Virus record (IMG/VR): IMGVR_UViG_3300042384_001501 | Coordinates: 20,405 to 84,404 of that record | DNA length: 64,000 bases | Strand: one strand, 5' to 3' | Source of the DNA: a virus | In this document: positions 1-64,000 of the stretch, piece by piece | Layout of the letters: every line of letters starts with the position of its first letter | Numbering within the stretch: position 1 is the first letter of the stretch | Position numbers and translations under genes: made by a program | Notes under the pieces: generated by a model | What the model was told of the DNA's origin: nothing | Databases searched by the model: none | What the model saw: the letters and a program-made list of their open reading frames with translations, nothing else

Positions 1-80
1 AAGTTTGCATCCTCCAAAAAATCATAATTTTTTAGTAAAAACTTTTTTATAGTTTTTTGAAGAATGTCAAACTTGTCCAT
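1..80 (-). CDS. Partial hypothetical protein, N-terminal 26 residues
   Basis: An ATG at 80 opens a frame that stays open to the window edge, starting MDKFDILQKT and rich in Lys, Phe and Leu. It lies 29 nt downstream of the small basic gene at 110-250 on the same strand, so the two may be co-transcribed. The visible part is too short to assign; only the reading frame and its AT-rich, lysine-rich composition support it. Confidence 0.45.
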   Translation of the reverse strand, partial: MDKFDILQKTIKKFLLKNYDFLEDAN

Positions 81-109
81 AGTGTTAATAATAGTAAATA
101 AAAAATTAT

Positions 110-250
110 TTATCTACCTTGTCCTCGGTAAGCTTTTTTGTAATTTTTTGACCTTTTATTATTAGTCATTTTTTTAGAAAATTTACCAGATTTTTTCACA
201 CCGAAAGTAACCTTACTTGATGTGCCCCCTTTTGATACTTTTGCTGCCAT
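110..250 (-). CDS. Small basic protein, 46 aa
   Basis: An ATG at 250 opens a 46-codon frame ending in TAA at 110. The product begins MAAKVSKGGTSSK and is Lys/Arg/Ser/Gly-rich with a strongly basic C-terminus (KKAYRGQGR). It has no membrane segment and no cysteines. The composition suggests nucleic acid or capsid-interior binding, but that is inference. No TATTTAT box or host-type promoter lies directly upstream. I do not recognise the family. Confidence 0.55.
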   Translation of the reverse strand: MAAKVSKGGTSSKVTFGVKKSGKFSKKMTNNKRSKNYKKAYRGQGR

Positions 251-297
251 TATATATTATTTGCCAATAAGTATTTCATTATTTTATATTTTATGAA

Positions 298-304
298 TAT
301 TTAT
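298..304 (+). promoter_or_regulatory. TATTTAT late box
   Basis: A TATTTAT match about 50 nt upstream of the first gene of the plus-strand run that starts at 355. The distance is longer than for most boxes of this class in the window, so it is a weaker case. Confidence 0.4.
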
Positions 305-354
305 CTTAAAAGAACTTAGGTTCATAAATTTTAAACCCAAATTAATGGATAGTG

Positions 355-555
355 ATGACTTGGAGACAAATATTTCACAGAAATGTTGCAACATATTGTC
401 TAATGGCTGGAATGTTTTTCAACCCTTTAGGATTCGACATCATTTTCAAAATGATTTTAGATGCTACGAATTCTTATTGGATTACCACAGGTATTTTTTA
501 TGGTATATCTCTATCATTTTTTGGATTATATTTTTTATTTCGTAAAAAACAATGA
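355..555 (+). CDS. Small membrane protein, 66 aa
   Basis: Reads MTWRQIFHRN then two hydrophobic stretches separated by a short polar segment, and ends FRKKQ, as expected for a small inner-membrane protein with two helices. A GTG at 352 could add one residue. Its TGA overlaps the ATG of the next gene (552) in ATGA, which supports this frame over the overlapping frame at 345. Function unknown. Confidence 0.55.
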   Translation: MTWRQIFHRNVATYCLMAGMFFNPLGFDIIFKMILDATNSYWITTGIFYGISLSFFGLYFLFRKKQ

Positions 556-1130
556 AAAATTCAATTAGTAACGTGACTCCACAAAAAATTTCTGAGGGAT
601 TAAATTACCATTTAGATAATAATATTCCAATTACTGAAAATGTTTTTAGACCTCATTCTCAATCATTTTTTAATTTAATTAATGAAGTTAGAAGTTTATA
701 CATGAATGACCAAATTTCTTTAGATGAAGAAGAGATTGAATTAATTGAGACTGAAATTGGTAACACAGCAATCTTACAAGATGGTACTGAAGTTTATTTG
801 GACATTCCATTATCTGAGGAGTTTTTAAATGAAGCGGAATATAATGGTAAAAAAGTTGAACTTGGGAAACCAAGAAGAAATACAGGTGGAGGTAAAAAAT
901 ATGTTGTTTACGTTAAAAATCCATCTACAGGAAGAGTTAAGAAAATATCTTTTGGTGACGTTCATGGAGGGTTAACCGCCAAAGTTTCTAATCCAAAGGC
1001 TCGAAAGGCATTTGCTTCAAGACATAATTGCAAGTCTAAAAAAGATAGAATGACTGCCGGTTATTGGGCGTGTCGTTTAAATAGATTTGGTCACTTGTGG
1101 GGTGGTAAAACTTATCCAGGGTATTGGTAA
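552..1130 (+). CDS. Phage virion-type protein with conserved basic Cys/Trp C-terminal domain
   Basis: 192 aa. Residues 1-94 are acidic and contain two prohead-protease-like sites, LINE (about 41-44) and FLNE followed by Ala (91-95). From about residue 105 comes a basic domain with GKPRRNTGGGKKYVVYVKNP, then NPKARKAFASRHNC and TAGYWACRLNRFG. From memory this domain is common in T4-like cyanophage and other large-phage proteins of unknown function. The layout suggests a propeptide that could be cut from the C-terminal domain during head maturation, which is inference. Translationally coupled to the upstream membrane protein; a cupin gene follows 4 nt downstream. Confidence 0.7.
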   Translation: MKNSISNVTPQKISEGLNYHLDNNIPITENVFRPHSQSFFNLINEVRSLYMNDQISLDEEEIELIETEIGNTAILQDGTEVYLDIPLSEEFLNEAEYNGKKVELGKPRRNTGGGKKYVVYVKNPSTGRVKKISFGDVHGGLTAKVSNPKARKAFASRHNCKSKKDRMTAGYWACRLNRFGHLWGGKTYPGYW

Positions 1131-1133
1131 TAT

Positions 1134-1406
1134 ATGAAACCTTATATAGATTCTGAGATTACTGAAAATTCTAAAATAAGAGTATTCAATTCTGAAGTTG
1201 ATTCAGGTGAATTACATTGGCATAGAGATAGAGAAACCCGTTTAGTTGAAGTTATTGAAGGTAATGGTTGGGAATTACAATTAGATGATAAATTACCCGT
1301 TAAAATGGAGGTGGGAAGCGAATATCTAATCCCTAAAGGTATTTATCATAGAACAATAAAAGGATATGGTGATTTGAAACTAAAAATCACATTTATAAAT
1401 GAGTGA
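1134..1406 (+). CDS. Small cupin-fold protein
   Basis: 90 aa single-domain cupin. It has the charged metal-site-like region ELHWHRDRETRLVEVIEGNGWELQ and the second cupin motif GSEYLIPKGIYHRTIKG. Similar short cupins occur in T4-like phages beside the 552-type domain, from memory. Possible metal ligands are the two His of HWHRD and the His of IYHR. The substrate cannot be inferred. Its end overlaps the start of 1399 by 8 nt, indicating one operon. Confidence 0.65.
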   Translation: MKPYIDSEITENSKIRVFNSEVDSGELHWHRDRETRLVEVIEGNGWELQLDDKLPVKMEVGSEYLIPKGIYHRTIKGYGDLKLKITFINE

Positions 1407-3249
1407 AAATATTTTAAATAGAATTAAATTATTAATGGAGTATGACACAAGTAAAACTTTGTCTGAAAATGAATTAATGATTGAACAATTGGTTTATCAA
1501 AAAAAACCTGAAGGAGGGTACAAATTAGTAGATGGACCATACCAAGGGTTAAAGCCTTCTGAAATTTTCCCAAATTTAAATTCTAAAACATATCCAAAAG
1601 AATTGGATAATAATAGACAACCCATTTCAACATCACCTGTCCCATCTTTTCAAAAAAATGATTATACTCCAAAACAAGATTACAATGAATTTGCGGACCC
1701 AAAATCTAAATGGAATAAAAACCGTGCAGCCGAAAGACTTGGAGTTAGTCCTGACAGAGTTGTATGGGACCCAAATGTAACACAGGACCAACAATATATG
1801 GATAAATCGGGTACTCATACTAAAAAAGTTAAAGTTGGTGGGTGGGTTAAAATGACTGCCGAAAACGTTGGGTTAAGAGGTACACCATTTGGGTTTCACC
1901 CAAGTGAATATCCTGAGTACAAAAAAAGAAAAAAGGAATTAGATGAACTATGTCAAAATTCAAAAACAGGAGTTTACAATAATAATAAGTCGGAATGTGA
2001 TGCAAAATATGAAGCGTTAAAGAATGAATATTATCATTCCGATTTTCCTTATGGTATAACTAAACAAGAATTTTTAGATTGGTCAAAAGGACAAGAAGAT
2101 ATAAGCGGACAAAAAAATAAAGAAATATTGGCAGTTAAAGATGGGATTAAAGGTCTTTATCGTAATAACGATTATGTAGATTCCGTTGGGTTACCAAAAT
2201 CAGATTATTTTATGACTTTTCACAATGAATTGGTTAAAAGTTCTGAAAATCAAATGGTCTCAAGTAAAATCAGTCAATACAATGAATTATCCGATATATT
2301 AGATGCTGTTTATGAAAGAAACCCAAAGGCGATTGAAAGATTAACCCAAAGTGATTTAGATAAATTTTGGGAAAAATGGGGAGATGTGATTGAAATAATA
2401 ATTTATGTTGTTGGACCCGCAATATTGACTTGGGGAGCGTCATTGGCGGTAAGTGCCGCGGGACTTGCAATTACGGAAGGGGCTCAATTAGTGAGAATAG
2501 TTACCGCTCTTGGGGAATATGGAATACCAGTAGCAATGGGTACTACCAAGTGGATTAAAAATGGTAAATTAACAGGTGATGCGGTTATGGATTTTGTCTT
2601 TGCCCTTTTACCTATTATTCATAAGGGTATTGGTATTGTGAAACAACCATCTGCCGCAGTATGTGAAAGTTTAGCTAGTAAATTTGCACAATATAACACT
2701 AAAACTGTTAGTGGTATGAAAAAGTTTATATCGAACTTAACTCAGGAAGAAAAATATATTTTTAGACAGGTAGTTAAAAATAAGCAAAATCTTGGTAAAG
2801 GTATTGATGATGCTTTAAAGGCTCAAATTAAATCCGCAAATAAAAGGGCAGATTTACTTGTAAAGGCAATTGGTGTAGAGTCTGTTGGTAACATCGCACC
2901 AAAATATGGTTATCTTCTATATAAAGGTATTAAATATACATTAGTACCTGACATTACAGTGATTGAAATTGCTAAACATATGGCTGAAAAATATGGGTTA
3001 ACTAACGACAAAGAAACACAACTGGCTAAAGATTTAGAAGAGTTTAGAAGTAACAATCCTGATTGGTTTATACCATTATTGGCTAACATTTCTGATGTTT
3101 TGGAAAAAAATAAAGATGCAGATTGGTCAAAAATAATTACTAGTAAATCATATGAAAGATTAGGTGGAGATGAAATTATGATGATGTTAGGACAACTTGA
3201 TATGTCAAATTGGTTAGTCGATGAAAATGGTAATCCATTAGAATTATAA
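1399..3249 (+). CDS. Large putative internal virion protein with packaging-type N-terminus
   Basis: 616 aa. The N-terminus MSENILNRIKLLMEYDTSKT is a short helix with LLME at 11-14, matching the recurrent (L/I)xE tag of this window. A hydrophobic region near residues 330-420 (around IEIIIYVVGPAILTWGASL) could cross a membrane. The remainder is polar and Lys-rich. No catalytic motif was recognised. Size, tag and late-type surroundings suggest a protein carried in the capsid and possibly ejected with DNA; this is inference. Confidence 0.6.
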   Translation: MSENILNRIKLLMEYDTSKTLSENELMIEQLVYQKKPEGGYKLVDGPYQGLKPSEIFPNLNSKTYPKELDNNRQPISTSPVPSFQKNDYTPKQDYNEFADPKSKWNKNRAAERLGVSPDRVVWDPNVTQDQQYMDKSGTHTKKVKVGGWVKMTAENVGLRGTPFGFHPSEYPEYKKRKKELDELCQNSKTGVYNNNKSECDAKYEALKNEYYHSDFPYGITKQEFLDWSKGQEDISGQKNKEILAVKDGIKGLYRNNDYVDSVGLPKSDYFMTFHNELVKSSENQMVSSKISQYNELSDILDAVYERNPKAIERLTQSDLDKFWEKWGDVIEIIIYVVGPAILTWGASLAVSAAGLAITEGAQLVRIVTALGEYGIPVAMGTTKWIKNGKLTGDAVMDFVFALLPIIHKGIGIVKQPSAAVCESLASKFAQYNTKTVSGMKKFISNLTQEEKYIFRQVVKNKQNLGKGIDDALKAQIKSANKRADLLVKAIGVESVGNIAPKYGYLLYKGIKYTLVPDITVIEIAKHMAEKYGLTNDKETQLAKDLEEFRSNNPDWFIPLLANISDVLEKNKDADWSKIITSKSYERLGGDEIMMMLGQLDMSNWLVDENGNPLEL

Positions 3250-3272
3250 TAATAAAATAAAAATATAAAAAA

Positions 3273-4310
3273 ATGAAAAAAATATTATCTGTTAATCCAA
3301 ACGAAAAACAAAGAATTTTAGAAATGCATGGGTTTACAAATAACTCAAATGTTATTAATGAACAATATAGTGAATTACGAAGTAAAATCGTAGACAAGTT
3401 TGTTTCAGGATTAGAAAAAAACGATGTCAAGGCATTTGATGAGTTAAGTACCATTATAGGTAGAAAGTCCAATGAAGCATTAGACGTAGCCTTTAATAGA
3501 GTATTAGATTTGGCGGTTAATGGAGGTAGAGTAGAAGGGGCTAAAGTTATGCAATTTTGTAGAAAATTAAGTTCATTTAACGACCAATTTGCTCAAAAAT
3601 TTTATGAAAATCAAATTAAAATAATTGATAAAATTAAACAAAAATACCCTAATGACTGGGAAAAATTGGTTAAAACCAATTATGGTGAAAAAGTTCTTGA
3701 AAAGGCTAAAAAAGGAGCGTCGTCCTCCTCCTCCTCTTCATCAAAATTAGATGAATTAGGAATTGCTACTCAAATTCAAAATTATTTAAATCCTAATAGA
3801 TTTGATGGTTTAAGTAGACAAGCATTTGATGCTCAATTTGTACTTACAAAAAATAATTTATCACGTACATCTGACATATTTTCAAGTCAAACATTATTAA
3901 ATGACGTGTTTGGTACTATTTTTTCAAAAAACGCCACAGCTGACCAAATCCAAGAGTTACTTAATGCTATGAGTATGAAAATAGGATTTAATAAAGAACA
4001 ACAAGAAGTTTTTGACAAATTATTAAATTATTTTTCAACAGGTAAAAACCCTTCATTTGGAAAATATCAAACTCCATGGTTAAATGACCTCGCAAATATG
4101 GGTTCAAGTGCTTGGAATGGTGCAAAACCTATTGTTGAACCTATTGCCGATAAATTAGTAAAGAAAGGTATTACGGCTTTAAAAATTGCGGGAATTACTG
4201 TTGGGGTTGTAGTTTTCTTAGTTATTGTTTTACTATTTGCGGCAATTTCAGCGTTAAGAGGTGGAGGAAGTAAGAAAGAAAGAAAATATAATTCTAAGTA
4301 CGAAGACTAA
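3273..4310 (+). CDS. Putative internal virion protein with C-terminal membrane helix
   Basis: 345 aa. The N-terminus holds two tag-like sites, ILEM at 15-18 and VINE followed by Gln at 27-31. A run of eight serines (near residue 150) links a helical N-terminal half to the rest. Near the C-terminus a single strong hydrophobic helix (IAGITVGVVVFLVIVLLFAA) is followed by a basic tail, so it may insert in the host membrane. It converges on the gene at 4307-4930 with a 4-nt overlap. No known family. Confidence 0.6.
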   Translation: MKKILSVNPNEKQRILEMHGFTNNSNVINEQYSELRSKIVDKFVSGLEKNDVKAFDELSTIIGRKSNEALDVAFNRVLDLAVNGGRVEGAKVMQFCRKLSSFNDQFAQKFYENQIKIIDKIKQKYPNDWEKLVKTNYGEKVLEKAKKGASSSSSSSSKLDELGIATQIQNYLNPNRFDGLSRQAFDAQFVLTKNNLSRTSDIFSSQTLLNDVFGTIFSKNATADQIQELLNAMSMKIGFNKEQQEVFDKLLNYFSTGKNPSFGKYQTPWLNDLANMGSSAWNGAKPIVEPIADKLVKKGITALKIAGITVGVVVFLVIVLLFAAISALRGGGSKKERKYNSKYED

Positions 4311-4930
4311 TCAAATTTTTTTAATATTTTTTCAAAAATATTTTTTAAAGTTTTAGAACTAATTATTGTTAATCCCCAAGCGGAAACTCTCTTAGTTAGT
4401 TCTAAAATTTCATCCTCAGTTATTGAGTGTGATGTTGCGATTTGTAATAATATAGGAATTATTGGAATTAAAAAAGAATATGCAATAATTCCTGACATTG
4501 CATTAACAGTTATATTTAATCCACTTAAAAAATTTAAAAAAGTACTTTTTAAATCTGAGGCCTTTTCTTTAACAATTAAAAAATTCTCATAAAGACCTTT
4601 TTCTTTTAATGAATTTTTAATTTTTTTTAAATTATCAGAATTTTGAAAAATTACTGAAAACACCACACCAATTAAAATTAAGGATTTATCGGTTGAAGTT
4701 AACTCAGGCATTTGTCCGTCAATTAACTGACTTAAAGGAGTTAAAAACCCACCAATTGCCGAGCTCCATGTTAATAATAATTTAAAATCTAAACTTAAAT
4801 TACCTTTAACTTCTGAGTATATTTTTTTTATTAAATCTTCAGAATTATTTTTTACATTTTCTAAATCATTAGAAACGGATTCAATAATCAATAATCGTCT
4901 TTGTGATTCGCTTAATATTAATGTTGACAT
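4307..4930 (-). CDS. Putative virion-associated membrane protein
   Basis: 207 aa. It starts MSTLILSESQRRLLIIESVS, one of the clearest copies of the 'ILSESQ..LLIIE' N-terminal tag. Three hydrophobic segments follow: around LLTWSSAIGGFLTPL, SLILIGVVFSVIF and MSGIIAYSFLIPIIPILLQI. It is transcribed from the divergent TATTTAT palindrome just upstream (gap 4 nt), so it is probably late. Function unknown; a membrane-acting ejected protein is one possibility. Confidence 0.6.
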   Translation of the reverse strand: MSTLILSESQRRLLIIESVSNDLENVKNNSEDLIKKIYSEVKGNLSLDFKLLLTWSSAIGGFLTPLSQLIDGQMPELTSTDKSLILIGVVFSVIFQNSDNLKKIKNSLKEKGLYENFLIVKEKASDLKSTFLNFLSGLNITVNAMSGIIAYSFLIPIIPILLQIATSHSITEDEILELTKRVSAWGLTIISSKTLKNIFEKILKKFD

Positions 4931-4941
4931 ATTTATAAATA
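4930..4941. promoter_or_regulatory. Divergent palindromic late box
   Basis: The sequence reads TATTTAT on the plus strand (4930-4936, 6 nt before the ATG at 4943) and TATTTAT on the minus strand (4935-4941, 4 nt before the ATG at 4930). The two boxes overlap within one palindrome, ATTTATAAAT, so one 12-bp element appears to serve both genes. Confidence 0.65.
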
Positions 4942-4942
4942 T

Positions 4943-5524
4943 ATGAGTAAAAGAATTAAACCTGAATTGAAAATTGGTGACAGGGTAGTTTGTCTAGAAA
5001 TGGAGGATGAACCAAAATATTTTGGAGAAAGGGGTACAGTTACCGGGATTAATAAAGGACCCGGATTTCTTCAATATAATGTGGAGTGGGATAATGGAGG
5101 TGGACTTTTTTTACTTGATACCGATTCATGGATTTTAGAAAAAGATTTCAAAAAAAAATCAAAAATTAACGAAAATGATGACGTTAATAAACTTGCGGAA
5201 AATTCTAAAATATTGAAATATTTTAAAATGTTGGAAATAAAAAAATATTTGGATTTATTAAGAGAAACAGGTATTGTAAATATGTTTGGAGCATCTCCGT
5301 ATCTTTATATTGGGGGAAATATTCTTAAAAAAGAACATTACGATGTTGAAGACGATAATTTTGAAGATTTGGTAGAACTGGCGGATAATACTAGAAACAT
5401 AATGATTAGAGGTTCTATGAAAATGCTAGAAGACGAGGGTAAAGAAATTACTCCTGAAAATGTTAACAAAGTTATTAGACGTTACTCCTCAAAAATTCTA
5501 TCTTTTTGGATGACTCATTATTGA
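4943..5524 (+). CDS. Hypothetical protein with SH3/KOW-like N-terminal domain
   Basis: 193 aa. Residues about 6-65 look like a small beta-barrel (LKIGDRVVCLEMEDEP, GERGTVTGINKGPGF, YNVEWDNGGG), like SH3 or KOW modules. The rest is charged and helical. The TATTTAT box 6 nt upstream marks it as a probable late gene. It converges on the gene at 5518-5760. No enzyme motif seen. Confidence 0.55.
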   Translation: MSKRIKPELKIGDRVVCLEMEDEPKYFGERGTVTGINKGPGFLQYNVEWDNGGGLFLLDTDSWILEKDFKKKSKINENDDVNKLAENSKILKYFKMLEIKKYLDLLRETGIVNMFGASPYLYIGGNILKKEHYDVEDDNFEDLVELADNTRNIMIRGSMKMLEDEGKEITPENVNKVIRRYSSKILSFWMTHY

Positions 5525-5760
5525 TGTGTTAAAAATATAGGATTTCTTTCACCAAAATACCCACCGAGAATATTATAATAATAGTATTCGTAGGCTTCAT
5601 CTTCAGTCATATCCTCCATTAATTTTGTGATGATTTTATCTCGAGAATAAAGAACCCTTGGCTCGTTACCAAATTCCTCAGTAATACCTACAATACAATC
5701 ATCAAATCCATCTAATAAGATTGCACCTTCGGCAAATTCATTAACATCTTGAATTATCAT
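5518..5760 (-). CDS. Conserved phage hypothetical protein, 80 aa
   Basis: Contains AILLDGFDDCIVGITEEFG and DMTEDEAYEYYYYNILGGYFGERNPIF. From memory this small protein recurs in many large phages without known function. It starts 3 nt inside the end of the RmlC-like gene (ATGA-type overlap), so both probably share the host-type promoter at 6260-6291 and are expressed early. Confidence 0.65.
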   Translation of the reverse strand: MIIQDVNEFAEGAILLDGFDDCIVGITEEFGNEPRVLYSRDKIITKLMEDMTEDEAYEYYYYNILGGYFGERNPIFLTHQ

Positions 5761-6254
5761 AATTCTGAAAAATTAATGCCGTCACTATCTTTGTCACTCA
5801 TTTTTAATTTAAAAGTGAAACCTGATGTCATTTTTGTAATTAACTCTCTAACATCTTCAACACTATCCCATTTTATCGAAACTTCATGGTCTGAAGAGTA
5901 TTCTTCATCGACTAAGTAATTGACTATAGTTCCACTTTGTAAAGTTAAAAATCCATGAGCATATCCATGAGGTACATAAAGAACATCACCTTCATTCATC
6001 ATAAAATCAAAAGTTTTACCAAAATTTGGGTTTAACTTATCAATACAGACACAAAAATCTAAAATGCGTCCCTGAATAACAGTTAATTGTTTTGCTTGCG
6101 ATTTTGGGTATTTTTGCAAATGTAACCCTCTGAAAACAAAAATATCTTCATTAATACTAATGTTTGATTGAATCCATTTATCGGATAATTTAATTGGTGT
6201 GAAAGAACCTCTATGGTCTTTGAATATTGGTTGTTTTTTTAATTCAGGAGTCAT
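5757..6254 (-). CDS. RmlC-like dTDP-4-dehydrorhamnose 3,5-epimerase family protein
   Basis: 165 aa cupin. It shows FRGLHLQKYPKSQAKQLTVIQG with the family His, then LDFCVCIDKLNPNFGK, VPHGYAHGFLTLQSG and NYLVDEEYSSDHE...IKWD, which match RmlC landmarks (RGLHxQ, G.hDv.VDiR..SpTfG, P.GfAHGF, Y). RmlC converts dTDP-4-keto-6-deoxyglucose to the rhamnose precursor; here the substrate may differ. Start: the frame extends upstream to a TTG at 6290, but that codon lies inside the promoter spacer, so the ATG at 6254 is preferred. It is far from the glycan cluster and under a host-type promoter, so it looks like a separate early or moron unit. Confidence 0.75.
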   Translation of the reverse strand: MTPELKKQPIFKDHRGSFTPIKLSDKWIQSNISINEDIFVFRGLHLQKYPKSQAKQLTVIQGRILDFCVCIDKLNPNFGKTFDFMMNEGDVLYVPHGYAHGFLTLQSGTIVNYLVDEEYSSDHEVSIKWDSVEDVRELITKMTSGFTFKLKMSDKDSDGINFSEL

Positions 6255-6259
6255 AATAC

Positions 6260-6291
6260 CAAATTTAATAATAATACTTTTTTTTGTCAAA
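6260..6291 (-). promoter_or_regulatory. Host-type (Bacteroidota) promoter for RmlC-like gene
   Basis: Minus strand TTTG (6288-6291), 20-nt spacer, TAAATTTG (6260-6267), which is a full match to the Bacteroidota TTTG/TAnnTTTG consensus. The box ends 5 nt before the ATG, so the mRNA would be nearly leaderless. Confidence 0.7.
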
Positions 6292-6305
6292 TGTATATGT
6301 CAATA

Positions 6306-6312
6306 TATTTAT
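6306..6312 (+). promoter_or_regulatory. TATTTAT late box
   Basis: Lies 14 nt before the ATG at 6327. Confidence 0.55.
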
Positions 6313-6326
6313 TGTAAAATCAAACT

Positions 6327-6761
6327 ATGAAAGCATATTTTTTAAACATATCTGAAGAAGAAAGAAAACAAATCACTGAAAGACATATTGGTCTATACGA
6401 TGGTTACAGAACATTACAACCTCAAGGTAATATGACCCCTTTAACTGTTGAGGATTTAGCCGGTGATAAAAAAGGTGTAACTGTTTCAAATGAGGGAGAA
6501 GTTATGGAATACAGAAACAAGGATATAAATAAAAAAACTAAACAAGTTTGTGAATCTTGTGGTGGGTTATATGAAGGTAAAATGTGTGAACAATGTTCGA
6601 CTATGAAAGAGGCTGAAGAATGTAACGAATGTGGTGATAGTAATAAAGAATATACTATGGAAGAATTAGAGGAAAACGTTAAAGTTAAATCTAAAACTAA
6701 TTTAATTTCTGAAGAAATTAATAAATCAAAAGATTGGTTTAATCGATTAAAAAAATATTGA
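6327..6761 (+). CDS. Putative virion protein with zinc ribbon
   Basis: 144 aa. The N-terminus MKAYFLNISEEERKQITERH carries the ITE-type tag. The middle has CxxC pairs: CESCGGLYEGKMCEQC, then CNECG, consistent with one zinc ribbon. The C-terminus is acidic then basic. No enzyme motif. The next gene starts 1 nt downstream, so the two are probably coupled. A packaged small zinc protein is inferred from the tag. Confidence 0.55.
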   Translation: MKAYFLNISEEERKQITERHIGLYDGYRTLQPQGNMTPLTVEDLAGDKKGVTVSNEGEVMEYRNKDINKKTKQVCESCGGLYEGKMCEQCSTMKEAEECNECGDSNKEYTMEELEENVKVKSKTNLISEEINKSKDWFNRLKKY

Positions 6762-6762
6762 T

Positions 6763-7083
6763 ATGAACTTGGAATTGGTCGATTTCTATTATAATCAAAA
6801 AACTAATATGATTGAGGTCGATTTCAGAATAGATGATGATTCTGAAGACGTAATTCGACATGAGGAATTTGATGTCGATGTCATATTAGAATCAGGATTT
6901 CAAATAGTTGATTTTGACGATTTAAGTGATTCATATTCATCTTATGATGATTTAGAAGATTTTATTTTTGAAAAAGAAGAATCTTCAATTGAACCAACAC
7001 TTGATGAATATGAATTAAAAAATTTCCTTATTGAGTATTATTCAAACAATACTGGTAAATTACCTGACACTGAAATATTTTAG
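6763..7083 (+). CDS. Acidic hypothetical protein, 106 aa
   Basis: A strongly acidic protein with alternating Asp/Glu/Ser and Tyr (for example FDDLSDSYSSYDDLEDF). No cysteines, membrane segment or recognised motif. It directly follows 6327 and converges with the lipoprotein gene, overlapping it by 4 nt at the TAG/TAG junction. Confidence 0.5.
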   Translation: MNLELVDFYYNQKTNMIEVDFRIDDDSEDVIRHEEFDVDVILESGFQIVDFDDLSDSYSSYDDLEDFIFEKEESSIEPTLDEYELKNFLIEYYSNNTGKLPDTEIF

Positions 7084-7586
7084 GGACCTACTCGTGTAAA
7101 TTTGATTACAACCGATTCGTAAGGACCTGATGACCCAAATGCCCATTGACCTGTACTTCTTAAAGTTAATGATTCTAATGTAACGTCAACAATTTTAAAT
7201 TTCTTAACTGTACCATCAATGTTGAAACTTAAAATTTCATCACCACCGACTGAGGTTACACGAGACAATACATATTGGTTTAACCAAATTGTTTGACCAG
7301 TTGTAGTACCAACAGGGTTAAATGATATCGTTGAATTAGAAATGTGCCATCTTGTAATACCAACTTCGATTGCGTCTAAAGGTAATGTACCATTTGGATT
7401 TACATACAAATCACCAGTGTAAAAATTTTCACCACTTTCATCAGGTGATTGGTCTGAAGCCAACAAAGTTACTCTATCAATTACATATTCTCCACTTATT
7501 GATGTGTATTGAGCATTCCATTCGTCAGTCTTATAACATGAAGTTAAACTGAAAATACAAAGTAAAAATACGATTAATTTGTTCAT
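7080..7586 (-). CDS. Lipoprotein under a host-type promoter
   Basis: 168 aa. It begins MNKLIVFLLCIFSLTSCYKT: basic n-region, hydrophobic core and a lipobox LTSC with the lipidated Cys at residue 17, followed by a beta-rich domain of the kind seen in small Bacteroidota lipoproteins. It is on the minus strand between two late plus-strand genes and has its own TTTG/TATATTTG promoter. This is the usual arrangement of a moron. Superinfection exclusion or a change to the host surface is a reasonable guess, not shown. Confidence 0.65.
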   Translation of the reverse strand: MNKLIVFLLCIFSLTSCYKTDEWNAQYTSISGEYVIDRVTLLASDQSPDESGENFYTGDLYVNPNGTLPLDAIEVGITRWHISNSTISFNPVGTTTGQTIWLNQYVLSRVTSVGGDEILSFNIDGTVKKFKIVDVTLESLTLRSTGQWAFGSSGPYESVVIKFTRVGP

Positions 7587-7601
7587 TGGATTATTTTTTT
7601 A

Positions 7602-7631
7602 CAAATATACTATTTTTTTTCTAATTACAAA
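7602..7631 (-). promoter_or_regulatory. Host-type promoter for lipoprotein gene
   Basis: Minus strand TTTG (7628-7631), 18-nt spacer, TATATTTG (7602-7609), 15 nt before the ATG at 7586. Confidence 0.65.
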
Positions 7632-7633
7632 AA

Positions 7634-7640
7634 TATTTAT
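7634..7640 (+). promoter_or_regulatory. TATTTAT late box
   Basis: Lies 8 nt before the ATG at 7649. It sits 2 bp beyond the divergent host-type promoter of the lipoprotein gene, so an early and a late promoter are back to back. Confidence 0.6.
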
Positions 7641-7648
7641 AAAGTAAA

Positions 7649-7945
7649 ATGTTGTTTGACTTTGAAACATACATAAACTTATTAAAAAGTTTTGGTGAGG
7701 AAAAACTGACTGAACAAGAATCAACTCCCCCTCCTTCAGGCGGTGCATCAGGAGGAGGTTCTACACCTCCGGCTGCATACCCAACAGTTACTAAATGGGA
7801 GAGTGGTCTAACAAGAGGTAAGGCAAATCAAATTGGTAATACTAAATGGGAGAGTGGTCTAACAAGAGGTAAGGCAAATCCAGTTAATAACAAAGAAAAA
7901 TGGACAACAGGAATTAAACGAGGAAAAGCAAATACGTTATTATGA
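7649..7945 (+). CDS. Small repeat protein with packaging-type N-terminus
   Basis: 98 aa. Begins MLFDFETYINLLKSFGEEKLTEQ, with LTE followed by Gln as in other tagged proteins, then a Pro/Gly/Ser linker and three copies of a 'KWESGLTRGKAN' unit (the third is diverged: KWTTGIKRGKAN). The repeats are basic and could bind DNA or capsid. Its stop overlaps the start of 7942 by 4 nt. Function unknown. Confidence 0.55.
   Translation: MLFDFETYINLLKSFGEEKLTEQESTPPPSGGASGGGSTPPAAYPTVTKWESGLTRGKANQIGNTKWESGLTRGKANPVNNKEKWTTGIKRGKANTLL
7790..7880 (+). repeat. Direct repeat inside gene 7649, 40-bp units
   Basis: Two identical 40-bp copies (7790-7829 and 7841-7880), starting ACTAAATGGGAGAGTGGTCT, with 11 bp between them. 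A diverged third unit follows at about 7898-7934. Identity at DNA level between the first two points to a recent duplication. Confidence 0.85.
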
Positions 7946-9510
7946 AAAATACAGACTTAAAAAAAATTGTTAGAAAAGTTTTATTAGAAGCGGTGGACAC
8001 TTCATTGGTAAATAGAATAATTAAAAAATTAGATAGTTCTAGTTCTCAGTATGGTTGGACTCTTGGGGGAGGGACTGATGAGGATGCGTACGTTAGTGCG
8101 ATACAAGAAATACCAAATTTTGAAACCGCGAAGGCAATCAACGACAAATTTAATTTAAGAGAATCAGTAGATGACGAATTTAATTTTGATAAAGATGATG
8201 ATTGGGAGTATGTTAGTCAAATTTTTGACCACATGGAAAGTATTGGGGTAAAAGTGATAAATCCAACTAATCAGGATTCTTTTGATTTTGATTTTTCAAA
8301 AAATAGGTCCACAATAGGTGGAGGTGATTCCTCTGACCAAGGAGGGGGACAAAAAACACCTGACAAAGAACAAGAGGTAGTTATTTCAAAAGGAAAATGT
8401 AAAGATGCACCATCTCTTACTAGTATATGTTCAGGTTCGGCTTATTTAAAGAGTTGTATGAAAGGTATTAAAGGTTCTAAAGACGACGCAATATCTAAAG
8501 TACAAGAATTTTTAATAAGTAAAGGTTTTAAAAAAGTTTCAAAAACAGGGGAGGTAGATGCAATTTATGGTCCTTTAACTAAAGAAATGGTTAAACAATA
8601 TCAAACATCTGTTAATATAAAGGCCGATGGAATTGCCGGACCTCAAACTGTTTCAACTATGGGTATTTGTAAAGTCACTAATAATCAACAAGGTGGTACA
8701 TTACCGGGACCATCACTACCAGGACCGTCACTACCAGGCCCTGACGGTGGTATACCTACAAAACCTGTTGACGACCCACTTGATGTTAAGGAAACCATAT
8801 GTAGACCTGCAGATAAACAAGTTATCACAGCTTATAATTCAATAGTTGATAATATAAAATCTGAAGAACCTAATTTTTTGAGGAGAGAGTGTCGATTAGT
8901 AATTAATTATCAAATGGAACAAAAAGAACATTGTGATAATTTAGAAGAAGTAATATGTTTTTGTGGAACTAAAGCCAGTTCAGGTGACGACGGGTATTCT
9001 TATATGGGAGAAAGAAAACAGTATTTAAAAAATTATGTTAAGACTTACTGTAAATCTGAATTTGTAAAAGATGATAATAAACCAATCACTGTAGATAAAA
9101 ATAGACCAATAATTCCCGGATGTCAAACACCTGGAAGTGTCATTGCAATTCTTCAACAGGAAGATGATAAATTAAGTAAAGAAGATTGTAAAATATTATT
9201 TAATGAGGCGGTTAATTGGTATAACTCATGGAAAAAATGTGAAAGAGGGAAACACTCTCCAAATCCTGCGTACAAAGACAAATGTTTTTCTTGTCTAAAT
9301 AGATATAATTTCAATTGGAAAGATTTAGGTAGTGGGGAAAATAAAGTTATGAAGATGTATAATTTTAATAAAAGAGAGATTAATAAAAAACAAAGAAGAG
9401 AACTTACAAGAATGGAATCAATTGAATCTTTAAATACCGCTCTTTTGTACATGAATTATGACATGAATAAAACTTTAACTGAAAATAAAAATATAATTTT
9501 AAAAAAATGA
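7942..9510 (+). CDS. Putative virion protein with peptidoglycan-binding domain
   Basis: 522 aa. The N-terminus MKNTDLKKIVRKVLLEAVDT has LLE followed by Ala, the recurrent tag. Around residues 165-235 is a PG_binding_1-like domain (VQEFLISKGFKK, DAIYGPLTKEMVKQYQ, KADGIAGPQTV). A Pro/Gly repeat linker (LPGPSLPGPSLPGP) follows, then a Cys-rich C-terminal half with about a dozen cysteines, probably disulfide-bonded. A peptidoglycan-binding, periplasm-acting ejected protein is inferred. Overlaps both neighbours by 4 nt. Confidence 0.65.
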   Translation: MKNTDLKKIVRKVLLEAVDTSLVNRIIKKLDSSSSQYGWTLGGGTDEDAYVSAIQEIPNFETAKAINDKFNLRESVDDEFNFDKDDDWEYVSQIFDHMESIGVKVINPTNQDSFDFDFSKNRSTIGGGDSSDQGGGQKTPDKEQEVVISKGKCKDAPSLTSICSGSAYLKSCMKGIKGSKDDAISKVQEFLISKGFKKVSKTGEVDAIYGPLTKEMVKQYQTSVNIKADGIAGPQTVSTMGICKVTNNQQGGTLPGPSLPGPSLPGPDGGIPTKPVDDPLDVKETICRPADKQVITAYNSIVDNIKSEEPNFLRRECRLVINYQMEQKEHCDNLEEVICFCGTKASSGDDGYSYMGERKQYLKNYVKTYCKSEFVKDDNKPITVDKNRPIIPGCQTPGSVIAILQQEDDKLSKEDCKILFNEAVNWYNSWKKCERGKHSPNPAYKDKCFSCLNRYNFNWKDLGSGENKVMKMYNFNKREINKKQRRELTRMESIESLNTALLYMNYDMNKTLTENKNIILKK

Positions 9511-10151
9511 CAAAGACTGAAAAACAATTTAAAATAGTTTGTGAAAAATTCATACAATCCCCACCAAAATACAGGATGAAGATTGTGTTACCACAATTAA
9601 TTGAATCTATGAATCAAGTAAAACTTGAAAAGTTAAAAATGTTAAGTGAAGATAAAAGTTGGCTTGATAGTATAGGTGACACAGTATCAGGTTGGTTTGG
9701 TGGTACAGGTATGAACACTATTTGGGAAAGAGTTATTGACGGTATTTTAGATGGTATGGGATTAGAAGAAGGTATAATGAGAGATACTGTATCTGTAGTT
9801 TTAGCGAATGCTAAATGGAGTGAAATTCCAGGTATACTTACCGACTGTAATAAATTTAGTGATTTAGTTGTTGCTCAAATACCTGAAATTGTTACAAAAT
9901 ATGTCGCCAGACAATTTGTAGATGAAGACATTTTAACAGTTGCATTAAGAAAAACAATTATTGACACTCTTGCAACTACCGAATTTGCTCAAAGTATGAA
10001 AGGTACCGTTAGAAAAATTGTTTGTGATGCAATGGGATGGTTAGGAGGATTATTTGGTGATGGGATAACACAGGAAAAAATAGACCAACGTAAAAAAGAA
10101 CTTCCCGCTTATAGTAGAGGGAAAGACACAAAACCAGTAGTATTTAAGTAA
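9507..10151 (+). CDS. Hypothetical protein, possible packaged protein
   Basis: 214 aa. Its start overlaps the stop of 7942 (ATGA). The N-terminal 50 residues are helical with LIES near 31-34, a less clear tag. A Trp/Gly-rich segment (WLDSIGDTVSGWFGGTGMNTIW) may be amphipathic, followed by a predicted helical body. It is the last gene of the run before the terminator at 10224. No family recognised. Confidence 0.55.
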   Translation: MTKTEKQFKIVCEKFIQSPPKYRMKIVLPQLIESMNQVKLEKLKMLSEDKSWLDSIGDTVSGWFGGTGMNTIWERVIDGILDGMGLEEGIMRDTVSVVLANAKWSEIPGILTDCNKFSDLVVAQIPEIVTKYVARQFVDEDILTVALRKTIIDTLATTEFAQSMKGTVRKIVCDAMGWLGGLFGDGITQEKIDQRKKELPAYSRGKDTKPVVFK

Positions 10152-10223
10152 CTTAAAAAAATTGATGAACTGAGAAGTTCTCAATATAAACCATATATTT
10201 CAAAGGGGGTATTTAAATCTACG

Positions 10224-10249
10224 ATAAAGGTGACGAGAGTCACCTTTAT
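10224..10249. terminator. Bidirectional hairpin terminator
   Basis: Stem ATAAAGGTGAC / GTCACCTTTAT with a GAGA loop, followed by a T-rich stretch on the plus strand and an A-rich one in reverse. It sits between the convergent genes ending at 10151 and 10255. Confidence 0.75.
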
Positions 10250-10254
10250 TGTTT

Positions 10255-10743
10255 TTAAAAACTTTGTAAAAATTCTTCGTAAATTCTTTTTAATTTTTCA
10301 GTCGACGAATCATAAAAGATATTAGGTTCAGAAGGGAGTGTTATCATTTTTAATCCTGATTCATGAAGTAGTTTGTCACCTTTTTTTAAATTACACGGAC
10401 TACAACAAGTTACAAGATTTGACCAAGTATTTCCTCCACCTTTACTTTTTGGTAAAATGTGGTCAATTGTTAAATTTTTTTTACTTCCACAATAAACGCA
10501 AGTGTGACCATCTCGTCTCATAATTCTATGACGGTTAACTCTCATTTTTCTGAATTTATACTTAACGTAATTATTTAAACGAATTATAATTGGTTTATTG
10601 ATAACATATAAACCACAATAAATTAACTCATCAGAACTTTTAACCGCTTCAGCTTTACCTTTATATAATAAATTAAAACCTCTTTTAAAAGAAGTTACAT
10701 TTATTGGGGAATAATCTGAGTTTAAAACTAAAACTGAATTCAT
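10255..10743 (-). CDS. HNH endonuclease
   Basis: 162 aa. It begins MNSVLVLNSDYSPINVTSFKR, the N-terminal signature of a widespread HNH family. The catalytic region follows: CVYCG near 82-86, LTIDHILPKSKGGGNTWSNLVTCC and CSPCN, with Cys pairs for structural zinc and the DH of the HNH core at about 94-95. The frame runs further upstream, but the ATG at 10743 lies 8 nt after a perfect host-type promoter and gives the family start. It is a free-standing early gene between late genes, with the character of a selfish or moron element. Confidence 0.85.
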   Translation of the reverse strand: MNSVLVLNSDYSPINVTSFKRGFNLLYKGKAEAVKSSDELIYCGLYVINKPIIIRLNNYVKYKFRKMRVNRHRIMRRDGHTCVYCGSKKNLTIDHILPKSKGGGNTWSNLVTCCSPCNLKKGDKLLHESGLKMITLPSEPNIFYDSSTEKLKRIYEEFLQSF

Positions 10744-10751
10744 AATTGATA

Positions 10752-10782
10752 CAAATATAAAAACAATATTTGATTTTTCAAA
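10752..10782 (-). promoter_or_regulatory. Host-type promoter for HNH gene
   Basis: Minus strand TTTG (10779-10782), 19-nt spacer, TATATTTG (10752-10759), 8 nt before the ATG at 10743. Confidence 0.7.
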
Positions 10783-10798
10783 ATACACTTATCATTTA

Positions 10799-10805
10799 TA
10801 TTTAT
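10799..10805 (+). promoter_or_regulatory. TATTTAT late box
   Basis: Lies 5 nt before the ATG at 10811. Confidence 0.65.
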
Positions 10806-10810
10806 TTGAT

Positions 10811-11581
10811 ATGGATAAAAATAAATTAATTTCATTAGCAAATAGATTAGGAAAAACTATTCTAAAAAAATATTCAGGTAAAATGTTACCTGGTGATGCG
10901 TATAATCAACTAAGAAAGGATGAACAATATAGTTTTTTATTTAGACAACCAAATGGCCACATTGTCATTATTTGTTTTTTAGTTTCAATACCTGAAAGTC
11001 AAAGAGAAACTCAATTTGATAATATAATGTCAAGTTTATTCACATTTACGTATTATACAATTGAAAGTGACGAGGTTGATGAGGAGTGTTCTGACTGTTA
11101 CGGTAATGGAACGGTCGATTGTAGTAATTGCGATGGTAATGGTAAGGTTGATTGTGATGAATGTGATGGTGATGGTGAAGATTCAGATGGTGATACTTGT
11201 GACAGATGTGATGGTGAAGGTGATTTTCAATGTGACTATTGTGGTGGTAGTGGACAAGAGACTTGTGACAGATGTGAAGGCCAAGGATACATAAACATTG
11301 ATGACACTTATGAAATTGAACAGTATTATTGTGCATCATACGGCCCAAATACACTTGAAGTTTGTGAAATGTATGAGAAAGATGATGTTGTAACATCAGG
11401 AGATATTAATACTATTGAGAATAGAAAAAAAACAATAGTATTATACACCGATACGAGAAATATTGTGGAAAACAGTGAGTTATATCGTAACGATATTCAT
11501 TTTTATGAATATAACAGGACTCCTGAATTTTATGGTAATGGTAACTATATTTCTGACACCCACATTAATGATAAAGATTAA
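10811..11581 (+). CDS. DnaJ-type zinc-finger protein without J domain
   Basis: 256 aa. Between residues about 93 and 160 are six CxxCxGxG-type motifs (CSDCYGNG, CSNCDGNG, CDECDGDG, CDRCDGEG, CDYCGGSG, CDRCEGQG), the zinc-binding repeats of DnaJ (which has four). There is no J domain with HPD and no chaperone C-terminal domain. Acidic residues surround the repeats. It could bind unfolded proteins or act as a zinc scaffold. It is a single-gene unit between a late box and the terminator at 11581. Confidence 0.75.
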   Translation: MDKNKLISLANRLGKTILKKYSGKMLPGDAYNQLRKDEQYSFLFRQPNGHIVIICFLVSIPESQRETQFDNIMSSLFTFTYYTIESDEVDEECSDCYGNGTVDCSNCDGNGKVDCDECDGDGEDSDGDTCDRCDGEGDFQCDYCGGSGQETCDRCEGQGYINIDDTYEIEQYYCASYGPNTLEVCEMYEKDDVVTSGDINTIENRKKTIVLYTDTRNIVENSELYRNDIHFYEYNRTPEFYGNGNYISDTHINDKD

Positions 11582-11607
11582 AAAAAGAGGACTTTGTCCT
11601 CTTTTTT
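11581..11607. terminator. Hairpin terminator
   Basis: AAAAAAGAGGAC / GTCCTCTTTTTT with a TTT loop, immediately after the stop at 11581. The symmetric A and T tracts let it act from both sides, for the DnaJ-type gene and for the tRNA unit. Confidence 0.85.
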
Positions 11608-11611
11608 GTTA

Positions 11612-11686
11612 TGGTACCCCCGTCTGGACTCGAACCAGAAATAACTGCTTAGAAGGCAGTGGGTATATCCCTTTACCTACAGGGGC
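11612..11686 (-). tRNA. tRNA-Arg (anticodon UCU)
   Basis: The 75-nt minus-strand sequence folds as a cloverleaf. The acceptor GCCCCTG pairs with CGGGGGT (two G-U pairs). The anticodon stem ACTGC/GCAGT encloses loop CTTCTAA, giving anticodon TCT. The T arm is TCTGG/CCAGA with loop TTCGAGT. The discriminator is A and CCA is encoded. It reads AGA, the main Arg codon in these genes. It lies 39 nt after the stop of the small gene at 11726, so it may be cut from the PspC-unit transcript. Confidence 0.93.
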
Positions 11687-11725
11687 GATTTTATTAATAC
11701 AAATATAAATAAAAAAATAGAAGTA

Positions 11726-11899
11726 TCAAATTTTTTTAATAGTATACCTATGTCCCGAATCTGAATTCATCTGAAGAATGTTTTTAAAATCTTCAGCTTG
11801 TTCACTTGAGTCAAATTCAAGAACTTCATCCTGAGAATTTAAAATTATTACAGGTAATTCTTTTTTATCAACTTTGATATATTTTACTATACAATACAT
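11726..11899 (-). CDS. Hypothetical protein, 57 aa
   Basis: ATG at 11899, TGA at 11726. The product starts MYCIVKYIKVDKKELPV and is a mixed alpha/beta small protein (DEVLEFDSSEQAEDFKNIL). It starts 2 nt after the stop of the gene at 11902 and precedes tRNA-Arg, so it belongs to the unit that starts with the PspC-like gene. No family recognised. Confidence 0.6.
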   Translation of the reverse strand: MYCIVKYIKVDKKELPVIILNSQDEVLEFDSSEQAEDFKNILQMNSDSGHRYTIKKI

Positions 11900-11901
11900 A
11901 T

Positions 11902-12093
11902 TTAAAAATGTGTTCCACTATAATTGTCCCATGGACAAGGGTCCACAGATATTTTTAATTTAGATTTTTTAATAATTTGAATATCTTTATCTTTTAAAAA
12001 ATCAGAATCGTTTTTAAAATCTTTCCAAGTGTCAAAATCTTTTAAAGATTCTAACACCTCAACAGGTAAAATAACATATTCAGTACTATTCAT
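11902..12093 (-). CDS. Hypothetical protein, 63 aa
   Basis: Begins MNSTEYVILPVEVLESLKDF, similar in style to small phage or plasmid proteins that start 'YVILPVEVLE.L'. It is acidic with a C-terminal DPCPWDNYSGTHF. It lies 4 nt downstream of the PspC-like gene and 2 nt upstream of the 11726 gene. Function unknown. Confidence 0.6.
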   Translation of the reverse strand: MNSTEYVILPVEVLESLKDFDTWKDFKNDSDFLKDKDIQIIKKSKLKISVDPCPWDNYSGTHF

Positions 12094-12097
12094 AATT

Positions 12098-12271
12098 CTA
12101 TCTTGATGGTAGCATTATCCACATCACAATATAAATAGTAACAACTGGAATACTTGTAGAAAATAACAAATATAAAAAAATTAATCTAACAATAAATGAG
12201 GGTATTCCAAATTTCTCAGAAATCCCTGAGCAAATCCCTCCTAATATTTTTCCATATGATGAACGATACAT
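12098..12271 (-). CDS. PspC-domain membrane protein, 57 aa
   Basis: ATG at 12271, TAG at 12098. Residues 8-25 read KILGGICSGISEKFGIPS, the PspC signature, then one long hydrophobic stretch (FIVRLIFLYLLF...YIVMWIMLP) for one or two membrane helices. It covers essentially only the PspC core; bacterial PspC proteins are usually longer. PspC acts in the phage-shock envelope stress response. It is the first gene of a unit with its own host-type promoter, so it is probably early. Modulation of the host envelope response is inference. Confidence 0.8.
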   Translation of the reverse strand: MYRSSYGKILGGICSGISEKFGIPSFIVRLIFLYLLFSTSIPVVTIYIVMWIMLPSR

Positions 12272-12275
12272 ATTA

Positions 12276-12306
12276 CAAAGTTACAAAAAAAAAATGAAAT
12301 ACACAA
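12276..12306 (-). promoter_or_regulatory. Host-type promoter for PspC-like unit
   Basis: Minus strand TTG (12304-12306), 20-nt spacer, TAACTTTG (12276-12283), only 4 nt before the ATG at 12271. The transcript would be leaderless or nearly so. Confidence 0.6.
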
Positions 12307-12324
12307 CATTTATAATGAATAATA

Positions 12325-12331
12325 TATTTAT
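12325..12331 (+). promoter_or_regulatory. TATTTAT late box
   Basis: Lies 5 nt before the ATG at 12337. Confidence 0.65.
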
Positions 12332-12336
12332 AATAT

Positions 12337-13569
12337 ATGAAATTCAACCAAGTTACAAATGCGGGTGAGAAAAAAATTACCAGAGGATATGGTATGAAAA
12401 TGCACCCTATTCATAAAAGAATGAAAATGCACCATGGAATTGACATTCCAGTATCGACAGGTCATGACATTTATTCAATTGCGGATGGTATAATTATCGA
12501 TAGTGAAATTAGAAGCGACGCTTGTGGAGGTACTATAAAAGTTTCTCACGGAGTTGTAAATGGTAAAAAATTATACACTAGATTTTGTCACTGTAGTAAA
12601 CTTTTAAAGAAAAAAGGTGACATTGTCAAACAAGGTGATGTTATCGCAAAATCAGGTGGAGGTAAAGGTGACCCAGGACGAGGTGGGTCCACGGGTCCAC
12701 ATATTCATTTTGAAGTTTACGAAAATGGAAGTACTGTTGACCCAATGCCTTATTATAAAAATTCTGTAGGTGGGGAACAAACTGAGTTACCGAGTGAAGT
12801 TGATTTGGACAAATATAAAGATGAGTTAGAAAAGGATGGTGATTTAGATATGGACACAGGTGATACAAAGAAAACATCAAGACAAGTTGCTAAAGATTTA
12901 ATAAAAAAATTATTTGGAATAGATAAAAATTCGTCTATTGAAAATGAGGTTGTAAATGAAATATTTAGAGTTAGAGAAATTATAGAAGAACTAATTCCGA
13001 CTTTTAAAATTGACACAGGTAGTAATAATGATAATAATGACGGTAAAACTTGCGGACCGTATGACCCTAATTCACTACCCGTTAAACCATGTACCTCAAG
13101 AGTTGCAAATGGTAACGTGATTACATATACAGGGTCAGATGTTATTGCTCAAGACACTGGTACTATCACGGGTGTCACTAAAGGAAGTTATACTCAGGCA
13201 ATAAAAATTGGTAATACCGCTTATTATTGGAATGGTAGCTTAGATAAACAAATGGGTGTTAATATAAATAAGGGTGATAAATTAGGTATGACAGGGTCAG
13301 ATAAAAAATTAATTACCCAACCTTATAGTTCACAAACTCCAAATAAGACTCAAACTTCTACTCCTTCTAAAAATGATGGAAAGACAGTAAATCCTTTAGC
13401 TCAAACCTCAAGTGACTCTAGAAATCAGGCTAAAAATTACGTTAAAAATATTATTAACACATTAACAGGTACCCAAACACAAGCTCCAACTACAAAAAAG
13501 GAATCAATTGAAAAATTAAAACCTTTAATTGAAAACGAATTAAAAAGTTTTAAAAAATTTATAAAATGA
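12337..13569 (+). CDS. M23-family peptidoglycan endopeptidase
   Basis: 410 aa. The N-terminal M23 (LytM-like) domain spans residues about 10-130: RGYGMKMHPIHKRMKMHHGID with the HxxxD zinc motif (His32, Asp36), then GPHIHFEVY with His122 and His124. M23 enzymes cut peptide cross-links in peptidoglycan. A second, lipoyl/M23-like beta region without obvious ligands lies at about 235-325. Helical segments (VVNEIFRVREIIEELIP and the C-terminal SIEKLKPLIENELKSF) resemble those in other virion proteins here. It has no signal peptide, which suits a virion-carried or lysis enzyme. It overlaps the next gene by 4 nt. Confidence 0.8.
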   Translation: MKFNQVTNAGEKKITRGYGMKMHPIHKRMKMHHGIDIPVSTGHDIYSIADGIIIDSEIRSDACGGTIKVSHGVVNGKKLYTRFCHCSKLLKKKGDIVKQGDVIAKSGGGKGDPGRGGSTGPHIHFEVYENGSTVDPMPYYKNSVGGEQTELPSEVDLDKYKDELEKDGDLDMDTGDTKKTSRQVAKDLIKKLFGIDKNSSIENEVVNEIFRVREIIEELIPTFKIDTGSNNDNNDGKTCGPYDPNSLPVKPCTSRVANGNVITYTGSDVIAQDTGTITGVTKGSYTQAIKIGNTAYYWNGSLDKQMGVNINKGDKLGMTGSDKKLITQPYSSQTPNKTQTSTPSKNDGKTVNPLAQTSSDSRNQAKNYVKNIINTLTGTQTQAPTTKKESIEKLKPLIENELKSFKKFIK

Positions 13570-14309
13570 CAGGTAATTACAAAGTTAAAGCCCCGATAGG
13601 AGGTGTGGGAATTAGACAAAAGGATACTTCAGATAAAGGAATTTTATTTGAGGTTACGGATGGTAATGATTATTCAGTGTACCCATGTTTACCTGGTATT
13701 GTGTCAAAAATTGACGATGAGGAAGTAACAATTAAACATAAAGATTATGTTGGTAAAGACTTTATTTCAATATATGAGATTGACGGTAAAATTAAAGTAA
13801 AAGAAAAACAAGAAGTTACTCAGTCAACTGTAATTGGTAAAACCGATGAAGAAGTAATTTTTAAAGTTAAAGATGGTGGTTCATATACTAGCGCTAAAGA
13901 TTTTATAGGTAAAGAATTTGGTAAGACAAAAGAAACTACATTATCATCAAAACAAAAAGCTAGATGTATTGCTAGAAGTATTGTTGGATTACCAGCTAAA
14001 GCCTTTGGTGTTGACGAATACGACCCATGTGCCGAGTTTTACGGAGAAAAATCTAAGGAACCATCTGAACCAGTTGATACTGAAATAAAAAAAGATGGGA
14101 AAAATAATAATGTGGACAATAATGGGGGGAAAAAATCTAAAGATATTGACATTGACCCAAATAAATCATTACCTGACTCGACAGGTGGAGAAGAGGAAGA
14201 AGATGAACCAAGTTTACTGGGCACTGGAGTTAAAATGATTGGTGCAGTTACGGAGTCTAAAAAATTAAATGAAGAGATATTAAGGATAAAAGAATTATTA
14301 AGACTATAG
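13566..14309 (+). CDS. Degenerate M23-like protein, probable partner of the M23 peptidase
   Basis: 247 aa. Residues 1-110 follow a lipoyl/M23-like beta pattern (KAPIGGVGIRQ, GILFEVTDGNDYSVYPCLPGIVSKIDDEEVTIKH) but lack the HxxxD and HxH zinc ligands, so it should be inactive as a peptidase. An acidic linker leads to a C-terminal helix (KLNEEILRIKELLRL). It is translationally coupled to the M23 gene. A structural or targeting partner is inferred. Confidence 0.55.
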   Translation: MTGNYKVKAPIGGVGIRQKDTSDKGILFEVTDGNDYSVYPCLPGIVSKIDDEEVTIKHKDYVGKDFISIYEIDGKIKVKEKQEVTQSTVIGKTDEEVIFKVKDGGSYTSAKDFIGKEFGKTKETTLSSKQKARCIARSIVGLPAKAFGVDEYDPCAEFYGEKSKEPSEPVDTEIKKDGKNNNVDNNGGKKSKDIDIDPNKSLPDSTGGEEEEDEPSLLGTGVKMIGAVTESKKLNEEILRIKELLRL

Positions 14310-14315
14310 TTTGTT

Positions 14316-14720
14316 ATGTTTGATAAAGAACAAATAAAAAGACTTAAAGAATTATTGTCTCAAATGGGATTTAGTAATGAAGATATTAAATCAGAGATGA
14401 GATATTTAAAAAAACATTTAGAAAATTTACCTGAAGAAATTATATTATATAGAATTATAAGTGTTGATAACAAAGAAGATATTAATACTAAATTACCTGG
14501 TTCTCACTACAGTCATTCTAAAAAAGATTTAATGAGTTCTCATAATTTTACCACAGGGTATGGTGAAAAAAAATTCTTAATAACTGTAAAGGCTAAAAGA
14601 AATCAGATTGATTTTTTTTCAACACTTGAAAATAATATATTGTATCCTAACGAACAAGAAATTACCTTAAAAAATAAAGGTAAGGGTGTTGAGATAACGT
14701 CTATAAAAGAAATAAAATAA
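14316..14720 (+). CDS. Putative mono-ADP-ribosyltransferase
   Basis: 134 aa. After an N-terminal helical region, the sequence fits the R-S-E type ADP-ribosyltransferase fold: ILYRIISV (Arg46), LPGSHYSHS (63-68, at the STS position), and NILYPNEQEITL with the ExE motif Glu113-x-Glu115. These enzymes use NAD to modify Arg or other residues; T4 carries Alt and ModA to modify host RNA polymerase. It is the last gene of the M23 operon, 7 nt after 13566, suggesting late expression and perhaps virion carriage as for Alt. The small size and diverged STS site leave doubt. Confidence 0.6.
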   Translation: MFDKEQIKRLKELLSQMGFSNEDIKSEMRYLKKHLENLPEEIILYRIISVDNKEDINTKLPGSHYSHSKKDLMSSHNFTTGYGEKKFLITVKAKRNQIDFFSTLENNILYPNEQEITLKNKGKGVEITSIKEIK

Positions 14721-14740
14721 AGGGACCGAAGTCCCTTTAT
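14717..14740. terminator. Hairpin terminator between ADP-ribosyltransferase gene and tmRNA
   Basis: Stem AAAGGGAC / GTCCCTTT with loop CGAA, flanked by AT-rich tracts. It overlaps the stop codon of 14316 and ends 5 nt before the tmRNA 3' end, so it can serve both strands. Confidence 0.8.
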
Positions 14741-14744
14741 TATT

Positions 14745-15137
14745 TGGTGGAGATGCCGGGGGTCGAACCCGGGTCCAAATAAGTAAGACATAAAACACTA
14801 CACGTTTAGGTCATTGTTTTTCTAAACAATCCGAAACTTCACAATTCCCTTATTTTATAGTGGTTCGGTTTACTGAGAACTAATCCTCCACTTTGTTTCT
14901 TTTTGGGTAGAAACCACACCACAACTACGACTTCTGTTGCAAGGTTGTATGTCTGCCGACCCCTAGTAGGTTAATTTTAAATTAAGCTACAGATACTTCT
15001 TCAGTACGGATTAAACCGATTGTAGAAAGTTTGTTGATAACGTTGCCGTTTATAATTTGAATCAGTTTAACGGAGTTAACTCAGCTCCGACGTGCGTTTT
15101 ATGGCGTATCATACCTGTCAAAGCCAAAAACATCCCC
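14745..15137 (-). ncRNA. ssrA: tmRNA (SsrA)
   Basis: On the minus strand the 393-nt RNA starts GGGGATGTTTTTGGCTTTGA, a typical tmRNA 5' end, and ends with the T arm CCGGG-TTCGACC-CCCGG, then CATCTCC, discriminator A and CCA. The acceptor 5' GGGGATG pairs with CATCTCC and has a G-U at the third pair, the alanine identity element. The resume codon is read as GGC at RNA position 91 (15045-15047), close to the E. coli position, and the tag frame ends in TAA at 14982-14984. tmRNA with SmpB rescues stalled ribosomes and tags the product for proteolysis. It is the only gene content in 14745-15137. No clear promoter is visible upstream. Confidence 0.93.
14982..15047 (-). other. tmRNA tag-peptide reading frame, 21 codons plus stop
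   Basis: From GGC at 15047 the frame encodes a 21-residue tag beginning GNVINKLSTIG and ending RTEEVSVA, then TAA. Tags are more often about 10-15 residues ending in (L/M/V)AA. The placement of GGC at nt 91 and the GTAGCTTAA ending support this frame over a shorter alternative starting GCA in the next frame. Confidence 0.65.
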
Positions 15138-15190
15138 ATAAATCAAAGAACTATTGTGTAAAGATATAAATATATTCTTACTTATACAAG

Positions 15191-15197
15191 TATTTAT
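15191..15197 (+). promoter_or_regulatory. TATTTAT late box
   Basis: Lies 9 nt before the ATG at 15207. Confidence 0.6.
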
Positions 15198-15206
15198 TAA
15201 AAAAAT

Positions 15207-16289
15207 ATGAAACTTTACGAAGCGTTAAAAAAATTTATTCAGGGTACGGCCGATGAATGGGACGTAAGGAGGAGTGATGATAACACTAGAATAGGTAGAG
15301 TGAATCAAAATAGTTTAGGTAAATCGTTAGTTACATTAACATTTTATGAAGAGGAATTTGCAAAAATTTTCTTGGGGGACAATTCCGAATCTGATAATAA
15401 CACCTATTATTTCAATGTAGCATTTAATAGAAGGGGATATTATGGAGGTTCAGTATTTGTCGACGCTCATTATTTTGGGGATGATGAGTGGAAATACGGT
15501 GCCTGTTGGTGGTATTTTAATGAAGACAACAGAAATTTATTTTTATCAATTTTAAAAATACTTAATCCGGGATTAGTTGAATTAGATGATAATGGAAAAC
15601 CTGATGACGAGGCGTTTCAATTTTTACTAAGTAAATATACTGATGAAATTGAACAAATTAATTACGAATACGCTGAACTTTATGATGAGTCATTAGTTGT
15701 TGGTTTAAGGGAGTATATTTTAAAAAAAACTTGTGATGTATTTTCAGAATTTGGAATTTATGAGAAAGATTGTGCCCGTCAATACTTAACAACAGTTTCG
15801 GTATTAATGTCTTTATGGAAAATGACTAATACTGATGAAGACTCAAATGTTTTAGATTTATTACATAATTTAGCAATACAAAGAGATTTAATAATTGATG
15901 AAGATTTATATGAAGATTATTACTCATATTTTGACGAAAAAAACTTTGACTCAGAATCATTTAATAGAACTGTAGAAAGACAATTAGAAAAAATAAAAGA
16001 CAAAATTGATGAGGAAATAGATGAAGGTACATTACAAGATAGTATTAAAATACATAATCAATTATCAAAATTAGGTTATAATTTTGGTAGGTGGTATAGT
16101 TTACCTGACCAAAAACATTTTAATAAAATTGGAAAAAAGAACGAAAAATTTAAGTTACTTAACGTAATTGGGGGAAAAGTAGTATTCAATAGGTTAAATC
16201 CTGACAATGGAATAGCACAGTCCGCAATGGGACCCGAAGATTTTTTTAATTATTTATACCATCCAGAATTGTTTGAATCAAAAAAATGA
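15207..16289 (+). CDS. Hypothetical protein, 360 aa
   Basis: An acidic protein rich in Tyr, Phe and Asp. The N-terminal region has beta-like segments (YFNVAFNRRGYYGGSVFVDAHYFGDDEWKYGACWWYF); the middle and C-terminus are helical. No known motif, signal peptide or membrane helix. It has a late box and its end overlaps the promoter of the M20 peptidase. Its position between the tmRNA and the peptidase does not by itself assign a role. Confidence 0.6.
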   Translation: MKLYEALKKFIQGTADEWDVRRSDDNTRIGRVNQNSLGKSLVTLTFYEEEFAKIFLGDNSESDNNTYYFNVAFNRRGYYGGSVFVDAHYFGDDEWKYGACWWYFNEDNRNLFLSILKILNPGLVELDDNGKPDDEAFQFLLSKYTDEIEQINYEYAELYDESLVVGLREYILKKTCDVFSEFGIYEKDCARQYLTTVSVLMSLWKMTNTDEDSNVLDLLHNLAIQRDLIIDEDLYEDYYSYFDEKNFDSESFNRTVERQLEKIKDKIDEEIDEGTLQDSIKIHNQLSKLGYNFGRWYSLPDQKHFNKIGKKNEKFKLLNVIGGKVVFNRLNPDNGIAQSAMGPEDFFNYLYHPELFESKK

Positions 16290-16298
16290 TTATCTTTG
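16269..16298 (+). promoter_or_regulatory. Host-type promoter for M20 peptidase
   Basis: TTG (16269-16271), 19-nt spacer, TATCTTTG (16291-16298), 5 nt before the ATG at 16304. It lies inside the 3' end of the upstream gene. Confidence 0.6.
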
Positions 16299-16303
16299 TC
16301 CTT

Positions 16304-17134
16304 ATGGATAAAAATATAGAATTTCTTAAAACAGTATTATCAATTCCAACTCACACTTATCATGAAGATAGGATGATTGATTTTTTAATTGATTATTTAA
16401 GTGAAAAAAAATACCCTTTTAAAATTGATGAGTTGGGTAATATATACGTAACAAAAGGACTAATTTCAGAAAACGAATTTTATCCTTGTGTCGTTGCTCA
16501 TACTGATACTGTACACCCTATTGACACTATCAATATTAGAGAAGAACAACGTAAAGATTCCAAAGGGAATTTAAATTTTAGTTTGAAAGCGTATAATGAT
16601 GAAGGAGAACCTACAGGGATTGGGGGTGATGATAAATGTGGAGTATTTGCCTGTTTACAACTTTTAGAAGAATTTGAAGTTTTAAAAGTTGCATTTTTTG
16701 TGTCTGAGGAAGTTGGTTGTATTGGCTCAAAAGAGGCTGACCCTGTATTTTTTAATGATGTAGGGTACGCAATTCAATTTGATGCTCCTGATGATTATAT
16801 GGTTACAGAATATTGTTTTGGTGTAAAAATGTTTGAAACTGATTCTCCGTTTCACACTACCGCTAAAACAGTATTAACTGAAAACATGTTATCAGAACCA
16901 AGATTTATGCAACATCCTTATACAGATATTTGGCAATTAAAACAAAAATTTGATTTTTCATGTATCAATCTTTCTGTTGGTTATCACTCGTACCATACAA
17001 AACACGAATATGTGGTTGTAGATGAAGTTTTTGCAGGTATTGAATCAGGTAAAAAATTAATTCAGGAGTTGGGAAATACAAAATATGTTTATAAACATAT
17101 TCCTCGAGACTTAACAAAAGGATTTTTTAATTAA
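16304..17134 (+). CDS. M20/M42-type metallopeptidase (peptidase T-like)
   Basis: 276 aa. It has the dizinc exopeptidase landmarks: VVAHTDTVHP (His66, Asp68), GIGGDDKCGVFACL (bridging Asp at 109/110), FFVSEEVGCIGS (Glu135/136), and later His residues in SPFHTT and YHSYHTKHE. It is shorter than bacterial PepT (about 400 aa), probably without the full dimerisation lid. Such enzymes release amino acids from short peptides in the cytoplasm. An in-frame ATG at 16286 overlaps the previous stop but lies within the promoter, so 16304 is preferred. It converges with the ClpC-like gene across a shared terminator. Confidence 0.8.
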   Translation: MDKNIEFLKTVLSIPTHTYHEDRMIDFLIDYLSEKKYPFKIDELGNIYVTKGLISENEFYPCVVAHTDTVHPIDTINIREEQRKDSKGNLNFSLKAYNDEGEPTGIGGDDKCGVFACLQLLEEFEVLKVAFFVSEEVGCIGSKEADPVFFNDVGYAIQFDAPDDYMVTEYCFGVKMFETDSPFHTTAKTVLTENMLSEPRFMQHPYTDIWQLKQKFDFSCINLSVGYHSYHTKHEYVVVDEVFAGIESGKKLIQELGNTKYVYKHIPRDLTKGFFN

Positions 17135-17137
17135 AAT

Positions 17138-17164
17138 AAAAAAGGGGGTTTATTCCCCCTTTTT
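17138..17164. terminator. Bidirectional hairpin terminator
   Basis: Stem AAAAAGGGGG / CCCCCTTTTT with a TTTATT loop, between the convergent peptidase and ClpC-like genes. The minus-strand gene's last codons (Gly-Glu-stop at 17150) lie within it. Confidence 0.9.
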
Positions 17165-19192
17165 CTTTTTCCCTTTTTTAGTTGTTTTATTTTTTGTAAG
17201 GATAACATCTTCATCTTTAATTGAAATATTGTAGGATTCATTAATTTCAATATTATTCTTTAACACCTCATCCGACACAAAATCTTCAATTTTTTCTTGT
17301 ATTGCTCTTTTTAATGGTCTTGCACCATATACCTCGTCAAATCCAACTTTAGAAATATATTCAATAACTGAATTATCAAATGTAATATCGTAACCAAGTT
17401 TAACTAACCTATTTGTTAATTTTGATACCTCAACTAAAACAATTTTTTGAATGTCTTCGTCTTGTAATGTGTTGAATATTATAATTTCATCTAACCTATT
17501 AATAAACTCAGGGGCAAAATAGTTCTTTAACTCTTTAGTAAGAATTCCTTTTTTGGCTTCTTCATTTTTATAGACATTTTTTGATGAATCAAAACCAATT
17601 CCAGCACCAAAGTCTTGTAGTTTTTTAACTCCAATATTTGAAGTCATAATTATTAAACAATTCTTAAAATTAATCTTACGACCAAAACTATCAGTCATAT
17701 ATCCTTCGTCTAAAAGTTGAAGTAACGCTGAAAAAATATCTTTATGTGCTTTCTCAACTTCATCAAACAACACTACTGAATATGGTTTAGTTTTTACTTG
17801 TTCAGTTAATTGTCCTCCCTCGTCATAACCCACATATCCAGGAGGTGAACCAATCAATCGAGATACTGAGTGTTTTTCTTGGAATTCACTCATATCTACC
17901 CTTATCAGACTATCTTCACTTCCAAATATTTGTTTTGCCAATTCTTTGGCCAATAAAGTTTTACCTACACCTGTTGACCCTAAAAATATAAATGAACCAA
18001 TTGGTTTGTTTGGGTCTTTAATACCTAATCGATTTCTACGAATAGACTTTGCAATTTTGATAACCGCTTCTTTTTGACCTATTACAGACTTGTTAAGTTC
18101 TTCTTCTAAATTAATTAAAACATTTTTATCGTCTAAACTTAATTTATTTAATGGGATTTTTGTCATGGTTGAAACCACATCATAAACTAATTCCTCAGGT
18201 ACGTCTTTTCTATTATGTAACAAATCCTCCTCAAATAACTTCTTTTCAATGTCTAAAAGATTTAAAACTTTTTTTTCTTTGTCCCTTAAACTAGCCGCTT
18301 CTTCATAATTTTGTTTTTTAACAACTAATAATTTTTGTTGTTTAATTTCCATCGCCTCTTTTTTTAATTCCTCAATAATCTCAGGGTTTTTAATATCAAC
18401 TTGAGCTCTTGCTCCGACCTCGTCTAAAATGTCAAAAGCTTTATCTGGAAATTCTCTATCCGTAATATATCTCTCCGCCAAATCAACACATATTTGTAAT
18501 ATATTATCTGAAAATATTACTTTGTGGTAGTTTTCATATTTGTCTTTAACGTTTTTAAGAATTTGAAAAGTCTCCTCTTTAGTTGATGGACTAACTATTA
18601 CTTTTTGAAATCTTCTATCTAACGCCCCATCCTTCTCAATTTGTTTTTTGTATTCATCCAAAGTTGTAGCACCAATACATTGTATTTCACCACGAGATAA
18701 CGCAGGTTTTAATATGTTAGATGCGTCAAGGGAACCAGAAGCGTTACCTGCCCCGACAATTGTGTGGATTTCGTCAATGAATAGTATGACATTTGGATTC
18801 GCTTGAATTTCTTCTAAAATAACTTTTAACCTCTCTTCAAATTGACCACGATACTTGGTACCCGCAACAATTGAATTAATTTCTAAAGATAAAATTCGTT
18901 TATCTAAAAGATTTCTTGGGCAGTCACCCTCAAATATTTTCATAGCTAAACCCTCAACTATTGCGGTCTTACCACATCCAGGTTCACCTATGATTATTGG
19001 GTTATTTTTTTTTCTTCGAGATAATATTTGGGCAATTCTAATAATTTCGTTTTCTCTACCAACAACGGGGTCTAATTTACCTTCCTCCGCTAATTTAATT
19101 AAGTCTCTACTAAAATTATCTAAAACAGGAGTATTGCTATTAGTCTCCACTTTTTTCGGATTTTTCATTCCGTCTTCAACTGAGTCTGTCAT
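17150..19192 (-). CDS. ClpC/ClpA-type AAA+ unfoldase lacking the N-domain
   Basis: 680 aa. Two AAA+ modules are intact: Walker A GEPGCGKT (69-76) with Walker B VILFIDE (135-141), and Walker A GSTGVGKT (405-412) with VVLFDEVE and arginine-finger region FAPEFINRLDEI. A UVR-like segment at about 285-310 (KKQNYEEAASLRDKEK) marks the ClpC subtype. The ~150-residue N-terminal adaptor domain is missing: the AAA+ core starts by residue 40. The loop near 529-534 reads GAGIGF, retaining the IGF-type tripeptide used to dock ClpP. It could therefore drive host ClpP with altered substrate choice. The C-terminus is Lys-rich. No ClpP gene is in the window. Confidence 0.92.
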   Translation of the reverse strand: MTDSVEDGMKNPKKVETNSNTPVLDNFSRDLIKLAEEGKLDPVVGRENEIIRIAQILSRRKKNNPIIIGEPGCGKTAIVEGLAMKIFEGDCPRNLLDKRILSLEINSIVAGTKYRGQFEERLKVILEEIQANPNVILFIDEIHTIVGAGNASGSLDASNILKPALSRGEIQCIGATTLDEYKKQIEKDGALDRRFQKVIVSPSTKEETFQILKNVKDKYENYHKVIFSDNILQICVDLAERYITDREFPDKAFDILDEVGARAQVDIKNPEIIEELKKEAMEIKQQKLLVVKKQNYEEAASLRDKEKKVLNLLDIEKKLFEEDLLHNRKDVPEELVYDVVSTMTKIPLNKLSLDDKNVLINLEEELNKSVIGQKEAVIKIAKSIRRNRLGIKDPNKPIGSFIFLGSTGVGKTLLAKELAKQIFGSEDSLIRVDMSEFQEKHSVSRLIGSPPGYVGYDEGGQLTEQVKTKPYSVVLFDEVEKAHKDIFSALLQLLDEGYMTDSFGRKINFKNCLIIMTSNIGVKKLQDFGAGIGFDSSKNVYKNEEAKKGILTKELKNYFAPEFINRLDEIIIFNTLQDEDIQKIVLVEVSKLTNRLVKLGYDITFDNSVIEYISKVGFDEVYGARPLKRAIQEKIEDFVSDEVLKNNIEINESYNISIKDEDVILTKNKTTKKGKKKKGE

Positions 19193-19268
19193 AAGTTTTT
19201 TTATAAGATTAAGTCTATTTTATTTAAAATTCAATAATTTGATGTTATGATTTAAAAAAAACAATATT

Positions 19269-19511
19269 ATGGCAATTAAAAGTGAAAAAATTGAGGGTAC
19301 TAAAATAATTTGTGAGATAGAATCATCTAATCTTTCTAAGACAGATTATGATACAATAAGTAAAAAATTAATTGTGGAATTTAAAAATGGGTCGTCATAC
19401 GAATACGAAAATGTTCCCCATGAATTATATACACAGTTCAGAATGTCAGAATCTCAAGGTAGTTTTTTTAGTAAAAGTATTTCAAAAAAATTTAAGTATA
19501 AAAAATTGTAA
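19269..19511 (+). CDS. KTSC-domain protein
   Basis: 80 aa. The core matches KTSC: SSNLSKTDYDTISKKLIVEF, KNGSSYEYENVPHELY, then SESQGSFFSKSISKKFKYKKL. In this small domain family the proteins are often phage or lysyl-tRNA-synthetase associated and of unclear function. It is divergent from the ClpC-like gene with a 76-bp gap that shows no convincing promoter. A late box follows for the next gene. Confidence 0.8.
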   Translation: MAIKSEKIEGTKIICEIESSNLSKTDYDTISKKLIVEFKNGSSYEYENVPHELYTQFRMSESQGSFFSKSISKKFKYKKL

Positions 19512-19520
19512 AATTTTAAG

Positions 19521-19527
19521 TATTTAT
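19521..19527 (+). promoter_or_regulatory. TATTTAT late box
   Basis: Lies 5 nt before the GTG start at 19533, which supports that non-ATG start. Confidence 0.6.
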
Positions 19528-19532
19528 TATTT

Positions 19533-20282
19533 GTGAAATTAGATAAAGAAATACTTCAAAGTTTTAATGTGAAAGATGAATTATGTCCTGACATTTGGGA
19601 GGGACAAGGTGAATCTACAAAATTAAAACCTAACGTAAGAAAAAAACTACTTCAAATTGCTGAATTATTTAGAGAATTTGTTGGAGTCAATTTTTTTGTT
19701 GACGACATTGTTCTAATGGGTTCATTGGTTAATTATAATTGGTCTAAATTTTCAGATGCTGATTTACATATAATCGTCGACTTTAGTGAGTTTGACCAAG
19801 ATAAATTAGATGTTTATCAAGAATTATTTGAGGTTAAGAAAAAAATATTCGCACAAATTCATAATATAAAAATTTACGGTTACGATGTTGAATTATATAT
19901 TCAGGATAAATCTACTGAAGCTGTGAGTTCAGGAGTTTACTCAGTATTAAATGATGAATGGTTATCTTTTCCCGAAAAAGAAGGATTCAAACTTGATAAG
20001 AAATTATTAAAACAAAAAATATCACAGTGGGTTAACATTATTGATGGTGTTGAAGATATTGTAAAAGATTTAGACGATGAAGAGGCAATTGAACTAGTTA
20101 AAAGTTACAAGAAAAAATTAAAAAAATTTAGAACTTGTGGTTTAGAAAAGGGTGGAGAGTATTCATATGAAAATATAGTATTTAAATATTTAAGACGTTC
20201 TGGACAAATCGGTAAATTACACAATTTACAAACAAAAATTGAAGACGAATCTCTGTCTTTAAAAGAAAATTTAAAATTTTAA
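19533..20282 (+). CDS. Nucleotidyltransferase-fold protein
   Basis: 249 aa, GTG start fixed by the late box. VLMGSLVNYNWSKFSDADLHIIVDF (about 66-90) is the GS...DxD signature of pol-beta-type nucleotidyltransferases, with the third acidic residue probably in YDVELYI. Similar proteins occur in T4-like cyanophages, from memory, without known substrate. The C-terminal half is helical and charged. It probably acts in the cytoplasm on a nucleotide or RNA; this is inference. Confidence 0.75.
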   Translation: MKLDKEILQSFNVKDELCPDIWEGQGESTKLKPNVRKKLLQIAELFREFVGVNFFVDDIVLMGSLVNYNWSKFSDADLHIIVDFSEFDQDKLDVYQELFEVKKKIFAQIHNIKIYGYDVELYIQDKSTEAVSSGVYSVLNDEWLSFPEKEGFKLDKKLLKQKISQWVNIIDGVEDIVKDLDDEEAIELVKSYKKKLKKFRTCGLEKGGEYSYENIVFKYLRRSGQIGKLHNLQTKIEDESLSLKENLKF

Positions 20283-20302
20283 TCAATTTACATAATTCAA
20301 AG

Positions 20303-20309
20303 TATTTAT
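20303..20309 (+). promoter_or_regulatory. TATTTAT late box
   Basis: Lies 55 nt upstream of the ATG at 20365, so here a real 5' leader would exist. The leader contains a small inverted repeat around CAGCATTTTACTG. Confidence 0.45.
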
Positions 20310-20364
20310 TTATAAAACACTAAATAAAACAGCATTTTACTGCCTTATTAAAAAGTAAAAAAAT

Positions 20365-21570
20365 ATGAGTAAGTTAAAACCGGTTGGTAGCGAAAAATTA
20401 CAAGGGTTGGATAAAATTCAACGTATTATGGAAATCGCTAGATATAAAGAGGTTATCCCACAATCAATAAATGAAGTATCATCTCGTGAATACCAAATAG
20501 TATTGGCAGATGGTCAAACGTATTCAATCGACAAAGAAAAATTGGGATACGTAATTAAGAAAAAAGTTAATGAGGATTTTGATTATGTTGAACCTATGAA
20601 AAATAGGTCTCATTATAGGTCTTATTCTCAGGCCTTTAAAAAACTTAATCTGATAGCTCAGGAAGTTAACAGATTAACTGAGACTGAAGAAAATATTTCT
20701 TTATTTAATGAAGACAAAAAATATTTGCTAAAAACACCAAAACCAAAAATGGAGGATGAACCTCAAGGTCCAGCACCTATGGGTCCACCATCAGCCGCGG
20801 CTGAACCATCACCTGCACCGTCACCTGAACCTGAAATGGGTGGAGAAGATATGGGTGGAGAAGACATGGGACCTGAAATGGGAGGAGAAGATATGGGACC
20901 TGAAATGGGAGGAGAAGAAGGGGAAGATATGGGGCCTGAAATGGGTAACGAAGGGGAAGAAGAAACTTCTTTTAAGGATATTCAAAAATTGACAGGAAAA
21001 CTATCTCAAAAAATTAGAGAAATTGAAGACGAACAACCTTTAACAGGTAAAGATGTTAAGTACGTAATTAATTCAATTTTGTCGGCTTTAAATTTAGATG
21101 AGTTATCGAGTGATGATAAAGAAGAAATCGTATCTAGATTTGAAGAAGAAGATGAGGATAATATGACATCAGATGATATGGATTTTTCATCAAGTGAGGA
21201 AGATATGGGACCTGAAATGGGGTCTGAGGATGAGGAAGAACAGACTCAACCTGAAATGGGTGAATCGGCTCCGGCTCACAAATCGTCAATAGCATCGGAC
21301 AATTTTGAAATGTACAATATGAATGAATCTAAAATTGAAAACATTCTTAAAGGTTATTTCTTTGAGTCTAAAGATGAAAAACAATACAAAAAAAATAGAT
21401 TTTCATATGTTACAGATTTTGCTGTGACAAAAAAACAAGCTAATGTTGCTAAAAATTTAATGGAGGCAGCACCAAGTTTACATTTTGTTGGTAGAACAAC
21501 AAAGAAAAATTTAATATTTGAAAATAACGGACAACAAGTAAAAGTTACTCCTAACGGTAATATTTTATGA
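20365..21570 (+). CDS. Acidic repeat protein, putative head-interior protein
   Basis: 401 aa. N-terminal basic helical region, a Pro/Ala linker at about 130-160, then acidic Met/Gly repeats (EMGGEDMGP units) and further acidic stretches. A basic C-terminal domain includes KNLMEAAPSLHFVGRTTKK. Possible protease sites are SINE (about 36) and LMEA (near 370). Composition resembles phage prohead core and scaffold-like proteins. No sequence family was recognised; the role is inferred from composition and location upstream of the head module. Confidence 0.55.
   Translation: MSKLKPVGSEKLQGLDKIQRIMEIARYKEVIPQSINEVSSREYQIVLADGQTYSIDKEKLGYVIKKKVNEDFDYVEPMKNRSHYRSYSQAFKKLNLIAQEVNRLTETEENISLFNEDKKYLLKTPKPKMEDEPQGPAPMGPPSAAAEPSPAPSPEPEMGGEDMGGEDMGPEMGGEDMGPEMGGEEGEDMGPEMGNEGEEETSFKDIQKLTGKLSQKIREIEDEQPLTGKDVKYVINSILSALNLDELSSDDKEEIVSRFEEEDEDNMTSDDMDFSSSEEDMGPEMGSEDEEEQTQPEMGESAPAHKSSIASDNFEMYNMNESKIENILKGYFFESKDEKQYKKNRFSYVTDFAVTKKQANVAKNLMEAAPSLHFVGRTTKKNLIFENNGQQVKVTPNGNIL
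20833..20945 (+). repeat. Imperfect tandem repeat encoding EMGGEDMGP units
   Basis: Repeated GAAATGGGAGGAGAAGATAT-like units inside gene 20365, about 4-5 copies, partly separated by inserted GAAGGG. The repeat is purine-rich on the coding strand and may expand or contract. Confidence 0.7.
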
Positions 21571-21947
21571 GTTATTTAGTTTTTATAAATGGTCTTGGAC
21601 CAAATTATAAAGGGGAAATGAGATATGAATTCATTTTCTCAAAAAATTTAGAAGTGTGGGGAGAGGATTGGGAACACGAGCCGGCAAACTCATATCCAAA
21701 ACCACCTGAACTTGAAGATATAGAAAGTGTTGGGGTATTATCTGAAGGGGGAATAGAATTAGAATTGATACAAAATTCAGATTATTTCTCAATGAAAGAT
21801 GCGGTAGATGGGGTTGTTTGTTTAGGTTGGGAAAGTGATAAAGAAAAGGACGAAAGATTGGTGTTTAGATTTGGTGAGAAAGAAGAGGAAACAAAAAATA
21901 AATTATACTCCCAAGACATAATTTTGGGTTTTGAAAAAGTATTGTAA
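21567..21947 (+). CDS. Conserved hypothetical protein, 126 aa
   Basis: Starts MSYLVFINGLGPNYKGEMRYEFIFS and has a WGEDWEHEPANSYPKPPELEDIESVG segment. From memory, similar proteins are common in large T4-like phages. The end is acidic. It overlaps the stop of 20365 by 4 nt and is followed after 1 nt by the next gene. No enzyme motif. Confidence 0.6.
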   Translation: MSYLVFINGLGPNYKGEMRYEFIFSKNLEVWGEDWEHEPANSYPKPPELEDIESVGVLSEGGIELELIQNSDYFSMKDAVDGVVCLGWESDKEKDERLVFRFGEKEEETKNKLYSQDIILGFEKVL

Positions 21948-21948
21948 A

Positions 21949-22740
21949 ATGAGCTTAGTCAACAAAAAACAAGTATTAACAAAAATGGGATTCAGTCCAA
22001 AAACATTGTCTCTTATGACTGAGTCTGAAATATCAAAATTATTCAAGACTTTTTTAATTGAAACAAAAAAAGAAAATAAAGAAGCAGTTCAGGTAACTAA
22101 AATTGTGTTGGATAAAAATAATCCTACGGACGTTAAAACTGCGAATTTTTGTTTACAAAATCCTTCAGACTCAAAATGTAAAAATGTTGAGATGAAAGAG
22201 GGTAAAAAAACAAAGAAAAAAAATCCATGGGCTATTTGTACTTCTGTAATGGGTGCTGAATTCGGTACGAAAGAAAGAAGTGACTGGACAAAAAAACAAA
22301 TGGATAAATATGAAAAATGTGTGGTTGGTGTAAAAAAATCAATTAAAGAAGGAAAAAATCCTATAGAAGTTTTGTTAGAAGATAAATTTAGAGGTATTAT
22401 TGTAGAAAATTTAAGACCAAAAATAACAAAATCTGATATAATGAAAATGATTTTTGAAAACGTAGAAATGGCCGACCCTGCGGTTAAACCAAAAACAAAA
22501 CCTGGAGTTAAACCCGATACAGATTATGACCCATTTATATCACCTGACCCCGATGACCAACCTGAGGCTAATACACCTGAACCAAAAACAAAACCAAAAC
22601 CTGGTGTAAAACCTGATGTTGATTATGACCCATTTATTTCACCCGACCCAGATGACCAACCTGAGGCAGGTGCTAGAGGTTTAGAGAGTTTTATGTCGGC
22701 AGTTAAAAAAATGGGAATGTTAAAAAAAGGTAAGAGATGA
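21949..22740 (+). CDS. Putative packaged virion protein with proline-rich repeats
   Basis: 263 aa. An in-frame TTG at 21931 lies inside the previous gene, so the ATG at 21949 is used: MSLVNKKQVLTKMGFSPKTL, then KLFKTFLIETKK with LIE followed by Thr as the tag. The central part has a compact Cys-containing domain (NPWAICTSVMGAEFG, KYEKCVVGVKKSI) and ends with two 'KPGVKP(D)xDYDPFISPDPDD' repeats. It overlaps the next start by 4 nt. Function unknown. Confidence 0.6.
   Translation: MSLVNKKQVLTKMGFSPKTLSLMTESEISKLFKTFLIETKKENKEAVQVTKIVLDKNNPTDVKTANFCLQNPSDSKCKNVEMKEGKKTKKKNPWAICTSVMGAEFGTKERSDWTKKQMDKYEKCVVGVKKSIKEGKNPIEVLLEDKFRGIIVENLRPKITKSDIMKMIFENVEMADPAVKPKTKPGVKPDTDYDPFISPDPDDQPEANTPEPKTKPKPGVKPDVDYDPFISPDPDDQPEAGARGLESFMSAVKKMGMLKKGKR
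22501..22667 (+). repeat. Two-copy repeat encoding PGVKPDxDYDPFISPDPDDQPEA
   Basis: Two copies of about 67 bp (22501-22567 and 22600-22666), differing mainly at third codon positions, inside gene 21949. Synonymous differences suggest the protein repeat is kept by selection. Confidence 0.75.
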
Positions 22741-24272
22741 ACAACAAAAAAATTTTAATAGAACGAGTTAAAAAACTACTCAATGAGGCACCACCTATGA
22801 GTTTTGGTCCTGAATTAGGAGGGGCTAGACCAAGTAAAGATTTACAATCAAAGATTGAAGGTGGTAAATTACCATTAAGTCAATTTGGATTAACTCAAGC
22901 TCAAGTAGATTTTTTTACATCACAAGCATTTAAAGAATCTGTTTTGAATTTAGAAAGATTAATGGACAGAAGTTCAGGAGTTATTCCTCGACTAACAAGA
23001 GGTAATCAAAATTTAAAGAAGGACGCTCAAACCGCCTTTAGAGAATTATACTCTTTAGTCAGTGACCTATTAGGTGAGTTAATCCAACTACAAGGAAGAA
23101 ATCAAGAAGAATTAGAACAAATCGCCAATGAGTCAGTTGAAAAGGCGATGGGTATTGACAGAAAGTTTTTTGACAATAAGTTAACACTAGATGGTAAGTT
23201 TACTCAGGGAGCATTACGTCAACTACAAGGAATGAAAGCAAAAGTTCAAAAAATTTCTGATGAAGAAATTATGAAAAAATTTGCAAGTGTTGATGAAGAG
23301 AAAAAAGAAAAACTTGAACAAATGAGACAGGAGTTTGAAAGTATGGGTGTCGAGTTTGATGAGGAGCAAGCTAAAAAGGCGATAGATTCTACTTTTAAAA
23401 TGTCCCCTGAAGCGATTCAGGCGGCTAAAAAATCATTCTCAGATGAAGTTTCTAGAAGAATGATTATTAACTTATTCAGACGTGGTATGTCACTTTATTA
23501 TGTAAACGCTTATGAAATATGTAAAGATAAGATAGAGAGTTTACCTGGTGGTGATAGAATTATCGAATTATCTAACGTGTTACAACCGATAATGTTACAT
23601 ATGTATTGGTTATTCCCTGATATTGGTTCTATGGGAACGACAGGAGGAGGACAAATCGGTCAGATTGAGGTTGTACCACCTAAGAGCGGAAACCAAGGTC
23701 AAAATGACGATGAAGAAGAGGATGAAGAAGAGGATGAAACACCAAAACCAACACAGCAACAATCATCATCACAACAACCGACAGGACCATTTATTATTAG
23801 AGCAAGGGCAATGACTTTACCATTATTAGTTCATGAATTAGTAAAAGGTGTTGCAATGTTCTTCACGTCAGCAGGTGGTGAAAAAACTGAACAAGGTAGA
23901 TTGGCAAAACAACAAGCAAGTTCATTAGAAATTGAAGCATACGATTTAGTTTATGGTGAAAAATTCTTTATGGAATTTTACAAAGTTTTTAATAAATTAG
24001 TACCCGATAAACAAGAACAAAGAGATTTAACACCATTTGTACTTAAATTTTTATCTGAAGAAAAATATGAAGTTTTGGTTGAATTAGCTAAATCATTATT
24101 CACTTTAGGATTAACTGACCAAAATTTCGCTGAAAATTTTATAACACAGTTAGTTGAAAAATCTAAAAAATTAGTAAATAAAATGCAACAAAACCCATCG
24201 TATGTTGAAAAGAAAAAATACGGTGAAGAACAGTTTGACGATGAAGATTTTCTATCAGGATTAGGATTCTAA
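22737..24272 (+). CDS. Putative head-packaged structural protein
   Basis: 511 aa. It begins MNNKKILIERVKKLLNEAPP: a basic amphipathic helix then LLNE followed by Ala, almost identical in form to the LINE|A site in the major capsid protein. The body is helical and Gln/Lys-rich with an acidic, Gln/Pro linker at about 318-345. It sits directly upstream of the terminase gene and ends at a terminator. No T4 counterpart recognised; T4 gp16 would be much smaller. Confidence 0.6.
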   Translation: MNNKKILIERVKKLLNEAPPMSFGPELGGARPSKDLQSKIEGGKLPLSQFGLTQAQVDFFTSQAFKESVLNLERLMDRSSGVIPRLTRGNQNLKKDAQTAFRELYSLVSDLLGELIQLQGRNQEELEQIANESVEKAMGIDRKFFDNKLTLDGKFTQGALRQLQGMKAKVQKISDEEIMKKFASVDEEKKEKLEQMRQEFESMGVEFDEEQAKKAIDSTFKMSPEAIQAAKKSFSDEVSRRMIINLFRRGMSLYYVNAYEICKDKIESLPGGDRIIELSNVLQPIMLHMYWLFPDIGSMGTTGGGQIGQIEVVPPKSGNQGQNDDEEEDEEEDETPKPTQQQSSSQQPTGPFIIRARAMTLPLLVHELVKGVAMFFTSAGGEKTEQGRLAKQQASSLEIEAYDLVYGEKFFMEFYKVFNKLVPDKQEQRDLTPFVLKFLSEEKYEVLVELAKSLFTLGLTDQNFAENFITQLVEKSKKLVNKMQQNPSYVEKKKYGEEQFDDEDFLSGLGF

Positions 24273-24284
24273 AAAAATATTTAA

Positions 24285-24305
24285 AAACCCCTCATTGAGG
24301 GGTTT
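24285..24305 (+). terminator. Hairpin terminator before terminase gene
   Basis: AAACCCCTC / GAGGGGTTT with loop ATT, then CTTATTT. It separates the 20365-24272 run from the head module. Confidence 0.8.
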
Positions 24306-24326
24306 CTTATTTAATATCATTTCAGA

Positions 24327-24333
24327 TATTTAT
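24327..24333 (+). promoter_or_regulatory. TATTTAT late box
   Basis: Lies 4 nt before the ATG at 24338, the terminase gene; one of the clearest examples. Confidence 0.7.
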
Positions 24334-24337
24334 TATT

Positions 24338-26086
24338 ATGAATTTAACTAAAGAACAAGTTATTTTGGAATATACCAAGTGTATGAAATCAACTCCATAC
24401 GCTTTAAAAACATATTTACAAACTTACGACAATACTGTTCAAAAATATGTACCATTAGAATTATTTCCTGACCAAATAGGTTTAGTAAATGATTATGAGA
24501 CGTATAATGAAAACATTGCTTTAAAATATAGACAGGCTGGGGTATCCACTGTAACCGCGGCATGGTCTTCAAAAAAATTAATATTTGCTTCTAAAAACAA
24601 ACCTGAGAAAATATTAATTATTGCCAATAAATTAGATACTGCCGTTGAAGTGGCAAATAAAATTAGAGGATTTACCGAACAATGGCCTTCTTGGGTTGGT
24701 GTTACCTTTTCCTCTGAAAAAAATTCACAAAGACACTTTAAATTAACTAATGGTTGTGAGGTTAAGGCGGTTGCGACATCTAAGGATGCCCTACGTGGAT
24801 ATACTCCGACTATTTTAATATTTGATGAGGCGGCGTATATTGAGGCTGACGGGGATTTTTGGGCGGCTTGTATGGCGTCGTTATCTACGGGGGGTAAAGT
24901 TATTGTGGTTTCTACTCCTAATGGATTTGACCCAATTTATTATGAAATTTATGACCAAGCGTTAAAAGGTATGAATGAGTTTAAAATTTCAGAAATGGTT
25001 TGGTGGAAAGACCCAAGGTACGCTAAAGATTTACAATTATTAAATGTTAAAGACATAATACATTACTATTTGAATCGTAATGAATATCAAGATGTTGAAA
25101 TAATTGATTACTCTAATAAAGAAAAAGACTTCGATGAAATACGTAGATTAGTTAATGACGGATATCGACCTAGTTCTTCTTGGTACGAATCAATGGTTAA
25201 AAAATTGAAGTACGATAAAAGAAAAGTTAACCAAGAATTAGAGTGTGCGTTTTTAGGTTCGGGTGATAACGTAATTGATTCAAACATTATTGAAAATATT
25301 AAATCAACAATGATTAAAGACCCTGTCAATAAGATGATTGGTGGTTCTTTATGGATATGGAAAGAACCTGAAATTGGACATAAATACATTATGGGTGTTG
25401 ACGTTTCAAGGGGAGATAGTGAGGATTATTCGACATTTCAAATTTTGGATTTTACAACACGTGAACAAGTTGCGGAATATGTTGGTAAAATACCACCTGA
25501 TATTCTTGCGGAAATCTGTTATAAATGGGCGATGATGTATTCGGCATTTATTGTTGTGGATATAACTGGGGGTATGGGTGTTACAACATCTCGTAAATTA
25601 CAAGAGTTAGGGTACAAAGATTTATATATTGATGGATTAGACTCAACAAATAGATGGAAATGGGACCCAAAATCTCAAGATAAAATACCAGGTCTAAACT
25701 TTAACAATAAAAGAGTACAAATTATTGCCATGTTTGAAGAATATTTGAGACATGGATTAATTATAAGGTCTAATAGATTACTTAATGAAATGAATACGTT
25801 CATTTATATTAATGGTAGACCTGACCACCAAAAAGGACAACATGATGATTTAATTATGTCAATTGCAATGGCGGTGTACATTGGAGAATCTTCATTTGCT
25901 TCAATAACAAAAGTTAGTGAGCAGGCAAAAGTCATGATTGAAGCTTGGCAAGTTAATAATAATGAACCAACTTATAGGTCACAATTTTTTGACCCAATGA
26001 CAGATTCAAACAAAAAACAAACAAATAATCAACCAAGTAAAAGTGATTATCAGAATTATGGATGGTTATTTGGGGGTATGAGATAA
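24338..26086 (+). CDS. Terminase large subunit (gp17-like)
   Basis: 582 aa, close to T4 gp17 (610 aa). ATPase domain: Walker A variant YRQAGVST (64-71), Walker B TILIFDEAAYIE with Asp163/Glu164, and coupling motif VVSTPNG (190-196). The C-terminal RNase H-like nuclease starts near 355 with GVDVSRGDSEDYSTF, includes VVDITGGMG, and ends with the acidic HDDLIMSIAMA. It powers DNA packaging into the prohead and cuts the concatemer. No small subunit was identified in the window. Confidence 0.95.
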   Translation: MNLTKEQVILEYTKCMKSTPYALKTYLQTYDNTVQKYVPLELFPDQIGLVNDYETYNENIALKYRQAGVSTVTAAWSSKKLIFASKNKPEKILIIANKLDTAVEVANKIRGFTEQWPSWVGVTFSSEKNSQRHFKLTNGCEVKAVATSKDALRGYTPTILIFDEAAYIEADGDFWAACMASLSTGGKVIVVSTPNGFDPIYYEIYDQALKGMNEFKISEMVWWKDPRYAKDLQLLNVKDIIHYYLNRNEYQDVEIIDYSNKEKDFDEIRRLVNDGYRPSSSWYESMVKKLKYDKRKVNQELECAFLGSGDNVIDSNIIENIKSTMIKDPVNKMIGGSLWIWKEPEIGHKYIMGVDVSRGDSEDYSTFQILDFTTREQVAEYVGKIPPDILAEICYKWAMMYSAFIVVDITGGMGVTTSRKLQELGYKDLYIDGLDSTNRWKWDPKSQDKIPGLNFNNKRVQIIAMFEEYLRHGLIIRSNRLLNEMNTFIYINGRPDHQKGQHDDLIMSIAMAVYIGESSFASITKVSEQAKVMIEAWQVNNNEPTYRSQFFDPMTDSNKKQTNNQPSKSDYQNYGWLFGGMR

Positions 26087-26095
26087 TTATTCAAT

Positions 26096-27658
26096 ATGGG
26101 AGTAGAAGAATTACCAAATAACGGAAATAAATTTACAGGTTCAAGAATGATTGTACCTGGTGTTGGTTTAAATATTTATAAAGTTCAAAAAAACGATAAA
26201 TTTGCAGTCAAAAGAAACCAATATGCGAATTCAATAAACGCATCCCCAACACCAACTCCTTCGTTTACCCCAACAAACACTCCTACACCAACTATTACTC
26301 CAACAAACACAATGACCCCATCTGTTACTCCAACTCTAACGCCAACACCTTCAAGTACTCCCCCACTCCCTCCACAAACATTTGTTTTAAGTGGTAATTC
26401 AACAACTACTGTTGCTGGGACATTTTCAGTATCCTCAAGTGGTGGGTATATTGATTATGGTGATGGGGCGACAACTTCATTAACATTAGGTACAAATGTA
26501 ATTAATCATACATATTCGTCACCATATACAGGAGTAATAACTATAAACTATTTTGGTAATATCACTTCATTAAATATTAATAATTGTGTACCTGATAATA
26601 GTACAGTGATAAATGTTAGTACATCTGAAATTGTTAATCTTACAAATATTACACAGTTAATATTATCTAGTGGAAGATTAACGGGACAATTTAGTGATTT
26701 TACACCATTAACATTATTGACTAATTTAAATATTAAAAATGATTATACTGCAAGTGTAATTTCAGATATACCGCAAAATATTACACAGTTGATTTTAGGG
26801 GCTCAAGGGTATACCACAATTAGTGGTAACATAAGTGCTTTGTCAGGTAATAATTTAACATTCCTTGGAATCTATGGTACAAATACCGTAAGTGGTAACA
26901 TATCAACTTTACAATCAACACTAAGTACTATTGCTATTTGGGGTTCTAATACAGTATCAGGAAATACATCTTCATTTAATTTCCCATCTTTAGATAATAT
27001 AAATATACGTGGAAATAATACAATTGGTGGGGATGTTGTTAACCTACCTTCATCATTAACCAATCTTTATATTACAGGTAGTAATACATTATTTGGAAAT
27101 ATATCCGATATCCCGATATTAATTAACAATTTGACTATAGATTCTTCCACTGGTGGAAATTTAACAGGTAATTTATCTGATTTACAACGAACTGGGTTTT
27201 ATCTTATAACTTTGTCAGCACCTAATCATACATTTGGTCTTGATATTGACACGATGCCTGTTGTTTCAGGAACATCATTTTATGCGAGAGTTAATGGAGA
27301 CTTAACTGGAGACATATCAAATTTATTTGATTCAGGTTTAAGTTTCCCATTTTGTTCAATAACTATACAAAACGATAGTGGTACATCTTCAAGTATTTCA
27401 TATACCCCAAGTACCTATCCATGGGGTTCTGTTAACCTTAAAACCTTTACAATTAATAGAAATGGAGGGTTATCAAGCACAATTGTAAATAATTTATTGA
27501 TAGATATCGATTCGTTTGGAGGTGGAATTACTTGGGGAACAAATCCTGCGTGTGCTGGAGGTAGTAGTATAAACCTAAAAGGTACCAGAACTTCAGCTTC
27601 TGACGCAGCGGTTACGAGTTTAAATGGTAAAGGAGTTACAGTTACAATTACCCCTTAA
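26096..27658 (+). CDS. Surface-exposed LRR-like protein with Pro-Thr stalk
   Basis: 520 aa. Residues 1-45 form an attachment-like region, then about 50 residues of PTPT-type linker (TPTPSFTPTNTPTPTITP). A PKD-like beta segment follows (GGYIDYGDGATTSLTLGT) and then about ten LRR-like repeats of the form 'LTNLxIxGxNTxxGNIS', like BspA or bacterial surface LRRs. Its place between terminase and portal suggests a head decoration or fibre protein rather than an enzyme. It starts 9 nt after the terminase stop without its own late box. Confidence 0.6.
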   Translation: MGVEELPNNGNKFTGSRMIVPGVGLNIYKVQKNDKFAVKRNQYANSINASPTPTPSFTPTNTPTPTITPTNTMTPSVTPTLTPTPSSTPPLPPQTFVLSGNSTTTVAGTFSVSSSGGYIDYGDGATTSLTLGTNVINHTYSSPYTGVITINYFGNITSLNINNCVPDNSTVINVSTSEIVNLTNITQLILSSGRLTGQFSDFTPLTLLTNLNIKNDYTASVISDIPQNITQLILGAQGYTTISGNISALSGNNLTFLGIYGTNTVSGNISTLQSTLSTIAIWGSNTVSGNTSSFNFPSLDNINIRGNNTIGGDVVNLPSSLTNLYITGSNTLFGNISDIPILINNLTIDSSTGGNLTGNLSDLQRTGFYLITLSAPNHTFGLDIDTMPVVSGTSFYARVNGDLTGDISNLFDSGLSFPFCSITIQNDSGTSSSISYTPSTYPWGSVNLKTFTINRNGGLSSTIVNNLLIDIDSFGGGITWGTNPACAGGSSINLKGTRTSASDAAVTSLNGKGVTVTITP

Positions 27659-27678
27659 TCTTTAATTTAATTTGAAAG

Positions 27679-27685
27679 TATTTAT
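27679..27685 (+). promoter_or_regulatory. TATTTAT late box
   Basis: Lies 8 nt before the ATG at 27694, the portal gene. Confidence 0.65.
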
Positions 27686-27693
27686 ATTTAAGT

Positions 27694-29508
27694 ATGGCAG
27701 AAAAAAATTTTACAGTTTGGCAAAGATTGACACAGGCGTTTGGTCCAAATTCTTTATTGAATCAAGATTATCCTAGTTTAAAATTTGACAAAAAAGAACT
27801 TCTAAAAACAACTTCAAAAAGAGAGTATGAAAAAGAGTTGTTACAAGCTCAACAAACTTTTTATCTTTCGAATCAATGGACTAAAATTGAAAATAATTTA
27901 TATACTCAAGCAACATATTATGAGCCAACAAGATTATCGGCTTTTTATGATTATGAGTCTATGGAATTTACTCCTGAAATATCGGCAGCGTTAGATATCT
28001 ACGCTGAGGAGTCAACAACTGTAAATGAGGATGGTTTTATGTTACAAATTTATTCTGAATCAAATAGAATAAAATCAATATTGGCCGATTTATTTAATAA
28101 TATTTTAGACATCAATACAAACTTACCAATGTGGACAAGAAACACATGTAAGTATGGTGATAACTTTGTATATATCAAATTAGACCCTGAAAAAGGTGTA
28201 ATTGGTTGTATGCAATTACCAATCATCGAAATCGAAAGATTAGAAAGAGGTATGATGGCTAAAGGTAAGTCAATTGACGAGGACCCAACTAAAAAACATT
28301 TAAAATTCACATGGAAACACAAAGACATGGAATTTAATACTTGGGAAATTGCTCACTTTAGATTATTGGGTGATGACAGAAGATTACCTTATGGTACGTC
28401 TATGTTGGAAAAGGCTCGTCGTATATGGAAACAATTGTTATTATCTGAAGATGCTATGTTAATCTATAGAACTTCAAGAGCCCCTGAAAGACGTGTGTTT
28501 AAAGTATTTGTTGGAAACATGGATGATAAGGACGTTGAACCATATATCCAAAGAGTCGCAAATAAGTTTAAAAGAGACCAAGTAGTTGATTCTAAAACAG
28601 GTAACGTTGATATGAGATTTAATCAAATGGCGGTTGACCAAGATTATTTTATTCCTGTACGTGACCCTGCACAAGCGTCTCCAATTGAAACACTACCTGG
28701 AGCTCAAAACTTATCTGAAATTGCGGACATTGAGTATATCCAAAAGAAATTATTAACTGCGTTACGTGTACCTAAAGCTTTCTTAGGATTTGAGGAAGTT
28801 GTTGGTGATGGTAAAAACTTAGCGTTACAAGATATTCGTTTTGCAAGAACAATCAACAGAATTCAAAAGAGTATGTTGCAAGAACTTAACAAAATTGGTA
28901 TTATTCACTTGTTTATGTTAGGATTTGAAGATGAATTATCTAATTTTAGATTATCATTAACAAACCCATCTAAACAAGCCGACTTGTTAATGGTGGACAT
29001 TTGGAAAGAAAAAATACTTCTTTACAAAGATATGGTTGCAGACCCTGGTTCAGGAATTGCTGCGGTATCACAGTCTTGGGCTAAAAAACATATCCTTGGA
29101 TTTTCTGATGAAGAAATTAAACTCGATATTCAACAACAACGTATTGAAAAAGCAGTTGGTGAGGAGCTTAAGAAAACTGCTGAAGTCATAGTTAAAACAG
29201 GTTTATTTGATAATATAGATAAACTATACGGTAAAAAAGAAGGTGAACCTGGCGGGGCTCCATCTGCACCGTCTGAGGGTGGTACACCTTCAGATTTAGG
29301 AGGAGGTGGTCCAATTGGAGGAGAAACCCCTCCACCACCCCCACCTGGAGGAGAAGCTCCCCCAACGGTACCTGAAAATTTAAATCCTAAGAATAAAGAT
29401 TTAATTCTTGAAAAAGTTCTCAGAGAGGACGATGAGTTTGTGGACTTTGAAAAAAACAAAGATTCTATGAAAGAAATAAATGACACTTTAGAAAGATTAC
29501 TAAAGTAA
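27694..29508 (+). CDS. Portal vertex protein (gp20-like)
   Basis: 604 aa (T4 gp20 is 524). The gp20 core is clear: EFTPEISAALDIYAEEST, MWTRNTCKYGDNFVYIKL, HFRLLGDDRRLPYGTSMLEKARRIWKQL, RTSRAPERRVFKVFVGN, and LRVPKAFLGFEEVVGDGKNLALQDIRFARTI. It forms the dodecameric DNA gate at the unique vertex. The extra length is a C-terminal Gly/Pro-rich linker (about 520-575) with an acidic tail. Expected position relative to gp21-gp23. Confidence 0.95.
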   Translation: MAEKNFTVWQRLTQAFGPNSLLNQDYPSLKFDKKELLKTTSKREYEKELLQAQQTFYLSNQWTKIENNLYTQATYYEPTRLSAFYDYESMEFTPEISAALDIYAEESTTVNEDGFMLQIYSESNRIKSILADLFNNILDINTNLPMWTRNTCKYGDNFVYIKLDPEKGVIGCMQLPIIEIERLERGMMAKGKSIDEDPTKKHLKFTWKHKDMEFNTWEIAHFRLLGDDRRLPYGTSMLEKARRIWKQLLLSEDAMLIYRTSRAPERRVFKVFVGNMDDKDVEPYIQRVANKFKRDQVVDSKTGNVDMRFNQMAVDQDYFIPVRDPAQASPIETLPGAQNLSEIADIEYIQKKLLTALRVPKAFLGFEEVVGDGKNLALQDIRFARTINRIQKSMLQELNKIGIIHLFMLGFEDELSNFRLSLTNPSKQADLLMVDIWKEKILLYKDMVADPGSGIAAVSQSWAKKHILGFSDEEIKLDIQQQRIEKAVGEELKKTAEVIVKTGLFDNIDKLYGKKEGEPGGAPSAPSEGGTPSDLGGGGPIGGETPPPPPPGGEAPPTVPENLNPKNKDLILEKVLREDDEFVDFEKNKDSMKEINDTLERLLK

Positions 29509-29511
29509 TAA

Positions 29512-29518
29512 TATTTAT
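29512..29518 (+). promoter_or_regulatory. TATTTAT late box
   Basis: Lies 4 nt before the ATG at 29523. Confidence 0.65.
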
Positions 29519-29522
29519 AGTT

Positions 29523-30239
29523 ATGAAATTTGGACTTTATAAAACAGCAATAGAAAAAAAATTAGTTAACTCATTTGTTAGTGAGAATTTAACTAAAGAC
29601 ATGAAACAATTCAAAGATTTAGTTTTGAATTCTGAAGAAACTAAAACTTTATTTTTCATTTATGATAAATTAAATGAAAATTTAGGTTTAGATAAAGATA
29701 GTGCAAATATTCTTGTTGATGAAGTTATCAAAGAAACTAAAGACATTATTATTCCAAATAACCATTTAGAAAAATTAAATAAATGGTTAAAAAATGAATT
29801 ATCTGAGTCAGAATATTCTCACATAGATAAAATTTTAAACACAAATATTAATAAAATTGAAGAAAGGATTGAAAGTAGAAAAATTGTTGTTGAAAATCTA
29901 ATGAAAGAAAAACAAACAAAAAAAACTACCCCTAAATTACCTATATCATCTTTAAAGAAAATTGCAAACTCAGTAGCTTCAAAATATCTATCTAACTTAG
30001 ACGAATCAACTCAAAAAGAAGTCATTTCATTACTTAAAGAAAATGAAGACGTTTTAGAAATTAAATTTAATGAGGAAAAAGAACAAGTTATATCTAAATT
30101 AAATTCCCTTATTGAGTCAGAAACAGAAGAAGAGACTAAGAAAAAAATAAATGAGACTAAAGAAAAAGTCACATCTACAATTTTTTCAGTTAACGAATTA
30201 ATTAAAATTAAAGAACTAAATTCACATTTGGTTCTCTAA
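29523..30239 (+). CDS. Coiled-coil protein in prohead-core position
   Basis: 238 aa, Lys/Glu-rich and almost wholly helical, with heptad-like Leu/Ile spacing (for example KIEERIESRKIVVENLMKE). T4 has the prohead core proteins gp67 and gp68 between gp20 and gp21; this gene sits in that interval and has similar composition but no visible sequence match. Its 3' end overlaps the convergent bS21 gene by 18 nt. Confidence 0.55.
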   Translation: MKFGLYKTAIEKKLVNSFVSENLTKDMKQFKDLVLNSEETKTLFFIYDKLNENLGLDKDSANILVDEVIKETKDIIIPNNHLEKLNKWLKNELSESEYSHIDKILNTNINKIEERIESRKIVVENLMKEKQTKKTTPKLPISSLKKIANSVASKYLSNLDESTQKEVISLLKENEDVLEIKFNEEKEQVISKLNSLIESETEEETKKKINETKEKVTSTIFSVNELIKIKELNSHLVL

Positions 30240-30410
30240 TTTTGATTGTAGGTAAATAGCCTTTCTTTTTTCCTCTCTTTTAGTTGTACTTTTCTTAGCA
30301 AAATACTTTCTTTTAGTTAATTCTTTAACTTGTTTAACTTTGATAACTTTACTTTTAAGTTCTTTCAAAGCCTTTTCAATGTTTTGATTTTTTACTTTTA
30401 CAATTAGCAT
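30222..30410 (-). CDS. rpsU: Ribosomal protein bS21 homologue
   Basis: 62 aa. MLIVKVKNQNIEKALKELKSK, then VKELTKRKYFAKKSTTKREEKRKAIYLQSK, matches bacterial bS21 (Bacteroidota form begins MLIIPVKEG.SID.ALK..K, then LR.R..F.KPS..RR). bS21 binds the 30S subunit next to the 16S 3' end and affects initiation; in Flavobacterium it helps hide the anti-Shine-Dalgarno. It is the only minus-strand gene in the head module and has its own host-type promoter, so early expression is likely. Remodelling host ribosomes toward phage mRNA is inference. Confidence 0.85.
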   Translation of the reverse strand: MLIVKVKNQNIEKALKELKSKVIKVKQVKELTKRKYFAKKSTTKREEKRKAIYLQSKLENQM

Positions 30411-30423
30411 TTTTTCTTTTTGA

Positions 30424-30455
30424 CAAAAATATTAAAGTTTATTATATTTTCCAAA
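30424..30455 (-). promoter_or_regulatory. Host-type promoter for bS21 gene
   Basis: Minus strand TTTG (30452-30455), 20-nt spacer, TATTTTTG (30424-30431), 13 nt before the ATG at 30410. Confidence 0.7.
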
Positions 30456-30481
30456 AATAAACGTATGAATTATGAACACAA

Positions 30482-30940
30482 ATGAAGAAGGGAAAATCGG
30501 TATCTGTCAAAGGGTACAAAAAATTCAAGGCAAATTATGGAACAGTAGATTCTAAAAATTTAAAATCTTTTTATATAAATATACAATCATGGTTAACACC
30601 AAAGAAAGATGAGGAAAATTGGGAAAGAATTGTCATGAATTTTAATAGGTCAATTAGACACACAATTTATGAAATACTAAATTTTGATTTTATTGACACT
30701 AATTTTATAGTTGATACGGATTTAAGAAGTAGTGGACTTTCAGTCAATAAAAGTTCTTTTATGAACTTAGAAATAACTTTCTATATTAAAAATATAAATG
30801 ATTTCAAATCTCCAATAATTAAAGATTTTGTTAAAACAATTATTGATTTAATTGATTCAGAAAATTTTAAAAACAACAAAAATTTTGTTTTTAACTTAAC
30901 TAAAACAAACAAAACAAAAGTGAATAATATTTATTTATAA
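30482..30940 (+). CDS. Hypothetical protein, 152 aa
   Basis: Begins MKKGKSVSVKGYKKFKANYG and is basic at the N-terminus, then mixed alpha/beta (FYINIQSWLTPKKDEENW, RSIRHTIYEILNFDFIDTNF). No known motif. No TATTTAT box precedes it; TATATTTT 30 nt upstream is a near match to the host-type -7 box. It lies between the gp67/68-like position and gp21, which hints at a head role but no more. Confidence 0.5.
   Translation: MKKGKSVSVKGYKKFKANYGTVDSKNLKSFYINIQSWLTPKKDEENWERIVMNFNRSIRHTIYEILNFDFIDTNFIVDTDLRSSGLSVNKSSFMNLEITFYIKNINDFKSPIIKDFVKTIIDLIDSENFKNNKNFVFNLTKTNKTKVNNIYL
30928..30938 (+). promoter_or_regulatory. Double TATTTAT late box
   Basis: Two overlapping matches (30928-30934, 30932-30938), the second ending 10 nt before the ATG at 30949. 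Confidence 0.6.
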
Positions 30941-30948
30941 AATTCACA

Positions 30949-31668
30949 ATGCAAGATTTGAAAATTTTAGGTCCAAAAGATTCAGGTAAAGGAATACTGA
31001 TAGAAATGGATGCGGGATATATCTCACCGACAGAGTCTCGTAACTTGGCGGTAATACAAGAAAGTAAATCGGCTTTAGACTATTCAAAACCTTTTGAGTT
31101 CTATGCTGTTTTACAAAAATATAATACACCAAACAGAAATGGTAGAATTTATCCTGAAAAAATATTAAAAAGAGAAGTTGAAAATTATAAAAAAAATTAT
31201 ATATCAAAAGGAACCGCTCTTTCGGAATTAAACCATCCTGAATCATCATTAATTGATTTAGATAGAGTTTCTCACATAATCACTGAAATGTGGTGGGATG
31301 GTCATATATTACTTGGTAAATTAAAACTTTTAACATCACCTGGGTTTCACGAAAGAGGAATTGTATCAACAAAAGGAGACCAAGCCGCAAATCTTTTAAG
31401 ACAAGGTGTTACATTAGGGATATCATCAAGAGGAGTCGGTTCGTTAGTTAAAAAGGGGGAACAAAATGAAGTACAAGAAGATTTTGAACTAATTTGTTTT
31501 GACTTAGTATCATCACCATCTACTCCAGGAGCATATCTTTTCCAAGATATGGCTGATAAACACAAGTACGAAGAAAATTTGCAAGAAGAACAATTACAAA
31601 AAGCTGAAAGGTCAACAACAAAATCACTTGATTTAATGAAAAAACTTAACGATTATTTATCAAAATAA
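30949..31668 (+). CDS. Prohead protease (gp21-like)
   Basis: 239 aa, similar to T4 gp21 (212 aa). Serine protease landmarks: EFYAVLQKYNTPNRNGRIYP, the catalytic His in ALSELNHPES (His96), and GVTLGISSRGVGS with the nucleophile Ser at 159/160. It degrades scaffold and trims head proteins after (L/I)xE-type sites. Its likely substrates here are the capsid protein (LINE|A at 60/61) and the many tagged proteins described in the findings. Confidence 0.93.
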   Translation: MQDLKILGPKDSGKGILIEMDAGYISPTESRNLAVIQESKSALDYSKPFEFYAVLQKYNTPNRNGRIYPEKILKREVENYKKNYISKGTALSELNHPESSLIDLDRVSHIITEMWWDGHILLGKLKLLTSPGFHERGIVSTKGDQAANLLRQGVTLGISSRGVGSLVKKGEQNEVQEDFELICFDLVSSPSTPGAYLFQDMADKHKYEENLQEEQLQKAERSTTKSLDLMKKLNDYLSK

Positions 31669-31674
31669 TTTATT

Positions 31675-31890
31675 ATGGAAATGGACGAAAAATATTTTGT
31701 TGCAAAAATTCAGTACGATTTACCCGATGAAAATTCAGGTAAAATAAAAAAAGTAAGAGAAGAGAAATTAGTTAAAGGTTACAACGTCACAGATGTTGAG
31801 GCTAAAGTAACTAAAGCCTATGAATCGTTCTCTTATGATTGGAGAATTACATCAGTCGCTGAAAGTAAGATTGATGAAATTTTCGAATAA
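31675..31890 (+). CDS. DUF4494-like small protein
   Basis: 71 aa: YFVAKIQYDLPDENSGKIKKVREEKLVKGYNVTDVEAKVTKAYE then WRITSVAESKIDEIFE. This follows the DUF4494 pattern known in Bacteroidota and their mobile elements, though shorter than most members (about 150 aa, from memory). It lies 6 nt after the protease gene and ends before a terminator. Function unknown; it supports a Bacteroidota host. Confidence 0.6.
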   Translation: MEMDEKYFVAKIQYDLPDENSGKIKKVREEKLVKGYNVTDVEAKVTKAYESFSYDWRITSVAESKIDEIFE

Positions 31891-31912
31891 GTATTAATTT
31901 TTAAAGTTTATG

Positions 31913-31938
31913 AAAAAGGAGGGATTACCCTCCTTTTT
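31913..31938 (+). terminator. Hairpin terminator
   Basis: AAAAAGGAGGG / CCCTCCTTTTT with an ATTA loop, between the protease operon and the scaffold gene. Confidence 0.85.
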
Positions 31939-31981
31939 TATTTTATTTACATTATGTGGTGAATTTTTCTAAAGTACTGAA

Positions 31982-31988
31982 TATTTAT
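31982..31988 (+). promoter_or_regulatory. TATTTAT late box
   Basis: Lies 6 nt before the ATG at 31995 and inside the longer frame that opens at 31956, so it decides the start of the scaffold gene. Confidence 0.65.
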
Positions 31989-31994
31989 CAAAAA

Positions 31995-33611
31995 ATGCAA
32001 AAAATGGCAGAAAATAAAAACTTAGTTGAAGAAGCGGTAATCCAATTAAAAAATTTGGAAGAAGCTATCAATGAAAACGCAAAAGAAATACTTGAGTCAA
32101 CAATGAAGCAAGAAATTAGCGAGCTTGTAAAGGAGTCTTTAAAAGAGGCTGAAGAAGAAGAGGAAACTGAAGATTTTGAAGAAGAATCTGATGAATCGGA
32201 AGAAGAAGAATCTGATGAATTTGAAATGGAAGACGAAGAAGGTTCTGAAGAAGAATTTGATGAGTTTGAAATGGATGATGAAGAAGAGTCTGACGAAGAA
32301 GGTTTTGAAGATGAAATGGGACAGGATGATGAAGTAATTGATTTTACACAAATGCCTGATTCTGATGAAACTCAAGATTTGTTATTAACAGTTTTCAAAA
32401 AAATGAAACCAGAAGATGAAGTCGAAATCCAAAAAGACGGGGAGTATGCACATTTGAAAGACGGTGACGATGAGTACCTTATTCCAATGAACGAATCTCG
32501 TGAGGATGATGACGATGACAATGACGACGAAGAATTTGAGTCAGAGTTAGAAGAAACTATCTATGAAATTTCTATGGACGACGAAACAGGTGAAATGGAA
32601 GAACAATGGCAAGGTTTGGCCGCTGATATGGCAATTGCCGCAGCACCAGTTATTGCTGACAAAATGTTTGGAGACGATGAAGAAGAAGAATTAGAAGAAA
32701 CTATTTACGAACTTCACATGGATGGTGAAGATGGTGAAGATGATGATGAACTTCCTTCTCCTCCAAAAGAAGAAAGACCTGGTGGGATGTTTTATGAAAG
32801 AGACATGGATGTTGAGTATGAAGAAGATGAAGATGATGATATGGAAGACGGATACGAAGAATTTCCAATGGATGATTTAGAAGAAATGGATTATCAATCT
32901 GAAGAATATACAGAAGAAATGATGCATGAGACTACTAAACCAAAAGTTGGTAAGGGTGGTAAAATCGGAAAACCTAAATTTTCATACAAGAAAACTACTG
33001 GTGGTTTTAAAGAAAAAATGACAGCCGCTAATCCTACAAAAGGTACAGGTAAACCAAAGTTTGAATACAAAGAATCAACTAAAAAAATGAAGAAAGGTGA
33101 ATTTAAAGAAGCTTCTCGTACATTAGGTTCAGGTTCAAAATTTAGAAAAGGTGGTCTACCGAAACCAGCCGCTCATTCGGCATTCAATATTAATATTGAA
33201 GAACACTATTCTTTGATGGAAGAAGTAGAAATGTTGAGAGCTAAAAATGAAGAGTACAGAAAAGCTTTGAATATTTTCAGAGACAAACTTAACGAAGTTG
33301 CTGTATTCAATTCAAATTTAGCGTACACTACAAGATTATTTACTGAACACACAACATCAAAGCAAGAAAAAATAAATGTTTTAAGAAGATTTGATTCTGT
33401 AGAAACACTTAAAGAATCTAAAAATCTATATAAAACTATTAAGGACGAACTTTCATCAACTACTAAAGGAAAAATCACTGAGTCAATCGAAAAAGTAATG
33501 GACAACGAACCAGTAATTACAGGTTCTGCTCAAAACTTAATTGAATCTAAGACTTACGAAAATCCTCAGTTTATGAGAATGAAGGACTTAATGACAAAAA
33601 TAATAAAATAA
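31995..33611 (+). CDS. Prohead scaffold/core protein (gp22-like)
   Basis: About 538 aa from ATG 31995; ATG 32004 is equally possible, and a GTG frame from 31956 is less likely because it spans the late box. The C-terminal third matches gp22 in style: EEVEMLRAKNEEYRKALNIF, VFNSNLAYTTRLFTEHTTSK, KINVLRRFDSVETLKESKNL. The middle is very acidic, with repeated EETIYE(I/L)xMD and GKPKFxYK units, making it twice the length of T4 gp22. It nucleates the prohead and is removed by gp21. Possible cleavage at SLKEA near the N-terminus. Confidence 0.85.
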   Translation: MQKMAENKNLVEEAVIQLKNLEEAINENAKEILESTMKQEISELVKESLKEAEEEEETEDFEEESDESEEEESDEFEMEDEEGSEEEFDEFEMDDEEESDEEGFEDEMGQDDEVIDFTQMPDSDETQDLLLTVFKKMKPEDEVEIQKDGEYAHLKDGDDEYLIPMNESREDDDDDNDDEEFESELEETIYEISMDDETGEMEEQWQGLAADMAIAAAPVIADKMFGDDEEEELEETIYELHMDGEDGEDDDELPSPPKEERPGGMFYERDMDVEYEEDEDDDMEDGYEEFPMDDLEEMDYQSEEYTEEMMHETTKPKVGKGGKIGKPKFSYKKTTGGFKEKMTAANPTKGTGKPKFEYKESTKKMKKGEFKEASRTLGSGSKFRKGGLPKPAAHSAFNINIEEHYSLMEEVEMLRAKNEEYRKALNIFRDKLNEVAVFNSNLAYTTRLFTEHTTSKQEKINVLRRFDSVETLKESKNLYKTIKDELSSTTKGKITESIEKVMDNEPVITGSAQNLIESKTYENPQFMRMKDLMTKIIK

Positions 33612-33637
33612 ACAATTAATAAAAATCCAAAAATAAA

Positions 33638-35431
33638 ATGGGAGCATTATTAGAATCAGGTCTTGTTGGTAACATCGGTCTTAAGCACCTTAAAGTTATC
33701 AAAGAAGATACTATTAACAAATGGGACAAATTAGGGTTCCTTGAAGGTCTTCGTGGCCACCTAAAAGAAAACGTAGCACAATTATATGAGAACCAAGCTT
33801 CTCACTTAATCAACGAAGCTACTTCAGACGGAAATTCAGGTTCATTTGAAACTGTTGTTTTCCCGATTATCAGACGTGTATTCTCTAAATTATTAGCGAA
33901 TGAAATCGTTTCTGTACAAGCGATGAACTTACCAATCGGTAAATTGTTCTTCTTTGTACCAAAAATCCAAGGTTACACTGGTACAACTCAGTTAACTAAT
34001 GATACTACATCTCCATGGGCTCACAGAGCACCTGTAGGAGCACCTGGTAACTATCCTGGTGACCCAAATGCAGGTTATAATGATGCTGCAGCTTTCACTA
34101 AGAATCTTTATGATTTGTATTATGAAGGTAATGAGGCGGCTTTAGACCCACCTGGATTGTATGATTACTCAAAAGGACGTTGGTCAGCGACTACTGCGGC
34201 GACTTTCACTCAAGTATGGACAGGACAAAGATTAGTACAATCAGGTTATCCAAGTACTACTTACAGAAAAGTAATCGTTTCTTTATCTGGTTTCAGTACT
34301 TCAGGTGAAGGTAGATTAGTTGGTCCTGAAGGTAACCAAATGGATACTGAGGATTTCTTAGCAAGTTTACGTTTAGTTTCTTCAGCAAATACACAAAACC
34401 CATTATTGTTCAGAGTTGTTACTCAAGTATACGGTCAAGGTATTGTTAACTACGGTTCACAATCACAAGCTGCTTGGCCAACTCAAGGTAACGGTGGTTA
34501 CTACAATAACATTTGTAGTGCATCTGGTGTTATCTACTTAGAAGTTGATTTAAGTGTACCTTGTTCTGTAACTGATAACAGTTTAGATGGTTATTCAGGT
34601 TCTACATTCGCAGCTGACACAGCCACTGGTTCTATCATTGCGGTTTATAAAATCTATGAAGAACTTGAGTTTGAAGACGCTATCGGTGAAGTTTCTTTTG
34701 AATTAGATTCAGTAACTGTTACTGTAACTGAAAGAAAGTTAAGAGCTCAGTGGTCTCCTGAATTGGCTCAAGACGTTGCGGCATTCCACAACATCGATGC
34801 TGAGGCTGAATTAACAGCTTTATTATCTGAACAAGTTGCGGCTGAAATCGACCGTGAAATCTTACGTGACTTACGTAAAGGTGCAGCTTGGCAATTACGT
34901 TGGGATTACAACGGATGGAAGAGAGGAACTGCAGCTAACCCATTAACTCAGTACACTCAAAAAGACTGGAACCAAACATTGATTACTGCAATCAACCAAT
35001 TGTCAGCACAAATCCACAAGTCAACACTTCGTGGTGGAGCTAACTGGATTGTTGTATCTTCTGAGGTTTCTGCAATCTTCGATGACTTAGAATACTTCCA
35101 CGTATCTAACGCTTCTCCTGAGCAAGACCAATACAACATGGGTATTGAGAGAGTTGGTACTTTAGCTGGTCGTTACCAAGTATACCGTGACCCTTACTTC
35201 CCGCCAAACCAAGTTTTGATTGGACACAAGGGTACTTCATTACTTGACACTGGTTACGTTTACGCACCATATGTACCTCTACAATTAACTCCAACTATGT
35301 ACAATCCATTCAACTTCACACCTATCAAAGGTATCATGACACGTTACGCTAAGAAGATGGTTAACAACCGTTTCTACGGACGTATCACAGTTGACGGTGT
35401 ACGTACATTTGACTTGAGAGAGTTAAGATAA
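33638..35431 (+). CDS. Major capsid protein (gp23-like)
   Basis: 597 aa (T4 gp23 is 521). Typical gp23 N-terminus and body: VFPIIRRVFSKLLANEIVSVQAMNLPIGKLFFF, ELDSVTVTVTERKLRAQWSPELAQD, and the C-terminal YAPYVPLQLTPTMYNPFNFTPIKG with RYAKKMVNNRFYGRI. The prohead cleavage site is SHLINE|ATS (after Glu60), comparable to T4 removal of about 65 residues. Codons end in C far more than in neighbours, as expected of the most expressed gene. No TATTTAT box lies in the 26-bp gap, so it may be transcribed with the scaffold. Confidence 0.96.
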   Translation: MGALLESGLVGNIGLKHLKVIKEDTINKWDKLGFLEGLRGHLKENVAQLYENQASHLINEATSDGNSGSFETVVFPIIRRVFSKLLANEIVSVQAMNLPIGKLFFFVPKIQGYTGTTQLTNDTTSPWAHRAPVGAPGNYPGDPNAGYNDAAAFTKNLYDLYYEGNEAALDPPGLYDYSKGRWSATTAATFTQVWTGQRLVQSGYPSTTYRKVIVSLSGFSTSGEGRLVGPEGNQMDTEDFLASLRLVSSANTQNPLLFRVVTQVYGQGIVNYGSQSQAAWPTQGNGGYYNNICSASGVIYLEVDLSVPCSVTDNSLDGYSGSTFAADTATGSIIAVYKIYEELEFEDAIGEVSFELDSVTVTVTERKLRAQWSPELAQDVAAFHNIDAEAELTALLSEQVAAEIDREILRDLRKGAAWQLRWDYNGWKRGTAANPLTQYTQKDWNQTLITAINQLSAQIHKSTLRGGANWIVVSSEVSAIFDDLEYFHVSNASPEQDQYNMGIERVGTLAGRYQVYRDPYFPPNQVLIGHKGTSLLDTGYVYAPYVPLQLTPTMYNPFNFTPIKGIMTRYAKKMVNNRFYGRITVDGVRTFDLRELR

Positions 35432-35450
35432 TCTATCTTAAACCAAATAT

Positions 35451-35478
35451 AAAAAGGTCAGAGAAATCTGACCTTTTT
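35451..35478 (+). terminator. Hairpin terminator after major capsid gene
   Basis: AAAAAGGTCAGA / TCTGACCTTTTT with a GAAA tetraloop. Confidence 0.9.
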
Positions 35479-35497
35479 TATTTATTAAACTATTTAT
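35479..35497 (+). promoter_or_regulatory. Two TATTTAT late boxes
   Basis: Matches at 35479-35485 and 35491-35497, the latter 32 nt before the ATG at 35530. Confidence 0.45.
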
Positions 35498-35529
35498 AAA
35501 ATATTAAATAAAAATTAAGAAATACAATT

Positions 35530-35718
35530 ATGGCAATATTAAGTGCAAATACATTCTATAACTACACTAATGAAAAACAAGGAGCGTTTAATGGAGGTGT
35601 TTACTCAGGTAGTACACAAGTTCCACATCCTATTGCGGGTAGTCCGACAAACTCTAATGACATTATAGTTGATTATAGTGCGGTTACTTTAGGAGGATTT
35701 AATGGTTTAAATAGTTAA
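35530..35718 (+). CDS. Small late protein, 62 aa
   Basis: MAILSANTFYNYTNEKQGAF followed by a Gly/Ser/Asn/Pro-rich sequence ending TLGGFNGLNS. The low charge and high Gly/Ser suggest a beta-structured minor structural or decoration protein. It is alone between the capsid terminator and a convergent operon. No family recognised. Confidence 0.5.
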   Translation: MAILSANTFYNYTNEKQGAFNGGVYSGSTQVPHPIAGSPTNSNDIIVDYSAVTLGGFNGLNS

Positions 35719-35739
35719 CAATTATAATTTAATTGTTAA
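35715..35739. terminator. AT-rich inverted repeat between convergent genes
   Basis: TTAACAATTA / TAATTGTTAA around a TAATT loop, spanning the stops at 35718 and 35736. It may terminate from both sides, but its low GC content makes this less certain. Confidence 0.5.
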
Positions 35740-36503
35740 GATAAACTATTCATTATATTTTCAATCTTAGATGCACTTCCAGAAACTGCACTATTTCTTC
35801 TTGACTGAACCGCAACTTTTTTAAGTTCAGATACTGACGTATTACCTTTTTCCACCTCTTCATTAATTGCGTTTGCAAATTTTTGAAAAAATCCTGAGCC
35901 ATTCCAAGAAGCGTATATAAAGTGGAATAATAACGCGTTACTTTTCATAACAATATTTTTAGCCTCAGGAGATAAGTATTTATCAGCAAGTTTATTAAAA
36001 TGAGGTTCCATTATTTTAACCACCAGGTCTATTAGTTTTTGTTCTAAATTACCACCTCTATAATAACGTTTCCAAACTCTTCTATTTTTATTCCCATCAA
36101 TCAAATTCCAAAATTCAACACCGGCATTGCTTGTATTTAATGTTCCTCCGTGTTTCCTATCAATTCCAAACATAGTTTCACCTGAGTCACCCATTCCTGA
36201 AGATTTATGCCATTGTGGGTTAAAATATCCACCTTCTAATTTATTAATAACTAATTCAGTCATTTTTTTAAAATCTCCTGATATTGTACCAAATGAATTG
36301 TCTGAACCATTATTGGTAGATGTGTCAGATGTATTAGAAGAATCTTTATCATCTTTGTTAATTAATTTACCCCCAATTCTTTTTTTCACCCTATCAAGCA
36401 TTGCTTGTATGAACGAATCACCAACAATATTACTATCATTTTGTTCAGTGATATTATAATTTACAATTTTTTTTAATTGTTCTTCAGTAACTTTAATTTT
36501 CAT
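35736..36503 (-). CDS. Lysozyme-like (GH108-type) protein with packaging-type N-terminus
   Basis: 255 aa. It begins MKIKVTEEQLKKIVNYNITEQ with ITE followed by Gln. After a Ser/Asp/Asn linker, the domain starts MTELVINKLEGGYFNPQWHK (Glu90, the EGGY catalytic motif of GH108-type muramidases), then GETMFGIDRKHGG and a helical body. It would cut the glycan strand of peptidoglycan. It overlaps the upstream M15 gene by 4 nt, forming a wall-degrading pair. Confidence 0.7.
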   Translation of the reverse strand: MKIKVTEEQLKKIVNYNITEQNDSNIVGDSFIQAMLDRVKKRIGGKLINKDDKDSSNTSDTSTNNGSDNSFGTISGDFKKMTELVINKLEGGYFNPQWHKSSGMGDSGETMFGIDRKHGGTLNTSNAGVEFWNLIDGNKNRRVWKRYYRGGNLEQKLIDLVVKIMEPHFNKLADKYLSPEAKNIVMKSNALLFHFIYASWNGSGFFQKFANAINEEVEKGNTSVSELKKVAVQSRRNSAVSGSASKIENIMNSLS

Positions 36504-38083
36504 ATCTTATCTCCAAATTTTTCATAGAAATATTTAAGGATTGCAAAATTCATATGAGCGTACCCTTTAGTACAGAATACGTGTCCTGAATAAGAACCTT
36601 TATCTTTATTTGAACAGTACCATTCTAATCTTTTTCTTGTTTGTCCATAAAATCCAGTAGTTCCCCAATTTTTTGGGTCACAAACCAAATAAGTATTTGG
36701 TCCAAAAGATATTCCTGTTTCGTATGTTGATGGGTCAATTAAACCGACTAATTTTAAACTACTATCTTGAGCATAATTCCATGTTTCTCGTCCACCTTGT
36801 GAAAATCCTGCAATAGATGATACCACTCCACCAAATTTTTCTTTTACGTATTTTTTAACGTTGTTTAAATTATTAAAATGGTGAGTAATTACAATTATTT
36901 TATTATTACTGTAAGGTCTCAAATAAGGTATGTATTTTTCCATTGCGGAACGATTTGCGGTACCCTTTGAGTATCCTGAAGTATGAGCTCCCCCAAAAAA
37001 TACGTGTACTTGATTACCTTTATATGAATCAGATTTAATAATCACATATTCATTATCTCCTGTCACTTCTGAATTAGTTTCTGATGGTTTTGTTTGAACT
37101 TTTTTAGGGTCTTGAAGTCTCTCCAAAGTTTTTTTATCTACTGATGATGATACAGTTAATGATTGGTCTTCTTGAAAAGTTTCTAATGCCTTTTTAGTTT
37201 TAGGACCAAATAAACCATCAACTCCACACTTACCTAAGTCATAGTTCAAACGGTTCAAGATGTTCTGAATTTCGGTAACTGGTGACCCCATATGACCAAT
37301 TCTCATTACAACATCCCCTTTTTTAATTTGTTCTAACGTTGGGGACTCTGAATATGACTTTGTTGGTTGACAACCAGACTTCTTAAATTGTTTTACGGTT
37401 TCTTTTTCAAGTTTAGGGTCTACTTTATCACTTTTATAATAATCATCAATTTTAGAATTCGGTATAACTTCTGTTTTACCCCCACTATTTAAAGACTCTC
37501 CCCCGACATAAAATAAATGCCAAGGTTCTGCTTTACGCAGTACACCATCTCTTAAATAAGATACTTTAAAACCAAATTTTCCACAATTATTTTCAACCCA
37601 TTTTTTAACATCTGAATTCTGATTCCACCAAGACGGTTCAACACTTATTATATCAAATGCCTTTCCTGTATGATGTTGAGAAAATCCGGGTAACGCAGAA
37701 TACTTTTGTCTTTGTGACACACCACCATCCCTTTTTATTTTACCACCAAATGTATCGACTTGTTTGGAATAACTTCTATATGATGAGACCACGGTAGCTT
37801 TAGATGACACCTCAGGAAATTCTTTTTTTAATGATGATAACAATTTTGATATTTGGATTTTTGCCTTTGAAACCTCCCCACCATTGTCTTCATAGTACTG
37901 ACCTTCTTGTTTCATCTCATCATCCACATGTTTATCATTAATTGTAGTATTGTACTTTGATTCAACACTTGATAAAGATGATTTAATATCAGAAGGTAAA
38001 TCTCTATTAACTTTTTCAGTTAATAAACCATATTTTTTTAAAATATCATTTTTTTCAGATTCAGAAATAATTAACTTTCCCAT
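36500..38083 (-). CDS. M15 peptidase / PG-binding / alpha-beta hydrolase fusion
   Basis: 527 aa. The tag MGKLIISESEKNDILKKYGL ends in LLTE followed by Lys (20-24). An M15 (VanY-type) D,D-peptidase domain at about 70-195 has SQHHTGKAFD (135-144) and EPWHL (His189). A PG-binding domain at about 260-315 follows (VTEIQNILNRLNYDLG, DGLFGPKTKKALETFQ). The C-terminal third has AGFSQGG, a serine hydrolase elbow, with GLIDPSTYE and SGHVF/KGYAHMNF for possible Asp and His. Three wall- or lipid-related modules in one polypeptide is unusual. Late box 5 nt upstream. Confidence 0.8.
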   Translation of the reverse strand: MGKLIISESEKNDILKKYGLLTEKVNRDLPSDIKSSLSSVESKYNTTINDKHVDDEMKQEGQYYEDNGGEVSKAKIQISKLLSSLKKEFPEVSSKATVVSSYRSYSKQVDTFGGKIKRDGGVSQRQKYSALPGFSQHHTGKAFDIISVEPSWWNQNSDVKKWVENNCGKFGFKVSYLRDGVLRKAEPWHLFYVGGESLNSGGKTEVIPNSKIDDYYKSDKVDPKLEKETVKQFKKSGCQPTKSYSESPTLEQIKKGDVVMRIGHMGSPVTEIQNILNRLNYDLGKCGVDGLFGPKTKKALETFQEDQSLTVSSSVDKKTLERLQDPKKVQTKPSETNSEVTGDNEYVIIKSDSYKGNQVHVFFGGAHTSGYSKGTANRSAMEKYIPYLRPYSNNKIIVITHHFNNLNNVKKYVKEKFGGVVSSIAGFSQGGRETWNYAQDSSLKLVGLIDPSTYETGISFGPNTYLVCDPKNWGTTGFYGQTRKRLEWYCSNKDKGSYSGHVFCTKGYAHMNFAILKYFYEKFGDKI

Positions 38084-38086
38084 TAT

Positions 38087-38299
38087 TTATAAATATCTAA
38101 TAAGTACGGAAATAAATTCCGCCTCCGATAAACTATAAATACCCTGTTTGTAAGAATAATTTAGAATTCTTCGGATTAAGTCTTTTTTTTGGGGGTCAGT
38201 TAAATTTTGTATTAAAAAGGATAAATCTTCATTTGGATTATAATTTATTGTTTCAAAAATTGTTTGATTTGGTATTTTTTCTTCATGAGTATTATCCAT
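38087..38299 (-). CDS. Small helical protein, 70 aa
   Basis: MDNTHEEKIPNQTIFETINY, then helical segments (LSFLIQNLTDPQKKDLIRRILNYSYKQGIYSLSEAEFISVLIRYL). The frame is open upstream to 38425, but the extra part is a hydrophobic shadow of the opposite gene, and the late box at 38315-38321 lies within it, so the ATG at 38299 is used. Function unknown. Confidence 0.6.
   Translation of the reverse strand: MDNTHEEKIPNQTIFETINYNPNEDLSFLIQNLTDPQKKDLIRRILNYSYKQGIYSLSEAEFISVLIRYL
38089..38095 (-). promoter_or_regulatory. TATTTAT late box
   Basis: Minus strand, 5 nt before the ATG at 38083, inside the 3' end of the preceding small gene. Confidence 0.65.
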
Positions 38300-38307
38300 A
38301 GGTGATA

Positions 38308-38321
38308 TATTTATATAAATA
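38308..38321. promoter_or_regulatory. Divergent late boxes
   Basis: TATTTAT on plus at 38308-38314 (23 nt before ATG 38338) and on minus at 38315-38321 (15 nt before ATG 38299), abutting in one palindromic element. Confidence 0.5.
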
Positions 38322-38337
38322 GTAATATTGATTAATA

Positions 38338-39639
38338 ATGAAAGAAACCCATTTAATAAAAAAAATAAGGGAGATAATAAAAGAAACCAACTCAAGTTCA
38401 GCAGCAGGATTTTATAACGTACCAATGAGACCCGGATTAAGATTGTGGAAGAAAAAAGAAATGGGTGCGTTTACTGAAAAACTTAATGGGTACGATAACG
38501 CAGAATTATATGTTGACGCGTTAGATGGAAATATTGACACTAAAAATGCAAAGGAAAAAGAGAGAATCTCAAGAAAAATATCTAAATATTATGATAAACA
38601 CCCAACTCAAAACGATGATGATGGTAATGTTTTAAATGATGTCAATATTAAAGAAGCAACATATAATGATGGAGGTGAATATAGCGCACCATTAAGTTTT
38701 GAGCCAATTAAATGGGATAAACATACTATGGCACCATATGTATATCATTCCACTCATGACCATAATGAAAAAGGTAAATTAGGTAACATTGGTGGTAAAG
38801 TATCATTCAAACATGGATATATGGAAAAACCACACCCAAAAAAAGGTAAGTCAAAAAAAATAATAACACCTAAAGAAAATAAAGATGTAGTTAATGAGGA
38901 TTTAGCAGTTTGGTTTGGTAAAAAAAAGAAACCAAAAGGTAGTAAACAACCTAAAGGTCCTTGGGTTAATATTTGTAAAAAAGTAGATGGTAAACATCCA
39001 CCTTGCGGAAGACCTCAGGCAACTGATAGAGCTTACCCAAAATGTAGAGCTGCGGGCGTTGCTGGGAAAATGTCAGATTCAGAAAAAAGAAACGCGTGTC
39101 AACAAAAAAGAAGAGCAGAAAAAACTCATTCAAAATCAGGTACAGGTAATAAACCTAAAATGGTTTCTCATAAAACAAATGAAAATATGTCAAAAAAAAT
39201 TAAAATTACAGAATCACAATTAAAGAACTTGGTTTATTATCTTAATGAACAAAATACATTACCAATAACTTTATCATGTATAGAACCTGATAACCCAAGT
39301 TCTCCAGGAATACAATTTAAAAATTTAAAATTTGTGAATAAAGGTACACAAACTTTAAATGATAAAGAAGAGACAATTTATGTTTTTGAGAAGACTAGTC
39401 TTGAACCTTATAAACAAGAATCCGTACAACAAAAATTTACAACAGTAAAAATTGAAAACCCTGAGTTGGTTAAAGTTTTAGAACAACGAGGATATAAGAA
39501 CGTATCAAATTTTAGTTTTTTAAAAACCTACCATCTAAATAGAAAGTTTTATTGTGGAGTCTTCTTCACAAAAGATAACGATAATTCAGATAATTTTGCA
39601 AAAACAAATGATATTGTTTCATTAAAACCAACAAAGTAA
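38338..39639 (+). CDS. Modular virion protein with internal second packaging tag
   Basis: 433 aa. The N-terminal tag is IIKE followed by Thr (about 13-17). A central module from about 190 reads NEDLAVWFGKKKKPKGSKQP, then PPCGRPQA, YPKCRAAGVAGKMSDSEKRNACQQKRR; from memory this Cys/Lys-rich domain is common in large phages. At residue 284 (ATG 39187) a complete second tag starts, MSKKIKITESQLKNLVYYLN, with YLNE followed by Gln, and leads into a 125-residue beta-rich domain. The gene looks like a fusion of two tagged proteins that gp21 could split. Function unknown. Confidence 0.65.
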   Translation: MKETHLIKKIREIIKETNSSSAAGFYNVPMRPGLRLWKKKEMGAFTEKLNGYDNAELYVDALDGNIDTKNAKEKERISRKISKYYDKHPTQNDDDGNVLNDVNIKEATYNDGGEYSAPLSFEPIKWDKHTMAPYVYHSTHDHNEKGKLGNIGGKVSFKHGYMEKPHPKKGKSKKIITPKENKDVVNEDLAVWFGKKKKPKGSKQPKGPWVNICKKVDGKHPPCGRPQATDRAYPKCRAAGVAGKMSDSEKRNACQQKRRAEKTHSKSGTGNKPKMVSHKTNENMSKKIKITESQLKNLVYYLNEQNTLPITLSCIEPDNPSSPGIQFKNLKFVNKGTQTLNDKEETIYVFEKTSLEPYKQESVQQKFTTVKIENPELVKVLEQRGYKNVSNFSFLKTYHLNRKFYCGVFFTKDNDNSDNFAKTNDIVSLKPTK

Positions 39640-39644
39640 TTTTA

Positions 39645-39896
39645 TTATTTTGTAGTTAAAGAATCTAATTTTTGTAAATCATCATTAGTTGTAAAATACA
39701 AACCAACAAATTTGTCAAACTCACCTTTAGGTAATTTTTTAAGGTGTCTCGCTAAAGTTTGTTGTGAGTACCAATCATCAGAATGTTTTTCTTGATTTTC
39801 AATAACACAAGTTTTTGTTTGTTTACAACATTCTTTGTTTGATGTACAAGAGGACAATAGAAAAACAACTGATAATAAAAAAATAAAAGATTTCAT
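39645..39896 (-). CDS. Small late lipoprotein, possible spanin or surface protein
   Basis: 83 aa. MKSFIFLLSVVFLLSSCTSN is a classic lipoprotein signal with lipobox LSSC (Cys17); mature part starts CTSNKECCKQTKTCVIEN, followed by a helical C-terminus. Size, lipidation and late expression fit an outer-membrane spanin subunit, but no inner-membrane partner was seen beside it, so this is only a candidate. Late box 4 nt upstream. Confidence 0.65.
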   Translation of the reverse strand: MKSFIFLLSVVFLLSSCTSNKECCKQTKTCVIENQEKHSDDWYSQQTLARHLKKLPKGEFDKFVGLYFTTNDDLQKLDSLTTK

Positions 39897-39900
39897 ACTT

Positions 39901-39907
39901 ATAAATA
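39901..39907 (-). promoter_or_regulatory. TATTTAT late box
   Basis: Minus strand, 4 nt before the ATG at 39896. Confidence 0.65.
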
Positions 39908-39954
39908 TTTAATTTTATATTGTAAAGTTACTTAAAAATTTTGATTATTCAAAA

Positions 39955-39961
39955 TATTTAT
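39955..39961 (+). promoter_or_regulatory. TATTTAT late box
   Basis: Lies 7 nt before the ATG at 39969. Confidence 0.65.
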
Positions 39962-39968
39962 TAAAAAA

Positions 39969-40361
39969 ATGAAAGTTTGTTTAAAATACCCAAAAAACAC
40001 TTTAACTAGTAAGGAACTAAAAGTACTTGGTAAATTTATTCAGTTATTACAAAAAATAATGCCACTTTCAAACAAGATAAAAATTGTCTTTTTAGATGAG
40101 AGAGTTGGTAAAATGACAACAGGTTCTTATAAAAAGAGTAAACACATTATTAAAGTCTTAATTAAAAATAGGTTACTTGCCGATTTGTTAAGAACGTTAT
40201 CCCATGAATGGGGGCACGCTTTTGATAACGAACATATTAATTTTGAAGATAGGAGAGAAGTTGGGGGAGAATCTGAAAATTTTGCAAATGCAATATCAGG
40301 AGCTGTAACCAAACACTTCATCAAAAAAAATCCTCAAGTTGAGGATATTATTTTTGAGTAA
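39969..40361 (+). CDS. Small zinc metallopeptidase-like protein (HEWGH)
   Basis: 130 aa. LLRTLSHEWGHAFDNEH contains HExxH (HEWGH), and GGESENFANA about 20 residues on offers the third zinc ligand, as in gluzincin-type proteases. The N-terminus is basic. Very small for a secreted protease and without signal peptide, so it may act in the infected cell or the virion. Single-gene late unit; converges on the gene at 40362. Confidence 0.65.
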   Translation: MKVCLKYPKNTLTSKELKVLGKFIQLLQKIMPLSNKIKIVFLDERVGKMTTGSYKKSKHIIKVLIKNRLLADLLRTLSHEWGHAFDNEHINFEDRREVGGESENFANAISGAVTKHFIKKNPQVEDIIFE

Positions 40362-40760
40362 TTAATTACAAATTTTAGAATAGATAGTTTCTAAAGAATG
40401 TTTGATTTGTACATCTAAATCTTTTTCCATCTGTAAAGCCCTTTCTTCCATCTCTTTTTTGAAAAAGTCTTTTAATTTTGACCAATCAATATCAGGTAGT
40501 TTAATAAAATAACTATAAGTATGGTTAGTAATTGTTACCTCACCATCTTCCATAGTAATAAAAATACCATATTGCTCGTTTTTAATGTATTTTTTACGAG
40601 AAATCGGGGCAATTAACAACTCAGAATTAGGATTGTGAATCAATCTTCTACAAATTGCGGTACATTGATTTATACGTGTCCTTTGAAGTTTTCTAAGTTC
40701 ACTTTCATTGATACTTCTAACAAAAATTTTGTAACGGGCAATTAATCTTTTTAGTGACAT
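40362..40760 (-). CDS. Hypothetical protein under a host-type promoter
   Basis: 132 aa, basic N-terminal half (MSLKRLIARYKIFVRSINES, ELRKLQRTRINQCTAICRRL) and an acidic, helical C-terminus. No recognised family. Its promoter is the TTG-N20-TATCTTTG type, so it is probably expressed early, unlike its neighbours. Its stop abuts that of the metallopeptidase gene. Confidence 0.55.
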   Translation of the reverse strand: MSLKRLIARYKIFVRSINESELRKLQRTRINQCTAICRRLIHNPNSELLIAPISRKKYIKNEQYGIFITMEDGEVTITNHTYSYFIKLPDIDWSKLKDFFKKEMEERALQMEKDLDVQIKHSLETIYSKICN

Positions 40761-40780
40761 TTTTTATTTATTTATGTCTA

Positions 40781-40811
40781 CAAAGATATTGCAAAAATTT
40801 TAATTTAACAA
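40781..40811 (-). promoter_or_regulatory. Host-type promoter for gene 40362-40760
   Basis: Minus strand TTG (40809-40811), 20-nt spacer, TATCTTTG (40781-40788), 20 nt before the ATG at 40760. Confidence 0.65.
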
Positions 40812-41329
40812 TAAGGTGATGAACATTTTTTCTTACCATCTAAACCTGGCATTCTTCCTTTACAAACCTGAACTGCGTATCCGTTAGCGTATGCACTAGG
40901 GTAAACTTTAAACTTTGATTTTGCTGCGGATTTACCACGAGAACAAAGTTTTGTTCCTGACTTTTTACGACCTTCATTCATTTGATATAACGCCAAGGCT
41001 TCATCAGGGTTTTCATTATCCATCGCCATTGACATATCGTCTAAAACATTGTCATTTTCCATCATATCACCATCATCTACATTCATAGACAATTCCATAC
41101 CATCTTTTTTTGTTTCATTCATTAGAAAGTCAAATACTTGGTCCATATTGTTTTTTGCCTCAGCAATATGGTCTTGAGCCCAATCATGTCCATTAGATAG
41201 AATCTCCTCAACCATATTACGGTCTAAATCTAACAATAAACCACATTGTCTTCTCATTTGTTCTAAATTACTGAAAAACATATATCTTTCAGATTCTTCT
41301 TTTAAAATTTTTTTAATTAATTTTTCCAT
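40805..41329 (-). CDS. Virion-type protein with basic Cys C-terminal domain
   Basis: 174 aa. The tag MEKLIKKILKEESERY has ILKE followed by Glu. A Met/Asp/Asn-rich acidic middle leads to the C-terminal domain from about 118: KKSGTKLCSRGKSAAKSKFK, YPSAYANGYAVQVCKGRMPG, KKKCSSPYC. From memory this domain (DUF5872-like) is frequent in large-phage and giant-virus genomes, function unknown. The acidic part may be a propeptide removed in the head. It starts 1 nt after the stop of 41331. Confidence 0.65.
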   Translation of the reverse strand: MEKLIKKILKEESERYMFFSNLEQMRRQCGLLLDLDRNMVEEILSNGHDWAQDHIAEAKNNMDQVFDFLMNETKKDGMELSMNVDDGDMMENDNVLDDMSMAMDNENPDEALALYQMNEGRKKSGTKLCSRGKSAAKSKFKVYPSAYANGYAVQVCKGRMPGLDGKKKCSSPYC

Positions 41330-41330
41330 A

Positions 41331-41837
41331 TTATCCTTTTAATTCTTCTTTTAATTGGTCACAAATTATAGAAAGAAAAGATTCTATTTCTCTTTCTAAA
41401 CCCTCATATTTTTCAAACAAATTTTCACCATCATTAGATTCAAAATTACAAACTGAATATTCACCATCAGAAGTACAATAAATCTCACCATAATATTCAT
41501 CACCACTAATTGTAAAATAACCTGAATGAATAATTTCATCTAAATTTTGTTCAGTTACCTCATACTTAAATGACATTGACGGAATTCCGGGAGATTCGTC
41601 AAATCTCCAAGTTTCACCACTTTTAACCAATTCTTTTGAAGTTGTTAATTCTTCATCGTCTAAAAACTCATTATTTAATGAATAGTGGTCAAGATATTTT
41701 TTTTCTTTATCGGTTAAAGATTTCATACCTGATGAATTAATTTTGTCAAGTATTGCGTCAATTTCTCCCATCCCCTCAGATAAAAATGTATCTATTATAA
41801 ATTTTAATTGAGATTCTTTAAGTATTAATTTTCTCAT
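41331..41837 (-). CDS. Hypothetical protein with packaging-type N-terminus
   Basis: 168 aa. MRKLILKESQLKFIIDTFLS with FLSE followed by Gly is a near copy of the tags at 36500 and in 38338. The rest is acidic (SLTDKEKKYLDHYSLNNEFLD, YEVTEQNLDEIIHSGYFTISG). It overlaps the structural gene upstream by 4 nt and is followed by the tagged 40805 gene. Probably a small packaged protein. Confidence 0.6.
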   Translation of the reverse strand: MRKLILKESQLKFIIDTFLSEGMGEIDAILDKINSSGMKSLTDKEKKYLDHYSLNNEFLDDEELTTSKELVKSGETWRFDESPGIPSMSFKYEVTEQNLDEIIHSGYFTISGDEYYGEIYCTSDGEYSVCNFESNDGENLFEKYEGLEREIESFLSIICDQLKEELKG

Positions 41838-43327
41838 TTTTTATTAACTATTTGAAACTTTAATGTTCTTTTATAAGTATCTATTTCACCTGAAGTTAAT
41901 ACTTTTATATCTACAAAATATTCGTTTGGTATTTTATCTCTAGTGTCGAAAATAAAATAAAATTCATTTGAAGTCCGATTAATTTGAGTCCAATCTTGTA
42001 CTTGAACTTCTGTTTGTCCTTCTCTAACATAAATTCTATAATATGATTTTACTTTTTGTAACGTCTCATTATTTGAATAAGCCTTTTTAATAATCACACC
42101 TACTTTCCTTACGTCAGTATTTAATATTTTTTCGTCTTGTTTAATTCCGTAAAAATCAAATCCATATAGTTTAGGGTCCTTACTTTGTATACCAATTTGA
42201 AAAGATTGTGAAAATGGTAAAGCAATAAAATCATTTGTTATTGACGGTAAATTATTATTATTGTATTCCAAATTTTTCCATACATCATTATATGTACAAG
42301 GACTATTAATTGTAATAGGAGGAATTTCAACTTTGTATATCCCTTTAGTAACTAAACAAGTTGATAAATCTTGGAATAAAACCGACCCATTGTTACTAAT
42401 TATATCAACTAAAGGAGTTGTATCTAAATTTGTGAAATCACCATTAATATAAGAATATAAATATAAATTATTTGTTGTGTTACCATAAAAAGAATTTCTA
42501 TCATCATCAATTAAATCATTATAATTAGTTTCTAAATATGGTTCATAAAAAGTTTGAGTATGTCTTGTAAAAAAACCAACAACATAGTTTTCGGTTAAAC
42601 CTGTTAACGTTTCTAAGTCAGGTAAAAATGCAATTCCCCAACCCGCAACTTCCGCACCATTTAAAATTGCATTTACCTCTGAGGTCATATTGAATTCAAT
42701 ATCTTCATTACCAAATTCAAAATGTTGGGTATCAACAATTGTTATTGCGGAGTAATTTATACCATTACCTGTAGCTGAGTTAGTATTGTCGTATATACCT
42801 GGTGTTCTCCAAGTGGTTGTTGTAGTTAAATTATACCAATTTGATGGTCTTTCTGAAAAAGATTTATCATTAATTTCTTCACTCGGTGTTAAAACTCCTG
42901 TTGGGGTATTAGAAGTTTTATTAGTTGGATAAAAGTCGTACCCAACACCTTCATCCCAAGTTACAAAATTGTTATTTTGATTATAAGTTGGGGGTATTCT
43001 AAATAATATTAAATCAAAAGAAGTTGCTCTTTTTACCCCTTCGGAATCTTTGGTGTTTAATAACTCTTCATCAAAAGATGAAGTATTTGTCATTCTTAAT
43101 GTATGAGTTATTTGACCATTACAGTCAGTTGAAATTACTCCATTATTATATTTTTGTATTAAATCACTTAAATCTAAATTAAAAATAAATCTTGAATAAG
43201 ATGTATTTGTGAATGAATCCGAGGTCGGTCCAAAATAAAGTTGGGTAACAGGATTCCTACCTGTGTTAGTATAACTATTATATAATAATGTATTATTCTT
43301 GCTAAAATAAGATTTATGAACTGACAT
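41834..43327 (-). CDS. Putative tail/baseplate structural protein
   Basis: 497 aa, beta-rich and Asn/Thr-rich. The N-terminal part (SYSRFIFNLDLSDLIQKYNN, TLRMTNTSSFDEELL, AVAGWGIAF-like GAEVAGWGIAFLPD) resembles DNRLRE-type jelly-roll modules seen in surface proteins. The C-terminal part has two beta-sandwich-like segments. No enzyme motif. It lies in a minus-strand run of presumed baseplate genes and has a TATTTAT box 17 nt upstream. Fibre or baseplate attachment is inferred. Confidence 0.5.
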   Translation of the reverse strand: MSVHKSYFSKNNTLLYNSYTNTGRNPVTQLYFGPTSDSFTNTSYSRFIFNLDLSDLIQKYNNGVISTDCNGQITHTLRMTNTSSFDEELLNTKDSEGVKRATSFDLILFRIPPTYNQNNNFVTWDEGVGYDFYPTNKTSNTPTGVLTPSEEINDKSFSERPSNWYNLTTTTTWRTPGIYDNTNSATGNGINYSAITIVDTQHFEFGNEDIEFNMTSEVNAILNGAEVAGWGIAFLPDLETLTGLTENYVVGFFTRHTQTFYEPYLETNYNDLIDDDRNSFYGNTTNNLYLYSYINGDFTNLDTTPLVDIISNNGSVLFQDLSTCLVTKGIYKVEIPPITINSPCTYNDVWKNLEYNNNNLPSITNDFIALPFSQSFQIGIQSKDPKLYGFDFYGIKQDEKILNTDVRKVGVIIKKAYSNNETLQKVKSYYRIYVREGQTEVQVQDWTQINRTSNEFYFIFDTRDKIPNEYFVDIKVLTSGEIDTYKRTLKFQIVNKK

Positions 43328-43344
43328 TTATAAATGGTTTATTT

Positions 43345-43351
43345 ATAAATA
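43345..43351 (-). promoter_or_regulatory. TATTTAT late box
   Basis: Minus strand, 17 nt before the ATG at 43327, abutting the stop of the upstream gene. Confidence 0.5.
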
Positions 43352-44887
43352 TCAATTAATACGAATATTTTGGTTTAAAACAGTATTTCTAGCATCTGCT
43401 AAGGCATCTCTTAACTTTTGTTTAGTTAATTTTCTAACACCGTATGGACCTTCATCGGGGGCTTCGTTTGGGTTGTGTATATGGTCAGTAACAAAATCAA
43501 CTATTAAATCTAATAAATCTAATAATTTTTCTCCCCTAACTGAAGAATTAGTCTTATCAACAAAAGATTCTAAATCTTCAATACCTAATGTATCAATACT
43601 TTTTGATAAATTTACCTGCTCAGTACCGATTGACTGTAAATGACTTAATAAAAATATTGTGTCGGCACCTATGGTTGTATAAGTTTCATCTATTTTTTCA
43701 ACTTCTTTTTCATAAACTTCTTCTTTTTTGGGTTTTGGTGGTTGTACAAGTAAATTTTTACCATAAACAATTGACGATTCTGAAGATGTAAAATATTTTA
43801 CAAAATTTTTAAAATCATTTGAATTTTTACTTATAATCGCATTTGAATTTCTTAACCCATCTGAAATATTTGGACCAAAACAGAAGAAAGATGGATATCT
43901 TGGCTCTTTTATTTGGTAATTTGGCATTGGTGGTATATTAATCAATCCCAAATCACCAAACGATTTTTCTAAAAATGTATTAATTAATGTGGTTGCAGAT
44001 ATTAATGTCAACGAGTTAAAATCGTACTCAAATAATGTGCGACCTATACAGTCTGAAAAATCAGTATCTTGATTAATATTATTAGATAAAGTTTTTTCAT
44101 TTTCTAATAATTCATAAATTTTAATACTACCCGTAAAAGTACCGTTAACTGGAGGATTTGGGTTACTTTCTAAATTATCAACATCGTAAATTATTAATTT
44201 TTTAACAGGTATAGAATCTGTTTGGTTATATAAAAAAATTGTAGGTTCGGGATTTGTAGTGATTTTTTCTTTAAAATGTGATAAATTTACAAATGCTCTA
44301 TTAAAATTTCTTTTTGGGATTTGATTAGGTACAAATTCATAAACTTTACCTGCTCTTAATAATAAACTATCGTCACCTAAAACCATATCTGAGGTACCTC
44401 TTCCCATAACCGCAACTTCTGAATTTTTAGGAAAAACTCCTTCGATGTTTTGGTTAATTAATTTTGGAGACCCGTAATTAAACGGTTTACCCTTTGTATT
44501 TGATGATGGACCAACTAAAGATTTTGGTTGAGATATATTATCTCCCTGTCCTGTATTTGCTAAAGTTTGTTCATATGTCTCACCTCCAATATTTAAAATG
44601 TTTGACGGAGAAAATTGTATCCAATATTGGTCCTGAAAAGTACTCTCAAATGGATTTGCGTAAAACAATAAAACAGTCTCACCTTCTTGAGGTGCTTGAT
44701 TAAAAAAAATAGGTAATAATGAAACAAAAACGTATGGGTCATTATCCGACCATTTTGTAAATGATGTTTTATTTAATGCCGTCTCATCAATTCCTTGCGG
44801 GTATGCCCTTATTTTAAGAGTACCCGGTTGAGATGCTCCATCAACGTCTAATACCTTACCTAATTTTATTATTTTTTTATTTACCAT
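43352..44887 (-). CDS. Putative baseplate hub protein with OB-like N-terminal domain
   Basis: 511 aa. The first 130 residues (KLGKVLDVDGASQPGTLKIRAYPQGI, VFVSLLPIFFNQAPQEGETVLLFY, QYWIQF) fit the OB-fold of gp5/gpV-type baseplate hub proteins, which begin with 'GkVldv.dp...G.lkVRi.g'. The remainder is unassigned, with a long helical C-terminus. No lysozyme motif like T4 gp5 was seen. It overlaps the 44877 gene by 11 nt. Confidence 0.55.
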   Translation of the reverse strand: MVNKKIIKLGKVLDVDGASQPGTLKIRAYPQGIDETALNKTSFTKWSDNDPYVFVSLLPIFFNQAPQEGETVLLFYANPFESTFQDQYWIQFSPSNILNIGGETYEQTLANTGQGDNISQPKSLVGPSSNTKGKPFNYGSPKLINQNIEGVFPKNSEVAVMGRGTSDMVLGDDSLLLRAGKVYEFVPNQIPKRNFNRAFVNLSHFKEKITTNPEPTIFLYNQTDSIPVKKLIIYDVDNLESNPNPPVNGTFTGSIKIYELLENEKTLSNNINQDTDFSDCIGRTLFEYDFNSLTLISATTLINTFLEKSFGDLGLINIPPMPNYQIKEPRYPSFFCFGPNISDGLRNSNAIISKNSNDFKNFVKYFTSSESSIVYGKNLLVQPPKPKKEEVYEKEVEKIDETYTTIGADTIFLLSHLQSIGTEQVNLSKSIDTLGIEDLESFVDKTNSSVRGEKLLDLLDLIVDFVTDHIHNPNEAPDEGPYGVRKLTKQKLRDALADARNTVLNQNIRIN

Positions 44888-45092
44888 TTCTATTTTGATA
44901 TTCTTCTAAAATTCTATTGTATAAAGATTCAACTTCGTCAAAATGAGTTGTCATTTTTAAAATAATTTGTTTTGTAGTTTCAAAATTATCTTTTAAAAAA
45001 TCCATCGCAGTTTCTAACTCTTTATTACTCTTATTTTTATAATCTTTGATTATATCTAAAATTTTTTCTGTGCTTTTATCTGTCTGTATCAT
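44877..45092 (-). CDS. Small coiled-coil protein, 71 aa
   Basis: MIQTDKSTEKILDIIKDYKN, then continuous helix-forming sequence (ELETAMDFLKDNFETTKQIILKMTTHFDEVESLYNRI). Lies between two presumed baseplate genes with 2-11 nt spacing or overlap. Possibly a structural linker; function unknown. Confidence 0.5.
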   Translation of the reverse strand: MIQTDKSTEKILDIIKDYKNKSNKELETAMDFLKDNFETTKQIILKMTTHFDEVESLYNRILEEYQNRNGK

Positions 45093-45094
45093 AT

Positions 45095-47056
45095 TTAAAA
45101 CTTTTTACCGTATGCTGAAGATGGGATAGTAGTTCCTCCACCAAATGCCGCTACAGCGAGTGCTGGTATCGCAATCTGTACTTTACCATTTGCGGCCTCT
45201 TCTTCCGCCATAGATTTCATTTGTGCCAATTTTGCTAATACAAATTTATTTGGAGCACCACTTGGTAAAGAACCTGTGGGTATACCTAATTTTTGTAACT
45301 CTTCTAATGTATTTAAAAAGGCTCTAGTGTAAGAATACCCGTCTAAAGCTTGAGATGCAAAAAGTAATGGTAATGGTATTGCATTACCTAAACCAGTTGT
45401 CGCAATTCTAAATAGTTTTAATAGTTCATCTATCACTGATTTACATTGTCGGTAATCAGATATAAAACTTGCTACAACAATTAGTAATTGAACTAATTTA
45501 GTTATCATTATAATTTTCATAGACGCCTTTTCTTTAGCTAAATCTTTTACAATGACTTGTAGTAATTCAAAAATATCTTTTTTAATTTGTTCAAATAATT
45601 CTTTTATAAAAATCGAAATAATTTTTGAAATTAAATTAACCACCAATTTTTTAAATTTTTTGAAAAAATCACTAACATTATCAATTAAATAATCAATATT
45701 TTCACCAGCCCCTTGAGTTAGTGATTTAATCATTATCATTAATGGTAATATTACTTTAGGTGATAAAATAGACATCACCAAACCAATTGGTAAATTTTTT
45801 AAAAAATCAGTATTCAAACTTAATTGGTACGCGGGTAAATTTGCGGATAAATTAACGTATTTATCTTTTTCAAGATTACTTAATATTGAATCTGTTAAAT
45901 TTTGAACTAACTCAAGTTCATCATTTTTAGTTGTACCACTTAAAATTTCTTCTAATCCTTGAAATATTAATTCACTATCAATTGGTAATTGAACATTATC
46001 ACAATCAGTTAATTCAATAATACCGTTTAAAAATTTAGTTCTTTCTTCCTCAATCTGACGTATATTCAAAGAAGTTAACTCAAAAAAATCTTCTTCAATC
46101 CCATCCAACTCTGGTATTTTTGATGAGCCCTGAACGTCAATTTCAGTTGCTGAGTCAAAACACAATCCTAAAATTCTTGTAATAAATTTATTCATTTTAA
46201 GACTCGCGTCCAAAGTATTTGTACCCGCTTGTACTGATAATGCTCCGGTAAGTAAATCTGTTATTTTACCAGCGTATAGATGAGTTTCAACAATATCTAT
46301 ACTTTGATAATAATCGACAATAAAACTAGATACTTTGTTTGCAACAGGACCTGAATTGTCTAACATCCTATTTGATAACTCAACTTTGAAAAATTGACCA
46401 CTGTTACCTTGTCCGTCAGTTTGAACAAAAGTAATATTAAATAAATCTTGACCTGATGCTCCTTTATATAATAACCCTTGGTTATCTGGTGAACTTTGAT
46501 AAGACTCGTCAGGATTTTGAGTTCTTTTAAATAACTCTTTATTTAAACTTTTTTTTGTATCTGATGCGTTAAATGATTTTTTTTCGTAATAAATTTTACC
46601 CCTTTTAGTTGATGGGTCTATTTGAAGTTGTTTAAAAAAATCAATTGAATTTATATTAATATAAATAGGTTGGTTTGAAATGAACTCTTGTTCTGAATCA
46701 CAATTAATTGCATTTATAATTTCCTGTACAATTAAATTACGAATTTCAGGTTTTTTCTTTTCAATAGTTTGAATAAATTTATTTTTCAAATAATTGATTG
46801 TATTTTTACCTTTACCTTTAGTTAAAGTATTAATATCAAATAACTGTGAAAACTGACTTTTAGTGTCTTGTCTAATTTTTTCAGCATTTTTTTTAAGTTC
46901 CTCTAAACCTACTTGACCTTTAGATAATAATGATTCTAAATTATCTCCTTGGTTTTTTAAAACTTCTTGTAACGAAGTTTTCGCCTCAGTGTACGATTTA
47001 ACGGAACTAATTTCCGACTTTAAATTTTCATAACTATCATCTAAATCTATTACCAT
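45095..47056 (-). CDS. Large virion structural protein, possibly baseplate or tape-measure type
   Basis: 653 aa. N-terminal coiled coil (about 1-110), then a mixed region with QGLLYKGASGQDLFNITFVQ. A long hydrophobic and helical region at about 410-600 includes LVMSILSPKVILPLMIMI and LVVNLISKIISIFIKELFEQ, and the end is Ala/Gly-rich (IPALAVAAFGGGTTIPSSAYG). No recognised family. Hydrophobic helices and position suggest a protein that contacts membrane during injection; this is inference. It overlaps the 47056 gene by 1 nt. Confidence 0.5.
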   Translation of the reverse strand: MVIDLDDSYENLKSEISSVKSYTEAKTSLQEVLKNQGDNLESLLSKGQVGLEELKKNAEKIRQDTKSQFSQLFDINTLTKGKGKNTINYLKNKFIQTIEKKKPEIRNLIVQEIINAINCDSEQEFISNQPIYININSIDFFKQLQIDPSTKRGKIYYEKKSFNASDTKKSLNKELFKRTQNPDESYQSSPDNQGLLYKGASGQDLFNITFVQTDGQGNSGQFFKVELSNRMLDNSGPVANKVSSFIVDYYQSIDIVETHLYAGKITDLLTGALSVQAGTNTLDASLKMNKFITRILGLCFDSATEIDVQGSSKIPELDGIEEDFFELTSLNIRQIEEERTKFLNGIIELTDCDNVQLPIDSELIFQGLEEILSGTTKNDELELVQNLTDSILSNLEKDKYVNLSANLPAYQLSLNTDFLKNLPIGLVMSILSPKVILPLMIMIKSLTQGAGENIDYLIDNVSDFFKKFKKLVVNLISKIISIFIKELFEQIKKDIFELLQVIVKDLAKEKASMKIIMITKLVQLLIVVASFISDYRQCKSVIDELLKLFRIATTGLGNAIPLPLLFASQALDGYSYTRAFLNTLEELQKLGIPTGSLPSGAPNKFVLAKLAQMKSMAEEEAANGKVQIAIPALAVAAFGGGTTIPSSAYGKKF

Positions 47057-47418
47057 TATAATGTTAGATTAATATTTGTGTCAGAGTCAACATCTTTTTC
47101 TATTAATCCTTTTAAAACCTCATCATCAAATTCTAATAAACTAAAAGATTCAGTTTGAGAATTTTTTTCCCAAATATTTGCTTGTAATTTTGAAAGACTT
47201 AATTTTTTCTCGACACACTCGTTAATTATTTTTTGTTGTTTTTCGATAACTGGACCAATTAAAGTCATGTCTTCAGGTTCTTTCATCATAGAAATCATCT
47301 TATTTTGAATCCTGAGAGCTGTTGACCTTTGTTCAACTAACTCATTATAGATTTCCTGCATCAGTGCTTGTAACGATTCTTTAGTGAAATTAATTTCTTT
47401 TTTTCTTGGCTTAGTCAT
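47056..47418 (-). CDS. Helical hypothetical protein, 120 aa
   Basis: MTKPRKKEINFTKESLQALM, then helix-rich sequence with 'QRSTALRIQNKMISMMKEPEDM' and an acidic C-terminus. Late box 4 nt upstream marks it as the first gene of the structural operon running to 40805. No known motif. Confidence 0.5.
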   Translation of the reverse strand: MTKPRKKEINFTKESLQALMQEIYNELVEQRSTALRIQNKMISMMKEPEDMTLIGPVIEKQQKIINECVEKKLSLSKLQANIWEKNSQTESFSLLEFDDEVLKGLIEKDVDSDTNINLTL

Positions 47419-47422
47419 ATTA

Positions 47423-47429
47423 ATAAATA
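47423..47429 (-). promoter_or_regulatory. TATTTAT late box
   Basis: Minus strand, 4 nt before the ATG at 47418; heads the presumed baseplate operon. Confidence 0.65.
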
Positions 47430-47443
47430 TAAAATTAAGAGTT

Positions 47444-48193
47444 TTATGATTCTTGCTCCGTTTTGATTATGTTATCATAAAGTATTTTATATTTTTTCAT
47501 ACTTGTTCTTATTTCTTTTGTTGACAGATTTGTCATCTCTCTTAATGATAATAAAATTAAATTTTTGTTAAATTTATTATTATCGGATGTTTGAAAAATT
47601 TGTTTATAGTTTTCCAAAATATCACATAACGCAACCCCAAGTTTGTATTCATTTGTACCCTCGTCAAATTCATTAGATTTTTCTTTAACATTTTGTAACA
47701 ATTTAATTAAAATGTTTTCTTTATCATCTTCCTCATCATCTATATAATATGACATATTTGGGTTATTTTCTAAATCACTTGATATATCTTCATACGAAAT
47801 TTTTCTATTTTGTTCTTTTTGGTCTTTTAAAATTTGACCCATTAAATAGTTTTTACAAATAGTTCCAAAATATGAATATGCCTTTTTTTCTTTTGACGGA
47901 CTAAATTTTTCAATTTTAGTCATTAAAAAAGAATGAGTGTCGGTATGGATTTCATAAAAATCCATGTCTTTTCGATATAATTTATATCTTCTAATAATGG
48001 AAGATATCATTTTATCTAAAGGATGTCTTAAATAATCATTATATATCTTATTCTTTTCATCAAAAGTAGAAGCAGTTAGGAACATCCTAACTGCTAATTC
48101 TTCTCTTTGGTCAAAATAGTTTTCATTTTCAGATTTACTTTTTTTACCCTTTTGAATGATTATTGTTGTTTGTCCTGAATAATCATTGACCAT
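47444..48193 (-). CDS. Late-transcription sigma factor (gp55-like)
   Basis: 249 aa (T4 gp55 is 185). Residues about 58-125 (HPLDKMISSIIRRYKLY, DTHSFLMTKIEKFSPSKEKKAYSYFGTICKNYLMGQ) match the sigma region 2-like core of gp55 proteins in T4-like phages. A C-terminal helix-turn-helix-like segment (LSLREMTNLSTKEIRTSMKKYKILYDNI) may act like region 4. It would direct host RNA polymerase to late promoters, presumably the TATTTAT boxes found throughout the window. It overlaps the glycosyltransferase gene upstream by 1 nt. Confidence 0.75.
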   Translation of the reverse strand: MVNDYSGQTTIIIQKGKKSKSENENYFDQREELAVRMFLTASTFDEKNKIYNDYLRHPLDKMISSIIRRYKLYRKDMDFYEIHTDTHSFLMTKIEKFSPSKEKKAYSYFGTICKNYLMGQILKDQKEQNRKISYEDISSDLENNPNMSYYIDDEEDDKENILIKLLQNVKEKSNEFDEGTNEYKLGVALCDILENYKQIFQTSDNNKFNKNLILLSLREMTNLSTKEIRTSMKKYKILYDNIIKTEQES

Positions 48194-48999
48194 TAAACTT
48201 CTTGTGGTTCGTATTTTATTTGTCTGTCATCATTGAAAAAATATTCTTTTTTCGCAGAATTAATCCAAAATTTAACCTCATCTTCAGATAAAACATTGTC
48301 ACCATTTTTGTAATTCCAAAAAATACCTCCATGTCTTAAATTAATATGTTTGTAACCTAATTTTGGGATTGTCATAATTTTTGAAGAATTATATGTTAAA
48401 CGTAAGAATAACTCATAAACAAATGTTAATTTTATTGAAGGCTTAAACCCTCCAAAATCAAGAAATGTACTTTTCTTAATCACCATTCCTGATGTTTGGA
48501 AATTTTGATATGAGTGTAAGGTATCATTAGTTAGATACCCCATTTCTTGACTAAAATTAGATGCAAAAGTTGCCTCATTTGTGAATCCGGCAAACACACC
48601 CTTATCGTCAACGTCAACTACGATTGGTAAAAAACAATCAACATCGTCATAAATTTCAGAATATTTTTTAACATTTTTAAACCAAATTTTAGAATACTCG
48701 TCATCAAACTCAAGAATTGATACCCATTTTGTTTTAGATTCTTTAATACCTAAATTAACTTGACTACAAAAATTAGGTTCTTCTGTGTACTCAATAAGTC
48801 TGATATTTAAATCACCAAAGTCAAATGAGTTTAAATATTTAACTAAATTGTCTTCAAGTGTGTGAACTATAATTAGTTCAGATGGTTTAACTTCTTGGTT
48901 TTGTACAGATTGTATTGATTTTTCAAAAAAATCAGTAAAAAAAGATGCGATTGCGGATTTAATTGGTAATACTACCGTTAAGTCAAAATTGTTCTCCAT
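48193..48999 (-). CDS. Family 2 glycosyltransferase
   Basis: 268 aa GT-A enzyme. LTVVLPIKSAIASFFTDFFE, QNQEVKPSELIIVH, VNLGIKESKTKWVSILEFDD (DxD-like EFDDE) and GMVIKKSTFLDFGGF fit GT2. No membrane anchor. It presumably uses a nucleotide sugar made by the downstream-strand cluster or the host. Sits between gp55 and another glycosyltransferase with 1-nt spacing. Confidence 0.75.
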   Translation of the reverse strand: MENNFDLTVVLPIKSAIASFFTDFFEKSIQSVQNQEVKPSELIIVHTLEDNLVKYLNSFDFGDLNIRLIEYTEEPNFCSQVNLGIKESKTKWVSILEFDDEYSKIWFKNVKKYSEIYDDVDCFLPIVVDVDDKGVFAGFTNEATFASNFSQEMGYLTNDTLHSYQNFQTSGMVIKKSTFLDFGGFKPSIKLTFVYELFLRLTYNSSKIMTIPKLGYKHINLRHGGIFWNYKNGDNVLSEDEVKFWINSAKKEYFFNDDRQIKYEPQEV

Positions 49000-49000
49000 A

Positions 49001-50059
49001 TTATGCTTCTACTTTAAATTTATTAATTTGTTGTGAAAAATATTCTTCTCTTGAAGACAAATATTTTTTAAATAAGTCAACTATTGAATTATTGAACTTT
49101 TCAGTTGAACTATATTTTTCTGCGGTAATAGTACCATTCTCATATAATTTTTCAGATATATTATCTTCTATCCAATTTTGGATAAAGTCAGCTACATAAT
49201 CAACCAACTTATCACTTTCTTTCACCCAAATACCATTATCTTGATTTAACCAATCAGGTACAATGTTAGGTACTATACCAATAACTGGACAATTTGAAGA
49301 CATAGATTCGATAGGATATGTTCCAAAAGAACTTTGAGGGTCTATCCATACTGATAAACAAGATTCTTTTAATGTGTTTGAAAATTCTTCTTCAGACAAT
49401 GCTCTCATATCTCTAAACGATACCCATCTAAATTGAGGAAATTTCAAATAAAATTTCTTAATAAAATTAATTCCATCTCTTTGTTCTCTAGAATGTACCG
49501 CAACAATTGGTTTAGAAGGATATTTTGATGGACTAAATTTTTCAGATATAACTGGTTCAATAATATCGTATGACACATTTTTCATTATTGGTGCCACATA
49601 ATTTTTTAACCACTCACTTGTGATAATACATTTAGGAAACCCTAATGATGACCAAGATTGACCAGGCGATAAAGTTTCTGTAATCCAATCAGCCGATTGA
49701 CATAATACAATTTTAGCACATGGTAATTTTGTAATTTGAGGCATAACGTACCCAAAAATTTCAGGTATAATAATAAAATCTTCAGGAGAAATTTCAAGTT
49801 GTTGACCCTCAACAGATGTGTGTGGAAGTTCCATAAACTCAGGACCTAACCATTCTGACACTCCAATGTAATCATTTTGTTCATGCAAGATAATTGGGTT
49901 AAATCCATTATTTTTTAAAGTCATTGCCATTCTGTAAGTGTGGGCAACAGACGCTTTAGCATTACCTTTAGTGTCTTGAACAAAAAAATAAATTCTTGCG
50001 GTTTTATTTTTTAAATTTTCAACAGAGGTTTGTAATTTTTGTAAATTTGTTTGTTCCAT
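49001..50059 (-). CDS. GT-B-type glycosyltransferase
   Basis: 352 aa. The N-terminal Rossmann half has RIYFFVQDTKGNAKASVAHTYRMAMTLK; the C-terminal half has KPIVAVHSREQRDGINFIKKF and CLSVWIDPQSSFGTYPIESMSSNCPVIGI, the E-x7-E-like nucleotide-sugar site of GT4/GT1 enzymes. Acceptor unknown. Probably works with the GT2 next to it to modify virion proteins or host glycans. Confidence 0.7.
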   Translation of the reverse strand: MEQTNLQKLQTSVENLKNKTARIYFFVQDTKGNAKASVAHTYRMAMTLKNNGFNPIILHEQNDYIGVSEWLGPEFMELPHTSVEGQQLEISPEDFIIIPEIFGYVMPQITKLPCAKIVLCQSADWITETLSPGQSWSSLGFPKCIITSEWLKNYVAPIMKNVSYDIIEPVISEKFSPSKYPSKPIVAVHSREQRDGINFIKKFYLKFPQFRWVSFRDMRALSEEEFSNTLKESCLSVWIDPQSSFGTYPIESMSSNCPVIGIVPNIVPDWLNQDNGIWVKESDKLVDYVADFIQNWIEDNISEKLYENGTITAEKYSSTEKFNNSIVDLFKKYLSSREEYFSQQINKFKVEA

Positions 50060-50071
50060 ATTTGTTTATTA

Positions 50072-50338
50072 TTAATATTTTTTTAATACTCCGATGTTAA
50101 GTAGAGTATTCCATGCAAGTTTATAAGGTAGACTAACTGCGCTTTTAGGACCAAGGGCCTCATCCGCGTCTTCTCTTTCGGTGATTAATACATCAATCAT
50201 TGTTTTAATCATTTCATATTTTACAACAGAAATATGTTGTTCAGTTTTACCCGACTCATCAATAGTCGGAGATAAATTTACTTGTGACTCAATCGTAGTG
50301 ATGTCCAAGTAATAGTGTTCATTAAATAAGGTCAACAT
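50072..50338 (-). CDS. Hypothetical protein, 88 aa
   Basis: MLTLFNEHYYLDITTIESQV, then EHISVVKYEMIKTMIDVLI and SLPYKLAWNTLLNIGVLKKY. From memory similar short proteins occur in T4-like phages near late genes. Overlaps the HAD gene upstream by 17 nt. Function unknown. Confidence 0.55.
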   Translation of the reverse strand: MLTLFNEHYYLDITTIESQVNLSPTIDESGKTEQHISVVKYEMIKTMIDVLITEREDADEALGPKSAVSLPYKLAWNTLLNIGVLKKY

Positions 50339-50990
50339 ATTTTATTTTTTCAATTTTTTTAATTAAATCTTTTATTGTGTCAATTTCACAGTTCGCAATT
50401 ACATCTTTATTATATGAAGTTTTAAATTTTATACATTTTTCAGGATATAATTTAATTAATTCAGGGTTTGAAGTAATAATTACATCATAATTAGAAAGTT
50501 TTTTTTGTAAATTGTTGTTATTATAAAAAATAACAGAATCAATTAAACATCCAAATTTAGATATAAAAAATAAAGATGCGGGTTTAGATTTACCCACGCA
50601 TTTTGAAAATATTGAAAAATCATATTTATTTTTTGTCGATTCAATTATTTCGTTTAAAGACACGAAAGTATCCATTTCAGTTGATGGTGAGTGACCAAAA
50701 ATTTGCATTACAAAATCTTCGTAAATAAAATTATAATAATCTTCTTCACTTGGAAATTTAAAATGATTTTCTAAATCCAAAGAGTTAACTGGTAAAATCA
50801 TTTCATAAATAAATGAATCTTGATGTTCGTTAAGAACTGTATTCCCCGATTCATCTAAAGTGTACGTTTTAATTGGTTCCGAGAATTCGTCAGTTTGAGT
50901 TTCTAAATAATTTTTTTCATATAATTGACTAATTTTTAAAATATTATCTCTTAAAACTCCGTCTAAATCAATACCAATTTTAGTTATCAT
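50322..50990 (-). CDS. HAD-superfamily phosphatase-like protein
   Basis: 222 aa. IGIDLDGVLRD (5-15) is HAD motif I with both Asp residues. Motif II/III equivalents may be DFSIFSKCVGKSKP and DVIITSNPEL. An insertion of about 100 residues follows motif I. Substrate unknown; phage HADs often act on nucleotides or sugars. It overlaps the PhoH gene by 11 nt. Confidence 0.6.
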   Translation of the reverse strand: MITKIGIDLDGVLRDNILKISQLYEKNYLETQTDEFSEPIKTYTLDESGNTVLNEHQDSFIYEMILPVNSLDLENHFKFPSEEDYYNFIYEDFVMQIFGHSPSTEMDTFVSLNEIIESTKNKYDFSIFSKCVGKSKPASLFFISKFGCLIDSVIFYNNNNLQKKLSNYDVIITSNPELIKLYPEKCIKFKTSYNKDVIANCEIDTIKDLIKKIEKIKYVDLI

Positions 50991-51717
50991 ATTTTTTTAA
51001 AATTTTAGAAATTATTGGGTTACGGACAATATCTTCGTCTCCAAAAACATGGATTGCAATGTCATTAACATCTTTAAATTTATCTAAAGCGTCAAATAAC
51101 CCCGAATGTTTCTTATCTTTATATCTATCAGTTTGCTCAATGTCACCTGAAATAAAAAACTTACTATTAAACCCTATACGAGTTAATAATAATTTCATTT
51201 GACCTGGAGAAGAATTTTGAGCCTCCTCAAAAATTAATATAGAATTATCTATATTCATTCCTCTCATATATGCCAATGCAAATACTTCAATTACCTCAAT
51301 TTGTTTTAATTTTTCTCTATTTTCTTTACCAATAATTTTATTTAATAAATAAAAAGATGGAAAAATATAAGGGTCCAATTTTTCTTCTAAATTTCCAGGT
51401 AACGAACCTAATTTTTCCTCAGCTTCAACAGCAGGTCTTACTATGATTATTTTTTCATATGGTGTCTTTGGGTCTTGTAATAAATCAACCGCACATTTCA
51501 TTGCAATAAAACTTTTACCAACACCAGCAGGACCTGAACAAATTGTAATTTGATTGTTAACTAATTTATCATAGTACTCTTCTTGTCCTTGTGACAAAAA
51601 TTTATTTTTAGTCTTACCTTTAATGATTTGACTAATTTGTTCTTTCTTACTAATCTTTGATTTTACCTCTGTTTGAAAAGTTTGAGGTTCTTTAGTGGGT
51701 GTTTTTTTTCTAGTCAT
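50980..51717 (-). CDS. phoH: PhoH-like ATPase
   Basis: 245 aa. Walker A SGPAGVGKSF, IIVRPAVEAEEKLGSLPGNLEEKLDPY, and Walker B SILIFEEAQN with KLLLTRIG, FISGDIEQTDR are characteristic of PhoH. An N-terminal basic extension of about 45 residues precedes the core. PhoH is common in large marine and T4-like phages; its role is still unclear, probably RNA-related. It lies between the HAD gene and the GDP-sugar genes. Confidence 0.9.
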   Translation of the reverse strand: MTRKKTPTKEPQTFQTEVKSKISKKEQISQIIKGKTKNKFLSQGQEEYYDKLVNNQITICSGPAGVGKSFIAMKCAVDLLQDPKTPYEKIIIVRPAVEAEEKLGSLPGNLEEKLDPYIFPSFYLLNKIIGKENREKLKQIEVIEVFALAYMRGMNIDNSILIFEEAQNSSPGQMKLLLTRIGFNSKFFISGDIEQTDRYKDKKHSGLFDALDKFKDVNDIAIHVFGDEDIVRNPIISKILKKYDN

Positions 51718-51732
51718 ATTTTTAATTTTAAA

Positions 51733-52731
51733 TTAATGGTTAACATTACCATCACTGTAATAAACAAACCAATAATTAATCATTTCATCTAACATTGTCT
51801 CAAATGTGTAATCGTGAGACCATCCTGTTGATTTAATTAATTTAGATGAGTCTCCTTTTAAATCGTGTAGTTCTTCAGGCCTTAAAAATTTTTCGTCTTG
51901 TGCCACATATTCTTTATAGTCTAAACCTAATGATGTGAAAACATAATCACAAAGTTCTCTAACTGAATGTGAGATACCTGTGGCACAAACAAAATCATCA
52001 GGTTTGTCTAATTGTAAAATTTCCCACATTGCTTTAACATAATCTTTGGCGTGTCCCCAATCTCGTGTTGCATCAAGATTACCCAATTTTAACTCATTAG
52101 ATAGTCCTAATTTAATCTTAACAGCTTCTTTACATACTTTATTGGTAACAAAGTTTGTTCCTCTTCTCGGTGATTCATGATTAAATAAAATTCCGTTTGA
52201 AATAAACATTCCGTAAGAATTTCTATAATTACGACAAATATTATAACTAAATACTTTGGAACAACCGTATGGTGATACAGGATTTAAAGGAGTAGTTTCT
52301 CTTTGAAACCCATCTGAATCTATAGTGTTACCAAACATCTCAGATGATGACGCTTGATATATTTTGGTATTTGGTTTAATTAATTTAACCGCTTCTAATA
52401 AATTTAAAGTACCTATACCTGTAACATTAGCGGTGTAAATTGGTTGGTCAAAAGATATTCTTACGTGGGATTGTGCTGCAAGATTGTAAATTTCATCCGG
52501 CATTACTTTTTGGATAATACTAATTAATGATGAAAGGTCAGTCATATCGGCGTAATGTAAAATTATTTTATCATATACGTTTTGTAATCTTGATGTTTGA
52601 TTTTCGGAAACTGAATTACGTTTAAGTGTTCCATGTACCTCATACCCCTTTTCTAATAAAAGTTCAGAAAGATATGACCCATCTTGACCATTAATACCTG
52701 TAATTAATGCAATTTTTTTATCCATTTTCAT
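51733..52731 (-). CDS. gmd: GDP-mannose 4,6-dehydratase
   Basis: 332 aa. NADP-binding ALITGINGQDGSYLSELLL, then IYNLAAQSHVRISFDQPIYT, YQASSSEMFG with the catalytic Ser/Glu region, and PYGCSKVFSYNICRNYR (YxxxK). NHESPRRGTNFVTNKV is the substrate-loop signature of Gmd. Converts GDP-mannose to GDP-4-keto-6-deoxymannose, the branch point to fucose, colitose or perosamine. Overlaps the next gene upstream by 14 nt, indicating a tight operon. Confidence 0.92.
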   Translation of the reverse strand: MKMDKKIALITGINGQDGSYLSELLLEKGYEVHGTLKRNSVSENQTSRLQNVYDKIILHYADMTDLSSLISIIQKVMPDEIYNLAAQSHVRISFDQPIYTANVTGIGTLNLLEAVKLIKPNTKIYQASSSEMFGNTIDSDGFQRETTPLNPVSPYGCSKVFSYNICRNYRNSYGMFISNGILFNHESPRRGTNFVTNKVCKEAVKIKLGLSNELKLGNLDATRDWGHAKDYVKAMWEILQLDKPDDFVCATGISHSVRELCDYVFTSLGLDYKEYVAQDEKFLRPEELHDLKGDSSKLIKSTGWSHDYTFETMLDEMINYWFVYYSDGNVNH

Positions 52732-53872
52732 TTATAATTTTACTTATTTTTTGAATTTCATTAATCGTTAAATCTTGATGATTTGGAATGTAAAATCCGT
52801 ATTTATCAATTAATTCGCAATTTTTTAAATCAATTTTTCCGTAGTTTTCATACCACATTGGTTTATTTGACATGTTACCTGCAATAAGTGGTCTAACTTC
52901 AATATTATTTTTAATTAATTCATTAACAATTTTTTCTTTATTTTTGTTAACAATTGGTAACGCAAAATTTGATATAAAATTATTATCATCAATTTTTATA
53001 TTTAAATCATTCACATTAATTAAATCTAAATAATTTTTAAAATTTTGATTTCTAATTAAACAATATTTGTCTAATTTATCAATAGCTCTAAGACCAATAA
53101 ACGCTTGTAAATCTGTAGACCGTAGATTGAACCCAGGTACGTAAAAGTTATATAAAGACGTGAAGTCATCTACAGAATATTTTTCACGTAATGATTTTTG
53201 TTTTTCTAACGGTAAATCTCTATCCCAACCGTGACTTCTCATCATTAATAATAAATGATAAAAATCTTCATCATTAGTATTAATAAACCCGCCTTCAATT
53301 GTACTTAAATGGTGTCCAAAATACATTGAAAAAAATGACGCAAACCCAAAAGAACCTAAATAATCGTTTTTATATTTTGACCCCATACTCTCACACACAT
53401 CTTCAAATAGTACAACGTCATATTTTTCACATAAACTTATAATTTTTTCCATGTCAGGAACTAAACCTAATGGAGATACTAAAATAAATGATGATGGGGA
53501 CTCGGTTTTAAAAATATGTTCTAAGTGTTCTAAGTCACAAGACAAATCTTCTAAATTACAATCACACATAATTGGTTCCATACCAAGTAATATTGGAGAA
53601 CTAACGTCTGTTGCCCAACTTAATGATGGAATTACTATTTTTTTATTTTTAATTTTTTTTGAATATAAAAAAGCGGCTAATGAAAGTAATATTGACGAGG
53701 ACCCTGAATTAACAAAAACCGAATATTTTGTCCCAATTTTTTTCGCCCATTTTTTTTCTAATTCAATAGTTAAATCACCTTTAGTTAACCTAGGTATCTC
53801 ATCTTGAGATAACCATTCTACAAGATACTTAATATCTTCTTTATTTATCGTATCACTTACTAATTTTATCAT
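52718..53872 (-). CDS. colD: PLP-dependent 3-dehydratase, ColD-like (DegT fold)
   Basis: 384 aa DegT/DnrJ/EryC1 fold: SGSSSILLSLAA, VVLFEDVCESMGS, then SFFSMYFGHHLSTIEGGF. The Lys that normally binds PLP is replaced by His in GHHLSTIEGG (His187/His188). This Lys-to-His change defines the sugar 3-dehydratases ColD (His188 in E. coli) and RfbH rather than aminotransferases. With Gmd upstream in the pathway, GDP-4-keto-6-deoxymannose would lose its 3-OH to give GDP-4-keto-3,6-dideoxymannose. It overlaps both Gmd and the reductase gene. Confidence 0.8.
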   Translation of the reverse strand: MIKLVSDTINKEDIKYLVEWLSQDEIPRLTKGDLTIELEKKWAKKIGTKYSVFVNSGSSSILLSLAAFLYSKKIKNKKIVIPSLSWATDVSSPILLGMEPIMCDCNLEDLSCDLEHLEHIFKTESPSSFILVSPLGLVPDMEKIISLCEKYDVVLFEDVCESMGSKYKNDYLGSFGFASFFSMYFGHHLSTIEGGFINTNDEDFYHLLLMMRSHGWDRDLPLEKQKSLREKYSVDDFTSLYNFYVPGFNLRSTDLQAFIGLRAIDKLDKYCLIRNQNFKNYLDLINVNDLNIKIDDNNFISNFALPIVNKNKEKIVNELIKNNIEVRPLIAGNMSNKPMWYENYGKIDLKNCELIDKYGFYIPNHQDLTINEIQKISKIINENG

Positions 53873-54761
53873 AAACTTGTTTTATACCTTTTTCAAAAGG
53901 TAATGGACTAAAATTGGGAAGTAAATTATTTAACTTGTCTATTGACACATCTTTTCGGTATTGTCCATCAGGTTTTGTAGAATCAAAATTAATTTTAATA
54001 TGTCCTAAGTTTAAAGAGTTTAACGAAATTTCAGCAATTTCTCTGATTGATAAATTTTCTTTATTTGCCACATTAAAACTTTCATATATATTCTTTGTTA
54101 AACATTCATTAATAACCCAAGCTAAATCATCGGAATGCATAAATTGTCTTAATGGATTTCCTGAACCAAATAAAGTGATTTCACTTTGTGATAGTTTATT
54201 GGCTTGAATAATCTTTTCAAGTAAGGCTGCGACAAAATGACTGTTTTCTCCCATTTTATCATTTTCACCGTATAAATTACAAGGTATTAAATATTGATAA
54301 TTAGTACCATATTGTTTGTTTAAAGAATCTATTTGGACTGCCAAACATCTTTTTGAATAACCGTAGGAAAAGTTAGTAATTGTTGGGGGACCTAAATGTA
54401 AATCAGTTTCATTCATTGGATATTTTTCTACTGAATCAGGATAAATACACGTTGATAAAATTCCAATAAATTGAGTAACCCCAAATTTATATGAATACTC
54501 GACCATGTAAGTATTCATCTTAATATTTTCAATAAAATAATCGTATGGTTTTTTTATGTTGTCAATAATGCCCCCAACCTTAGCTGCTAAATGAACTATT
54601 TTGGTTGGTTTATGTGTTTCAAACATACGTTTAACATCGTCTTCTTTAGTTAAATCATAATCTTTTGATGAAACGTATATTGAATGAGGTAGTAATTTTA
54701 AAAGTGATTTTCCTACCATTCCTGAACCACCAGTTATTAAAATTATTTCCTTATCTTTCAT
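53853..54761 (-). CDS. GDP-L-colitose / GDP-L-fucose synthase family enzyme
   Basis: 302 aa SDR. ILITGGSGMVGKSLLKLLPH, HLAAKVGGIIDNIKKPYDYF, ENIKMNTYMV, LSTCIYPDS, YGYSKRCLAVQ (YxxxK) and CNLYGENDKMG follow WcaG/Fcl. Fcl epimerises C3/C5 and reduces C4; ColC does the C5 epimerisation and reduction for colitose. Next to the ColD-like gene the colitose role is favoured, but fucose synthesis from the Gmd product is also possible. Overlaps its neighbours by 20 and 11 nt. Confidence 0.85.
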   Translation of the reverse strand: MKDKEIILITGGSGMVGKSLLKLLPHSIYVSSKDYDLTKEDDVKRMFETHKPTKIVHLAAKVGGIIDNIKKPYDYFIENIKMNTYMVEYSYKFGVTQFIGILSTCIYPDSVEKYPMNETDLHLGPPTITNFSYGYSKRCLAVQIDSLNKQYGTNYQYLIPCNLYGENDKMGENSHFVAALLEKIIQANKLSQSEITLFGSGNPLRQFMHSDDLAWVINECLTKNIYESFNVANKENLSIREIAEISLNSLNLGHIKINFDSTKPDGQYRKDVSIDKLNNLLPNFSPLPFEKGIKQVYDKISK

Positions 54762-55422
54762 TTAAATAATCTATAATTTTATGCCTATCAATATCCATTA
54801 ATCCCCTTTTGGTGTCAAATTCCCACTCAGTCTCCTCAAATCGTTTTAAAGTTTCTAATTTGTCCGATGTTAATTCATCATGTAATCTTATGTGATTAAT
54901 AGATAAATCTATTTGTTTAAATAAACTTAAACCATCTAACATAAAATATAAATAACCGTCATAAAAAACTGATTTAGATACACACCCAATAATGTCTAAA
55001 ATACTTTTCGATATTATTGGGAAATACCAAGTCTCGTTATGTGGGAATGCCGGATTATGATGTAAACAAATGAATTCACCCGAATACGGTTTAACTAAAG
55101 TATCCCATTTATCAGTAATTATTGTCATATCGTCATTGGCACAAAATATAAATTCCCCTGAAGATTTTTCATAAAGTTCATTATAGAATTCATTAAGAGA
55201 TGCGTACCCATTTTTTCGCCCCGAAACAACTATAGTTATAAAATTAAATTTATCATATGATTTTAAACCATTAATTGTTTCAGTATCATCGTCGTCTACT
55301 TTAACTAATATTTCAATATTATTTATATCATCACATTTATCAATTAAAGAATTTAATGTTTGTAATAAAAATTCGATTCTACCCCTACTTGGTAGAATTA
55401 CACTAATTAATTTTTTATTCAT
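54751..55422 (-). CDS. GT-A glycosyltransferase-like protein
   Basis: 223 aa. LISVILPSRGRIEFLLQTLN, ILVKVDDDDTETINGL and EFIFCANDDMTIITDKWDTL fit a GT2-like fold with the DDD/NDD acidic pair. Smaller than most GT2 enzymes, as often seen in phage and in 'glycosyltransferase-like' proteins of glycan clusters. Overlaps the HAD gene by 4 nt. Confidence 0.65.
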   Translation of the reverse strand: MNKKLISVILPSRGRIEFLLQTLNSLIDKCDDINNIEILVKVDDDDTETINGLKSYDKFNFITIVVSGRKNGYASLNEFYNELYEKSSGEFIFCANDDMTIITDKWDTLVKPYSGEFICLHHNPAFPHNETWYFPIISKSILDIIGCVSKSVFYDGYLYFMLDGLSLFKQIDLSINHIRLHDELTSDKLETLKRFEETEWEFDTKRGLMDIDRHKIIDYLNER

Positions 55423-55721
55423 TTTTTATCAAAAAAAATATTGTCGTTTATTGCTTTATCGTCAATAAAAATATCGGCATTTAATTTAATTCCAACTCTT
55501 AATTTATGATAGTTAACTCCCCAATCTTTTAATTGGGAAGATGTAATATCCTCCCAATTAATTCCGGTTGTTGAACCTCTTGCAGTGTCTATAAGAATGG
55601 TATTTCCATCATTATAAAGTTTATTTACTAAATTAATTCTTTCATGAAATGGTTTTGCGTTTAAATAATCACCGTCTGTATTGGTACAAAGAGTACCATC
55701 TAAATCAAAACAATAAATCAT
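55419..55721 (-). CDS. Small HAD phosphatase, capsule-type
   Basis: 100 aa. MIYCFDLDGTLCTNTDGDYL is HAD motif I with both Asp; NTILIDTARGSTTG is at motif II; DIFIDDKAIND is the C-terminal acidic motif. Short HADs of this kind are usual in capsule and O-antigen clusters, where they may remove a sugar phosphate. A 1-nt gap to the NeuB-like gene. Confidence 0.75.
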   Translation of the reverse strand: MIYCFDLDGTLCTNTDGDYLNAKPFHERINLVNKLYNDGNTILIDTARGSTTGINWEDITSSQLKDWGVNYHKLRVGIKLNADIFIDDKAINDNIFFDKK

Positions 55722-56558
55722 TTATTTTAAAATATTATTAACTTTTCTTAGTTTTTTTGCAATTGGTTTTTCAGTTTCGTATACCACTTTAACACCATCT
55801 CCCATAATTGACTCAATTTTTCTAATTCCTGAAACTAATTCCTCAGAGTGTTCAATTGACGCCGCTTGGTCTGAACCATACATAGTTCTATCTTTTGTAA
55901 TATGATACTCAATACATTCAGAGCCTATTGATACTGCCGCAAAACAAGGAATTAATCCACTTGCGTGATTTGAAAAACCTATTTTATAATTTGGGTATTT
56001 TTGTTTTAAAGTTTTAATATAGTTAATATTAAGTTCTTCATCTTTAGTTGGATAGGTACTTGTACACGCCAATACGTACTCAACATTTTTTAAAATGGAA
56101 AGTGCCATATTAATTTCTTCTTCAGTTGACATCCCTGTTGAAACAATTACAGGTTTTCCTGTCTCATTAATACCATTTAAAAATTCTCTGTCGGTTAATA
56201 AGGCGGACGCTATTTTATGGTACTTAACGTTACAATTTTCATTTATCAATTTTAAACTATTTAAATCCCAACATGAGACAATAAAATCCAAACCTAAATT
56301 ATTAGAAAACGATTCTAAAATTTTGTATTGTTCAATACTAAATTCTAAACCCATTTTTTGTTCACGATTAGTTGTCCCCCAAGGAGATTCTCTATATGCA
56401 TCTAATTCTTCTTTAGTATATACTGAGTCAATATCTCTTTTTTGAAATTTGACTGCATCACATCCTGATGATTGTGCTTTAATAATTAATTCTTTGGCCA
56501 AATCTAAATCACCATTATGATTAATTCCGATTTCTGCAATAATGTACGTTTTTTTCAT
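55722..56558 (-). CDS. neuB: NeuB-family nonulosonate synthase without SAF domain
   Basis: 278 aa from ATG 56558 (the longer frame to 56645 adds a non-homologous Arg/Ile-rich stretch inside a poorly coding AT run). YIIAEIGINHNGDLDLAKELI, GCDAVKFQKRDIDSVYTKEEL, SPWGTTNREQK, VSTGMSTEEEI, LACTSTYPT and IGFSNHASGLIPCFAA, EYHITKDRTMYGSDQAASIE match NeuB/SpsE. It condenses PEP with a hexosamine-type sugar. The usual C-terminal antifreeze-like (SAF) domain is missing: the protein ends just after the TIM barrel. Confidence 0.88.
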   Translation of the reverse strand: MKKTYIIAEIGINHNGDLDLAKELIIKAQSSGCDAVKFQKRDIDSVYTKEELDAYRESPWGTTNREQKMGLEFSIEQYKILESFSNNLGLDFIVSCWDLNSLKLINENCNVKYHKIASALLTDREFLNGINETGKPVIVSTGMSTEEEINMALSILKNVEYVLACTSTYPTKDEELNINYIKTLKQKYPNYKIGFSNHASGLIPCFAAVSIGSECIEYHITKDRTMYGSDQAASIEHSEELVSGIRKIESIMGDGVKVVYETEKPIAKKLRKVNNILK

Positions 56559-56581
56559 TTTATTTGTTTTTTTTATTTTTA

Positions 56582-57160
56582 TTATTTTTTGAAAATTTGA
56601 GATTCGACTAATTCTAATATTGTATGACCTAAAATCATATGACACTCTTGTATTCTTGCGGTATCATTTGAAGGAATGATAATTGATATATCTGAAATAT
56701 CTTTAATTTCTCCCCCATCATTACCCAAAAAAGAAATAACGTGACCAAGTTCATTTTCAATAGATTTAATTGCCTTTATTACATTTTTAGATTTACCTGA
56801 AGTTGAGAATGATATTAACACATCACCTTCATTAAAAGATGATTTAATCTCTCTTGAAAAGATTTCATCATATGAGTAGTCATTTGCTACTGCAGTTAAA
56901 TATGAAAAATTAGAACCTAATAAAACAACTTCTAAAGGGTTCCTATCAAAATAGAATCGACCACTTAATTCCGCAGATAAATGTTGTGCATCTGAAAAAC
57001 TACCACCATTACCACAAAAATAAACTTTGTTACCTCTACCGTAACATTCGATTATTTTATTTGCAACTAACTCAATATTTTTTAACATGTTAACATCGTT
57101 TAAAATATTTTGTTTAAGTTCAATAGATTTTTTAATATTTTTAATAATTTTTTCTACCAT
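56582..57160 (-). CDS. gmhA: SIS-domain sugar isomerase (GmhA-like)
   Basis: 192 aa. NKVYFCGNGGSFSDAQHLSAELSGRF is the GmhA/DiaA signature, followed by ALVVLGSN-like VVLLGSNFSYLTAVANDYSY, LISFSTSGKSKNVIKAI and the C-terminal ECHMILGHTILELVE with the zinc/active His region. GmhA isomerises sedoheptulose-7-phosphate. In this cluster it could provide a heptose or the sugar substrate for the NeuB-like enzyme. 4-nt gap to the methyltransferase gene. Confidence 0.85.
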   Translation of the reverse strand: MVEKIIKNIKKSIELKQNILNDVNMLKNIELVANKIIECYGRGNKVYFCGNGGSFSDAQHLSAELSGRFYFDRNPLEVVLLGSNFSYLTAVANDYSYDEIFSREIKSSFNEGDVLISFSTSGKSKNVIKAIKSIENELGHVISFLGNDGGEIKDISDISIIIPSNDTARIQECHMILGHTILELVESQIFKK

Positions 57161-57164
57161 TTTT

Positions 57165-58052
57165 TTATTTTTGACAAATTGAAATTATTGTATCTGTTAA
57201 ATTATTTTTATTTAAAATTTTAAAATACTCTCGGTCAATTGACCCCCCATTAATCTCTTTAAAAATATTTTGACCACCTGGTTTACCGTCCTTTAACCAA
57301 TATAAATGATTTGATAACCCATATCTTTGTAAACCATTTATTTTTATATTTTTAAATCCTGAGATTTTTAAATATTTTTTTAAACTGTTCTTTGTGTGAA
57401 GAATTAAATGTTCACTCCAAAAAGTATATTCTTTAAATGATTCCAAATTATACAATGTAATCAAAGCGTCATTTGCATTTGGTACTTCAATTATCAAATA
57501 CCCATCAGGATTAAGTATTGTATGTATTTTTTCTAAAATTTCAAGTGGGTTAGGAACATGTTCAAAAACATGAAATAAAGTAATTACGTCAAATTTTATA
57601 TTATTATTAATAATTTCTTCAATTGATTCAAATATGGTATAATTTAATTTTCTTAAATTATCTGCGATATTTTTTTGTGGCTCTAAACCACTAACATTGG
57701 TTGTCACTTGTTTTGCCATATCTAATACTCCACCTAAACCACACCCAAAATCTAAATAAGATTTATTTTCAATAAGATGGGATATTGATTTAAATCTTCT
57801 AATATCATCTCCGTATGTCAGTTCTAAAGCTTCATCTCTAGTTTTAGATTCCCAATATGAAAAATTTTCCATTTCTGTATAATGCTCATTTGATACGTGG
57901 TCTAAATTTTTAAGAAAAATAACTCCTGATTTTTTACACCTCATTACAGGTATGTTTTTGTTATCCCTTACATATGGATAAAATTCCTCAATCTTATTTT
58001 TATCGATTATTTTAAGGTCTATTAATTCTAAATATAAATTATTGTTTACCAT
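57165..58052 (-). CDS. SAM-dependent methyltransferase (class I)
   Basis: 295 aa. SAM-binding SYLDFGCGLGGVLDMAKQ, VSGLEPQKNIADNLRK, and FDVITLFHVFEHVPNPLEIL with YLIIEVPNANDAL are typical of class I sugar or lipid methyltransferases in O-antigen loci. An N-terminal segment with MRCKKSGVIFLKNLDHVS is common in such cluster enzymes. Overlaps the SDR gene by 7 nt. Confidence 0.8.
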   Translation of the reverse strand: MVNNNLYLELIDLKIIDKNKIEEFYPYVRDNKNIPVMRCKKSGVIFLKNLDHVSNEHYTEMENFSYWESKTRDEALELTYGDDIRRFKSISHLIENKSYLDFGCGLGGVLDMAKQVTTNVSGLEPQKNIADNLRKLNYTIFESIEEIINNNIKFDVITLFHVFEHVPNPLEILEKIHTILNPDGYLIIEVPNANDALITLYNLESFKEYTFWSEHLILHTKNSLKKYLKISGFKNIKINGLQRYGLSNHLYWLKDGKPGGQNIFKEINGGSIDREYFKILNKNNLTDTIISICQK

Positions 58053-58864
58053 ACTGTTTTACCTCCATCAATTATTAAATTAGTTCCTGTCATATAAGAA
58101 CTCGCGTCAGAACACATAAAAACAATTGCCCCTTTGTATTCGTCAATATGGGCCATTCTTCCCATTGGGATAATATTACTTAGTTTATTTACAAAATCAA
58201 TAGGATGGTCATTATACACACCTGTTGGGCTTAAACAATTGACTCTTATATTGTTTTTTGCGAAATAAGTTGATAAGTATTTTGTCATCCCGACTACCGC
58301 CCATTTAGCTGCGGAATATGTTATTGGTTTAACGTTCTGTTCTTCTTCTTTTTTTGACTCATCACGATATATTCTTTGGTCAGGAGCAATTACACCTAAA
58401 TCTGATGAAATATTTAAAACAACTCCCCCTCCTGTTTTTAACATCTTATTACAAATAACTTGAGAAGTCATAAACGTTCCATTTATAATTGCATCAATCC
58501 CTTCTTTAAAGTAAGATTCACTCATAACCTCAAATCTTGTTTCAGGAGTTAAACTATTATCATCTTTTGTTACCTTTGGGTCTTTAGCCGCATTATTAAT
58601 TAATATGTCAATTCTATCATATTTTTCACTAACAACTTCAATAGTGTCTTTTTTAGTGACATCCATATATTCTATACTGATATTTTCTATACCATATTTT
58701 TCTGAAAGATACTGATACTTTTCTTTTAAATTATCCATATTAACATCTGTCAAAATTACTTTTGCTCCATACTCTAAGAGAGCTTCGGCGTGTTTTGGAC
58801 CCAATAAACCACCAGCACCTGTTATAAGTGCAATTTTACCATCTAAATCAAATAAGTTTCTCAT
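58046..58864 (-). CDS. Short-chain dehydrogenase/reductase
   Basis: 272 aa. KIALITGAGGLLGPKHAEAL (cofactor loop), DILINNAAKDP (NNAG region), VLNISSDLGVIAPD (catalytic Ser) and ITYSAAKWAVVGMTKYL (YxxxK) are intact, and it ends with GTNLIIDGGKTVW. Similar SDRs stand beside NeuB/NeuA in legionaminate and related clusters. Substrate not assignable. Overlaps both neighbours by 4-7 nt. Confidence 0.85.
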   Translation of the reverse strand: MRNLFDLDGKIALITGAGGLLGPKHAEALLEYGAKVILTDVNMDNLKEKYQYLSEKYGIENISIEYMDVTKKDTIEVVSEKYDRIDILINNAAKDPKVTKDDNSLTPETRFEVMSESYFKEGIDAIINGTFMTSQVICNKMLKTGGGVVLNISSDLGVIAPDQRIYRDESKKEEEQNVKPITYSAAKWAVVGMTKYLSTYFAKNNIRVNCLSPTGVYNDHPIDFVNKLSNIIPMGRMAHIDEYKGAIVFMCSDASSYMTGTNLIIDGGKTVW

Positions 58865-59631
58865 ATAATTTTATTAATTTTTTTTAACGTTTCGGATATG
58901 TAATTTACTTCGTTACATTCAACTTCTCTCGCGAGTTGTAAAATTACATTTTCATTATAGTTAATTTTTTTTAATATTTCAAATATTACTTTAAAATTTG
59001 TATCCCCAAATCCAAACAATTTTGTTTCTCCTTGATAATTTCTATCTTTAATGTGAATATTTTTAATTTTATTACCAAAATACTGTATTAATTCTTGGTG
59101 ATTAATATTTTCTTTATAAAAAGATGTAAAATTACCAGTGTCGTAGGTAATAAAAAAATTATCCATTCTATTCACAATTTTCATAACAATTTCTTTTTTA
59201 CATTCAAATTCAAAACAAAAATCTATGTTTGGATATTTTACTGAAATAGGTACAAAATTCTTTAAAAATTTATATCTAATTGATATATCAGTAACTGAAC
59301 TATCCTCAAGTAAAGGAATGACAACTTTTTTAATTTTTAATTCAGTCATTCTATTTAAAACAGGAATTAAATTTTTATTTAAAAATTTTTTTTTATAAAA
59401 ATTTGTGTTAACCATAGTGTCGACACATACGGATAAAATATTTTTAGGAAGATTATTATTAGTAAAAAATGGATTGGTTAAATTATCTTTTGGGGTAATT
59501 AACCACTCAATACCTGATATACCAATATGTTTAATATGATTAAATTCATTTTCCCAAGTATCTATTGGAAACTCTTGCATTTTATTATCGATAGGTTTAC
59601 TTAACCTACCCTGTAATATCCCAATTTTCAT
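58861..59631 (-). CDS. Sugar isomerase/epimerase-like TIM barrel (AP endonuclease family 2 fold)
   Basis: 256 aa. KIGILQGRLSKPID, the GISGIEWLI barrel strand, VVIPLLEDSS, IDFCFEFEC, FFITYDTGNFTSF and IKNIHIKDRNYQG give the metal ligands Glu, Asp and His of xylose-isomerase-like barrels. Such genes are frequent in nonulosonate and O-antigen clusters of marine bacteria. Substrate unknown. Confidence 0.75.
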   Translation of the reverse strand: MKIGILQGRLSKPIDNKMQEFPIDTWENEFNHIKHIGISGIEWLITPKDNLTNPFFTNNNLPKNILSVCVDTMVNTNFYKKKFLNKNLIPVLNRMTELKIKKVVIPLLEDSSVTDISIRYKFLKNFVPISVKYPNIDFCFEFECKKEIVMKIVNRMDNFFITYDTGNFTSFYKENINHQELIQYFGNKIKNIHIKDRNYQGETKLFGFGDTNFKVIFEILKKINYNENVILQLAREVECNEVNYISETLKKINKII

Positions 59632-60041
59632 AATAACTCAACAAATTCAATTATATTATTTTCAGGGTCTTTTGCGAAAAAAACTTTAACGGTTTTTTCA
59701 TCTGAAATTATTGGATTATTTATCACTGATAAACCATTGTCTATCATTATTTTGTGTAAATTTTCAGAATCTTTTACTGTTAGTGCGAAATGAGTATACC
59801 CATTAGAAAACAAATTTTTTTCAATTAACTCACAATTTTTAAAAAATAAAAGTTCAACAATTGTAGAGTTATCTTTACCTAACTTAATAATTCTTGGGGA
59901 CAATTCTTTAGAATTTAATATATGGTTTAAAAAGTGTCCACTTTCAATTTTATCATACATTATATCTAATCCTAAAATTTTATGATAGAACCAAATCATT
60001 CTATCGATATCATTTACTACAATTCCAACGTGTCTAAACAT
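59628..60041 (-). CDS. VOC-superfamily (glyoxalase-like) protein
   Basis: 137 aa: FRHVGIVVNDIDRMIWFYHK, SGHFLNHIL, GYTHFALTVKDSENLHKIM and FFAKDPENNIIEFVELL show the two betaalphabetabetabeta modules with His/Glu metal positions. VOC proteins catalyse epimerisation, lyase or dioxygenase reactions. It overlaps the aminotransferase gene by 25 nt, so its role is probably in the same pathway. Confidence 0.8.
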   Translation of the reverse strand: MFRHVGIVVNDIDRMIWFYHKILGLDIMYDKIESGHFLNHILNSKELSPRIIKLGKDNSTIVELLFFKNCELIEKNLFSNGYTHFALTVKDSENLHKIMIDNGLSVINNPIISDEKTVKVFFAKDPENNIIEFVELL

Positions 60042-61354
60042 TCTATTAAACTTTCTTTTAATACGTTAATACCTTCAATTAGTGCGTCATCTGAAATAGT
60101 AAGTGGGGGACCTATTTTTAATGTCCCTGATTGAGTTCTAATTGATAACAATCCTTTTCTCATTGCAATTTCAATTAGTCTATCAACAAAATCAATATTA
60201 TTACCGTCAGGTGATTCTATAAAAACTCCAGCTAACAAACCTTGGCAATTTACTTTCTTAACGTATTTTGACATTTGATGTTTCCATTCTAATAACTCAG
60301 ACTCCATTAATTTGCCCTTCCTCATTGATTCATTAATTAAATCATTTTCAATAAGGAATTTAACAGAGGCCTCAGACGCCGCAACCGCAACTGGATTCCC
60401 ACCGTGAGTACTATTATAAGACATATCAGTATTAATAATTTTATTGTTTGTTATGACACAAGATAGTGGTAATGACGATGAAATGCCTTTAGCACAAACA
60501 ATAATATCAGGAATAATTTCAAAATGTTCATATGCAAAAAGTTTACCAGTTCTACCAAATCCTGATTGAATTTCATCTATGATTAATAAAACTTCATTTT
60601 TGGTACACCATTCTCTTAGTAATTGTATGTATTCTTTAGACGCAAATTCCGCGGACCATCCTTGATATGGTTCCATTATGACTGCGGAATACTCATTAGG
60701 GTTGAGGTCTTTAAAATATTTTTCAAATAATTCTTTAGGAGATAAATTTTCATTTTTTATTGTGATTGAGTCAGGGTATGGTAAATGTGTTACGTAAGTT
60801 TTAACAGGTATCCATTCTTGTGATTTGAATTTTCCCCCAACCATTGCGGAACCCATTGTTTTACCGTGATAACCATTATTAAATGAAATAACTTTGTTCT
60901 TATGGTTATACTTAATTGACATCTTAATTGCACATTCAACTGATTCAGAGCCAGTTGATAAAAATAAAACCTTATCAAATTTTTCAGGGGTTATTTCAAC
61001 AAGTAGTTTTGAAAACTCAGACCTTTCTTTTGTTGGGTAGTAGTAGGCGTTCAATAAGTTCCTATTTGTTTTTGAGATAATCGCCTCTTTTACTTTAGGG
61101 TTTGAGTGACCAACATTTGTAACAAATATTGAAGATGTAAAATCAATCCATTTATTACCTGAAACATCATAAACCGAATAATCAAGTGCCGAATCCCAAA
61201 CAATTGGTAATTGGTCATTCATTGAATTAGGTTCGTAATTAATACAATCCTGTATTATTTTGATAGTTTCCGGTGATGGAATTTTAGTTTGAATACATCT
61301 ATTTTTTGTTTTTATTTTTACACATTCTATTGGGGTTTTTGAAAACTCATACAT
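60017..61354 (-). CDS. Class III PLP aminotransferase
   Basis: 445 aa. FLSTGSESVECAIKMSIKY, SFNNGYHGKTMGSAMVGG, LLIIDEIQSGFGRTGKLFAYEHF (Asp-Glu-x-Gln pair) and DIIVCAKGISSSLPLSCV with the PLP Lys are diagnostic. It ends with TQSGTLKIGPPLTISDDALI. Class III enzymes include 4-aminobutyrate and acetylornithine aminotransferases, and sugar-cluster members that amine a keto group. Overlaps the NeuA-like gene by 8 nt. Confidence 0.88.
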   Translation of the reverse strand: MYEFSKTPIECVKIKTKNRCIQTKIPSPETIKIIQDCINYEPNSMNDQLPIVWDSALDYSVYDVSGNKWIDFTSSIFVTNVGHSNPKVKEAIISKTNRNLLNAYYYPTKERSEFSKLLVEITPEKFDKVLFLSTGSESVECAIKMSIKYNHKNKVISFNNGYHGKTMGSAMVGGKFKSQEWIPVKTYVTHLPYPDSITIKNENLSPKELFEKYFKDLNPNEYSAVIMEPYQGWSAEFASKEYIQLLREWCTKNEVLLIIDEIQSGFGRTGKLFAYEHFEIIPDIIVCAKGISSSLPLSCVITNNKIINTDMSYNSTHGGNPVAVAASEASVKFLIENDLINESMRKGKLMESELLEWKHQMSKYVKKVNCQGLLAGVFIESPDGNNIDFVDRLIEIAMRKGLLSIRTQSGTLKIGPPLTISDDALIEGINVLKESLIECLDTLEL

Positions 61355-62033
61355 ATTTTTTATTTTTAATTAGATATTCAATATACTCAAAATCTTCTAT
61401 TGTGTCAATTTCTTGAGTTAAATTTGTTACATAAGAATATATTTTTTTCCCGTATAAGTTATCCCCTTTCATAAAAATTTCTGGTTTTACAATATCAATA
61501 TAACCATTAGGGACATATGTTTTTGGATACGATTGTCTAGGATTATTTTGGTCCATATTTTCTACTATTGGATACCATAGTCCTCTTTTTTTAATAAAAA
61601 ATTTATACGCGGATTCAGACATTTCATGTCCTGACCTAAGACTTGTAACCAAATGTTTATTTTTTTCAAATTCAAAAATTGCATCATCTAAAATATGTGG
61701 TTTTATAAGAGGGGTTGTGGCTCTTAAATGAACAATTGGGGAATTTATATTGGTAACATTACAAAAATGTTTAAATGCATCAATATCTAAAGAATTATCT
61801 TGACATAGTTCTAAAGGTCTATCAATAATTTTTACTCCATATGATAAAGAAATTTTTTTAATATCCTGACAATCTGTTGAGACATAAATTTCATTAATGT
61901 TACTTGTTTTTTTGGCGGCTTCAATTACGTAACCAATTAGTGGAACTCCATTTAATTCTTTAATATTTTTTTGAGGGACACCCTTACTTCCGCCCCGAGC
62001 TAAAATTAAACAAACCATATTATTTTTCCGCAA
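61347..62033 (-). CDS. neuA: CMP-nonulosonate cytidylyltransferase (NeuA-like)
   Basis: 228 aa. VCLILARGGSKGVPQKNIKE is the CTP-binding signature; LIGYVIEAAKK, EIYVSTDCQDIKKISLSYG, VHLRATTPLIKP and NPRQSYPKTYVPNGYIDIV follow NeuA/PseF. It would activate the NeuB product as its CMP sugar for transfer. The start overlaps the upstream methyltransferase gene by 14 nt. Confidence 0.9.
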   Translation of the reverse strand: MRKNNMVCLILARGGSKGVPQKNIKELNGVPLIGYVIEAAKKTSNINEIYVSTDCQDIKKISLSYGVKIIDRPLELCQDNSLDIDAFKHFCNVTNINSPIVHLRATTPLIKPHILDDAIFEFEKNKHLVTSLRSGHEMSESAYKFFIKKRGLWYPIVENMDQNNPRQSYPKTYVPNGYIDIVKPEIFMKGDNLYGKKIYSYVTNLTQEIDTIEDFEYIEYLIKNKKYV

Positions 62034-62814
62034 TTATAATAAATTCAGTACCATCACAATTAAATTCACCTAACTCCCAATCTTGAAAAAAGATAATATT
62101 TTTAAAACCAACCGACAACAACAAATTTTTTATTTGTTCTTTATTATAAATTTTTAAAATTACCGACGAATTACTCTTTTTATTTTCATCCCTTGAAATA
62201 AATGTTTTATCCCACGTTAAAAAATTATTTGAGTCGTCAAATTTACAATCCCAAAGAGAATATTGCCATGGGTCAGGATAATCAAACTCATCCCAAATTT
62301 TACCACCCATTTTAATAGAATCTAAAATTTTTTTACACCCATCGAGTTCAATTATTATCTTACCATTTTTTTTCAAAGTTTCATAAACATCCTTTAATAA
62401 TTTAATTTCAAAACCTTCGGATATTGGTTCACAAAACTGAAAAGATAAATCTGACATATAACATAAATCAATATTAGAAAAATTATATTTTTTTAAATTT
62501 AAAAAATTATCACATATATTTTTAACATTTTCTATGTTTAAATCACGTCTCCAATTTTCCGCAAAATTAAATCTGTCTTCACTTATTTCAAATCCGTACC
62601 CAAAATTGAGTAAATTTTTTAAATTCAAATTATATAATAATTTTGAATTACCTGAACCCAATTCTAAAATATTAATTTTTTCTTTAAAAAAAGAATTTAT
62701 AAATTTTAAATTTTTTTCACAATCGTTTAATTTATTTTGACGATATTTTTCCATTTCGTTTTTATCGTAAAATATTTCATACCCATTATAAGCTGTTAAA
62801 TTTTTGTGTGACAT
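62020..62814 (-). CDS. SAM-dependent methyltransferase-like protein
   Basis: 264 aa. INILELGSGNSKLLYNLN and GFEISEDRFNFAENWR are the SAM site; IDLCYMSDLSFQFCEP and GKIIIELDGCKKIL follow as strands 4-5. The C-terminal half includes YPDPWQYSLWDCKFDDSNNF, suggesting a sugar-specific pocket. Probably methylates a glycan or sugar nucleotide. 3 nt after the DUF115-like gene. Confidence 0.7.
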   Translation of the reverse strand: MSHKNLTAYNGYEIFYDKNEMEKYRQNKLNDCEKNLKFINSFFKEKINILELGSGNSKLLYNLNLKNLLNFGYGFEISEDRFNFAENWRRDLNIENVKNICDNFLNLKKYNFSNIDLCYMSDLSFQFCEPISEGFEIKLLKDVYETLKKNGKIIIELDGCKKILDSIKMGGKIWDEFDYPDPWQYSLWDCKFDDSNNFLTWDKTFISRDENKKSNSSVILKIYNKEQIKNLLLSVGFKNIIFFQDWELGEFNCDGTEFIIIAEK

Positions 62815-62817
62815 TTT

Positions 62818-63537
62818 TTATAAGATATTAGAAGTATTAAAAATTTTCTTTAAATGAGACATATCACTTAGATTTTGAATCTCGACATTTATTTTTTCGG
62901 CACTTTGTTTAATTATTTCAAAATCGGTTAATATCTCATCAAGATGAGGATTAAAACTTGAGTAGTTGGTAAAGTCTGGTGAAACATACCCTAATGAGTA
63001 GTTTAACTCAACTCCACAAATATATATTTTTTTACACCCAAGTAATATCGCTAAAGCCAACATGTGTACCGCAACTGTACTACCTGTACTATATATTTTT
63101 TCGTAATTTGTATAATTTTTTAATAATTCTTGTATTGTTAAAAATTTTGGATTTAAATTATGACATTTATTTGGACAATTAGTACAAGTTTCTCCATTAA
63201 AATGTCTTTGGTCATATCTAAAGTAGTTCGTGTCTACATTTTCAACTATCCATTCCCAAGGGGTGGTGTCAACAGAATCGGCATGTACAACAGTAGTATT
63301 TGGAAATTTTTTAAAAGTTTCTACCATTGAATGTATAGTTTGGTGGGAATTTGCAAAAACCCAATAATTAGGGACTATTTTTGTCATAATGTTAATTTCA
63401 TTACAACAAATTTTAATGTAATCATTATTACTTTCTAAAATGTTTAAATAATTCCCCAAAGAAGGTCCTGTACCACAGATTATTGCCGTTTTACCAACTT
63501 CTTTATTAATTAATTTTGAAATATCTTGATTAGTCAT
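62818..63537 (-). CDS. DUF115/Maf-like glycan enzyme
   Basis: 239 aa from ATG 63537; ATG 63555 would add six residues and overlap the GT11 gene more. KTAIICGTGPSLGNYLNIL (nucleotide-binding loop), a Cys cluster CTNCPNKC, and STGSTVAVHMLALAILLGCKKIYICGVELNY match the DUF115-type glycosyl- or phosphotransferase-like core seen in flagellin glycosylation and capsule loci. The Cys quartet may bind zinc. Likely part of sialic-acid-like sugar transfer. Confidence 0.65.
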   Translation of the reverse strand: MTNQDISKLINKEVGKTAIICGTGPSLGNYLNILESNNDYIKICCNEINIMTKIVPNYWVFANSHQTIHSMVETFKKFPNTTVVHADSVDTTPWEWIVENVDTNYFRYDQRHFNGETCTNCPNKCHNLNPKFLTIQELLKNYTNYEKIYSTGSTVAVHMLALAILLGCKKIYICGVELNYSLGYVSPDFTNYSSFNPHLDEILTDFEIIKQSAEKINVEIQNLSDMSHLKKIFNTSNIL

Positions 63538-64000
63538 TGTAGTATAATAATCCATTATTAAATTTTACATTTATTTTTTTCCACTCATTTTCATACACAT
63601 TATTAAATTCTTTTTCACCTCTTGGGCCAAACCAAATATTAGGGACAAAAACTTTGTTATCTTTATTTTGGTTTAAAAAAGACCCCCACCAAGAAAAAGA
63701 TGAGTTTGACATTATATTATTTTTACAAAGACTAATCATCCATAGGTCTTCATAATCGTCATTATCTTCAACAAATATAACTTTATCAGATTTAATATTA
63801 TTTTTTACCCAAGTAAAATCATCTGAAAAAATAAAAAATGTTTCAGTTTCAGGTAAAAGACTCATACAGTGTTTAATATATGAAATATCTATAACTGGTA
63901 GTATATCAGATATTGTTAGATAATCACCTCTTCTAATATGAATTGATGTCGTATTATTAGATAATAATTGAGGGTATTTTTTAAATATTTTTTCTTTAAA
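63530..64000 (-). CDS. GT11 alpha-1,2-fucosyl/colitosyltransferase, 5' end outside window
   Basis: 157 codons are visible, open at 64000. HIRRGDYLTISDILPV contains the GT11 donor-site motif HxRRGDY; DKVIFVEDNDDYEDLWMISL and the C-terminal NSSFSWWGSFLNQ complete the family pattern. Members run near 290 aa, so about half is outside. GT11 enzymes transfer L-fucose, and at least one O-antigen member transfers colitose, which fits the Gmd-ColD-ColC genes downstream. The internal ATG at 63865 is not the start. Confidence 0.85.
   Translation of the reverse strand, partial: FKEKIFKKYPQLLSNNTTSIHIRRGDYLTISDILPVIDISYIKHCMSLLPETETFFIFSDDFTWVKNNIKSDKVIFVEDNDDYEDLWMISLCKNNIMSNSSFSWWGSFLNQNKDNKVFVPNIWFGPRGEKEFNNVYENEWKKINVKFNNGLLYYND

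Follow-up and report, generated by a model that had tools for sequence, protein, structure and literature searches.

Proteins ejected by phages help to decide survival in the first minutes inside the cell, and to our knowledge few of them have been identified except in T4, T7 and the jumbo phages. T7 gp16 is a transglycosylase and an ejected internal head protein, for which we know of no cleaved targeting tag. In T4, gp21 cuts after L/I-X-E and propeptides of 10-19 residues target the internal proteins (IPs) into the core; the C-terminus of Alt is processed too (PMC9026906). The prohead protease of phiKZ/SPN3US (gp175/gp245) removes N-terminal propeptides after Glu from many head proteins (PMC10052503, PMC9026906), those of SPN3US being mostly 111-254 residues long (PMC10052503). 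The principle of cleaved cargo tags is already known from T4.

We analyzed a window of 64,000 nucleotides, bases 20405-84404 of the 84,404-bp IMG/VR virus record IMGVR_UViG_3300042384_001501, in which many proteins begin with short segments ending in Glu. These segments are most probably (probability roughly 0.8) propeptides that target proteins to the prohead and are cut by a gp21-type protease after (I/L/V)xE, freeing the cargo in the head. The observations behind this reading are tags on unrelated protein bodies, conservation up to the P1 Glu, exchange of tags between orthologs, the presence of the protease, and identity with a scaffold peptide in the lineage of phage immuto.

Head genes and relatives of the phage

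The window contains a T4-like head module with terminase, portal, gp21-type protease, scaffold and major capsid protein (MCP) genes, starting at 24338, 27694, 30949, 31956 and 33638. A gp21-type protease was also found in all relatives examined. The MCP has relatives encoded by at least 598 IMG/VR stretches, and the 80 kept share 73-79% identity; the nearest isolate records by MCP, with a match of about 40%, are Flavobacterium phage immuto and Microcystis phage Mel-JY01. The relatives of this phage are very common and aquatic.

The LINE↓A form (the arrow marks a predicted cut) that had been claimed at MCP residues 60/61 was present, and the remaining one of the 44 distinct homologs carries LINE↓S, so that all have Ala or Ser after this sequence form (Table 1). 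In the scaffold, at least eight [ILV]xE sites are nearly invariant, followed mostly by Ser, Ala, Val, Asn, Glu, Leu or Ile. The N-termini of gp21 themselves end in cut-like sites, LxE↓SK-like in the immuto lineage and LIE↓ in the window lineage, and the gp21 C-termini of the immuto lineage, LDSIINDILRA, look by sequence like short cargo tags; self-targeting and autocleavage of the protease are thus possible.

Other features of the window are a long linker of PTPT type in ORF 26096-27658, between terminase and portal, a cluster of sugar-nucleotide and glycosyl-transfer genes at 48193-63865 (-), assigned from reading translations only, a predicted tmRNA gene at 14745-15137 (-) with the tag GNVINKLSTIGLIRTEEVSVA, and a tRNA-Arg gene at 11612-11686.

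Table 1. Predicted tags, cleavage sites and associated head genes. Positions refer to the window unless a locus is named; the arrow marks the predicted cut.
Feature	Position	Strand	Support
T6-type tag MSENILNRIKLLMEYDTSKTLSENELMIE↓Q	1399-1485	+	T6 HMM 52 bits (a seed); also on unrelated G001 and G002 proteins and at the ORF 7942 C-terminus
T2-type tag MKKILSVNPNEKQRILEMHGFTNNSNVINE↓Q	3273-3362	+	T2 HMM 32.5 bits
T3-type tag MSTLILSESQRRLLIIE↓S	4880-4930	-	T3-type tag kept in orthologs G001 34875 and G002 127196
T2-type tag MKAYFLNISEEERKQITE↓R, weak site	6327-6380	+	T2 HMM 31.3 bits
Possible tag MLFDFETYINLLKSFGEEKLTE↓Q, weak	7649-7714	+	LTE↓Q; LGE↓Q in G002 relative
Short tag MKNTDLKKIVRKVLLE↓A, PG-binding-domain protein	7942-7989	+	T1 HMM 14.8 bits; PG_binding_1 6e-12
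C-terminal T6-type tag of ORF 7942	9418-9507	+	T6 HMM 51.8 bits, aa 493-522 of 522 (a seed)
C-terminal tag KLNEEILRIKELLRL of ORF 13566-14309	14262-14306	+	T4-type HMM 16.4 bits, aa 233-247 of 247 (a seed)
Tag MSLVNKKQVL...MTESEISKLFKTFLIE↓T	21949-22062	+	T1 HMM 18.9 bits; NESQI/TESQ forms kept in orthologs
N-terminal tag MNNKKILIERVKKLLNE↓A of ORF 22737-24272	22737-22787	+	Glu17 junction invariant in 9 aligned orthologs
gp21-type (S80) prohead protease	30949-31668	+	phrog_207 head maturation protease, 4e-49
Scaffold (gp22-like), many conserved [ILV]xE sites; C-terminal peptide ENPQFMRMKDLMTKIIK at 33558-33608	31956-33611	+	
MCP propeptide, end LINE↓A	33638-33817	+	Kept in 43/44 distinct homologs
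T3-type tag MKIKVTEEQLKKIVNYNITE↓Q	36444-36503	-	T1/T3 HMM 18.3 bits
T2-type tag MGKLIISESEKNDILKKYGLLTE↓K, VanY and PG-binding protein	38015-38083	-	T2 HMM 30.5 bits; VanY 2e-22
Tag MKETHLIKKIREIIKE↓T, module 1 of ORF 38338-39639	38338-38385	+	P1 Glu in 28/31 distinct junctions of ortholog family
Internal site VVNE↓DLAVWFG, start of module 2 of ORF 38338	38896-38898	+	Separate gene in relatives: MSQLKE↓DLAVWFG, MEQQLNE↓DLAVWFG
Internal T3 tag MSKKIKITESQLKNLVYYLNE↓Q, start of module 3 of ORF 38338	39187-39249	+	Sequence
Second conserved site QMNE119↓GRKK, protein 41329(-)	40973-40975	-	E119 invariant
Short tag MEKLIKKILKE↓E	41297-41329	-	P1 Glu invariant in 13 aligned orthologs; tag type swaps
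T3-type tag MRKLILKESQLKFIIDTFLSE↓G	41775-41837	-	Ortholog G001 74214 with T1 tag ...IINE↓S
phrog_27331 small proteins (KLCARGKAAAKxKFxVYPSAYANxYA), T7-like cyanophage and Pelagibacter phages	L298:2498-2668; L299:3498-3881; L300:2498-2656		

Shared N-terminal segments

The original prediction had listed 13 N-termini and the internal site at 39187 as packaging tags, and all of them translate as claimed, each with a terminal hydrophobic-x-Glu; the weakest cases are 6327 (ITE↓R) and 7649. Proteins whose bodies are not homologous were compared by their N-terminal, internal and C-terminal segments of 30 residues, pairs being counted at a BLOSUM62 score of at least 40. The 84-kb record gave 20 N-N pairs against 0 internal and 1 C-terminal, relative G001 92 against 10 and 9, relative G002 158 against 11 and 18, and immuto 17 against 2 and 3. 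In T4 the same test recovered the MKTYQEFIAE↓A proteins as the known pair with the capsid-targeting sequence (CTS), together with a cluster of N-termini of GIY-YIG-like endonucleases. No comparable N-terminal excess was found at this stringency in cyanophage S-PM2, phiM12, RM378, HTVC008M, Mel-JY01, SPO1, crAss001 or phiKZ. A 54-aa ORF of T4 (NC_000866, 18966, minus strand) has the CTS-like start MKTFKEFIKE↓D and is possibly an unrecognised internal protein.

The tags are therefore real, but they do not form the single family originally claimed. Several types were found: T1 (LTESDLxRIVKRVIxE), T2 (ISExEKxRILxMH...LxE), T3 (ITESQ), a cluster named T4-type (EINRFREIMGLxLxE), T5 (NIxDYKxRFxxLMESxxGDVKPLINE) and T6 (LLMNYDxxKTLTEN). 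At 15 bits or more the T1 HMM matched 30 N-termini, a number that includes seed sequences of the same genomes; none of 4,067 internal segments reached this score. The 86 tagged proteins could be aligned only at MK.....TE..E. Tags also stand at the very C-terminal end of ORFs 7942 and 13566, and within fused proteins. A tblastn search of phage records with the bare 23-aa tag, a very short query, returned nothing.

Many further tagged genes lie in the 20 kb of the record upstream of the window, where the MKKIVRLTESDLxRLVKKVIxE type occurs in five copies, each on a different protein. Counted conservatively, at least 21 tagged proteins are encoded in the 84-kb record and at least 46 in each of two near-complete relatives of about 295 kb, so that the tagged set was borne out while the predicted number of cargo proteins, more than a dozen, was too low.

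Conservation up to the glutamate

IMG/VR was scanned with a DNA pattern for MKK[hydrophobic]2RLTESDL only, that is, for the 12 residues that open one tag, and at least 91 distinct N-termini were found. Residues 13-22, absent from the query, were conserved as (T)RIVKRVIxE. Among the matches listed, Glu22 together with a hydrophobic residue at position 20 (P3), in the form (I/L/V)xE, was present in 85 of 91 (the background frequency of [ILVM]xE is 0.0198 per position), conservation was gone from residue 23 onward, and the 90 bodies belonged to 73 families. The residue after Glu (P1') in these matches was often Gln, Asn or Glu instead of Ala; the MCP sites of immuto-like phages likewise accept Gln and Glu after the cut.

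Junctions in orthologs and multi-site proteins

In the 22737 family the pre-sequences are 7-20 residues long (the shortest being MKRKINE) and otherwise unconserved, and Glu is followed by Ala at 9 of 9 distinct junctions. Some ortholog pre-sequences, such as MKRKINE and MSQLKE, are too short for a docking helix. The AF2 model of ORF 22737 (pLDDT 64) has a low-confidence helix at residues 2-16 followed by a disordered stretch, and its sole structural match was an uncharacterised phage protein; the model of ORF 41329(-) was of poor quality. No homolog of 22737 or 38338 was found in phage records by tblastn.

Three modules are fused in ORF 38338, and an (I/L/V)xE stands before every one of them; in relatives the DLAVWFG module is encoded as a tagged gene of its own. 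Such a layout is expected for a protease-processed polyprotein. On inspection, the three junctions of the 38338 family without Glu seem to be anchoring errors in junction assignment. In the 41329(-) family the tag alternates between a long T1 form, the short NLxxIIKKVLKE and ITESQL, with Glu11 invariant. The second site of this protein, E119↓GRKK, precedes a phrog_27331 domain which is free-standing in Prochlorococcus phage P-SCSP2 and Pelagibacter phages HTVC023P and HTVC106P; the free-standing proteins start with M(A/T)KLCARGKAAAK, six residues past the predicted E119 cut. In P-SCSP2, a T7-like cyanophage, this gene adjoins the scaffold gene.

A scaffold-tail copy in a related lineage

The scaffold of the immuto lineage ends in ...SEVSDAVKRMQKLAGIIK, and the common core of this C-terminus is identical to that of the N-terminal tag MKKQILSEEFRRMQKLAGIITE↓N. 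Across 80 loci this string was found at 44 C-termini, near 7 N-termini and nowhere in 250,000 internal residues; its core RMQKLAGI forms the scaffold C-terminus in 43 loci. A second scan with FRRMQKLAGII, the start codon being left out of the pattern, gave 47 matches, all at N-termini and spanning 29 body families, with Glu two residues past the motif in 35 of 36 distinct sequences. Small tagged proteins are encoded on both sides of gp21 in the portal-to-scaffold interval of immuto, close to the place that gp67 and gp68 have in T4.

In a third lineage, jumbo phage LR756508, a 41-kb region with the capsid genes (151982-193520) encodes more than 20 proteins with MKLTERRLKKIVKEEIDKVLQE-like starts, of the consensus MK(L/I)(T/S)E..LRxI(V/I)(K/R)EE.., and a scaffold-like protein has the C-terminus RMQKLADIS. 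In LR756511, the 41 kb surrounding the capsid gene yielded no comparable tag family at the stringency used. In the window lineage, similarity between the tags and the lineage's own scaffold C-terminus was not above chance. Docking by mimicry of the scaffold tail is directly suggested by these sequences for the immuto lineage and hinted at for LR756508; for the window lineage we put it forward only as a hypothesis.

Tagged and untagged proteins

Few of the 86 tagged proteins were recognised by Pfam, the matches being PG_binding_1 (4), VanY, M23, PPK2, DUF6576 (2) and Phage_L5_gp82; one further protein had a sub-threshold match to phage lysozyme. Cell-wall enzymes had been expected among the listed ORFs, and Pfam backs this for 7942 (PG_binding_1) and 38083(-) (VanY and PG_binding_1) only, 36503(-) having no match. 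By analogy with T7 gp16, the carriage of cell-wall enzymes in the head is plausible. The G002 homolog of the immuto endolysin (69261, minus strand) has an untagged start, unlike the tagged PG-binding proteins, and no tag was found on ssb, RecA, DnaB, NrdA/F, primase, sheath, tube, baseplate, terminase or portal, as identified by homology to immuto.

Among contigs above 100 kb, gp21 was present in 13 of 15 tagged contigs and in 4 of 5 PhoH-bearing controls. Since this is no excess over the PhoH-selected controls, co-occurrence with gp21 was dropped as support.

Proposed route and alternative explanations

By analogy with T4, the short amphipathic tag would dock the cargo into the assembling scaffold core, and the phage gp21-type protease would then cut after (I/L/V)xE, so that the body of the cargo is released within the head and multi-site cargo is split into separate modules. 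The mature cargo would stay with the DNA and presumably be ejected with it. Packaging, cleavage, ejection and function of the tagged proteins are what we infer from the sequences and from described phages. The interpretation as packaging tags has held through two out-of-sample scans, the ortholog junction test and, in a related lineage, the identity of a tag with the C-terminal peptide of the scaffold.

The amphipathic character of the tags, and a P1' preference that is not strong in some of them, would also suit docking helices which stay uncut and belong to another structure or compartment (tail, membrane or transcription complex), with Glu as a helix cap. We regard this as improbable, because (I/L)xE is retained at the border with the body even where the pre-sequence is very short, the sites have the same form as those of MCP and scaffold, one tag is identical to the scaffold tail in the immuto lineage, and tail proteins carry no tag; the T4 precedent also speaks against it. 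Still less probable, in our judgement, is that only some tags direct packaging and the rest are functionless remnants of domain shuffling in expanding gene families. Related bodies do occur among some tagged proteins, for example in the MKIIITESQYK family of G002, and the tagged genes are clustered in a few genome regions, but the diversity of the T1 bodies among the matches listed, the sharp limit of conservation at Glu22 and the swapping of tag types between orthologous bodies argue against it. Nucleotide signals for translation or regulation at conserved 5' ends could explain why tags lie mostly at gene starts; this we consider very unlikely indeed, as synonymous codons vary within T1 tags and identical peptides are also found at C-termini and within proteins.

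Prohead-targeting propeptides thus remain the preferred explanation, and since unrelated proteins carry tags ending at a head-protease site, the head probably carries many proteins into the host besides DNA. With less assurance, we think it fairly probable that a large group of uncultured aquatic T4-like phages (probably of Bacteroidota) load dozens of proteins per head, including cell-wall enzymes and multi-site polyproteins, by means of a few interchangeable tags, of which at least one reproduces the scaffold tail; hundreds of hypothetical proteins would then form a readable catalogue of ejected effectors. The cargo label can be read from sequence, one type being a 22-residue tag with a sharp end. 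If the proposal is true, many hypothetical proteins of abundant uncultured phages become predicted head cargo, scaffold-tail mimicry is suggested as a docking route, and a testable way to load other proteins into phage heads is offered.

Comparison with known systems

In the literature searched we found no account of tagging on such a scale, of an interchangeable tag set, of a scaffold-tail copy or of multi-site cargo. The presence of peptidoglycan-active proteins in the head, inferred here, would be shared with T7 gp16. As in phiKZ and SPN3US, N-terminal propeptides are predicted to end in Glu; however, no shared tag family was detected in phiKZ, and the SPN3US propeptides are far longer. The phiKZ protease is too diverged for a phrog_207 match.

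The closest parallel is the T4 CTS of IPI, IPII, IPIII and Alt, where a short N-terminal propeptide with an (L/I)xE end likewise stands on unrelated proteins in a genome with a gp21-type protease, and where the MCP propeptide has the same kind of end. On the other hand, the tags described here are unrelated in sequence to MKTYQEF(IAE), several types occur in one phage, dozens of genes are tagged as against about four in T4, tags are also internal and C-terminal, and a tag of the immuto lineage reproduces the C-terminal peptide of the scaffold. Since the tags are of other sequence types than MKTYQEFIAE, the system appears to work like the CTS without being a member of it by tag sequence.
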